Positions 1 through 37,249 of a stretch of DNA of 37,249 nucleotides are shown here, in pieces. This DNA is from Planctomycetaceae bacterium (GTDB lineage Bacteria; Planctomycetota; Planctomycetia; Planctomycetales; Planctomycetaceae). Position 1 is the first letter of the stretch. Every line of letters begins with the position of its first letter. Location of the stretch: positions 1-37,249 of the forward strand of contig JAKFUG010000009.1 of the NCBI GenBank assembly GCA_021732785.1, given 5' to 3'. Position numbers and translations under genes: made by a program. A model generated the notes under the pieces. It saw only the letters and a list, made by a program, of their open reading frames with translations, made no database searches and had not been told where the DNA came from.

Positions 1-523
1 CGATCAACTTGGATGAAGTCCGGCCCGATCCGAAAGCGCAATACAACTTCACCGATCCCGATTCACGGATCATGAAGGCCTCGAACAAAGGCTGGGATCA
101 GTGCGGCAACGCGCAGATCCTGGTCGATGAATCGCAGCTCATCCTCGCGGCCGATGTCACGCAGCAAGCCAACGATGTGCAGCAGGTGGCACCGCTGCTG
201 GAGCAAATGGAAGCGAATCTCGTCGACGCAGACGTGACCGCCCGACCGCACACCTTCGTCGCCGACGCCGGCTATTACAGTGATGCCAACACGCAGCGCG
301 TCGAGTCGCACGAGCTGACGCCGTACATCGCCACGCAAAGGTTGAAACATCACGAAGAGCTACCGCCGGTGCCGCGGGGCCGGATTCCCAACGGACTCAG
401 TCCGAAGCAGCGAATGGCCCGATCGCTGCGGACGAAAGTGGGCCGAGCGACGTACAAGAAGAGGAAGGGACAAGTCGAACCGGTGTTCGGTCAGATCAAA
501 CAGGGGGGCGGTTTTCGCCAGTT
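1..523 (+). pseudogene. IS1182-family transposase, left copy (truncated at both ends)
   Basis: This is the C-terminal half of a DDE transposase whose 5' part lies outside the window. Visible motifs are VADAGYYSDAN (second catalytic Asp region) and GQVEPVFGQIK (catalytic Glu region), followed by GGGFRQ. At base 523 the sequence changes into the reverse complement of the neighbouring copy. The reading frame then runs on to 692 through antisense sequence and gains an unrelated tail. About 28 native C-terminal residues and the IS end are missing compared with IS1182 proteins. The copy is therefore unlikely to be active. It differs from the right copy by scattered substitutions, for instance none in bases 1-60 but four in bases 61-120. 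Confidence 0.8.
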
Positions 524-1084
524 GCCATTCGGCCTGCATCTTCTTCAGGCTCCGCATCGCGAACTGTCGAAAACCACCTCCCTGCTTGATCTGACCGAAC
601 ACCGGTTCGACTTGACCCTTCCGTTTCTTATATGTCGCTCGACCCGTTTTCGTCCGCAGCGATCGGGCCATGCGCTGCTTCGGTGTGAGTGACTGCGGGA
701 TTCGCCCCCGCGGCACCGGCGGTAACTCTTCGTGATGTTTCAATCGCTGCGTTGCGATGTACGGCGTGATGTCGTGCGACACCACGCACTGCGTGTTCGC
801 ATCACTGTAATACCCCGCGTCGGCGACGAAGGTGTGCGGTCGGGCGGTCACGTCTGCGTCGACGAGATTCGCTTCCATTTGCTCCAGCAGCGGTGCCACC
901 TGCTGCACGTCGTTGGCTTGCTGCGTCACATCGGCCGCGAGGATGAGCTGCGCTTCGTCAACCAAAACCTGCGCGTTGCCGCACTGATCCCAGCCCTTGT
1001 TCGAGGCCTTCATGATCCGTGAATCGGGATCGGTGAAGTTGTATTGCGCTTTCGGATCGGGCCGGACTTCATCCAAGTTGATCG
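1..1084. repeat. Imperfect inverted repeat, 523-bp arms, 38-bp loop
   Basis: Bases 1-523 pair with 562-1084 without gaps where I aligned them (position p pairs with 1085 minus p). The loop at 524-561 belongs to the right IS copy. The left arm is cut by the window edge, so the true repeat may be longer. The arms differ at scattered positions, which argues against a simple foldback artefact of one molecule and for two diverged IS copies brought together by deletion or inversion. Confidence 0.85.
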
Positions 1085-1829
1085 TCTGCGGTTCCTTTCC
1101 CTCGGCTTCACGAATCGCGTTCTGGGCCGCATTTTCTGCGGCGGCCTTCGTTCGCGCTTCCGCTTCCAACGCCGCCTTGGCCTCACGAATCTTCTTCAGG
1201 CGAGACTCCCGCCGTTGCAGTTCGTCTGGCAGTTCGTCACCCCGACGATTCGCCCCGTGCTCCGCGTCGTCCGCTTGATCGTCCGCCTCGGCCTGCGCCA
1301 ACAGGTCGCGGATTTCCTGCTGTAAACGGGCTTCCTCGGTCTGCATGCGGTCGTAGCTCATCGCTTTGTGCCGCGAGGCGTTCGCTTTGATCTTCGTCCC
1401 GTCCAGCGCGATCCGGCCGAGCTTCAACAGTCCCGAGGTCGCCGCCAGTTTCAGGACTTCGATGAACAATGTCTCAAACGTGGCCAGGTGCCGACGGCGA
1501 AACTCGCTGATCGCACGGAAGTCGGGAGCATCCTCACCCACGATCACCCGGCAGGCGACATCCTGCTCGCACCGCTGCATGATCTTCCGCGACGACCGCG
1601 TCCCGGTGGCATAGTTGAAGATCAACAGCGTCAGCATCATCCGTGGGTGAAACGGCGGATAACCTCGCAATTCCCGCTCGTAGTACGCCGTGATCGAACT
1701 GATGTCGAGTTCCCGCACAGCATCCATCAGGAAGTAGACCAGATGCCCCTCCGGCAACCAGTCCCGCGGTGACGGCGGCAACAACCACGCCTGCTCCGGC
1801 TGCCACGCCCGATAAACCTTCTCGCTCAC
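360..1829 (-). pseudogene. IS1182-family transposase, right copy (C-terminus replaced)
   Basis: This is a nearly complete DDE transposase with the N-terminal DUF772-type domain (YRAWQPEQAWLLPPSPRDWLPEGH and onward), the ALDGTKIKANAS motif with the first catalytic Asp, a charged helical insert rich in Glu and Arg, VADAGYYSDAN and GQVEPVFGQIK. I chose the GTG at 1829 because GGAGG lies about seven bases upstream and the family starts close to SEKVYR. An upstream ATG at 1898 would add a Gly/Val/Trp-rich stretch with no family look. Native sequence continues to MQAEWQ and stops at about 524. From there the frame reads antisense through the left copy to a stop at 360. Only about 10-15 native residues seem lost, but the 3' terminal repeat is gone, so transposition of this copy alone is unlikely. 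Confidence 0.8.
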
Positions 1830-1936
1830 CGCCAACCTCCCTGCCCAACACCACCCCGACACCACCCCAACCAACAACCCACCCACGCCGACACGCATTG
1901 GAGGAGAATTTCACTCTCTTGTCCAGAGCGCGATGA

Positions 1937-2383
1937 TTACAGGGACGGGCTCCTAGGCCGTATCCATGTGACGCCTATCATGTCCCCACGGCTGAGGCCT
2001 TAGCGGATGTCACCGCGGCTCGGTATGCGTCGGCGATCTGTTCGACGCATCGTCAAAGCGATCACCGTGACGCAAACGGGGAATGTAGCTACGCCGGATC
2101 GACCGCGCATTGTGAGGCGATCACGGGGGTCTATCTGCGGCCGACCTGGAACGGAGATCTCGCCGCGGTGTACGAACACACGGGGCTCGTCGATCAACAG
2201 AGCTGGGGCGCTGTGCCGAGTGGCACGGACACCCTTCGGTACTTCGGCGGAGCCGCGAAGCTCCGCGAGGGTGCCTACGGAACGCCGCTCCCGGCGGTCC
2301 GCAAACGCATTGCCACGGGCGAGACTTGGGCATTCCGGGTGTGCGACGGATTTCGCGCGAAATCACTCATGGAGGCGATCTGA
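1937..2383 (+). pseudogene. C-terminal remnant of an unidentified gene cut by the IS
   Basis: An open frame without a good start runs from just past the IS end to a TGA at 2381-2383. It encodes about 148 residues of normal-looking composition, for example LADVTAARYASAICSTH, GVYLRPTWNGDLAAVYEHTG and TDTLRYFGGAAKLREGAYG. The other two frames here are Arg/Ser-rich and look like shadows. Its stop overlaps the start of the next gene by one base (TGATG), which suggests both belonged to one operon. I do not recognise the family. Its N-terminus was probably removed by the IS event. A GTG at 2168 could restart a 71-residue piece, but I see no reason to think it functions. Confidence 0.55.
2349..2364. 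promoter_or_regulatory. Palindrome site A (variant)
   Basis: A perfect 16-bp palindrome, GATTTCGCGCGAAATC, ends 18 bases upstream of the start at 2383. The half-site GATTTCG is the same as in sites C, D and E, but the two halves are separated by two bases instead of one. It lies within the last codons of the remnant gene. Confidence 0.5.
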
Positions 2384-3051
2384 TGAATTCACGTCGGTTC
2401 TTGTCCGAGGCCGCGCGAGCTGCAGCGCTCGTGCGGGTGTTTGCTTTGTTGGTCGCGATGGTCAGTTTTTGCGAGGCTGCCGCGCCGCGTGCCTCGGCGG
2501 TCGTTGCCGTGGCGATCGCCGTCGACGAACTGTTGCAGGAGAACACGCCGGCACTGCCCGACACCCTCGACGATGAGGATCCGCAGCCGGCGGAGCCTGA
2601 GCCCACGGCCCGCGTGTGTCCGTGTGGCTGCGGTAAAGAGCATTGCGGGTGCTCGAAGTCGAAGTCTGATGAGCCGATCAAGGAAGCGACGGACACGCGA
2701 AAGGTGGTGCGGATGTGGTCGCCGCTGTGGTGCGGTTGCTGCCGGACCGAAGAACGCTGGATCCGGGACGAGGGTGGAAAACCGGACGGCGACGCCGAGG
2801 TTCGGGTCGAAGTGATTCACGAGGAGAAGGAAGGCGTCGTCGCTTATCCCCACTTCGAGGGACCGAACGGCAACACTCTGACCGGGTTGCATCACTGGCC
2901 GGAGATCAAGGCGCTGGCAATACCCCGCCCTATCACAAAGCCCGCTGTGACGCCTCAGCCGCCGTCGACGGTCAGCATGGCCCGGCCGTCGCACGTTTCC
3001 CCGCACGCCCGTCTCGTGCAGAGTGGGGGGGCGTGGTGGTGGGTCTGGTGA
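2383..3051 (+). CDS. Cys-rich protein with N-terminal signal or membrane segment
   Basis: A 222-residue protein of unknown function. The N-terminus (residues 10-35) has a basic start and a hydrophobic stretch, VRVFALLVAMVSFCEAA, compatible with a signal peptide or anchor. An acidic, Pro-rich linker (55-75) precedes a Cys cluster at C79, C81, C83, C88 and C90, and a second at C117, C119 and C120, which could bind metal. The C-terminal third is Pro/Ser-rich and ends in a Trp-rich tail (GGAWWWVW). The start at ATG 2383 is preferred because GGAGG lies nine bases upstream and the stop of the previous frame overlaps it. It sits just upstream of terminase, so it may be a phage accessory gene. No family was recognised. 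Confidence 0.65.
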   Translation: MNSRRFLSEAARAAALVRVFALLVAMVSFCEAAAPRASAVVAVAIAVDELLQENTPALPDTLDDEDPQPAEPEPTARVCPCGCGKEHCGCSKSKSDEPIKEATDTRKVVRMWSPLWCGCCRTEERWIRDEGGKPDGDAEVRVEVIHEEKEGVVAYPHFEGPNGNTLTGLHHWPEIKALAIPRPITKPAVTPQPPSTVSMARPSHVSPHARLVQSGGAWWWVW

Positions 3052-3067
3052 CCGGGCGGGCCGGGCC

Positions 3068-3088
3068 GGGGGCCTGAGGCAGGCCCCC
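3068..3088 (+). terminator. GC-rich hairpin after the Cys-rich gene
   Basis: A 9-bp perfect stem (GGGGGCCTG with CAGGCCCCC) closes a 3-base loop, 17 bases after the stop at 3051. There is no U run directly after it, although a T-rich stretch follows at 3107-3120. It could be a terminator or attenuator between this gene and the terminase operon. Confidence 0.45.
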
Positions 3089-3201
3089 GCCCCCCCTGGG
3101 TAGGTTCTTTTTCGTGTTTTCCTTCTCCTGATGGACCACGGAAGCACCGGACGCGTGGACACAGTTCGCTCGGTTTAATTCGTTCGTTGACTTGATGGGT
3201 G

Positions 3202-5328
3202 ATGAACCCGCGCATGGCAAAGAAAGCAACACGAGAAACGGCCGCGGCTGCGCGTAAACGCCACGAGGCGGAGAACGCGGCCGCGGCTGCTCGCATGCAG
3301 GCGAAGCGCGACGCCGGCCGCGACCTCGGTGAACTGCCGAAGGCCCGTCACAAGAAGGAACGGGCGAAGGGCGAAACCGATCCGGAATTCTTTCTGAAGT
3401 TCTTTCTTCCGAAAGCCTTCCCCCTCAAGTTCGGCACTCCGCACTCGGCCTATATCGAAGCGCTCGATCGCATCTGCACCGAGGGCGGGCGCAAGGCGAT
3501 CGCGATGCGGCGCGGCGGCGGCAAGTCCACGATCACGCGCGGGATGGCGTTGCGGGCGGTCCTCTACAAGATGCGTAGCTTTGTGTTCAACCTGGGTGCC
3601 AACGATCAGAAGGCCGACGAAGCGATCGCCTTTTGGTCGATGGTGCTCCTGCGCAATGAGCGGATCGGCGAAGCCTTCCCGGAAGTCTGTGTCCCGTTGC
3701 GGCGGATGGGTCGGGTCGGTCAACGCAAACCGCTGTACCAAGGCCACGAGATCGAGATGCAGCTCGGCTCGTCGATGATCGTGCTCCCCGATATTCCGGG
3801 GAGCGTCTCCGCTGGGGCGGTGCTGGCCTCGGCGTCCCTCATGTCCGCGTCGCTCCGCGGGACGCACTACATGCGATCCGACGGGGAAGTCGCACGGCCC
3901 GACGTTGTGATCCTCGACGATCCGCAAACTCCGGAAACGGCCCGGTCCGCAACGCAGACCGAAGGGCGAGAGCGGATCGTCCTGGGCGACGTGCTCAAAG
4001 TCTCCGGGCCGAATGTCGAGATTGCGGCGATCATGCCTTGCACGCCGATTCGACCGCATGACCTGGCGGAGCGTTTCCTCTCACATGATCTGCATCCGGA
4101 GTGGGAAGGCGCTCGCTACCCAATGCTGTTGTCGATGCCCGACAACATGGATCTTTGGGAAGAGTACAACCGCCGACGAAAACATGGGATGCTGCACGGC
4201 CAAGGGAAGCGCTGGGCGACGGCCTTCTACAAAGAGAACCGCCGCGCCATGGACGCGGGGGCCAAGGCGAGCTGGGCCGAGAACTTCAACCCAGGAGAGA
4301 TCTCCGCTATTCAGTCGGCCATGAATCTCTACTTCGAGGACGGTGCGAGTTTCGCGGCCGAGTGTCAGTGTCAGCCGCTCCGTCAAAGTCTCGACGTTGA
4401 CCAGCTCGATCGTGATCGGCTTCTCGGCCGAATCAACGACCTCGGCCCTTCGATCATTCCGGAAAACACGACGCTCATCACGGCTTTCGTCGACTTGCAT
4501 CGCAACGCCCACTATTGGGCCGTGGTCGCCTGGTCGGGTGAGTTCGGCGGAACGCTCATCAGCTATGGAACGTGGCCGGATCAACCCGACCTCTACTTCA
4601 ATCTCATCGACGTGCGGAACACTCTCGAAAAGAAGTACGTCGGGCACACGATGGAATCCGCCGTGAAGCGAGGACTTGCCGAAGTACTCGACTATCTGCT
4701 TGGCCGGCAGTGGGTGACACCGACAGGCCGGACAATGGAGGTCTCGCTCGCCCTGGCGGATTGCGGCTGGGGACAAACGAAGAACCAAGTTTTCGACGTG
4801 TGTGCGCAAAAGAAGTGGCGCGGGCGGGTGATGCCCTCAAAGGGTCGCGGGATTGGCCCAGGCGACAAGCCGCTCTCGGAATGGCGACGGCAAGACAAGG
4901 ATATCCCCGGCCCGTTGGGCCGTTGTTACGAGTGGCTGATCCCCTTCGATAAAAAGGGCAACCCGTGCCGGTCCGTCACCTTTTCGTCGAACTTCTGGAA
5001 GTCATTCACCGCCGAGCGACTGCATTCCCCGATCGGCTTCGCCTCGTCGCTCATGTTCCACGCGCCGGCCGCGGGGCGTGATCACCGATTGCTCGTCGAT
5101 CACCTCGTCGCCGAGAAACGTGTCCCCTTCACCACGAAGAACCAAACCGGCGACGTGTGGGTACCGCAACCCTCGAAGCCGGATAACCACTGGTGGGACG
5201 GTCTCGTCGGCTGTGCAGTCGCGGCTTCGGTCCGCGGTCTGCGATTGGTCGACCTGGCTCCCGCCGACAAGCCACCCCCCCGCAAGTCGCGACGTGTTCC
5301 GCGTCGCGCGACTCAACTGGATTTTTAA
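3202..5328 (+). CDS. Phage terminase large subunit
   Basis: This is the ATPase-nuclease motor that cuts and packages phage DNA into the prohead through the portal. The 708-residue protein has a charged Ala/Arg/Lys-rich N-terminal 55 residues, a Walker A motif RRGGGKST at 103-110, and a Walker B motif VVILDD at about 235-240. The C-terminal nuclease fold has acidic positions in TAFVDLHRN (about 431) and LALADCGWG (about 519). Length and motif order fit large terminases. No small terminase was seen; the remnant or an upstream gene outside the window might be it. ATG 3202 and ATG 3214 are both possible starts, and neither has a strong ribosome site. It is followed after 3 bases by the zinc-ribbon gene. 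Confidence 0.9.
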   Translation: MNPRMAKKATRETAAAARKRHEAENAAAAARMQAKRDAGRDLGELPKARHKKERAKGETDPEFFLKFFLPKAFPLKFGTPHSAYIEALDRICTEGGRKAIAMRRGGGKSTITRGMALRAVLYKMRSFVFNLGANDQKADEAIAFWSMVLLRNERIGEAFPEVCVPLRRMGRVGQRKPLYQGHEIEMQLGSSMIVLPDIPGSVSAGAVLASASLMSASLRGTHYMRSDGEVARPDVVILDDPQTPETARSATQTEGRERIVLGDVLKVSGPNVEIAAIMPCTPIRPHDLAERFLSHDLHPEWEGARYPMLLSMPDNMDLWEEYNRRRKHGMLHGQGKRWATAFYKENRRAMDAGAKASWAENFNPGEISAIQSAMNLYFEDGASFAAECQCQPLRQSLDVDQLDRDRLLGRINDLGPSIIPENTTLITAFVDLHRNAHYWAVVAWSGEFGGTLISYGTWPDQPDLYFNLIDVRNTLEKKYVGHTMESAVKRGLAEVLDYLLGRQWVTPTGRTMEVSLALADCGWGQTKNQVFDVCAQKKWRGRVMPSKGRGIGPGDKPLSEWRRQDKDIPGPLGRCYEWLIPFDKKGNPCRSVTFSSNFWKSFTAERLHSPIGFASSLMFHAPAAGRDHRLLVDHLVAEKRVPFTTKNQTGDVWVPQPSKPDNHWWDGLVGCAVAASVRGLRLVDLAPADKPPPRKSRRVPRRATQLDF

Positions 5329-5331
5329 CCA

Positions 5332-5655
5332 ATGGTGAAGAAGCCCCGTCCTCAAGTGAAGCCAATCCCCGCGAAGCCGGCGAACGTCGCCAAGGCGGAG
5401 ATGATCCAAACTCCCGCGGGCCGTCCCGCGGGGAGCGCGAACCGACACTATGCGGATCTGGTCGTGTTGCCGCCGGCGTGCCCGATGTGTGAAGGAACCA
5501 ACTTCACGCCACGACAGCAAACCATTTCGCGCGAAATCAACGGAACCTTACTCGATGGCCGGATCTACAACCGGATCGTGTGGAGCAAGGCCCGTTGCAC
5601 GGGCTGCGGTCAGTGGGTTGCGTTTCGTGAGTTTCATCTCGTGAACCCGCAGTGA
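5332..5655 (+). CDS. Small zinc-ribbon protein
   Basis: A 107-residue protein with two Cys pairs, C50-x2-C53 and C89-x2-C92, spaced like a zinc ribbon, and a Lys/Pro-rich N-terminal tail of about 40 residues. It starts 3 bases after the terminase stop and is probably translated by coupling. A place between terminase and connector genes is common for small DNA-binding or packaging accessory proteins, but the actual role is unknown. The frame crosses palindrome site B. Confidence 0.7.
   Translation: MVKKPRPQVKPIPAKPANVAKAEMIQTPAGRPAGSANRHYADLVVLPPACPMCEGTNFTPRQQTISREINGTLLDGRIYNRIVWSKARCTGCGQWVAFREFHLVNPQ
5524..5537. promoter_or_regulatory. Palindrome site B (variant, inside a gene)
   Basis: The perfect 14-bp palindrome ATTTCGCGCGAAAT lies within the zinc-ribbon gene. 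With flanks it reads CATTTCGC-GCGAAATCA, sharing the right half of the site seen at 10347, 17154 and 23783. Because it is coding (Thr-Ile-Ser-Arg-Glu-Ile), chance is harder to exclude here than at the intergenic sites. Confidence 0.35.
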
Positions 5656-5744
5656 CTTAAGCAAAACAATGAAGGAATCACATATCCGGTCTGCGCTTGT
5701 GATCGCCTGGCGGCGAAGATCTCCCTCAACCAAGGGGGGAGCAC

Positions 5745-5945
5745 ATGGCCGACAACGCCGCCAAGATCGCCGAGCTGGAAGCGAAGTTGCAACGCGGGAT
5801 GACCGCGTTTGCGACCGACGGGCAATCCGCCTCGTATGACCTCGACGCCATCCGGGCCGAACTGACCCGGCTCCGCGGTACCGACACAACGGCCCGACGC
5901 CGGAAGCCGGTGATCACGAAGATTCAGCTCGGGGGCTTCCAATGA
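5745..5945 (+). CDS. gpW-like head-tail connector
   Basis: A 66-residue protein beginning MADNAAKIAELEAKLQRGM and containing DGQSASYDLDAIRAELTRLR. This matches the small lambda gpW family, which plugs the portal after packaging and makes the platform for tail attachment. GGGGGGA sits just upstream of the ATG. The stop overlaps the portal start by 4 bases (ATGA). Position directly before the portal gene supports the call. Confidence 0.75.
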   Translation: MADNAAKIAELEAKLQRGMTAFATDGQSASYDLDAIRAELTRLRGTDTTARRRKPVITKIQLGGFQ

Positions 5946-7444
5946 TTGCGAAGCCCTCAGACATTGAACCGACTGCATCGTACGGCTGGCGCGGCCTCGT
6001 CGAGCGTGCCTGGCAGTCGGGCCGATCGATGCTCGGCTATGACGCCGTCGATGTGAAAGACCGCCGCCGGCAAGCTGGCCCGTCGCTCCGATCGGAAGAT
6101 CTCGAACTCGACGCGACCAAGCGCCGTCTGATGCACGCGCAAAGCCGCGACGTAATCCGGAACTTCGCCATCGCGTCCTGGGCGATCCGAAAACATCTCG
6201 ACTTTGATTCGCGGTTCACCTTCGCCTCGAACACGAAGACCGACATCGACAAGCAGATCGAAGAGCTGATCGACGAGGCTTCGCAACCGGGCAACTGTGA
6301 AGTCACCGGGCAAATGTCCCAAGCTCAACTGACACGGGCGATCGAAACCCGCGGGGTGAGCGATGGCGACGTCCTGGCTGTGAAGATGCAGGACGGCCGC
6401 GTGCAACTCATCACGAGCGACCGAATCCGTGATAGCGGGCTGTGGAGCGCGATCGACAACGATGTCTATCACGGCGTGCGGATCAACGGTGTCGGCACGG
6501 CACAATCCTACGCGATTCATCGCCGCCTGCGATGGGGTGGGTTTCAATTCGAGCGTGAAGTCCCCGCCGCGAATGTCTTCTTTCACGGGTATCGGGAAGG
6601 GACTGATCAAGTCCGCGGGATCACTCCCCTCTCGGCCGGTCTCAATGCGTTGCAGGACGTTTACGAGGGCTTCGACTACGCCCTTCAGAAGGCGAAGATC
6701 TCGCAACTCTTCGGGCTGGTGTTCACCCGCGAAGGTCTGAATCAGGCCGAGACGCTCCAACAAACCGAGGAAGCCGAGGCCGCTGAGGAAGAGGACGAAG
6801 AAGCCGCGGCTCGGTACGCAGTCAACCTCAAAGGCGGTCCGTTCAAAGTCGAACTGGAGAAAGGCGACTCCGTCGAGTGGCTGGAATCGAAGACGCCGTC
6901 CGTCGAAACGATGGAACTGCTAAAGACGATGATCGGCGTCTCGCTCAAGTCCCTCGATATCCCGCTGTGCTTTTATGACGAGGGGCTGACCAACTTCTTC
7001 GGACAGCGGGCCGCGCTGATCCTGTACCTGGAAAGCTGCAAGACCAAGCGGCAAAACCTGCGCACGAACTGGCTCGACCCGTGGACGCGGTGGAAGCTGC
7101 AGCGCTGGGTGCTCGATGGCCGGCTCGTGCTCCCCGCGGGGATGACCGTCGACAAGGTGCCGTTCACCTGGCAACCGGCCGGCTGTCCTTACTGGAATCC
7201 GTCACAGGAAGTGAATGCCGACGTGCAGGCGATCAAAGCCGGCCTGGCGACATTCGAGGATGTTTATCGCGAACGAACTGGCCGCGATTGGTTCGCGGAC
7301 ATGGAACGGCTCTCCGAGCAGTACAAGCATCTGCAAAAGCTCGGTCTGCCGATCGATCCGCAACTTGTCCCCATGATCATGGCTCCCACTCAGCAAGGAT
7401 CCGACAATGCCTACCAAGCGGCTCTCGCTGCCCTCTCGGTTTGA
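5942..7444 (+). CDS. Phage portal protein (lambda gpB type)
   Basis: A 500-residue protein that would form the dodecameric ring at one capsid vertex through which DNA passes. The N-terminal segment includes the pattern RDVIRNFAIASWAIRKHLD, then VSDGDVLAVKMQDGRVQLI and SDRIRDSG, typical of lambda-type portals. Further on there are a PLSAGLNALQDVYEGFDYALQ segment, an acidic insert (EEAEAAEEEDEEAAA, about residue 280), and a conserved-looking C-terminal part with GLTNFFGQRAALI and WNPSQEVNADVQAI. Its length is close to lambda gpB. The next gene begins inside its last 38 bases. Confidence 0.9.
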   Translation: MIAKPSDIEPTASYGWRGLVERAWQSGRSMLGYDAVDVKDRRRQAGPSLRSEDLELDATKRRLMHAQSRDVIRNFAIASWAIRKHLDFDSRFTFASNTKTDIDKQIEELIDEASQPGNCEVTGQMSQAQLTRAIETRGVSDGDVLAVKMQDGRVQLITSDRIRDSGLWSAIDNDVYHGVRINGVGTAQSYAIHRRLRWGGFQFEREVPAANVFFHGYREGTDQVRGITPLSAGLNALQDVYEGFDYALQKAKISQLFGLVFTREGLNQAETLQQTEEAEAAEEEDEEAAARYAVNLKGGPFKVELEKGDSVEWLESKTPSVETMELLKTMIGVSLKSLDIPLCFYDEGLTNFFGQRAALILYLESCKTKRQNLRTNWLDPWTRWKLQRWVLDGRLVLPAGMTVDKVPFTWQPAGCPYWNPSQEVNADVQAIKAGLATFEDVYRERTGRDWFADMERLSEQYKHLQKLGLPIDPQLVPMIMAPTQQGSDNAYQAALAALSV

Positions 7445-8702
7445 TCGTCTGCCCGTGGCTCGTGGCCTCAGCAAGCTCCCCACGTCGAAGGGGAAGTCGT
7501 CGAAGCTGGCGGCCGGTGATGATACGGACCCGACCGAAAAGACCGAGCCCGCGCCGACGGACACGAGCGAAAGCATTGCTGAGGATCCGCCGGCCGATGA
7601 TCCCGCCGACGACGAGGGCGATCCGCTTGTTCAAGTTGATCTGACCGGCGGCAAATATGGAGCGGGGATCATTCGCCGGTTCTCAGTCATGAGCCGTGGA
7701 GAAGCCTTGGGGCATGGGTTCTGGGTCGATGCGACAGCGATTCAACAAACCGCCGACGCGATCAACATGCAAGGCCTGGGGATCAAGTCTCGGTTCACGC
7801 ATCCGAGCCTCTCGGGAGACGGCTTTGGAAAGCTGCTCGGCCGTTGCTTCGATGCCGTCGTTGAAGGCGATCGCGTGCTCGCGGATCTCCACTTCCTCGT
7901 ATCGTCGCACGACACGCCGGACGGAGACCTGGCCGGCTATGTGATGAAGCTGGCCCAGGAAGCGCCGGAGAACTTCGGGGCGTCGATCGCCTTCGAGCAC
8001 GACGACGAAGGTGAAGAGCAATTCTTCGACGCAAATCAAGAAGAGATTCAAGGGACCGACAACCGGGGCAACCCGAAGTCGATCAGTCGTTTCAAGTCTC
8101 CGGATCCCGACAATGTACTCGGCCTGTGGCACATGCGGCTCGCCGAGTTGCGGGCGGTTGACATCGTCGACGAGCCGGCCGCGAATCCGAGCGGGCTCTT
8201 TCATCGTGAAACCGAAGTGCTCACTGAGGGGGGCGCGGTCCTCGACTTCGTGCTCGGCCTGAGTACGAAACCGCCGGCCTTGTCGGCGCTGTCGTTTGGG
8301 ATCGATGCCGAGCGGATGAAAGGCTTCGTGACGCGCTATGCCTCGCAAAAGGGGATCAAGCTTTCGGTCTCGAAACTGTCCACCGATCCACGCGACGAGC
8401 TGAAGCGTTACGTCGAGAAGTTCGGCGCGGAGCTGGGGGCGAAGTGGTTCGGCGAAAGCGTCCCCTGGGAAGACGCCATCGGCAAGCGGCTCGCCGCGGT
8501 TGAGGCTGAGAACAAGCAGCTCAAGACGCGGATCGAATCCGCCAAGCTCGGAGAGACCGAGGCCCTCGGATTCAGTCACCCCCCTGGCAAAGGTGGTGAC
8601 GGCGGGGGATCGAGTAAGGGGAAGGGAGACGCCCCGAAGTTTGAATCGAACGTCTCGAAGTTTGCCTCGTCCATGCGGCTCGCCACTCCGGCGAACAACT
8701 GA
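7407..8702 (+). CDS. Prohead maturation protease, probably with scaffold C-terminus
   Basis: A 431-residue protein. After an acidic, low-complexity N-terminus (residues 25-70, many Asp, Pro and Thr), the protease-like domain spans about 75-265. The likely catalytic His is in SRFTHPSL (about 132) and the Ser in NFGASIAFE (about 194). It ends with LRAVDIVDEPAANP, a signature of serine prohead proteases. The C-terminal 150 residues are helical and charged, ending in a Gly/Ser/Lys-rich tail, and could act as the scaffold. It overlaps the portal gene by 38 bases, with AAGGA upstream of the ATG. Position between portal and major capsid is standard. Confidence 0.8.
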   Translation: MPTKRLSLPSRFDRLPVARGLSKLPTSKGKSSKLAAGDDTDPTEKTEPAPTDTSESIAEDPPADDPADDEGDPLVQVDLTGGKYGAGIIRRFSVMSRGEALGHGFWVDATAIQQTADAINMQGLGIKSRFTHPSLSGDGFGKLLGRCFDAVVEGDRVLADLHFLVSSHDTPDGDLAGYVMKLAQEAPENFGASIAFEHDDEGEEQFFDANQEEIQGTDNRGNPKSISRFKSPDPDNVLGLWHMRLAELRAVDIVDEPAANPSGLFHRETEVLTEGGAVLDFVLGLSTKPPALSALSFGIDAERMKGFVTRYASQKGIKLSVSKLSTDPRDELKRYVEKFGAELGAKWFGESVPWEDAIGKRLAAVEAENKQLKTRIESAKLGETEALGFSHPPGKGGDGGGSSKGKGDAPKFESNVSKFASSMRLATPANN

Positions 8703-8705
8703 GTC

Positions 8706-8720
8706 GCCCGATGGTCGGGC
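8706..8720 (+). promoter_or_regulatory. Small hairpin before the capsid gene
   Basis: A 6-bp stem (GCCCGA with TCGGGC) and 3-base loop start just after the protease stop, followed by a pyrimidine-rich tract (CCCCTTTTCTGTTCTCTT). It could be a weak terminator or an mRNA processing or stability element ahead of the highly expressed capsid gene. Confidence 0.35.
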
Positions 8721-8765
8721 TGGCCGCGTCCCCTTTTCTGTTCTCTTCGTTCAAAGGATTGAACC

Positions 8766-9731
8766 ATGCCGATGCCGACGCTTCTGGACATTGCCGCGCA
8801 GACCAACGCGGACCTTGTTCCCCTGATCGATGAAACGTGGACCGCACATCCCGAGATCTCCGGGATCGACATCCGCACGGGCAACCGCGTCGGCAATGTG
8901 GGAGCGGCGATGCCCTTGGCCGGGATCTCTTACCGGACGTTGATCCGGACTTCCCTGGGCAACTCCGGGGGCTCGTTCCGTGATGCCGGAGCCGGGGTCG
9001 CTCCGCACAAACACGGTTATGAAAACCGGGTCGTGTCGACGTACATCATGCACCCCCGCTGGGAATGCGATAAAGCCATTGCCGATCGTCACCCGAAAGG
9101 CTGGCAGTACTACTTGTCCCAGGAAGCCGCGGCAACGCTCGAAGGAGAAATGCAGGCCCTCGGCAAACAGTTCTACTATGGGGTGGGAACGGGTGGGAAC
9201 GCCAAGGGCTTCCCTGGTCTGATCGCCGCCTACGACTCCGCGAACATGGTGGTCGACGCGGGCGGGACGACGGACAACGTCGCGTCGAGTGTGTGGTTCG
9301 TGAAGTTCGGCGAGCGCGATGTCCAATGGGTCTGGGGGCAAGACGGCTCGCTCGACATGAGCGAAGTCCGGGTCGAATCGATCCTCGATCCGGCCGACAA
9401 CACGAAGAAGTTCGACGGGTACGTGCAGACCATGAACGCTTACCCTGGGCTGCAAGTGGGCTCCCTCCGCTCGATCTGTCGGATCAAGAAACTGACGACG
9501 GACCCCGGCAAGGGCCTGACGGAAAACCTGATCGCCCAGGCCCTGATGAAGTACGCAACGGGGATCGTTCCCGATGCGATGTTCATGGGTCGCCGCTCCC
9601 TGATGCAACTCCGGCAATCGCGGACCGCGACCAATGCCACGGGCACGGAAGCGCCCTTCCCGGTCGAGGCCTTCAACATTCCGATTCTGACGACGGACTC
9701 GATCCTCGATACCGAACCCCTCGCGCTCTGA
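8766..9731 (+). CDS. Major capsid protein (HK97-like fold)
   Basis: A 321-residue protein placed directly after the prohead protease. It shows capsid-like features: an N-terminal helix region (LLDIAAQTNADLVPLIDETW), a loop rich in Gly and Arg, YENRVVSTYIMHPRWECDKA, a helix with EAAATLEGEMQALGKQFYYG followed by GFPGLIAAYD, and a C-terminal segment FMGRRSLMQLRQSR and FNIPILTTDSIL. The last is typical of HK97-fold coats where a residue in the template-contact region is followed by the closing strand. AAAGGA lies eight bases before the ATG. It is flanked by hairpins on both sides, in keeping with separate control of its mRNA level. The subfamily is inferred, not proven. Confidence 0.85.
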   Translation: MPMPTLLDIAAQTNADLVPLIDETWTAHPEISGIDIRTGNRVGNVGAAMPLAGISYRTLIRTSLGNSGGSFRDAGAGVAPHKHGYENRVVSTYIMHPRWECDKAIADRHPKGWQYYLSQEAAATLEGEMQALGKQFYYGVGTGGNAKGFPGLIAAYDSANMVVDAGGTTDNVASSVWFVKFGERDVQWVWGQDGSLDMSEVRVESILDPADNTKKFDGYVQTMNAYPGLQVGSLRSICRIKKLTTDPGKGLTENLIAQALMKYATGIVPDAMFMGRRSLMQLRQSRTATNATGTEAPFPVEAFNIPILTTDSILDTEPLAL

Positions 9732-9763
9732 TCGTCGCTGTCGGGCGGTGCGCTGATTGACTG

Positions 9764-9789
9764 CGGCGCGGGGACGATTCCCCGCGCCG
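9764..9789 (+). terminator. Strong hairpin after the capsid gene
   Basis: A perfect 11-bp stem (CGGCGCGGGGA with TCCCCGCGCCG) with a 4-base loop (CGAT), followed by CTTCCCCTTC rather than a clean U run. It lies 33 bases after the capsid stop. It is probably a partial terminator or RNA-stabilising structure that sets the capsid to tail expression ratio. Confidence 0.6.
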
Positions 9790-9821
9790 GCTTCCCCTTC
9801 ACTCCAGACGGAGCCTTCCTC

Positions 9822-10244
9822 ATGTCCGCCATTACTGGGCCGAAAGACGCGAACCTCGTGAAGACGTTCGCGCTTCCCAACGGAGCGGCCGCGACCGTGT
9901 CGGTCGGGATCGAACTCCCGCAAAGCGCGAACGGTCAATTCTCTCTCGACCATGAATTCCAGATCGACTTGCCGGCACTGGGAGTCACCCCGCTGCCCAA
10001 CGCCCGAACGCAAATCGTCAGTGTCGAGACCGCAACCGACCTGGCCTTCACATCCCCCGTCGTCGTGTATCCCGAAGTCGTGCGGCAAACCGGAGCGGGT
10101 GGGGCCGGGGATGCCGCGAAGTCGGCCCGCTTCCGGATCCCATCGAACGTCCTCAAGTATGTCCGCGTCAAGGTCACGGGCTCCGCAACCGGGGACGCTT
10201 CGGGATCGAACGCGACGCTCACGACCTACGTCGGCACGCATTGA
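9822..10244 (+). CDS. Probable capsid cement or decoration protein
   Basis: A 140-residue beta-rich protein with Gly/Ala-rich sequence. The region FQIDLPALGVTPLPNARTQIVSVETATDLAF, followed by a late strand VRVKVTGSATGD, resembles small Bbp16-like cementing proteins that sit on the capsid surface and are encoded just after the major capsid gene. The assignment rests on position, size and strand pattern. It could instead be a minor structural protein. GGAG precedes the ATG by about nine bases. Confidence 0.55.
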   Translation: MSAITGPKDANLVKTFALPNGAAATVSVGIELPQSANGQFSLDHEFQIDLPALGVTPLPNARTQIVSVETATDLAFTSPVVVYPEVVRQTGAGGAGDAAKSARFRIPSNVLKYVRVKVTGSATGDASGSNATLTTYVGTH

Positions 10245-10298
10245 TCGACACGGCCGTGTGTCGGCTGAGTAGCACGGATGCTGCGTGGTCCGCGGTCG

Positions 10299-10332
10299 GG
10301 CCGGTGGGTGGACAAGACGCCGCCCGCCGGCC
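10299..10332 (+). promoter_or_regulatory. Long wobble-containing hairpin
   Basis: GGCCGGTGGGTGG pairs with the segment ending GCCCGCCGGCC through G-C and G-U pairs, over about 13 bp with a loop of about 6 bases. It lies between the cement gene and palindrome site C. Without a U run it is a weak terminator candidate. Confidence 0.4.
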
Positions 10333-10346
10333 ATTTCCGCGGCCGC

Positions 10347-10363
10347 TGATTTCGACGAAATCA
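10347..10363. promoter_or_regulatory. Palindrome site C (perfect)
   Basis: The perfect palindrome TGATTTCG-A-CGAAATCA ends 15 bases upstream of the holin-like gene start at 10379. It is intergenic, with the same 16 defined bases as sites D and E, and is a candidate binding site for a dimeric regulator. Confidence 0.65.
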
Positions 10364-10378
10364 TCAACGGGACGAAGC

Positions 10379-10885
10379 ATGGATCCGCAGATCGCCAATG
10401 ATCAGACCTGGGCCGTCGCTCAAACCCTCATCGAAAAGGGCGGACCGCTCGGCGTGCTCGTCGTCTGTGTGGGGATGTTCCTCGTGTATTTGTGGAAGTC
10501 AAAGACGGCCGACGCGGCGATCGAGAAGTCACGGCAAGAGTCGCTGGAACGCATAGGGCAAGCCTGCCACGCGGCCCAGCATGAGATGCTCGATCGAGTG
10601 GACAACATGAGCGAGCGGACCGTCGCGGCGCTCGACAGGAATACCGAAGCCTTTGGTCGAAACTCCGCCGTCGTCGAGCAAGCCCTCGAAGTGGTCAAGG
10701 TGGATCTTCAACGCATGTCTCGACGAAAACCCAGGGGGGGCGACGATGGGGCTGCATGGCGACATCGCCGCGGGGCTGGCCGATCTCCGCGGCTTCGCGG
10801 GCTTCCCGGGGGTCTACGCTCGCGGGGCTTTGTCTTGCGCTGTGACGGCGTCCTTGGGGAACACTCCCCTCGAACGGGTCATTGA
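10379..10885 (+). CDS. One-TM coiled-coil protein, holin-like, with out-of-frame tail
   Basis: A 168-residue frame. Residues 16-39 hold one membrane segment (GPLGVLVVCVGMFLVYLW). A charged helical region follows (SRQESLERIGQACHAAQHEML to VVEQALEVVKVDLQRM) that could form a coiled coil. One-span proteins of this layout occur among small phage holins and membrane accessory proteins, but no lysin neighbour supports this. The native-looking protein ends near SRRKPRGG, at a run of seven Gs (10734-10740). Beyond it the frame is an Arg/Gly-rich shadow overlapping the next gene by 140 bases. Removing one G would fuse it to that gene. I prefer ATG 10379 to the earlier in-frame start at 10241. Confidence 0.6.
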   Translation: MDPQIANDQTWAVAQTLIEKGGPLGVLVVCVGMFLVYLWKSKTADAAIEKSRQESLERIGQACHAAQHEMLDRVDNMSERTVAALDRNTEAFGRNSAVVEQALEVVKVDLQRMSRRKPRGGDDGAAWRHRRGAGRSPRLRGLPGGLRSRGFVLRCDGVLGEHSPRTGH

Positions 10886-11108
10886 CGAAGACACAGGGAC
10901 CGTCCTCAAGACGATCGCGGCCGATTGGATGATTGCTGTCGCCGAGCTGGTGCTCGACGGGCTGCCGGCAACGCCGCAACGGGGCGACCTGCTCACCATC
11001 GACGGGACGGTCTACGAAGTGCAACCGCTCGGCAGCGAACCTTGCTTCGCGTACTCCGACGCGCTGGGCACTCAATACCGGATCCACGTGAAGCAAAGGG
11101 CTGCGTGA
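10746..11108 (+). CDS. Head-tail joining protein (gpFII-like)
   Basis: A 120-residue protein whose C-terminal half contains TPQRGDLLTIDGTVYEVQPLG and a closing strand TQYRIHVKQRA. This arrangement is typical of small lambda FII-like head-tail joiners that bind the completed portal-connector before tail docking. The true start is uncertain, because the open frame extends upstream to 10653 and the G7 run lies six bases before the ATG. The stop overlaps the next start by one base (TGATG). Confidence 0.6.
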   Translation: MGLHGDIAAGLADLRGFAGFPGVYARGALSCAVTASLGNTPLERVIDEDTGTVLKTIAADWMIAVAELVLDGLPATPQRGDLLTIDGTVYEVQPLGSEPCFAYSDALGTQYRIHVKQRAA

Positions 11109-11566
11109 TGACCGCACGGATTAACCAGCTCCGCACCGCGACTGCCGCGCGAATCTCGCAACTGATTCTGCCGCAAACGGTGCAGATCATCTCCCGGCCG
11201 AAGCCCCTGATCACGGTCGATCTGTGCCGGGACGTCGCCATCGTCACCACGAACGGCGCGGCCCAGCAATTCACTCGCGACTCGCGCGGCTCGGCGCGGC
11301 ATCAACCGATCGTCGTCGTTGCTGTGCATCGCACGATTCCGGCCAACGCCGACGGCGAACTCGATGACGTGTTCCTCGACCTGGCGATCGATCTCACGGA
11401 AGCGATTGCCGAGCAGCTCATGGGCCGCTTCCCGGATCTCGCCTGGGCACGGCCGAACACGGTCGAGATCCCGCGGCTGTTTGATCAGCAGCGAATCGAG
11501 ACGGACGGGCTGTATCAATCGGGAATCCTCATCACCTTCGAGACTGAATTCGAGGTGAATGAATGA
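11108..11566 (+). CDS. Tail completion or terminator-like protein
   Basis: A 152-residue alpha/beta protein. The middle holds a strand HQPIVVVAVHRTI followed by the helix DDVFLDLAIDLTEAIAEQLMG, and the C-terminus has GLYQSGILITFETEFEV. That is the strand-helix-strand order seen in minor tail terminator proteins that cap the tail tube. The assignment depends on place between a joining protein and an HK97 gp10-like gene. AAAGGG precedes the start. The stop overlaps the next gene by 4 bases. Confidence 0.5.
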   Translation: MTARINQLRTATAARISQLILPQTVQIISRPKPLITVDLCRDVAIVTTNGAAQQFTRDSRGSARHQPIVVVAVHRTIPANADGELDDVFLDLAIDLTEAIAEQLMGRFPDLAWARPNTVEIPRLFDQQRIETDGLYQSGILITFETEFEVNE

Positions 11567-12000
11567 CCGGGCACTCGATCGCCAAGATCAAGACGATGTT
11601 CCTCGATCGAGCCGGCGTAACACGTCGGCTCGACAAGGGAACCGTGAAAGCCTTCCGGACGTTTGGGGGCCGTGTCCGATTGACGGCTCGGCACTCGATC
11701 CGGAAGCCGCCGAAGAAAGCCCGCAAAGGGGGCAAGCGGTCGCCCTATGACCGGACGGGTCGACTGAAGAAGAACATCTTCTTCGCGGTCGATCCCGACA
11801 AGGATTCACTGATCGTCGGTCCGATCAAGCTCGACGGCGTGGCCACGGAGAACGCTCCGGAGCTGCTCGAATACGGCGGGATGGGGCGGGACTCACGAAC
11901 CGGGGAATCGGTGGAGTACCCCGAGTATCCCTATATGACGCCGGCCTTCGAGAAAGAACTTCCCCGGCTCGATGACGCTTTTCGGGATGCGGTGACCTGA
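11563..12000 (+). CDS. HK97 gp10-like tail completion protein
   Basis: A 145-residue basic protein with an N-terminal helix (IAKIKTMFLDRAGV) and a Lys/Arg-rich segment (KPPKKARKGGKRSPYDRTGRL). The C-terminal part contains APELLEYGG and YPYMTPAFEKELPRL, the hallmark of the HK97 gp10 minor tail family (residues near the end: PFMRPA or YMTPA, then a helix). Its role is joining the tail tube to the head. GAGGTGA precedes the start. The stop overlaps the next ATG by one base. Confidence 0.7.
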   Translation: MTGHSIAKIKTMFLDRAGVTRRLDKGTVKAFRTFGGRVRLTARHSIRKPPKKARKGGKRSPYDRTGRLKKNIFFAVDPDKDSLIVGPIKLDGVATENAPELLEYGGMGRDSRTGESVEYPEYPYMTPAFEKELPRLDDAFRDAVT

Positions 12001-14661
12001 TGCGCTTCGCTCCTCGTGCGATGAATGTTGCAACCACCGGCGGGACGGGATCGCTGGAGTTGATCGGCGCGCGCAAGGCCTGCGATCAACTCCTCTCCGC
12101 GGCCGGCGACGGCGGGCTCGTGTATTACGGCATCGAGTCCCAGGCCGCGGACGAGTGGGAAGAAGGCCTCGGGATTGTCCATGCCGGAGCGCCCCCCACG
12201 TTGCAACGGGTCGCCACGATCGAGTCCTCGAACGCCGACGCTTTGGTCAACTTCACCACGGGGACGAAGCTCGTCTTCATCACGTCTCCCTCGATCGTGC
12301 AAGCCGCGGCACATCTCCACAAGCCGCCCTGCCGGGTTGCGGTGACGACGAACGTCAACGTCGCTTCCGCGCTGGCTGCCGGCAGCTCGGCCGGCGGGGT
12401 GACTCTGGCAACCGGCGATCGAGTCTTCCTCGTCGGTCAAACGGATCCGATTCAAAACGGCCCTTGGCTCGCGCCGGCGACGGGAGCGGCAACGCGGCCG
12501 CTCGACTTTTACACCGGCGATACCTGTCGCGGGTCGATGGTGCAGATCCTTGAAGGATCCCACGCCGGCGAAACCTACATTTGCACGGCCACCGCGGCCG
12601 CGAAGATTGGGACCGACGGGCAAACCTGGGTGACGGCCTTCACGGGTTGGACCGGCTCGACCTCGATCACCACGCTCGGCACGATCACGACGGGTGTGTG
12701 GAATGCGACCGCGATCGCCGTTGCGTACGGTGGGACCGGAGCAACCACCGCGGCGGGCGCTCGAGCGAATCTCGGAGTCACGGCAACCGGAGCCGATACC
12801 GCGTATGCCTTCCGCTCCAACAACCTGAGCGACCTGGCGAACGCCAGCGCGGCCCGGACGAATCTCGGTCTCGCAATCGGAACCAACGTGCAAGCCTTCA
12901 ATGCGTCCCTTGCGGCGATCGCCGCGGGAACGTGGGCCGGGGCCTCGTCGATCACGACGCTCGGGACGATAGCCACGGGGGTATGGAACGGGACGTCCGT
13001 CGCCGTCGCCAACGGGGGCACGGGGGCAACCTCGGCCGCGACGGCTCGATCGAATCTCGGAGTCACGGCGACCGGAGCGGATACGGCTTACGCCTTCCGG
13101 GCGAATAACCTGAGCGACTTGGCCAACGCGGGCACGGCGCGGACGAATCTCGGAGTCACGGCGACCGGAGCGGATACGACTTACGCCTTCCGGGCGAATA
13201 ACCTGAGCGACTTGGCCAACGCGGGCACGGCGCGGACGAATCTCGGAGTCACGGCGACCGGAGCGGATACGACTTACGCCTTCCGGGCGAATAACCTGAG
13301 CGACCTCGCGAGCGCCTCGACGGCCCGGACGAATCTCGGCCTCGCGATCGGAACCAACGTACAAGCCTTCAATGCGTCCCTTGCGGCGATCGCCGCGGGG
13401 ACCTGGGCCGGGGCCTCGTCGATCACGACTGTCGGGACCATCACCTCGGGGACATGGAATGGTGGGGCGGTCCCTGTGGCCAACGGGGGCACGGGGGCCA
13501 TCTCGGCTGCGTCCGCGCGGTCGAACCTTGGCCTCGCGATCGGGACCGATGTGCAAGCGCAGAGCGGCAACCTCGCGGCCGTCTCCGCGGGGAGCTGGTC
13601 CGGAGCCTCGTCGATCATCACGCTCGGGACGATCACCACGGGCGTATGGAACGGGACGGCCCTCGATATCGCTTACGGTGGGACCAACGCCACGACGGTC
13701 GCGGGGGCGCGGACGAATCTCGGGGGTCACGGCGACCGGAGCGGATACGGCTTACGCCTTCCGGGCGAACAACCTCAGCGACCTCGCAAGCGCCTCGACA
13801 GCCCGGACGAATCTCGCCCTCGGGACGTCGGACGATGTCACCCACAAAACGGTCACGGGATCGGAGCCGACGACGGGCTCGGGAAACGGCGGGCTCGTCG
13901 CGACCACGGCAACGGCCGGCGGGAATGCCGGTATCCGGCTCGCGAGCGGGGGGACGAATCGCTTTCAAATCGGCTGCATTGGTTCGGCCGGCTCGACCGC
14001 GATGCGGTTTTATGTTTACGAAGATTCTGCCGAAGGGATGCGGCTCGACCGGAACCGCAATCTCGCGATCGGCACCACGGCTGCGCCGACGGCGGGGGCG
14101 AATTGTCTCGTCCTCGGCGTCGCGGGGACGGTCCTCACGCCGGCCGCGGCGCAATGCGGCATCTATGGCGAAACGATCACGCAGACCGAGCTGCGTGCGG
14201 TCGACAGTGCGGCCAATCGTGTGACGTTGACGCCTCACCCCGGTGAGATCATGGACACGCATATTCAGCGTTTGCACGACGTGCAGCTCGACCCGGTGCT
14301 TGTCCCCTGGGGATACCGCGCCTCGAACGATTTCCTCGGCATTGAAACGAAGGCCGACATCGCCGCGGCCCTGCGGTGTGTCGAGTTCCTCATGCGTGAA
14401 GCCGGCCGTTCGATCTCCCTCGTGTGGGAGCAACCCCTCGAAGGCGGTCCGGTCACCACCTGGGTTGAGCGGCACAACGCGGCCGCGGCGAAGTGGGACG
14501 TCGAGGCCGCGGCCCACGACGTCGCCCTGGCCCGCTGGGCCGCCCAACCGTTCTGGCTGCGTGACACGGTGTCGCGCCGGCCCGTCTCCATTGGTTCCCG
14601 TCCGGAAGCGACCGAGCCGCCGAAGTGGCTCGCCGCGCGTCTGGCACAATCGAAAGTCTGA
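12000..14661 (+). pseudogene. Repeat-rich tail fibre, +1 frameshift at 13722-13726
   Basis: A long fibre protein of about 886 residues if the frame is restored. The N-terminal 200 residues form a globular domain. Next come alternating modules: YGGTGATTAAGARANLGV-type units, TGADTAYAFRANNLSDLAN units, and AIAAGTWAGASSITTLGTI units, repeats well known in phage tail fibres. The C-terminal part has TGSGNGGLVATTATAGGNAG and MRFYVYEDSAEGMRLDRN, typical of the shaft before a tip, and an end domain with an Ala-rich helix. At 13722-13726 a run of five Gs replaces the GGAG seen in sister repeats and adds one base. The first frame then runs as nonsense to 14246, while the second frame continues the fibre to 14661. 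It could be sequence error, decay or length-switching. Confidence 0.75.
13048..13326 (+). repeat. 93-bp tandem repeats in the fibre gene
   Basis: Three consecutive units of 93 bases (31 codons) begin at 13048, 13141 and 13234. The second and third are almost identical, differing in a few bases near the end. The protein unit starts NLGVTATGADTTYAFRANNL. Frame is kept in each unit, so gain or loss of a unit would shorten or lengthen the fibre without breaking it. Confidence 0.85.
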
Positions 14662-14665
14662 TCTC

Positions 14666-15115
14666 ATGGCCATGAAGTTAACGAAGCCGTAAACGCCCGA
14701 GATGCTCGGCCTCAGTGCTGAACAAGTTGACGCGGTGGAACGTGTCGGCGGAAGTCTCACACTGCCCCCGGTCTCGGTCTACATCCGGCTCGGCGCAATT
14801 GCGTTCCCTCGTCCGCGGCACATGGCAATTGTGTGGGAGCTGTGGCCCAACCAAGCCGCGGCCGTTAAACGAGTCGGACAATGCTCCCGGATCGAGTGGC
14901 TCATCTGTCCGGAGCCGAACGTAGTGGCGTGTGAAGAGGCCGATATCGCCGGCAAAGTGATCGCGCCGGCGAAAGTGCTCCCGACGTTCGATCAGGTGAT
15001 GCAGCTCGCAACTGCGATCGGCGATACCGCGGCCGACTCCCTCGAAGGGCTGAAGTCGGTTGCCTACCAGCTCGCCGCAGCCTGGCCTGATTTTGTTGGC
15101 GCGGAAAAGGTCTGA
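14666..15115 (+). CDS. Small conserved-looking phage protein with early in-frame stop
   Basis: The intact part (14702-15115, 137 residues) begins MLGLSAEQVDAVERVGGS. It contains MAIVWELWPNQAAAVKRVGQCSRIEWLIC, then a helical C-terminus LKSVAYQLAAAWPDF. Directly upstream in the same frame lies ATG 14666 followed by MAMKLTKP, a TAA (14690-14692) and TPE, so the gene may have begun at 14666 and lost codon 9 to a stop (for instance CAA to TAA). No clear ribosome site precedes either ATG. Role unknown; it follows the fibre gene and may be a fibre assembly factor. Confidence 0.5.
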
Positions 15116-15173
15116 TCCGGCCGTGGCTCTTGTGTCGTGTTCCCCGTCCCTGCCCTCTTGTGTGGTGTCATTC

Positions 15174-16019
15174 ATGAAATGGATTTCGTCTTCGATTGTG
15201 TTGAGTCTGCTTTCGCTGGTGGCCTTCGCGGCCCTGCCGGAGCCGTCGCCGCCGGATCTCGAATTCAGTTGTTACACGGCCCAGGCTGGCCCGTGTGAGA
15301 TCGGGCGGGCGATCAACGTCGTCGGCCTGGGAACGAACGGCAACGACCTCAGCGGACCGGTGGTGGTGTTTGGCGGGGACGGAGCCGACGGCTTTGTCCT
15401 CAATGGTCGGAATGCTCCCTACTGGGCGACCGGGGGCTCGGTGGAGAATCTCCGGATCTGTCGCAAGAAGGGAACCAACGGGGGCCGCGGCCTCGTCGTG
15501 ACGGCGCTGGATGCCGCACAACGCACCGGCGAAGTAACGCTCCGGAAGCTGAAGATCTTTCCGGAGCTGGCGCTCGGCGGGGGTGGGCTGGCTGGCAACT
15601 GGACCGACGGGCTTGTCGTCGATGGCTCGATGCTCACGACTTCCGGAGCCGCGGGGATCCGTCGCGTGATGATCGACGACGTGCGCGTCGCGGGGGCAAC
15701 CGGCCGCTCGATCTTCCTTAACAACGCGGTGCATTGCTGCATGAGCAACGTGCAGGTGGATCCCGGCGGGGTTCCCCTGGCCGTCGTCGAGATCAAAGAC
15801 GGCCAGAACATCGAAGGCGTGAACCTGATCATTCATGGCGATCTCCTGCTCACGGGCACTCCGCTTGAAGTCACTTTGCAAGGCCGCTTCCACACGATCC
15901 GGATTTCTGGTGGGGCGCGAGCGGTGACGATCCTCGGGACAACCCACTTCCTGTATGTGGATCCGGGGGCGACGGGTCTCTTCTGTGGGCATGTGTCTGA
16001 AGGTGTCACGAACGCCTAG
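15174..16019 (+). CDS. Secreted parallel beta-helix protein, tailspike-like
   Basis: A 281-residue protein. Residues 1-20 form a signal peptide (MKWISSSIVLSLLSLVAFAA, cleavage likely after AFAA). The body has repeated short strands separated by turns, for example GLVVTALDAAQRTGEVTLRKLKIF, RRVMIDDVRVAGATGRSIFL and VEIKDGQNIEGVNLIIHGDLLL, the look of a right-handed beta-helix as in tailspikes and pectate lyases. A signal peptide on a virion protein would be unusual, so it may be exported by the lysogen. The ATG at 15174 was chosen because it gives the signal peptide; in-frame GTG codons exist upstream. Confidence 0.6.
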   Translation: MKWISSSIVLSLLSLVAFAALPEPSPPDLEFSCYTAQAGPCEIGRAINVVGLGTNGNDLSGPVVVFGGDGADGFVLNGRNAPYWATGGSVENLRICRKKGTNGGRGLVVTALDAAQRTGEVTLRKLKIFPELALGGGGLAGNWTDGLVVDGSMLTTSGAAGIRRVMIDDVRVAGATGRSIFLNNAVHCCMSNVQVDPGGVPLAVVEIKDGQNIEGVNLIIHGDLLLTGTPLEVTLQGRFHTIRISGGARAVTILGTTHFLYVDPGATGLFCGHVSEGVTNA

Positions 16020-16039
16020 GCCGATTTTAAGGTTCTCAG

Positions 16040-16201
16040 ATGATCTCCGGTGGTCCGATTTCCGCCTGGTCAATCTCGGCCTGGCGGCGTCCCCCGACCG
16101 AGGGCGCAATCCAATCGGCGATCAAAGTCCGGGCGTCGATCAGGAGCAACGTGAAACACCGTCCCTCTATCGCCGTCACCCTCAAACGAAAGCCGACGTA
16201 A
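16040..16201 (+). CDS. Possible small basic protein (53 aa)
   Basis: This frame begins MISGGPISAWSISAWRRPP and ends in a basic tail IAVTLKRKPT, with its stop 2 bases before the GTG of the next gene. The ISAW repeat and compact spacing in a tight operon make it a plausible short gene. Nothing about its role is known, and the larger frame through this area (from 15955) has no natural look before 16204. Confidence 0.4.
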   Translation: MISGGPISAWSISAWRRPPTEGAIQSAIKVRASIRSNVKHRPSIAVTLKRKPT

Positions 16202-16203
16202 CC

Positions 16204-16731
16204 GTGGCGATTCGTGATCTGCTCATCGGCCTCGACAACGATCTCATTGCGGATCCGTTCACGGACGTCTCCGACAATGTGCCCATTGAGGATGCCGAGA
16301 TCTACTGCACGGTCTGCGATGCCACGCGGACCGGGCCGATCACCGACGCGACCAACGCTTCGCCGATCGTGGTCGAAGCGAATCAGCACGGTTTGCAGAC
16401 GGGCGATCTCGTCGCCGTGGTGAACGTCGGGGGCAACGGAGCCGCGCGAGGGACATTCACGATTACCAAGGTCGACGATAACCGTTTCAGCCTCGACGCC
16501 TCGACGGGATCCGGTGCCTACACGCAAGGGGGCCGCTGGTGGAAGGCTCTGCCGACGGCCGCGGCGATCGCCTGTCCGTTCAACGGGCAAGGCTACCTCG
16601 GCGTCTTGCTCGGCTCCGTGGGGCTCATTGAAGCCGCAAAATACATGCTGGTGTTCTACGCCCTGGGGGATTACCGCGATCGGTGGAACCAAGTCGAGCA
16701 AGCTGTCGCTCGGCTGAATCAACAGAACTAG
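16204..16731 (+). CDS. Phage tail-region protein, unknown
   Basis: A 175-residue protein starting at GTG 16204. It has DLLIGLDNDLIADPFTDVSD, then a beta-rich middle with ANQHGLQTGDLVAVVNVGG and TITKVDDNRFSLDAST, the shape of a small OB- or Ig-like domain common in phage structural proteins. It ends with a hydrophobic helix and a charged helix (YRDRWNQVEQAVARLNQQ). It lies immediately before the tail tube gene, whose ribosome site AAGGAG overlaps its end. Function not recognised; a minor tail protein is likely. Confidence 0.55.
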   Translation: MAIRDLLIGLDNDLIADPFTDVSDNVPIEDAEIYCTVCDATRTGPITDATNASPIVVEANQHGLQTGDLVAVVNVGGNGAARGTFTITKVDDNRFSLDASTGSGAYTQGGRWWKALPTAAAIACPFNGQGYLGVLLGSVGLIEAAKYMLVFYALGDYRDRWNQVEQAVARLNQQN

Positions 16732-16745
16732 AAGGAGCGAATTTC

Positions 16746-17156
16746 ATGATCGGCTTGGATGCAAAAACCTACTATGGCGCGGCGGGAGCGTCGGCAACGA
16801 ACGAACTGACCATTCTCCGCGAAGTCACCACGGACATGAGCCGGGATGACATCGTCAGCGCTTTTCGCGACGCCGACAAAAAGTCGCACGAAGCGGGGCA
16901 GATGGATGTGACGCTGAACATCGTCGTCAAGAACAAGACGAGCGATCTCGGCTACAAAGCTCTGCGCGATGCGTTCCTTAACCGGACGCTGATCGCGCTG
17001 AAGGTGCTCGACAAGACGAGCGGCGAAGGTCCGGACGCCGACTTCGCCGTCCTCACGATGAGTCGGCCGGAGCCGATCGACGGCGTCCTCGAAGTCACCT
17101 TCGGCGTCGGCATCAACATGGACAACGCGCGATGGGCCTGGGTGACGGCAAGCTGA
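16746..17156 (+). CDS. Probable major tail tube protein
   Basis: A 136-residue protein beginning MIGLDAKTYYGAAGASATN and containing REVTTDMSRDDIVSAFRDA, then QMDVTLNIVVKNKTSDLG and a C-terminal ITVTFG-like strand (LEVTFGVGINMDNARWAWV). This is the order (first strand, alpha region with Asp, central strands, final strand) of siphophage tail tube subunits that stack into the tail. AAGGAG lies about eight bases upstream of the ATG. The stop TGA forms part of palindrome site D. Confidence 0.65.
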   Translation: MIGLDAKTYYGAAGASATNELTILREVTTDMSRDDIVSAFRDADKKSHEAGQMDVTLNIVVKNKTSDLGYKALRDAFLNRTLIALKVLDKTSGEGPDADFAVLTMSRPEPIDGVLEVTFGVGINMDNARWAWVTAS

Positions 17157-17170
17157 TTTCGCCGAAATCA
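17154..17170. promoter_or_regulatory. Palindrome site D (perfect)
   Basis: The perfect palindrome TGATTTCG-C-CGAAATCA starts on the stop codon of the tail tube gene and lies about 50 bases before the next start. Same 16 defined bases as sites C and E. Confidence 0.65.
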
Positions 17171-17217
17171 CGAACCGCGGCCGATTCCCTTCGCTTATCC
17201 ATTTTCAGGATCCAACC

Positions 17218-17835
17218 ATGCCTTCCGTCACTTTGACACACACGGTCGCGATCGCGGGCGTCACGATTACTCAGCAGCAAGCCCACACGGCCGATGGTGC
17301 CATCGGCTACGAAACCCAACCCACGAACCTGATTCCCGCCGCGAAGACGGGTTCGCTCACGACGCGGACCGACAACACCAATGGCGTCGTGACGGCCCAG
17401 GCGGGACACGGGCTCGTCACGAGCGACAAGGTCGATGTGTTCTGGGTGGGCGGGCGGCGCTATGGGGTGACGTGCACCGTCTCGGGGAACGCGGTCACCC
17501 TGTCCGGTGGCGCGGGGGACAACCTTCCTGTCGCAACGACGGCCGTCACACTGAGCAAGCGACGGCTTGTCAACCTGGGCTTCGATGGTGATGCGCTCTT
17601 AATGCTGATTGCCGGGAACGATCGCCGCTGCAACGCCGATTTTCAGGCCGCGAATGGAACGTCGCTCCTGTCGGTTCTGATGACTCCGGGAGAAGGCTAC
17701 GGGGGGGTCTCCGGCGTCAACGGAACCAACCCACTGGCCGCAACTCTCGTCGCCCAGGTGCTCGTCGGCAATGCCGATTCAACGAACCCGCTGATCTTCA
17801 AGGTCGGCGTCATCTATGACACTGGAGTCAACTGA
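17218..17835 (+). CDS. Phage structural protein, tail region
   Basis: A 205-residue beta-rich protein. It contains VTAQAGHGLVTSDKVDVFWVGGRRYGVTCTVSGNAVTLSGGAG, the pattern of a small Ig- or OB-like domain with a VTLS strand. A second half has GFDGDALLMLIAGNDRRCNADF and ends with a strand region LIFKVGVIYDTGV. Its place between the tail tube and the chaperone genes suggests a tail protein, perhaps a second tube component or decoration. AGGAT precedes the start by six bases. It is separated from the chaperone by only 2 bases. Confidence 0.55.
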   Translation: MPSVTLTHTVAIAGVTITQQQAHTADGAIGYETQPTNLIPAAKTGSLTTRTDNTNGVVTAQAGHGLVTSDKVDVFWVGGRRYGVTCTVSGNAVTLSGGAGDNLPVATTAVTLSKRRLVNLGFDGDALLMLIAGNDRRCNADFQAANGTSLLSVLMTPGEGYGGVSGVNGTNPLAATLVAQVLVGNADSTNPLIFKVGVIYDTGVN

Positions 17836-17837
17836 TC

Positions 17838-18350
17838 ATGAAGACCTTCACGGACTCGAAGAATCGGTCGATCGAGCTGGCGGTCACGGTGGGCAGTATT
17901 AACCGGGTGAAGTCGGCCCTCGGGATCAACCTGTCGCACTATCAGCAGAAGACGCCGGACGGCGGGCAACCGCTCGTCGCGGCGCTCTCCGGGCTCGACG
18001 TCTGCTTGCTGGTCGACGTGCTCTATTGGGTGAGCAAGCCGTCCCTCGATCTCCTCGGCCTCGATCAAGAGGCCTTCGCCGAGTCGCTCGAAGGCGATGC
18101 CCTGGCTCGGGCGCAAGATGCCTTCATGGGAGAATGGTCGGATTTTTTCCGCGGGCTTCACCGGACGGACGCGGTGACGGTGATCGAGAAGGGCCGGAAT
18201 CTGATCAGGAAGACGATCACCGCGGCGAACGCGAAAGCCGAGTCGATGCTGAGCGACGAGCAGCAGACCGCACTGGTGGAGAAGGCCTTCTCATCGAGTG
18301 CTACCGGCTCGCTGGGATCCTCGGTCTCGACCCGGCCCCCTTCACCCTAG
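17838..18350 (+). CDS. Tail assembly chaperone, first frame (gpG-like)
   Basis: A 170-residue protein starting MKTFTDSKNRSIELAVTVG, a typical beginning for planctomycete phage tail chaperones. It has mid-region helices (EWSDFFRGLHRTDAVTVIEKG) and a Ser-rich end, SSSATGSLGSS. Chaperones of this type bind the tape measure during tail building. The C-terminus overlaps a second frame (18290-18568) that also looks like chaperone sequence. The stop TAG at 18348 follows a run of five Cs. Confidence 0.65.
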   Translation: MKTFTDSKNRSIELAVTVGSINRVKSALGINLSHYQQKTPDGGQPLVAALSGLDVCLLVDVLYWVSKPSLDLLGLDQEAFAESLEGDALARAQDAFMGEWSDFFRGLHRTDAVTVIEKGRNLIRKTITAANAKAESMLSDEQQTALVEKAFSSSATGSLGSSVSTRPPSP

Positions 18351-18568
18351 CGCAACTCGTCTGGATGTTCGAAGGCTGGCAGGAGCAATCCTGGGATCAC
18401 ACGGCCGCGCTTCGTGAGACCATCGCGAACAGTTCGCCGAATCGATCGAAGCGCGGATATCAGGTCGAGCAGTTTCATCCGTTCGCCACCCGTCGACGGC
18501 GACGGAGCCGGCCGACTGGTGACATCTCGATTCTCAAAGCGATGCGACCGAAGGGAAGTCAACCATGA
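18290..18568 (+). CDS. Tail assembly chaperone, second frame (gpT-like)
   Basis: This -1 frame relative to the previous gene encodes LIECYRLAGILGLDPAPFTLAQLVWMFEGW and a tail with WDHTAALRETIANSSPN. That signature is usual for the second chaperone reading frame that follows gpG. No ATG, GTG or TTG starts it near its natural beginning (first ATG is at 18364). Expression could therefore come from a -1 frameshift from the upstream gene (a CCCCC run at 18336-18340 sits shortly before the stop) or from a non-standard start. The stop overlaps the tape measure start by 4 bases. The listed start is only where the natural-looking sequence begins. Confidence 0.55.
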   Translation, partial: LIECYRLAGILGLDPAPFTLAQLVWMFEGWQEQSWDHTAALRETIANSSPNRSKRGYQVEQFHPFATRRRRRSRPTGDISILKAMRPKGSQP

Positions 18569-20517
18569 GCAGCGCGCAGGGGATTCGGGCGGGGAAGGCG
18601 TATGTCGAGCTGTTCGCCGACAAGTCCGCCTTTATCCGCACACTCCGCTCGGCCGAGAAGGATCTCAAAGCCTTTGGCGGGAACGTGCTCAAAATCGGCT
18701 CCGGAATCGCGGGAGTCGGAGCGGCGATCATTGCCGGCCTGGCTCCCGCGGTTCTCTTGTTTGCGTCGGCCGGCGACCAACTCGACAAGATGTCGAAGCG
18801 AACCGGCGCGAGCGTCGAGGCGCTATCCGGTTTGGACTACGCCGCACAACGAAGCGGAGCGTCTCTCGAAGATGTCGAGAAGTCCATGAAGAAAACCCAG
18901 GATACGATGCTAAAGGCGACACTCGGCTCGGCGGAAGCCGGTCAAGCCTTTACGCTTTTGGGCCTGTCCGTCTCCCAACTCGCGAAGATGAAGCCCGAAG
19001 ATCAGTTTCTTCTAATCGGCGATCGGCTGTCGAAGATCAAGAATCCCGCAGCGCGGGCCGGCCTGGCGATCAAAGTCTTCGGTGAGGCCGGGACGAAGCT
19101 CCTGCCCATGTTCGAGAACGGGGCAAAGGGCGTCGGGGAGTTGATGAAGCGGGCCGAGGCGCTCGGCCTCGTGATGAGCACCGAAGATGCGACGGCCGCG
19201 GCAAAGCTCAAAGACGCGCTGGATGATGTAACCTCGACGACGTCCGGGCTCTACAAAATGATCGGAGCCGCCCTGGCTCCGCTGTTGACCGATCTCGCGC
19301 TCACGATCGCCGCCTCGGCTTCGAAGTGGATCTCCGAGAATCGGCCGTTGATCGTCACGATCGCGAAGATCGCCGCTGTCGTGCTCGTCGCCGGCGGGGC
19401 CATCATGGCCATCGGGGCCGGGATCATCGCGGCGGGGGCCGTCCTGGGGGGCCTGGCGACGGTGCTCACGACGATCGGGGCCGTGATCGGCGGGATCATT
19501 TCGGCCTTCGGTCTCTTGCTCACCCCCCTCGGGGCCGGAATCGCGCTCCTGGTCGCCGGGGTTGGCGCGTGGGCTTACTTCTCCAGAGCCGCCCAGGAAG
19601 CCATCGGATTCATCACGGACGCCTTCTGGGGACTCCTGGACGATGCGACGGCCGCTTGGGGCGGGATTGCCGACGCCCTGGCCGCGGGAGATCTCGAAGC
19701 CGCGGCAAAGATCGCCTGGCTCACGGTGCAACTGGAAGTGCAAAAGGTGGTCAACTGGATCTCGGAGCGCTGGCACAAGTTCACGAGCGACTTCCTCAAT
19801 ATGTGGGATGTCGCGACGGGCTTCCTCGGATCGTTGTTCATTGACGGCTTCGCGGCGATCGAGACCGCATGGATCCACACGACCGGCTTTCTGGCCGATG
19901 CCTGGGAAGTCGTCAACTCCGGTTTTCAATCCTCGTGGAAAGGGACACAAAACTACATTGCAAAGGGGTTCGGCTTCCTCATTGCAAAACTCGAAGGCCT
20001 CGATCCCGCGGCCGTGATGGGTGAACTCGACGCTGAGATCGCACGCTCACAAGCCGCGGACGCTGAGGGGCAGGACAAGCGCGTCGGTGATCGAGACGCG
20101 GAGCGGCGGAAACGGCTCGCGCAAATCGAAGCCGATCGACAGGAGTCACAAGGCAACTTGAAAGGCGATCAAGCGACCAAGACCCAGCAACGGCAAGCCG
20201 GCTATGACGCCTCGGTTTCCCAGTCGCAAGCGGATCTCGACAAAGCCCGGAAGGAATGGTCGGACGCAATCGGAGCCGCGGCCGGCAAGCGGGCCGCGAT
20301 GGAAGGGAACCGCACAGCGTCGAAAGTCCAGACGCCGTCGGGGGGTGAGTTTGATTTCTCGTCCGCCAAACAATCGGTGAGCGGCACGTTCTCCGCGGCC
20401 GCGGCCGGGAGCTTGGCCGGATCCGGTGTGATGAACACGATCGCCGAGGCCACTCAAGAGACGGCCCGACAAACGAAGCGGATCGCTGAGAAGACGGAAA
20501 TGAGGTTCGGCACATGA
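18565..20517 (+). CDS. Tail tape measure protein
   Basis: A 650-residue protein that sets siphophage tail length and is threaded through the tube. It has an N-terminal helix region (VELFADKSAFIRTLRSAEKDLKAF), a first hydrophobic segment at about 50-72, and a long hydrophobic stretch at about 265-345 rich in Gly and Ala (VVLVAGGAIMAIGAGIIAAG and onward), as in membrane-inserting tape measures. From about 500 to 580 it is a charged helical region (DAERRKRLAQIEADRQESQG). It begins 4 bases before the previous stop, with AAGGGAAG upstream. The stop overlaps the next ATG (ATGA). If the usual 0.15 nm per residue holds, the tail would be near 100 nm; that is an inference. Confidence 0.85.
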   Translation: MSSAQGIRAGKAYVELFADKSAFIRTLRSAEKDLKAFGGNVLKIGSGIAGVGAAIIAGLAPAVLLFASAGDQLDKMSKRTGASVEALSGLDYAAQRSGASLEDVEKSMKKTQDTMLKATLGSAEAGQAFTLLGLSVSQLAKMKPEDQFLLIGDRLSKIKNPAARAGLAIKVFGEAGTKLLPMFENGAKGVGELMKRAEALGLVMSTEDATAAAKLKDALDDVTSTTSGLYKMIGAALAPLLTDLALTIAASASKWISENRPLIVTIAKIAAVVLVAGGAIMAIGAGIIAAGAVLGGLATVLTTIGAVIGGIISAFGLLLTPLGAGIALLVAGVGAWAYFSRAAQEAIGFITDAFWGLLDDATAAWGGIADALAAGDLEAAAKIAWLTVQLEVQKVVNWISERWHKFTSDFLNMWDVATGFLGSLFIDGFAAIETAWIHTTGFLADAWEVVNSGFQSSWKGTQNYIAKGFGFLIAKLEGLDPAAVMGELDAEIARSQAADAEGQDKRVGDRDAERRKRLAQIEADRQESQGNLKGDQATKTQQRQAGYDASVSQSQADLDKARKEWSDAIGAAAGKRAAMEGNRTASKVQTPSGGEFDFSSAKQSVSGTFSAAAAGSLAGSGVMNTIAEATQETARQTKRIAEKTEMRFGT

Positions 20518-21305
20518 GCGCACTCGTGCATAAGGATTTCGAGGCCGAGGGCTTCGCCGGCCGCGACCTGGCTGAGCTGCCGGTGAAGTATTGGGTGAAG
20601 GGGCCGTCTGACTACTTCGAGGCCCGTGCGGAGCTGATCGCCCAGGCGGACCGTGTCTACGATGGCCTCATCGCCGCGAAGTATCACGTCCTGCGGGTTG
20701 GTCCGACCACGTGGGAAGGCATGGTGATCTATGAGCCCGCTCCCCAGGATGAATGGGAATTCAATTTCGAGATCGCGACCGAGCAAGTGCTCTTTACCCA
20801 GGCGCTGCAGAACGTCGGCAACTTCGCCCCCGCTGGTCAAACGGCTCCGGACTTCAAGGGCTCGATCGGCGTCACGCGCGATGGGATACAAGGGACACAG
20901 GTCCCGATCTCGACCTACGCCTGGTCAGAGACGCACTTCTTCGATCGCGCCTTCATCGACGATTCCTATCGATCGATCCTGGCCAACTGTGCCGGCAAGA
21001 TGAACGATGCCGTGTTTCGTCGCTTTCCCAAAGGGGATGTGATCTTCGACGGTGCGACGGGCTCGCTCTCGCGCCGGTCTGAGCAATGGCAAGTCAACTA
21101 CAAGTTTCGCCGATCGCCGAACGCGACGAACCTCGTGATCGGGAACATCACGGTCGCGTCGAAACTCGGCTGGGATTATCTGTGGGTGCATTATGTGGAG
21201 TTCCCCGACATCACGGCGGGCCGGCTCGTGAAGATCGCCGGGAGCGCGCACGTCGATCGCGTGGTGAACTTCGCCGACTTCAATGGAATGAGGCTCCCGC
21301 AATGA
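20514..21305 (+). CDS. Distal tail region protein
   Basis: A 263-residue protein with no recognised family. It has RDLAELPVKYWVKGPSDYFEARAE, then a beta-rich middle (WEGMVIYEPAPQDEWEFNFEIATEQ), VPISTYAWSETHFFDRAF and an ending with WVHYVEFPD and VDRVVNFADF. It follows the tape measure, where distal tail or tail-tip hub genes normally lie. It overlaps its neighbours by 4 bases each side and has GAGG upstream. Confidence 0.5.
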   Translation: MSALVHKDFEAEGFAGRDLAELPVKYWVKGPSDYFEARAELIAQADRVYDGLIAAKYHVLRVGPTTWEGMVIYEPAPQDEWEFNFEIATEQVLFTQALQNVGNFAPAGQTAPDFKGSIGVTRDGIQGTQVPISTYAWSETHFFDRAFIDDSYRSILANCAGKMNDAVFRRFPKGDVIFDGATGSLSRRSEQWQVNYKFRRSPNATNLVIGNITVASKLGWDYLWVHYVEFPDITAGRLVKIAGSAHVDRVVNFADFNGMRLPQ

Positions 21306-22114
21306 GCTACGGCGTCCCCGTCTCCCCTGGGCAAGCCTATGAGCCCTCGGCCCGACAAACGAATCAGGTGCAACGGCTCTTGCAGCAGCAAGGCGGGATC
21401 ACGGGCGGCGGGCCGATCAATGAACCGCGGCCATTCAATTGGATCTATGCACGCAATGACACGGGCGAGACCCTCGGTCAGTTTGCGCCGGTCTGCCTCG
21501 ACGGGATTCTCTTCCTTCCTGACGATGATGCGCAGCCTGGCTCGGTCAATTACTTTCGCACGCAACCCGTCATGAAGGCCCGCAAGCCCGACTGGCGTTT
21601 CGGTCAACTGTGGGGCCTGACGCTCGAACCGATCGGCCGCATGAACGACGCCGGTCTGTGCGGCCGCGTGCTGCTGCAAGGGATCGTCCCCGTGCGATTG
21701 ACGGGCAATCATCTTCTTCCCGTCGCCGGCCCGGAGATCAACAACGTCGCGACGCTGAAGACCGGCCGCGGCGATGCGCTGGTGATGTGGCAAGAGTCGA
21801 CCGACGATGAGCGCTGGGGATTGGTGAGCCTCGGCGGAGGGCAAGGGCTCATTCTCGAAGGGGAGATCGTCACCGGGAGCGATGCGCCGAGCGATGGGAA
21901 AACCAATCCCACGTCGGGCACGTTCCACGCCTGGCGTTATGTCGACGCCCAGCTCATCGGGGCGGATCCGCGGGAGATGGAAGCGATCGACGAGGATCTG
22001 ACTTACGTCAATCGGGATCCGTCCCTCGACCCCGAGGCCGGGGCCTACTGCTTGGCGCAGTGGATCAATGGCGAATGGCGTCTGATCTGGGTGGGCTGTG
22101 CGTTTAAGGGCTGA
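21302..22114 (+). CDS. Tail-associated protein, unknown
   Basis: A 270-residue protein with a low-complexity start (QTNQVQRLLQQQGGITGGG) followed by a beta-rich body: FNWIYARNDTGETLGQFAPVCL, GLCGRVLLQGIVPVRLTG, GDALVMWQESTDDERWGLVSLG. The pattern of repeated beta-strands with Gly turns suggests a virion surface or tip protein. The ATG at 21302 overlaps the previous stop. No enzyme motif was seen. Confidence 0.45.
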   Translation: MSYGVPVSPGQAYEPSARQTNQVQRLLQQQGGITGGGPINEPRPFNWIYARNDTGETLGQFAPVCLDGILFLPDDDAQPGSVNYFRTQPVMKARKPDWRFGQLWGLTLEPIGRMNDAGLCGRVLLQGIVPVRLTGNHLLPVAGPEINNVATLKTGRGDALVMWQESTDDERWGLVSLGGGQGLILEGEIVTGSDAPSDGKTNPTSGTFHAWRYVDAQLIGADPREMEAIDEDLTYVNRDPSLDPEAGAYCLAQWINGEWRLIWVGCAFKG

Positions 22115-22118
22115 ATCT

Positions 22119-22508
22119 ATGGGACGCCCGTGTCGCTGTGGTTGCCTCCACGGCTGCAACTGCCTCTATGGTCCGGAGTCGCTCACGGCGGACATCAACG
22201 GCACGAACTACGTCATGGAGCGAATATACACCCAATTTCCGCTTGGGTCAGAGATCATTGAATACTTCGCGCTGGTCGACTGGGGCTTCGGCGCGACCGG
22301 ATTTGTCGGCGCGCTGTGTGCCGGCAACGGCTCTCGATCGTTCTCGGCAGGGATCGTCGCGCCGAATTCCAGTGCGGGCGGGGAAGTGCTGGCTTTCGCC
22401 CTATGCCCTGAGCCGTGGTTTGTCTCGGAGTTCTTTCTCCTCGTGATCGCATCGGACGACCCCGTCGTGTCTCACCGAATCAACATTCTCATCACGGAAT
22501 CCGCATGA
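22119..22508 (+). CDS. Small protein with N-terminal Cys cluster
   Basis: A 129-residue protein whose first 15 residues carry five Cys (C5, C7, C9, C13 and C15, with His11), a probable metal-binding or disulfide knot. The rest is a beta-rich hydrophobic domain (FALVDWGFGATGFVGALCAGN) ending RINILITESA. It lies at the end of the late operon, 4 bases after the previous stop, and its own stop overlaps the next start. Function unknown. Confidence 0.55.
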   Translation: MGRPCRCGCLHGCNCLYGPESLTADINGTNYVMERIYTQFPLGSEIIEYFALVDWGFGATGFVGALCAGNGSRSFSAGIVAPNSSAGGEVLAFALCPEPWFVSEFFLLVIASDDPVVSHRINILITESA

Positions 22509-22834
22509 CCTCGATTCGCGAATGGTTGGCGGGGACGACGGACGACGGCGTCGCTTTGCCGCTTGATCGCGTGCGGTGGTATCGTCGCAAAGTCGCCGAG
22601 ATGGAGAGCGGGACCGCGCCGGCCTGGGAAACCTGCCGGCATCGCGGCGAAGTGTCCAATCTCCGGAAGGCCAACCTCTGCGGTCGCAACAACGAATTGT
22701 TTCCGGTGTATCGGTGCGCTCTGCATGGGGAATGTGTGCTGACCCGCTTCTGCGAGAAGCAACCGGAGCGGCTTTGCCACCTCTGTGAGGACGCGGTTGA
22801 TCACTTGTCGGGGAACGAACCGCCCCAGGCCTGA
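22505..22834 (+). CDS. Small Cys/His-rich zinc-binding-like protein
   Basis: A 109-residue protein with Cys and His pairs: CRHRGE, NLCGRN, YRCALHGECVL, FCEK, and RLCHLCED. The pattern C-x-H then C-x3-H-x2-C and C-x2-C is common in small proteins at the end of late operons in planctomycete prophages and would suit two zinc sites. It overlaps the previous gene by 4 bases. Its 3' end overlaps the convergent PDZ gene by 34 bases. Confidence 0.6.
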   Translation: MTSIREWLAGTTDDGVALPLDRVRWYRRKVAEMESGTAPAWETCRHRGEVSNLRKANLCGRNNELFPVYRCALHGECVLTRFCEKQPERLCHLCEDAVDHLSGNEPPQA

Positions 22835-23697
22835 TAGGCGTCTAAGACTTGCTGGAGACGCATCTGCTCAATTGTTTCGAGAACGCGGTCAACCGATCCA
22901 TCCTTGCCGGCCATGCGGACCGTGATCTTGCGTTCGCCGAGTACCTTCAGCACGGCGTCGACCAGCGTCTTCGGCGCGGCAACATCGGCACGCTCTTGCA
23001 GAGACCTTGCACCGAGAACGTCCCGATCCCATTTGAGGAATCCCACGTCGACGGTTTGTCGCACTTCTCCCGAGTGCAGAATCAGCCCTTGGCAGAAGAT
23101 CCACTCCTCGCCGTTGTATCGAATGATCACGCGCAGGTTGTGGGCTTTCCCGTCGGTCACTTGAAAGTAGAATTCCATGCCCGTCTCCTTCCGGGGGGAA
23201 TCTTCCCCCCGGTGATGGGCGAACGTCACACCGCGGATGTCGTCGCGGTTCAGCTCCATCGCGGCCTTGGCGTTCTCCCCAACGGTCGCGACCTTCACAT
23301 CGACCTTCTTCGGCTTCCCCCAGTTTGCTTTTTGTGCGCCGGCAACTAACGGGGCAACCTGTAGCGCCACTTCGCTTCCGACACCGGCTTCCTTCACAAG
23401 GTCGACGAGGGTCTTGTGATCCGGGATCGGCTTTCCGTTCGCGGTGACGATGATGTCGAGGGGCTTCACTCCGGCCAGCGCGGCGGGGGAATGTGGGAGC
23501 ACGCCGAGGACGATACCACCGGCCCGTTTCGACTTCGGCAACGATGGATTACTTTTCGAGATGTCGGCGTAGTCGGTCGCCGCCATAATCCCCAGGCCGA
23601 TCGCCGGCTCGTTCAACCGATCGTCGGCGGCTCCGCAATGCGTGAGCGTCGACAGCACAACAATCGCGACACCGAAGCCGTATCTCACTCCCGCCAT
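22801..23697 (-). CDS. Secreted PDZ-domain protein inside the prophage edge
   Basis: A 298-residue protein. Residues 1-24 form a signal peptide with a possible lipobox (STLTHCGAA; C21). A PDZ domain at about 58-115 contains GIVLGVLPHSPAALAGVKPLDIIVTANGKPI, the peptide-binding carboxylate loop region. The C-terminal half has a beta-rich part (GMEFYFQVTDGKAHNLRVIIRYNGEEWIF) and a helical end. It is the only minus-strand gene in the phage region, sits between the late operon and attR, and is not a standard phage protein. It may be a lysogenic-conversion gene (moron). AAAGGG precedes the start. Confidence 0.75.
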   Translation of the reverse strand: MAGVRYGFGVAIVVLSTLTHCGAADDRLNEPAIGLGIMAATDYADISKSNPSLPKSKRAGGIVLGVLPHSPAALAGVKPLDIIVTANGKPIPDHKTLVDLVKEAGVGSEVALQVAPLVAGAQKANWGKPKKVDVKVATVGENAKAAMELNRDDIRGVTFAHHRGEDSPRKETGMEFYFQVTDGKAHNLRVIIRYNGEEWIFCQGLILHSGEVRQTVDVGFLKWDRDVLGARSLQERADVAAPKTLVDAVLKVLGERKITVRMAGKDGSVDRVLETIEQMRLQQVLDAYQAWGGSFPDK

Positions 23698-23782
23698 CGT
23701 GAGGCCCTTTGAACGCTATGGGGTAGTTGGGATCTGTTCAGAAGACTAGCGACACGACCGAACCCCTCGCAAACGAGACGCA

Positions 23783-23799
23783 TGATTTCGTCGAAATCA
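23783..23799. promoter_or_regulatory. Palindrome site E (perfect)
   Basis: The perfect palindrome TGATTTCG-T-CGAAATCA lies between the PDZ gene start (86 bases away) and attR (53 bases away). It could control the PDZ gene promoter, which would read leftward from here. Confidence 0.65.
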
Positions 23800-23851
23800 G
23801 CATCATGCTCCCTCGTGGCGACCAGAAGAATCAGCACAACCGAACCGATTA

Positions 23852-23898
23852 CACGACTGAAAATCGTGGTGTCGGCGGTTCGATCCCGCCTCTGGCCA
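23852..23898 (+). tRNA. 3' fragment of tRNA-Phe(GAA), attR scar
   Basis: The sequence keeps the tRNA-Phe 3' half. The anticodon stem is CACGA (23852-23856) with TCGTG (23864-23868), and the loop CTGAAAA gives anticodon GAA. The T stem GGCGG/CCGCC carries loop TTCGATC, and the acceptor strand is TCTGGCC plus discriminator A. No matching 5' acceptor strand or D arm lies upstream, so it is not a full gene. This is the residue left when a phage integrates into a tRNA gene and brings its own copy of the 3' end. It marks the right prophage boundary. Confidence 0.8.
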
Positions 23899-23930
23899 CT
23901 GTTCCATGGGGATCGCCCAGCGGAATGCAA

Positions 23931-23969
23931 AATCCTGAATGCCTCGTCGGAGGCATTCAGGATTTTTTT
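23931..23969 (+). terminator. Intrinsic terminator downstream of the tRNA fragment
   Basis: A perfect 15-bp stem (23931-23945 with 23950-23964) with loop GTCG is followed by a run of Ts. Probably the original terminator of tRNA-Phe, left on the host side of attR. Confidence 0.9.
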
Positions 23970-24193
23970 ATGGGAAGAGGTTCGAAGTTGCCAAACTGGA
24001 ATCTTCCTCGGTACGATCGTTCACCGCTGGCACCCAAGGTTGAAGAGCAGTCGTAATAAGCGGTGCTGACACGTCTTGGAGATGGTTTACCGTTCGGATC
24101 GGATTCCGAGTCACACAGTTTCTTATTGTCTGACGAAACGAACCAAGACAGACATCACGATTGCGGGTGGCTGTGCAGAGCGGGACGATCAAA

Positions 24194-27100
24194 ATGGTTG
24201 ATTCCTGGTGGCGTGTTTTCACTGCGGCGCTGAAGCGGTCTCTTGCTCCCAGGCAGCCACGCCGTCGTAACCGGCGACATCGCGATTTCTCTCGTTACAT
24301 CGCGGTTTGCATTCTGGAGCGCCGGGAACTCCTCGCGGGTTTTACACCGGGCAATCTGGTGATCAGCACCATTGGCACCGGTGCGACGCTGGATGCGTCG
24401 GCCACGGTCGTCACGTTGCGTGAATATGGCCTCGATAGCGCCGACACACCGACAACGGCAACGCTCGTCAATTCCCTTTCCGCGCCCTCGGCTAACGCCG
24501 GCAGCAATTCCGGGAATTTGACCAACGCAGGTTCCGCTGCGACCGAGGGAACGCTGAATCTCTCGACGGATGGCAGCAAGCTCACTCTGCTGGGGTACGA
24601 CGCGCCGGAAGGCCTGGCAAATCTCACCGCTACAACGGCGTCGGCCAACAACCGTTCGATTGGAGTTGCCGATGCGTCCGGCACACTCACCGTCGGTCCG
24701 CGATTGACGGATGCCTTCTCCACCAGCAATGCCCGCGCCGCCGCCTCCGTCGATGGCAGCAAGTTCTGGGTTGGCGGCAACACGGGCGTGCGCTATGTCG
24801 GCACGAATGCGGCGGCCCCCACGACTTCGACTGCGCTGATTACATCCAGTCCGCCGAGCACGCGCTTTGTGACCATCGCCACGGATCAAACGGGAAAGCA
24901 ATTCCTCGTCGGCAATTCGGCGGCGACCGTCTTCGTTTGGACGACGGCCTCGTTGCCGACCACGGCGACGGCTCAACAGTCGTTAACGCTCACCGGTTTG
25001 GGCTCGGACCTCGGTGAAATCGTGATGCTGGACCGGTCGCCGACGTTGGGCGCAACCGGTCTGGGCGGGATCGATACCATCTACGTTACGAATGGACAAA
25101 GCTCGACGACGGGTTCCATTTCCAAATATGAATGGACCGGATCTGCGTGGGCGTCGCGAAGTTCCCGCAGCTATACGAACGGATTGAATGGTCTCACGGC
25201 GCGGGTCACCGAAGCGGGGAACGTGCAGCTCCTGGCAACGACTCGCTTGAGCAATGGCGACAATCAGCTTGTGACGCGAATCGATACCAGCGCTTTCGGC
25301 AGCGATATTTCACTCGGATCGTACACCGTCCTGGCCACCTCCGGCGCGGGTTATGGCTTTCGCGGCGTGGCGTTCACTCCCGATGAAGCGATCTCGGGAT
25401 CGTTGACGCCGGGAACCGCGGCCCTGGCGAATGCCGGTGGCGCACCGGTCAATCTGCTCGGCGACGTCACCTGGAACGATGGGTCGACGTTCAATGGCGG
25501 TTCGCTCACGATCTCCGGGACTGCCAACGGGGATGTCCTGTCTCTTGCCAATGTCTCCGGGAAGATTACGACCAGCGGGAATGCGGTTCTGTTTAACGGG
25601 ACAATCATCGGCCAGTTCTCCGGTGGAAATGATAACAATGTGTTTCGCGTCGATTTCAATTCCCGCAACGACGTGAATCGCGTCAGCAAGGCGATGGTCG
25701 AACAACTGCTGGAACAACTGCAATTTACCACGATTTCCGGAGCGTCCAGTCGCTTGTTGTCGGTCAATTTGAAGCAGGCCGCCGACCAGGATTCCCACGT
25801 TGAAAGCTTTACGGCGGCACAAACGATCGCCATCAACCAACCCCCGTCGCAGGTTCAACTGACCAACGCGACGACGAGTCTGGCGGAAAATACGAACGTG
25901 CCGATGCGTTTGAAGTTGGCGGACATTACCGTAGTCGACGACAACCGCGGTGTGAATGTTCTCGGTCTGACGGGCGCGGACGCCAATGCCTTTGAGATCG
26001 TCGGACAGGAACTCTTTTTGAAGGCCGGGACGGTCCTCGATTACGAGAGCAAGAGTTCGTATTCCGTCACGGTGACGGTGGATGATCCCGCGGCGGGAAC
26101 CGCTCCCGATGCCACGGTCTCCTACACGCTCACGCTCACCGATCTGGCCGAACCGCCCGAAATCGGGGTCGCGGTCGCAACGGTGGATGTCCCCGATGGC
26201 ACCGCGTTCGATTTCGGTTCCGTCGATGTCGGTGTAACCGTCTCGCGGACGTTCTCGGTGACCAACACCGGCATCGGCCCGCTCACACTGCAACCGGTCA
26301 TCATCACCGGCAGCGCCTTTTCGCTCGCCAGCTCGAATTTCACGGCGGGCCAGTCGCTCGCCGTCAACGCCACCGTGACCTTCACGATCGCGATGAATAC
26401 CTCAACCGCGGGGACGAAGTTCGGAACGGTGACGTTCTTGAATGATGATCTGGATGAAGCCGTTTACAACATCGACCTGAATGGGACGGTGACGGAACCC
26501 GTGATCGTACCGGTCTTGCTCGACGATGGTGACGCGGGTTTCAGTTTAACGGGATCGTGGGAGACGCAGACCGGCGGGTATGGCAACGACACTCGTGCCG
26601 CCGGCGGCAATGACGGGACCAAGACGGCGACGTGGGTCTTTACCGGGTTAACCTCCGGGACCTATCAGATTGATGCGACGTGGTTACCGGGAAGCGACCG
26701 GGCGAGCAATGCCCCGTATGTCGTTCGCGATGGTGTCGGCGGTTCGATCCTGTCGGTGTTCGGGGTGAATCAACGGGTGCTTCCGTCGGGGGCTCGAAGC
26801 GATGGGGGGCGACCCTTTGCGCATCTGGAAACCGTGACGGTCACGAACGGAACGCTCGTTGTCGGCCTGTCGAACAACGGGACGAACGGGGCGATTTTCG
26901 CGGATGCCGTGCGGATCGAACGCCTGCCGATACCACCGAGTGTGCCCCGCCTCGAAGTGAAAGACGGCGCGACCGCGGTGTGGAGCGGTACGACTTTGAG
27001 TGTCGGCTCAGCGCCGCAGGGGTCCGTGGCGTTGACGAAGACGCTGACGGTGCGGAATGCGGGAATCGCGGACCTCCTATTGCAACCGATCTCGCTGACG

Positions 27101-28504
27101 GGAACCGGTTATACGCTGGTGACGCCGAACTTCACGGCCGGTCAGGTGCTGGCCCCGAATGCCACGGTCAATATCACCGTGCAGTTGAGCACGGGAGCGG
27201 TGGGGACATTCCCGGGGACGTTGTCCTTTGGCCACAACGCGGGCAGCCCCTTTGTGCTCCCGTTGAGTGCCACGATCTCGCCATTGGATCTGGCGCTGGT
27301 CGATGACGGTGACGCCGGTTTCAGTTTGACAGGAGCATGGGAGACGCAGACCAGCGGGTATGGCAACGACACGCGTGCCGTCGGCGGCAGTGACGGGACG
27401 AAGACGGCGACGTGGACATTCACCGGACTCACTGCCGGGACCTACCAGATCGATGCGACGTGGTCACCGGCCGGCGATCGGGCGAACAATGCGCCCTACA
27501 TCGTCCGCGATGGTGCGGGCGGTACAATCTTGTCGGCGTTCTCGGTGAATCAACGGGCGCTTCCCTCGGGGGCGCGCAGCGATGGCGGGCGACCCTTCGC
27601 GCACCTTCAAACGGTAACGGTGACGAACGGAACGCTGGTGATCAGCCTGTCGAACAATGGGACGAACGGGGCAATTTTTGCGGACGCGATGCGAATCGAA
27701 CGGCTGTCCCCGGTGCCGTTCGCTCCGCGTCTCGATGTGAAGAACGGCGCGACCCCCTTGTGGAATAACGGCAATCTCAATTTCGGAACGGGCACGCAAG
27801 GGGGGACGGCTCCGACCAGAACGATCACCGTGCGGAATACCGGGACCGCGGATCTGGTGCTGCAACCCCTCTCGCTCACAGGAACCGCCTTCTCGCTGGT
27901 GACGCCGAATTTCACGGACAGCAAGGTCCTCGGTCCGAATGAAACGGTCGATATCGTCGTGCAATTGAGCGCGGCAACCGCGGGGTCATTCGCCAGCACG
28001 TTGTCGTTTGGCCATAACGCCGGCGGTTCGTTCGTGCTGCCGCTGTCCGGGGTCATCACCACTCCGCCGCCGGTCGGTTTGGCGATCATCGACGATGGCG
28101 ATGCCGGCTTTGCCTTGACCGGCGGTTGGGAGTCGCAAAACGGATCGGGCTATGGCGCGGATGTGAAAGCAGTGGGTGGGAACTCCGGGACGAATCAGGC
28201 GGCATGGACATTCGCGGGGTTAACCGCGGGGACATACCAGATTGATGCCACGTGGACGCCGGGCAGCGACCGGGCGAGCAATGCGCCATACAAATTCCTG
28301 GACGGCGTCGGCGGGACGATCATCGGGAATGCCGTCGTCAATCAGCGCGTGCTCCCCGCCGGGGCGGATTCCGCGGGCGGGCGACCGTTCGCGTCGATTG
28401 GCACGGTGACCGTAACGGGCACGACGCTCGTCGTCCAATTGGCGAACGCCGCGACCAACGGAGCCATTTTTGCGGATGCCATCCGCATCTTCCGCGTCGT
28501 TTAG
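24194..28504 (+). CDS. Large secreted modular protein (LEPR-XLL, cadherin-like, choice-of-anchor D, golvesin-like)
   Basis: A 1436-residue extracellular protein. Residues 41-49 (LERRELLAG) fit the planctomycete LEPR-XLL N-terminal sorting motif after a basic region. The next part (about 60-420) is rich in Ser, Thr and Gly with SxDGSK units and may be a beta-propeller. A cadherin-like domain lies at about 550-650 (TSLAENTNVPMRL, LDYESKSSYSVTVTVDD). Then three pairs follow, each a choice-of-anchor D Ig-like domain plus a golvesin or xanthan-lyase-CBM-like domain that begins DDGDAGFSLTG and ends with AIFADAVRIERL-like sequence. Golvesin-like modules begin near residues 774, 1035 and 1296. ATG 24194 was chosen because the LEPR motif then lies near the N-terminus. 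Role likely in surface or extracellular matrix binding. Confidence 0.8.
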   Translation: MVDSWWRVFTAALKRSLAPRQPRRRNRRHRDFSRYIAVCILERRELLAGFTPGNLVISTIGTGATLDASATVVTLREYGLDSADTPTTATLVNSLSAPSANAGSNSGNLTNAGSAATEGTLNLSTDGSKLTLLGYDAPEGLANLTATTASANNRSIGVADASGTLTVGPRLTDAFSTSNARAAASVDGSKFWVGGNTGVRYVGTNAAAPTTSTALITSSPPSTRFVTIATDQTGKQFLVGNSAATVFVWTTASLPTTATAQQSLTLTGLGSDLGEIVMLDRSPTLGATGLGGIDTIYVTNGQSSTTGSISKYEWTGSAWASRSSRSYTNGLNGLTARVTEAGNVQLLATTRLSNGDNQLVTRIDTSAFGSDISLGSYTVLATSGAGYGFRGVAFTPDEAISGSLTPGTAALANAGGAPVNLLGDVTWNDGSTFNGGSLTISGTANGDVLSLANVSGKITTSGNAVLFNGTIIGQFSGGNDNNVFRVDFNSRNDVNRVSKAMVEQLLEQLQFTTISGASSRLLSVNLKQAADQDSHVESFTAAQTIAINQPPSQVQLTNATTSLAENTNVPMRLKLADITVVDDNRGVNVLGLTGADANAFEIVGQELFLKAGTVLDYESKSSYSVTVTVDDPAAGTAPDATVSYTLTLTDLAEPPEIGVAVATVDVPDGTAFDFGSVDVGVTVSRTFSVTNTGIGPLTLQPVIITGSAFSLASSNFTAGQSLAVNATVTFTIAMNTSTAGTKFGTVTFLNDDLDEAVYNIDLNGTVTEPVIVPVLLDDGDAGFSLTGSWETQTGGYGNDTRAAGGNDGTKTATWVFTGLTSGTYQIDATWLPGSDRASNAPYVVRDGVGGSILSVFGVNQRVLPSGARSDGGRPFAHLETVTVTNGTLVVGLSNNGTNGAIFADAVRIERLPIPPSVPRLEVKDGATAVWSGTTLSVGSAPQGSVALTKTLTVRNAGIADLLLQPISLTGTGYTLVTPNFTAGQVLAPNATVNITVQLSTGAVGTFPGTLSFGHNAGSPFVLPLSATISPLDLALVDDGDAGFSLTGAWETQTSGYGNDTRAVGGSDGTKTATWTFTGLTAGTYQIDATWSPAGDRANNAPYIVRDGAGGTILSAFSVNQRALPSGARSDGGRPFAHLQTVTVTNGTLVISLSNNGTNGAIFADAMRIERLSPVPFAPRLDVKNGATPLWNNGNLNFGTGTQGGTAPTRTITVRNTGTADLVLQPLSLTGTAFSLVTPNFTDSKVLGPNETVDIVVQLSAATAGSFASTLSFGHNAGGSFVLPLSGVITTPPPVGLAIIDDGDAGFALTGGWESQNGSGYGADVKAVGGNSGTNQAAWTFAGLTAGTYQIDATWTPGSDRASNAPYKFLDGVGGTIIGNAVVNQRVLPAGADSAGGRPFASIGTVTVTGTTLVVQLANAATNGAIFADAIRIFRVV
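26515..28504 (+). repeat. Tandem gene-internal repeats, about 780 bp
   Basis: DNA encoding the golvesin-like and choice-of-anchor D pair repeats with a period near 780 bases. The DDGDAG units start at about 26521, 27301 and 28087. The first two units are much more alike than the third. Confidence 0.8.
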
Positions 28505-28533
28505 GACGTGGCTACGGAATCGGTAAATCGCTG

Positions 28534-29370
28534 CTACGGGTTCAGATCGCTCTTGGCGTCCGTGCCCGATTCCCGCGCCTTCATGCTCACCGTGATTTCG
28601 GTCAGGGGGCGGAAGTTTTCGCGCGGTTCCTGGGCGTCTTTGATGGACCGGGTAATCCTGGACGTCCATGCGGCAACTCCGAACGGGACTTGCTCGCTCG
28701 CCCACACTTTGGATTCGAGTTCCGTCTTGCTGCTGGGACGTTCGATCATCGTGGTCCCCATGAGGACGTCCGCTTTCACATCGGGCAAGCCGACTTCGGG
28801 ATCGACGCCTTGTTCGCTCACTTGAAAATCGCGGCAGTAACCGAGCGCGATCGCCAGGGGGTAAAGTTTCAACGCTCCCTTTTCCAGATCGCGGGGCATC
28901 CCCTTCCCTACCTGACGGAAGCCTTTGACGACGGGCGTGAAACTCGCGGGGATACCATCGGTCGACTTCGTCTCCGCGGTGACCAGCGTTTCGGGAACGA
29001 GCACCTTGTAAATTTCGAGCCCGGTCGTGCCGGTATCGATTTTACCGTCCGCTTCGCGACCCCGTTCGACCTTGATTTCAATCCAGCGGCACATCACCTT
29101 TTCGCCCTGATAGTCGGCTTCTTCGCTGCCGACGGACTTAATGGTGACGTGTTCCGCCCAGGGGGGAATTTCGAGTTTCCCGGTGGCGGTATTCGGACGA
29201 ATTTCGGTTTGTCCGAACGTTCCTTCGTACCGCACCCAGGTGCCATCCGGGGGCAACCGCAGGACCAGACCCTGCGCACTCGCGGTGCGTTCGAGGCCTC
29301 CGCATGCGCAAACGAGCAGCAGCAACCATTCGGCACGAAACATGAGGCGGAATCCTTGCGGCATGTCCAA
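28534..29370 (-). CDS. Secreted protein of unknown function, planctomycete type
   Basis: A 278-residue protein. A hydrophobic N-terminal segment (AEWLLLLVCACGG) looks like a signal peptide, perhaps a lipoprotein with the Cys at the end. The body has GTWVRYEGTFGQTEI, VTIKSVGSEEADYQGEKVMCRWIEIKVE and ALALGYC-like segments, giving a beta-rich fold seen in uncharacterised planctomycete proteins. A second ATG nine codons in (29343) has a better ribosome site (AAGGA) and is an equal start candidate. It is convergent with the modular protein gene, 29 bases apart. Confidence 0.6.
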   Translation of the reverse strand: MDMPQGFRLMFRAEWLLLLVCACGGLERTASAQGLVLRLPPDGTWVRYEGTFGQTEIRPNTATGKLEIPPWAEHVTIKSVGSEEADYQGEKVMCRWIEIKVERGREADGKIDTGTTGLEIYKVLVPETLVTAETKSTDGIPASFTPVVKGFRQVGKGMPRDLEKGALKLYPLAIALGYCRDFQVSEQGVDPEVGLPDVKADVLMGTTMIERPSSKTELESKVWASEQVPFGVAAWTSRITRSIKDAQEPRENFRPLTEITVSMKARESGTDAKSDLNP

Positions 29371-29546
29371 CGTCCAGCGTAACGTTCGCTATGAGTGTGG
29401 CACAGGGGCCAAGGGAGCACAAGGCGATTTTCGGACCCCACGGCACGATCGCTGCAATCCCAGGTCCGTCGGTGTCCGGTGTTGCGATCAATCATCCCTG
29501 CGAACTCGTCCAATCTTGTTTCCTCTCGGATCGATACGGTCAATTC
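29371..29546. promoter_or_regulatory. Divergent intergenic region
   Basis: 176 bases separate the starts of the minus-strand secreted protein and the plus-strand M28 peptidase, so at least two promoters pointing outward must lie here. I could not pick out clear -35/-10 elements or a hairpin. Confidence 0.4.
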
Positions 29547-31076
29547 ATGAATCGAATGCGGAAAGTGCTGTCGGCGACTCGCGGGTTCGTAACGGCCCTG
29601 TGGATTGTAGGATTCGTGCGACTTGCAACGGCCGCCGATGCGACCGATCCGCTTTCCCGGATTGACGTCGCTGGTTTGAAGCGGCACTGCAGTTTCCTCG
29701 CCGCGGATGCCTTGGAAGGCCGTGGTGCAGGAACGCGCGGCGGACAAGCCGCGGCGGCGTATCTGGTGAGCGAACTCAAACGAATGAATCTCGCTCCGCC
29801 TCCGGGATGGAAGGATTATCGCCAACCGTTCGGTAACCAGTACGCCAACGTGATCGCCGTGATTCCCGGTCGGCATGCGACGTTGAAGGACGAATGGATT
29901 GTTCTCGGCGGGCATTATGATCATGTCGGCTATGGCACCGCGGAGAACAGCAACGGCCCGGTCGGGAAGATTCACAACGGTGCGGATGACAATGCCAGCG
30001 GCACTTCGCTGCTGTTGGAGTTGGCGTCCGCTTTCTCCGATCCCGCGTCCTCACTCGATCGCGGTGTGATCATCGCCTTTTGGGATGCCGAAGAAATCGG
30101 GCTGCAGGGGAGCAAGTATTGGGTCAGCCATCCGACGGTTTCCCTTTCCCAAGTGAAGCTGGCGGTGAATCTCGACATGATCGGCCGCATGCGCGACGAT
30201 CACGTCGCCGTGATGGGTTGGCGTTCGGCGGCGGGATTACGACGGGCCATGGTGGACGCGAATACTGATGTCCCGTTGCGCTTCGGTTTTGACACGGCCG
30301 TCACTGCCGATAGCGATCATTATTCGTTCTACGCTGCGAGGCGACCGGTCATTCACTTCGACACCGGCAAGCATGTGGACTACCACCGGCCTTCGGATGA
30401 CGTGGAAAAGGTCAACTTTGAAGGGCTCGTCCGCCTCGGTCGGTTCGTGGCACGGATGGTGATGCACGCGGCAAATATGCCGACACTGCCCGAGTTCCGG
30501 CAGGACGCAGTGAATGAACCGGCGCTCGCGAAAGTCGACCCGAAAGCGCGGTTGTCACCCCCGGTTCGCCTGGGCATCCGCTGGACTCCGCAACGATCGG
30601 ATGATGACCGGCATCTCGACGTCGCGGATATCATTCCCAACACCCCGGCATCCAAAGTCGGCATTCGCAAGGGCGATCGGTTGCTGAAATTCGATCGCTG
30701 GAATGGGGGAACACTGGACTCATTTCGCGAAGCGATTTCCGTGGCTCCGGCCGAAGTTGAGATGGAATGGCAATCGCCCGGTGAAGCGGAAACGAAATCG
30801 GCCCGGATTCAACTCGCCGGAGATCGCGTGCGGTTGGGAATCACCTATCGCACCGACCCCGCCCTGCCCGGCTGCGGCGTGATCAGTACGGTCATGTCGT
30901 TCACACCTGCCGACCGCGCGGGACTCGAACCGGGCGATGTGCTGTTGTCGCTGGATGATCGGGAACTCCCCCCGTTCGCGGAGTGGGGAAGACGCTTGCC
31001 CGCCGACTCCGCACCGATCACGCTGTCCTTCGAGCGGAACGGACAACCGAAGCGCGTCACAATTGAACTGCGCTGA
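29547..31076 (+). CDS. Secreted M28 metallopeptidase with two PDZ domains
   Basis: A 509-residue zinc peptidase, likely an aminopeptidase acting outside the cytoplasm. It has a signal peptide at about 1-30 (RKVLSATRGFVTALWIVGF). M28 zinc ligands and catalytic residues are visible: H123 in GGHYDHVG with catalytic D125, D147 in GADDNASG, E182-E183 in WDAEEIGL, D210 in NLDMIGR and H280 in DYHRPSDD. All the expected positions are present. The C-terminus contains two PDZ-like regions, about 335-420 (DIIPNTPASKVGIRKGDRLLKF) and about 428-509 (TPADRAGLEPGDVLLSLDD). The ATG at 29547 was chosen because it puts the signal peptide first; the open frame starts earlier at 29391. Confidence 0.85.
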   Translation: MNRMRKVLSATRGFVTALWIVGFVRLATAADATDPLSRIDVAGLKRHCSFLAADALEGRGAGTRGGQAAAAYLVSELKRMNLAPPPGWKDYRQPFGNQYANVIAVIPGRHATLKDEWIVLGGHYDHVGYGTAENSNGPVGKIHNGADDNASGTSLLLELASAFSDPASSLDRGVIIAFWDAEEIGLQGSKYWVSHPTVSLSQVKLAVNLDMIGRMRDDHVAVMGWRSAAGLRRAMVDANTDVPLRFGFDTAVTADSDHYSFYAARRPVIHFDTGKHVDYHRPSDDVEKVNFEGLVRLGRFVARMVMHAANMPTLPEFRQDAVNEPALAKVDPKARLSPPVRLGIRWTPQRSDDDRHLDVADIIPNTPASKVGIRKGDRLLKFDRWNGGTLDSFREAISVAPAEVEMEWQSPGEAETKSARIQLAGDRVRLGITYRTDPALPGCGVISTVMSFTPADRAGLEPGDVLLSLDDRELPPFAEWGRRLPADSAPITLSFERNGQPKRVTIELR

Positions 31077-31159
31077 CATCGCCGCCGCATGCGGCTTCGG
31101 TTATCCTGCCTGTTGCCATTGTTGGTGCGGATTCCGAACGTGCTTGCGGGATGGGCTGA

Positions 31160-34100
31160 ATGACGCGGTGCTTTTTTGTTTTGATTGTGGTGACCGCCAG
31201 TGGGGGACTCACCGCCGCGGAACCAGCGGCCCCGATAGATTTCAGCCGCGATGTGCAGCCGATTCTGTCGAACCATTGCTGGAGTTGTCACGGCCGGGAT
31301 GACGGTGCCCGCGAAGCCGGTTTGCGGCTCGATCGACGTGACACGGCCGTGGCTCCGTTGAAGAATGGGCAGACGGCAATTGTCCCCGGCGATCCTGGCA
31401 AGAGTGCCATCATTACGCGCATCGAAGCCCATGACGATTCGCTGATGCCCCCTTTGGAATTCGGCAAGCCGTTGTCAGAGAAACAGCGAGCCACATTGAA
31501 ACAGTGGATCGCCGAAGGCGCACCCTACGCGCAGCATTGGGCGTTTGTACCACCGCAACGCCCTTCTCTGCCCGATGTCAAACAAACCGCATGGCCGCGG
31601 AATGCGATCGACCGATTTGTGCTGCATCGCCTGGAAACGGCCGGGTTATCGCCGTCCGTTGAAGTCGAGCGCAGCTCATGGTTGCGACGGGTAACGCTCG
31701 ATCTGACCGGCTTGCCCCCCACGCTCGTGGAACGGCAAGCGTTTCTCAATGATCAGACGACGGAAGCGTATGAAACCGTGGTGGATCGCTTGTTAAAATC
31801 CCCACGGCATGCCGAGCGGATGGCGATGCACTGGCTCGACGCCGCACGCTACGCCGACACGAACGGCTACAACAATGACGAATTCCGCACACTGTGGCCG
31901 TGGCGCGACTGGGTAATCGACGCGTTTGCCCGTAACATGCCGTACGACCGGTTTCTCACCGAGCAACTGGCGGGAGATTTGCTACCGGACGCAACGCTCA
32001 GCCAGAAGGTGGCGACGGGGTTCAACCGCAACCACGTGCTGACGACCGAAGGCGGGATCATCGAAGAAGAGTACCGCGTGGAGTATGTCGCCGACCGGGT
32101 TCACACGACGGCGACCGTGTTCCTCGCGCTCTCGCTGCAATGTGCCCGCTGTCACGATCACAAGTACGATCCGTTCTCGCAGCGCGACTATTACCGGTTC
32201 GCCGCGTTCTTCGACAATATTCCCGACAAGGTTGTGCCCTACAGTCAGGGCCGCATGGCGGAACCGTTGCTGAAAGTGCCTTCCGCAGCGCAGCAGGAAG
32301 CGCAACGTCGACTGGAAGCCCGCAAGGACGAACTTGCGGCGTCGTTGAAAGCGCGGGCCAATGACATCGACGCCGATCTTGCCAGGTGGGAAGCATCGCT
32401 GACGCCGGAGCAGATCGCGAAAGCCGGGCCCGTCGGACTCGTGGCGCATTTCCCGCTCGATGAAACCGGGGGGACCACCGTCGTCAATGCCATTGCGCCA
32501 GACCAGATCGCGTCAGTGCAGGGCAAATTCTCTTCCGTCGAAGGCAAGCTTGGCACCGCGCTCGATTTCGACGGCACGACATTCATCGCCGCGGGTGAAA
32601 CCGGCGCGTTTGAAAGCGACCAGCCGTGCTCCTTCGCCGCATGGATTTATCCCACCAGCACGCAGCCGAGCACGGTGCTGTCGAAAATGGATGAAGCCAA
32701 TGCGCATCGCGGGTACGACGTGATCCTCGAAGGCGGAAAAGTCTGCAGCCACTTCGTACATCACTGGCCGGACAAAGCGTTCAAGGTGATGAGCAAAAAT
32801 CCGGTATCACCGCACGCCTGGCATCATGTCGTCATCACCTACGATGGTTCCCGCAAAGCGTCCGGCATGAAGATCTACGTCGATGGTCAACCGCAGGAAT
32901 TCGATGCCACCACGAACAACGCCCTTGATGGCACCCTTGCGACCGACAAGCCCTTCCACATCGGCCGGCGACATGCGTCCGCGCCGTTTGCCGGCCGGAT
33001 TGATGATGTGCGCGTGTATGCCACCACGTTGTCCGCCGAGGAAGCCGCCCAGCTTGCCAAGGGAGAATCGCTCAGCGGCTTGAAAGAAATCCTTGCCATC
33101 AAGACGGCACAGCGAACCGCGGATCAGATGGCCCGCGTGAAGTCGTACTATCTCGATCAAGTCGATGGGCCGTCCAAAGCGTGGAAAACCGAACTCGCCG
33201 ATGTTCCGAAGAAACTCGCGGAACTCGACAAGACGATTCCCGTCACCATGGTGATGGGCGAAATGACGCCGCGGCGGCCGACGCACATTCTGAAACGCGG
33301 GCAGTACGATCAGCCGGGCGATGCCGTTCAGCCGGGTGTACTTCCGGCGTTTCCAGGATTGCACGCCGAAGCCGCCAGCCGACTCGATCTCGCTCATTGG
33401 TTGACCGATCCGCAACACCCGCTGACGGCGCGCGTCGCGGTCAATCGCTGGTGGGAAATGCTGTTTGGAACCGGACTCGTCGAAACGGCGGAAGACTTCG
33501 GCGTGCAAGGAGCCTTGCCGACACACCCGGAACTCCTCGATTGGCTGGCCGCGGAACTGGTCGCACAGAAATGGAGCACCCGCGCCGTTCTGAAGCAGAT
33601 CGTGTTGTCGGCGACGTACCGACAATCGTCCCATGCCACGCGCGCCATCATCGAACACGACCCGCACAATCGTTTGCTGGCACGGGGACCGCGCTACCGA
33701 CTGCCGGCGGAAACCGTGCGTGATAATGCTCTCGCCATCAGCGGGCTGCTCGTTGATCAAGTCGGTGGTCCCAGCGTGAAGCCGTATCAACCGGAAGGCT
33801 TGTGGGAAGACGTCTCGGTGGAACGACGCGAGAAATATGCTCCCGACCTGGGTGACGGATTGTATCGCCGCAGTATGTACACGTTCTGGAAACGGACCTG
33901 TCCGCCGCCCGGCATGGCGGCGTTCGATGCCCCGGATCGGGAGACGTGCGTGATTCGTCGCGCCCGCACCAACACACCGTTGCAAGCGCTCGTGTTGCTC
34001 AATGATCCGACGTATGTGGAAGCCTCCCGCAAGTTCGCCGAACGGGTCATGTTGTCGGCCACATCCCCTGCCGAGCGGTTGGAGACCGCCTTTGTATTGG

Positions 34101-34318
34101 CGCTTTGCCGATCCCCCGACACGACGGAATCCGCTGTCCTTCTGAAAATCTATCAAACCGCCCGCCAGCGATTCACGGCCGATCCCGCTGCGGCGAAAAA
34201 GCTGCTGGCGATCGGACACTCCTCGCGGTCGGATCAGGTCGACACGGTGGAATTGGCCGCGTGGTCGACTGTGGCCAGCTTGATTCTCAACCTCGATGAA
34301 GCGATCTCGAAGCCATGA
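31160..34318 (+). CDS. PSCyt1/DUF1549/DUF1553 protein with LamG domain
   Basis: A 1052-residue exported planctomycete protein. Signal peptide (1-20), then a planctomycete cytochrome c domain with haem motif C40-WS-C43-H44. DUF1549 follows at about 145-345 ([29 protein letters not shown]) ending with a second CxxCH (about 328-332, [11 protein letters not shown]). A LamG-like concanavalin A domain spans about 430-640 (SLDFDGTTF-type, [19 protein letters not shown]). DUF1553 takes the C-terminal 350 residues ([32 protein letters not shown]). Such proteins are found with DUF1501 partners, probably in electron transfer or carbohydrate processing in the planctomycete periplasm. The start at ATG 31160 gives the signal peptide directly. 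Confidence 0.9.
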
Positions 34319-35478
34319 GCGTTCCTGCCGATCAATCTCACTGCGATCCACTCTCGCGTCGCGATTTCTGCTTCATTGCAGGCGGAACGCTGCTGATGGG
34401 ATCGACCGCGCGCGCCGATGCCACCCACGACGACCTCAAAATCAGCACTCCCCTTCCGCGGCAAGTTATCCAGCGCGAAAACTATCAGCCCGCGAATGCC
34501 CACGATCATGAACCGGGCGGACCGAAACTCGGTGAAGCGAAGGTCTTCGTTCAAGGTTCATGGAATGGCAAGACTCCGGTCCGATTGGAAGTCCGTACGA
34601 TTTTGCAGGAGGGCTGCATCGGCCGCAATGTCGACTGGACGGTGCTCGGCGAAGTCAAAACTGCGGGCGAGTTTCAACATTCCCTCACACTTCCCGCGGG
34701 GGGATGGTACCGGCTCGAAATCCGCACGGTGAACGCGGCGGACGAAATCCTCGGCACCGCTGCTGTGAACCCGATTGGAATCGGTGAGGTGTTCCTGATC
34801 TCGGGCCAATCGTACGCGGCTGGTGCCAATGACGAACTCCAACGGATTGACGATCCGCTCGAACGAACGGTGTTGCTCGATGTCGCGGCGAAAACATGGC
34901 GAACCGCACACGATCCGTTTCCGGCGGTCGACAACGGCGGCACGATCTGGCCCGCGTTCGCCAATGCCATTCAACCCCTGCTGCGCGTCCCTGTCGGACT
35001 GGTGAACGTCGCCGTCGGTGGCACGGCGAGTCGGCAATGGCTGCCGGGAGAAGCCCTCTACCAGCGTTTTCTCGATGGCGGCCGGGCGGCGGGACGGTTT
35101 CGCTTCGTGCTGTGGCAACAGGGGGAAAGTGATGTGATCGAGAACATCCCCACGGCAACGTATGTCGAACGGCTCGAAAGCATTCGCGCCGGTCTCGTCA
35201 AAGTGTGGGGCTTCTCGCCGAAATGGCTGCTGGCAAAATCGACTTTGCATCCGACGGTTTACAATCGTCCGGTCGAAGAAGGACGCATTCGAGACGCGAT
35301 CCATCAGCTTTGGCAACGACCGGGCTTTGGTGCCGGTCCTGATACGGACATTCTGGCGGGCGAAAATCGGGGCGGGATGCAGTCCCGTCGGCACTTTTCC
35401 GCCGTTGGTCAACGGCGTGCGGGTCTGATGTGGTTTGCAAGCGTCTGGGCCGCTTTGCAGGGAGAGAACACACGATGA
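34315..35478 (+). CDS. Twin-arginine secreted SGNH/SASA-type esterase-like protein
   Basis: A 387-residue protein. A twin-arginine signal ([16 protein letters not shown], residues 14-29) directs folded export. Residues 80-155 are a beta-sandwich-like region, then the esterase domain. It has a nucleophile Ser in ISGQSYA (S166), WQQGESD (about 264-270) and a C-terminal HFSAVGQ with His at H360. Members of the SASA group remove acetyl or similar groups from sugars. The usual Asp three residues before His is Ser here, so the triad may be altered. It overlaps the previous gene and the next gene by 4 bases each (ATGA), so it belongs to the same operon. Confidence 0.75.
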
Positions 35479-36914
35479 AACCGCTGCTCGACTTCAAGCA
35501 AACAATGACTCGGCGGGCGCTGCTGCAACACTCTTCGTCGGCCGTCGGCACGGCCGCGCTGGCGGGATTGTTCGCGCGCGACATTCGGGCCAGCGGAACC
35601 GAAGCCGCACAGGGAACACACTTCACACCCAAGGCGAAGCGCGTCGTCTATCTGTTCCAATCGGGCGGACCGTCGCATCTGGAATTGCTGGATTACAAGC
35701 CGAAGCTGAAGGATTTTCACGGACAGGAACTCCCCGATTCGATCCGTCAGGGACAACGTCTCACGGGGATGACATCGGGACAAAAGAGCTTTCCGGTCAT
35801 TGCTCCCAAGTTCGGTTTTCATCAGGCCGGACAGGCTGGCACGTGGATCAGCGATCTGTTGCCCCACACGGGGAAGGTGCTCGACGACATCTGCCTGATC
35901 CGGTCGATGCACACGGAGGCGATTAACCACGATCCCGCGATCACGTTCATTCAAACCGGTTCGCAACAACCGGGGCGGCCCTCCCTTGGTGCGTGGTTGA
36001 GTTACGGTCTCGGCAGCGAAGCAGAAGACCTGCCGGCGTTCATCGTGCTGATTTCACACGGTTCGGGCCGCGACGCCAACCAGGGGTTGCTGGAACGGCT
36101 CTGGGGCAGCGGTTTTTTGCCATCGAATCATCAGGGGGTGAAACTTCGCAGCAGTGGCGACCCGGTGTTGTATTTGTCCGATCCGCCGGGCATTGATCGC
36201 GACTTGCGCCGCACGATGCTCGATGGTCTGGCGAAGCTCAACGAACGGCAGTTGCAGGAATCGGGCGACCCGGAAATCGCCACGCGGATTGCGCAGTACG
36301 AGATGGCCTTCCGCATGCAGTCCTCGGTGCCGGAACTGACCGATCTGTCGAAGGAATCCGCCGCGACGTTCGAGTTGTACGGCGAGGACGCCAAGAAGCC
36401 CGGCACGTTTGCCGCGAACTGTTTGCTGGCCCGGCGGTTGCTCGAACGGGGTGTTCGCTGCGTGCAGCTTTATCATCGCGGCTGGGACCAACACGGCAGC
36501 TTGCCGACAAACATTCCGAAGCAGGCGATGGACGTCGATCAACCGCAGGCAGCGTTGATTGCGGATTTGAAACAGCGTGGCATGCTCGAAGACACGCTGA
36601 TTGTCTGGGCCGGTGAGTTCGGCCGCACGGTGTATGGTCAGGGGGGACTGCAAACCGATTACGGTCGCGATCACCACGGCCGCTGTTTCTCAACGTGGCT
36701 GGCCGGCGGTGGCATCAAGGGCGGCATGGTGCATGGCGAAACCGACGATTACGGCTACAACATCGTCCGCGATCCGGTCCACATTCACGACATGAACGCC
36801 ACGCTTCTGCATTGCCTCGGCTTCGACCACAAACGGCTGACGTTCCGCTTCCAGGGGCGCGATTACCGAATTACCGACTTGCATGGAGAAGTGGTTTCCT
36901 CCCTGCTGGCTTGA
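35475..36914 (+). CDS. DUF1501 twin-arginine protein
   Basis: A 479-residue exported protein. A twin-arginine signal is at [20 protein letters not shown] (12-31). DUF1501 marks are [54 protein letters not shown] and [18 protein letters not shown]. This alkaline-phosphatase-like superfamily protein normally pairs with PSCyt1/DUF1553 proteins, and here it does so through a three-gene overlapping operon. ATG 35475 overlaps the previous stop. Function of the family is still uncertain. Confidence 0.9.
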
Positions 36915-36920
36915 AATGAA

Positions 36921-36954
36921 GTAGCCGGTCAAAGTCCTGGCTTTGACCGGCTAC
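36921..36954. terminator. Perfect 14-bp hairpin between convergent genes
   Basis: GTAGCCGGTCAAAG pairs perfectly with CTTTGACCGGCTAC around loop TCCTGG. No U run follows on either side. It separates the DUF1501 gene from the convergent export-like gene and probably ends or protects transcripts from both. Confidence 0.75.
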
Positions 36955-36984
36955 CGGAATGTTCCTTGCGATCGATGCGTCTGG

Positions 36985-37249
36985 TTAGCGATTCAGGCCG
37001 GAACCAAGCAGGTAATTCACCGAGAAGACGCTTGTGATCACGGACAGAATTTCTTCCTCGAACGTGTAGCGTAACACGAGTGTGTCTTCCGGTTGAATCA
37101 GAATGCGTTGGCTGGGATCGACCAAAGCCCGGTTCAAGTTGACCGAAATGGGAATTTGACCACCGCAGGGAAGTTTGCGAATCACGATCAGATTCGATGG
37201 CGGAAAGAGCCCGCCGCCGCCACGGTTGCCTCCGAATCCACCCCCACCC
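36985..37249 (-). CDS. C-terminal part of polysaccharide-export-like protein
   Basis: The frame enters from the right window edge and ends at TAA 36985-36987, giving 87 residues. A Gly-rich linker leads into LIVIRKLPCGGQIPISVNLNRAL, then ILIQPEDTLVLRYTFEEEILSVI and a hydrophobic end. The end pattern (R-I-L-I-Q-P-x-D) matches planctomycete polysaccharide biosynthesis/export (Wza-like) outer-membrane proteins, where this motif closes a beta-grasp (SLBB) unit. The N-terminus is outside the window. Confidence 0.6.
   Translation of the reverse strand, partial: GGGGFGGNRGGGGLFPPSNLIVIRKLPCGGQIPISVNLNRALVDPSQRILIQPEDTLVLRYTFEEEILSVITSVFSVNYLLGSGLNR

Follow-up and report, generated by a model that had tools for sequence, protein, structure and literature searches.

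Gene content of the contig

The window, by which we mean the whole stretch of DNA that was analysed, is the entire contig C59 (37,249 bases) of an assembly of 6.69 Mb in 96 contigs with an estimated completeness of 99.63%. Phage genes occupy its left part and genes of chromosomal type its right part, and half of a tRNA-Phe gene lies between them. The features are as follows.

1-523 and 562-1084: arms of two IS copies in inverted order, the second copy being at the contig end; 91% complementary
360-1898, minus strand: IS transposase ORF
3199-5328, plus strand: terminase large subunit, gpA type
5942-7444, plus strand: phage portal protein, lambda family
8766-9731, plus strand: major capsid protein, GP7 family
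11563-12000, plus strand: weak match to a tail completion or neck protein family (E 1.4e-5)
12000-14246, plus strand: tail-type protein (major tail and tail fibre families, also head decoration)
18565-20517, plus strand: tail tape-measure protein
22801-23697, minus strand: PDZ-domain protein, lying after the rightward ORFs and before the half tRNA
23820-23851, plus strand: flank on the prophage side, weakly paired as acceptor (6/7) and D stem (4/4), or alternatively part of a longer hairpin with the 3' half
23852-23856, plus strand: left arm CACGA, pairing 5/5 with TCGTG (23864-23868), where the core is proposed to end on the prophage side
23857-23899, plus strand: 3' half of tRNA-Phe(GAA), recognised by sequence match to tRNA-Phe genes; proposed attR core, chromosome-derived
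23929-23969, plus strand: strong hairpin with a T run, terminator-like
24161-36914, plus strand: chromosomal side, with a Golvesin_C protein, an M28 peptidase, a PSCyt1/PSCyt2/PSD1 protein, a SASA esterase and a DUF1501 protein

The phage packaging, head and tail genes are all located 5' of the half tRNA and read rightward, and many ORFs amid them have no family match. The contig begins inside the facing IS copies, which with their 523-nt arms are the likely cause of the stop of the assembly. Relatives of the terminase were found in 53 of the 170 genomes of the family, the source genome being counted. When viral contigs were searched with the capsid, terminase and portal proteins, distant relatives only were obtained (at most 48% identical), and the terminase was matched by 17 phage records, none of them over 80% of the terminase. 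The PDZ-domain protein was matched in 25 of 40 genomes, its own included, and the matches outside its own gene were partial and confined to the PDZ region. This gene (22801-23697) falls within the border proposed for the prophage.

On the right side, several of the families (among Golvesin_C, M28, PSCyt/PSD1, SASA and DUF1501) are typical of planctomycete chromosomes. The 1447-aa protein adjoining the half tRNA (24161-28504) has Golvesin_C and HYDIN-type Ig-like domains as well as a sub-threshold cadherin match. The best DNA match of the window at 31.2-36.9 kb was found in genome G003 at 5.82 Mb (73-77% identical), which stands about 0.42 Mb from the tRNA-Phe of that genome, and the right side of the window gave no match to the region downstream of the tRNA-Phe of genome G001. 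Because of this distance and the lack of a match in G001, synteny does not show that the right flank once adjoined a tRNA-Phe gene.

Half of a tRNA-Phe gene and the hairpin downstream

The 3' half of tRNA-Phe(GAA) extends from the anticodon loop through the base beyond A73 (23857-23899). The anticodon arm at 23852-23868 (CACGA-CTGAAAA-TCGTG) contains the anticodon GAA and pairs at 5/5 positions, as does the T arm at 23874-23890 (GGCGG-TTCGATC-CCGCC). The variable region is GTGTC, and the 3' strand of the acceptor stem (TCTGGCC) together with A73 occupies 23891-23898. In a whole-genome search, the intact tRNA-Phe gene of a same-genus genome was 92% identical to the window half over 50 bp with an E value of 6.5e-14, which excludes a chance match, and 39 of the 42 bases of the 3' half are the same in that gene. 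The preliminary description, made from the sequence alone, had read the locus as the 3' half of tRNA-Phe(GAA) with perfect anticodon and T stems, and this was borne out. The close likeness to tRNA ends at the anticodon loop.

The half was matched in 27 of 40 genomes, the source genome (G000) counted in. Taking one best match per genome, ARAGORN called tRNA-Phe at this match in 25 of the 26 other genomes; in the remaining one (L006) a contig end truncates the match. ARAGORN called no tRNA in the window, the visible part of the prophage included. The locus of the half is thus below the cut-off of tRNA finders, since it received no ARAGORN call and stayed under the threshold of the Rfam tRNA model.

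Downstream of the half, a hairpin of 17 pairs at 23929-23966 (-28.3 kcal/mol, z -7.6) leads into a T run. The strong terminator announced in the preliminary description is therefore present as a strong hairpin with a T run, but the hairpin at 23929-23969 is absent from the list of a consensus terminator scan, presumably because the T run lies partly within the stem. The regions 3' of the G001 gene and of a corresponding half in G003 fold too, although more weakly (z -3.1 and -1.6, respectively). We infer that the hairpin is the former terminator of the tRNA gene.

The same layout in related genomes and viral contigs

In G003, which belongs to the same family, the intact tRNA-Phe gene adjoins a PF00589 integrase, and a half copy of the same orientation is located downstream at a distance of 39.6 kb. 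The intact gene and the half of G003 share 44 identical bases from the anticodon loop onward and differ on either side. In G036, the intact tRNA-Phe and a half are 17 kb apart in the same direction and the integrase adjoins the half. In G008, the intact gene and the half are on separate contigs, with the half at a contig end. ARAGORN called no tRNA at the halves of G003, G036 and G008.

Among viral contigs, 30 stretches matched the half-tRNA pattern, and seven of them (L296, L298, L299, L303, L307, L309 and L314) had no called tRNA-Phe in the available DNA. The 5' sides of these seven lone halves differ from each other. A PF00589 integrase is present within 1.4 kb of the half in five of the seven, on the 3' side in four and on the 5' side in L307, where the match is barely over the cut-off. 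Pfam was run on one ORF near the half in six of the seven stretches; the ORF of L299 had no Pfam match, and no candidate ORF was seen near the half in L296. A search of the viral contigs for the attachment sequence of the window found nothing. When the 32 window proteins were compared by tblastn with seven relative loci, no match was obtained, and a comparison with 36 loci gave one match, which came from the chromosomal side. The halves in the relatives and the viral contigs are what an integration site located in the anticodon loop of tRNA-Phe would leave.

Search of the source genome

A tRNA-family search of the source genome returned 42 matches (150 of 154 candidates scored), of which ARAGORN named 41, none of them tRNA-Phe; the letters of the 42nd (C24:41321-41383) do not make it a tRNA-Phe either. 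In G001, this search returned 43 matches, with tRNA-Phe at 73 bits. The match at C24:41321-41383 (L070) scored 51.4 bits over model positions 5-66 and has CAC in its anticodon loop by eye; its acceptor stem is seemingly lost and it has no ARAGORN call. When the tRNA-Phe of G001 was used as a DNA query, the best match in the source assembly was the window half, followed by tRNA-Ala (E 1.6e-5) and tRNA-His (E 2e-4), and the further matches had E values of 0.1 or worse. A pattern for the 5' half of tRNA-Phe, with up to three mismatches allowed, was not found in the source assembly. Since neither an intact tRNA-Phe gene nor its 5' half was found in the assembly, the left end expected for the prophage either falls in a gap of the assembly or is missing. 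The Leu tRNAs with TAG and CAG are likewise absent among the 42 matches, and the recovered tRNA set may therefore be incomplete. In the comparison made for an empty site, the genes upstream of the intact tRNA-Phe of G001 match contig C10 of the source genome near 47.9 kb, where there is no tRNA match, and the DNA downstream of it gave no match in the source genome (40 of 72 candidates scored).

The integrase domain was matched 21 times in the genome and never on the window contig, and none of the matches could be linked to this prophage, whose left part lies beyond the contig. Ten of the 21 matches are within 2 kb of nine of the 42 tRNA matches. These nine are Ser (three), Val (two), Leu, Asn, Arg and His tRNAs on contigs C1, C4, C16, C20, C45, C53 and C81, with no tRNA-Phe among them. 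It follows that tRNA genes serve as integration targets in this genome, which seems to carry many tRNA-borne elements, a count that comes from one genome. The integrase on C4, which adjoins tRNA-His and is the closest in the genome to that of G003 (40%), was considered as the partner of the half and dropped; the scar is in tRNA-Phe.

Origin of the half tRNA

The half tRNA is probably the attR of a prophage of an ordinary kind, integrated at the anticodon loop of a tRNA-Phe gene. A tyrosine integrase would have recombined the phage site with the host tRNA-Phe inside the anticodon loop, leaving the 3' half of the host gene and its terminator on the right side. The phage would have supplied its own 3' half, by which tRNA-Phe would be rebuilt at the left end. 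This reading is supported because the similarity breaks at the anticodon loop, phage genes are present 5' of the break and the same layout occurs elsewhere. The attR at a prophage edge in the preliminary description accordingly agrees with the phage genes on the 5' side, the break at the anticodon loop and the layout in two relatives, but the left end was not seen. For the integrase using tRNA-Phe that it had postulated, integrases near the intact gene in G003 and near the halves in G036 and viral contigs speak in favour, whereas the prophage's own integrase was not found. The complete tRNA-Phe with an adjoining integrase that it had expected to the far left, in the same direction, is a reasonable prediction; it was not found in the assembly, whose window contig stops short of the left end of the prophage, and neither was an intact tRNA-Phe free of phage genes, which would have spoken against it. 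Counting against the attR reading are the lack of an attL, of an intact tRNA-Phe and of a 5' half in the assembly, the lack of an integrase on the contig, an anticodon-stem swap that was not seen in relatives, a flank that is more tRNA-like than those of nine other halves, and a synteny that is of no help.

The anticodon stem CACGA/TCGTG differs from CAGGA/TCCTG of the relatives by the swap of one pair from G-C to C-G, which is a double change. The arm pair, with at most one mismatch, was searched in 170 genomes of the family and gave 17 matches, of which the 16 lying elsewhere than in the window are something other than tRNA-Phe according to ARAGORN. The variant stem occurs in at least 120 stretches of other bacteria, many of them with Thermoleophilia-type record titles, and the 15 inspected by eye among these were all tRNA-Phe.

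The 5' flank bears on another explanation, in which a complete tRNA-Phe gene has decayed at this locus, as a pseudogene or an old duplicate, and no recombination scar is involved. The preliminary description had reported no 5' half, and indeed no recognisable one is present, but the 5' side is weakly cloverleaf-like. The Rfam tRNA model gave 26.8 bits for 23824-23893, under its cut-off of 29, and 23820-23851 allow an acceptor strand with 6/7 pairs and, around a non-standard loop of 14 bases, a D stem with 4/4 pairs, in addition to the 5/5 anticodon stem. Among random sequences, 0.44% reach this level of acceptor and D pairing, as do 252 of the 37179 positions in the window; if the anticodon stem is required too, the figures are 8e-5 of random sequences and five window positions. 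The flank aligns with the 5' half of tRNA-Phe in a patchy and gapped manner, with extra bases, and the score of this alignment was equalled by 0.3% of 5000 37-mers from window positions 20000-30000. All these values would suit a decayed gene. The flank forms 10/11 acceptor and D pairs versus 5-7/11 in nine other halves, while a tenth half is cut by a contig end and is not counted in this range. The anticodon-stem pairs in the other halves number 0 to 5, with 5 in the tenth, and the search pattern had pre-set one anticodon-arm base in the seven viral halves. The Rfam tRNA model did not match the halves of G003 and G036, but it gave 26.4 bits for the half of G008 at the contig end, which is close to the 26.8 bits in the window.

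Since the tests of flank pairing were chosen after the sequence had been seen, the pairing is only a weak sign for a pseudogene. Decay would moreover be expected throughout the gene, yet 39/42 bases of the 3' half are identical and most of the 5' half has changed, with additional bases and a D loop of 14 bases. As read from the letters, the drawn D loop has no GG for docking with the T loop, and a base other than T stands at position 8. A decayed gene would have to lie at the prophage end by coincidence. The jump at the anticodon loop from 39/42 identity to a largely rewritten flank favours recombination, and a decayed gene appears unlikely to us.

The flank and the 3' half can also be folded as one long hairpin (z -1.5 over 86 bases and z -3.1 over 49 bases), which might resemble what inverted integrase-binding arms could form. 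A match to flank positions 23825-23849 in G009 (24/25 bases, E 1.8e-4) was set aside as probably due to chance, as it barely extends and no tRNA was called in the 20-kb stretch that contains it. This recurrence of the flank bases sits at L110:9950-9974.

It is highly improbable that the half is the attachment site of another element, now lost, and that the adjoining prophage genes arrived separately. Many integrases of the genome adjoin tRNA genes, and the visible part of the prophage, which is cut at the left by the IS copies, contains no integrase, as such a history would allow. However, the orientation of the half suits the visible prophage, and nothing at 22114-23852 looked like the boundary of a further element in an incidental reading. 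A working, divergent tRNA-Phe, the sole one of the genome, is most improbable: no other was found in the 99.6% complete assembly, pairing of the stems is feasible and tRNA-Phe of other bacteria has the same anticodon-stem variant, but the locus falls under the Rfam cut-off without an ARAGORN call, the drawn D loop and position 8 are not as in tRNA, and the absence of the two Leu tRNAs leaves room for an unrecovered tRNA-Phe.

With the half taken as attR, the probable right border of the prophage is fixed to within a few bases, and this border tells which genes are viral.

Comparison with known systems

In tRNA-dependent lysogeny (PMC10865867), a phage inserts itself in a tRNA gene, and frequently at its anticodon loop. 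The attP of such a phage has only about 10 bp in common with attB, against 30-45 bp at usual attachment sites, and a replacement tRNA is provided by the phage genome. The window resembles this system in the probable integration of a phage in a tRNA gene, which would likewise have taken place at the anticodon loop. In contrast to it, no tRNA was called in the visible part of the prophage; the shared length would be read from attL or attP. It is very unlikely that insertion of the prophage left the sole tRNA-Phe gene broken and that the cell lives by a replacement tRNA-Phe in the left part of the prophage, beyond the contig, with the cloverleaf-like attR as a by-product. If true, this would be tRNA-dependent lysogeny outside Actinobacteria.

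The attR reading also resembles the Islander collection of tRNA-gene islands (PMC4383910), in which a 3' fragment is the general rule, being left by 3760 of 3919 islands, and the site is anticodon-centred in 2083. The window shares with these islands a far end marked by a 3' fragment of the tRNA and, as inferred here, the crossover at the anticodon loop. It differs from them in that its partner end, an intact tRNA with an integrase, is absent from the assembly, so that the island cannot be closed.

The element of G003 and the window have the same target gene, the same place of crossover and a far-end half in the same direction. Kinship of the phages is not implied, however, as none of the 32 window ORF products matched the surroundings of the G003 element (tblastn, 1e-5), and the integrase was seen in the G003 element whereas none is present on the window contig. 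Taken with the relatives and the environmental viruses, the window points to repeated use of the tRNA-Phe anticodon loop for integration. Insertion into such a gene is an ordinary route, well known for viruses of this kind, and the general picture is unchanged.
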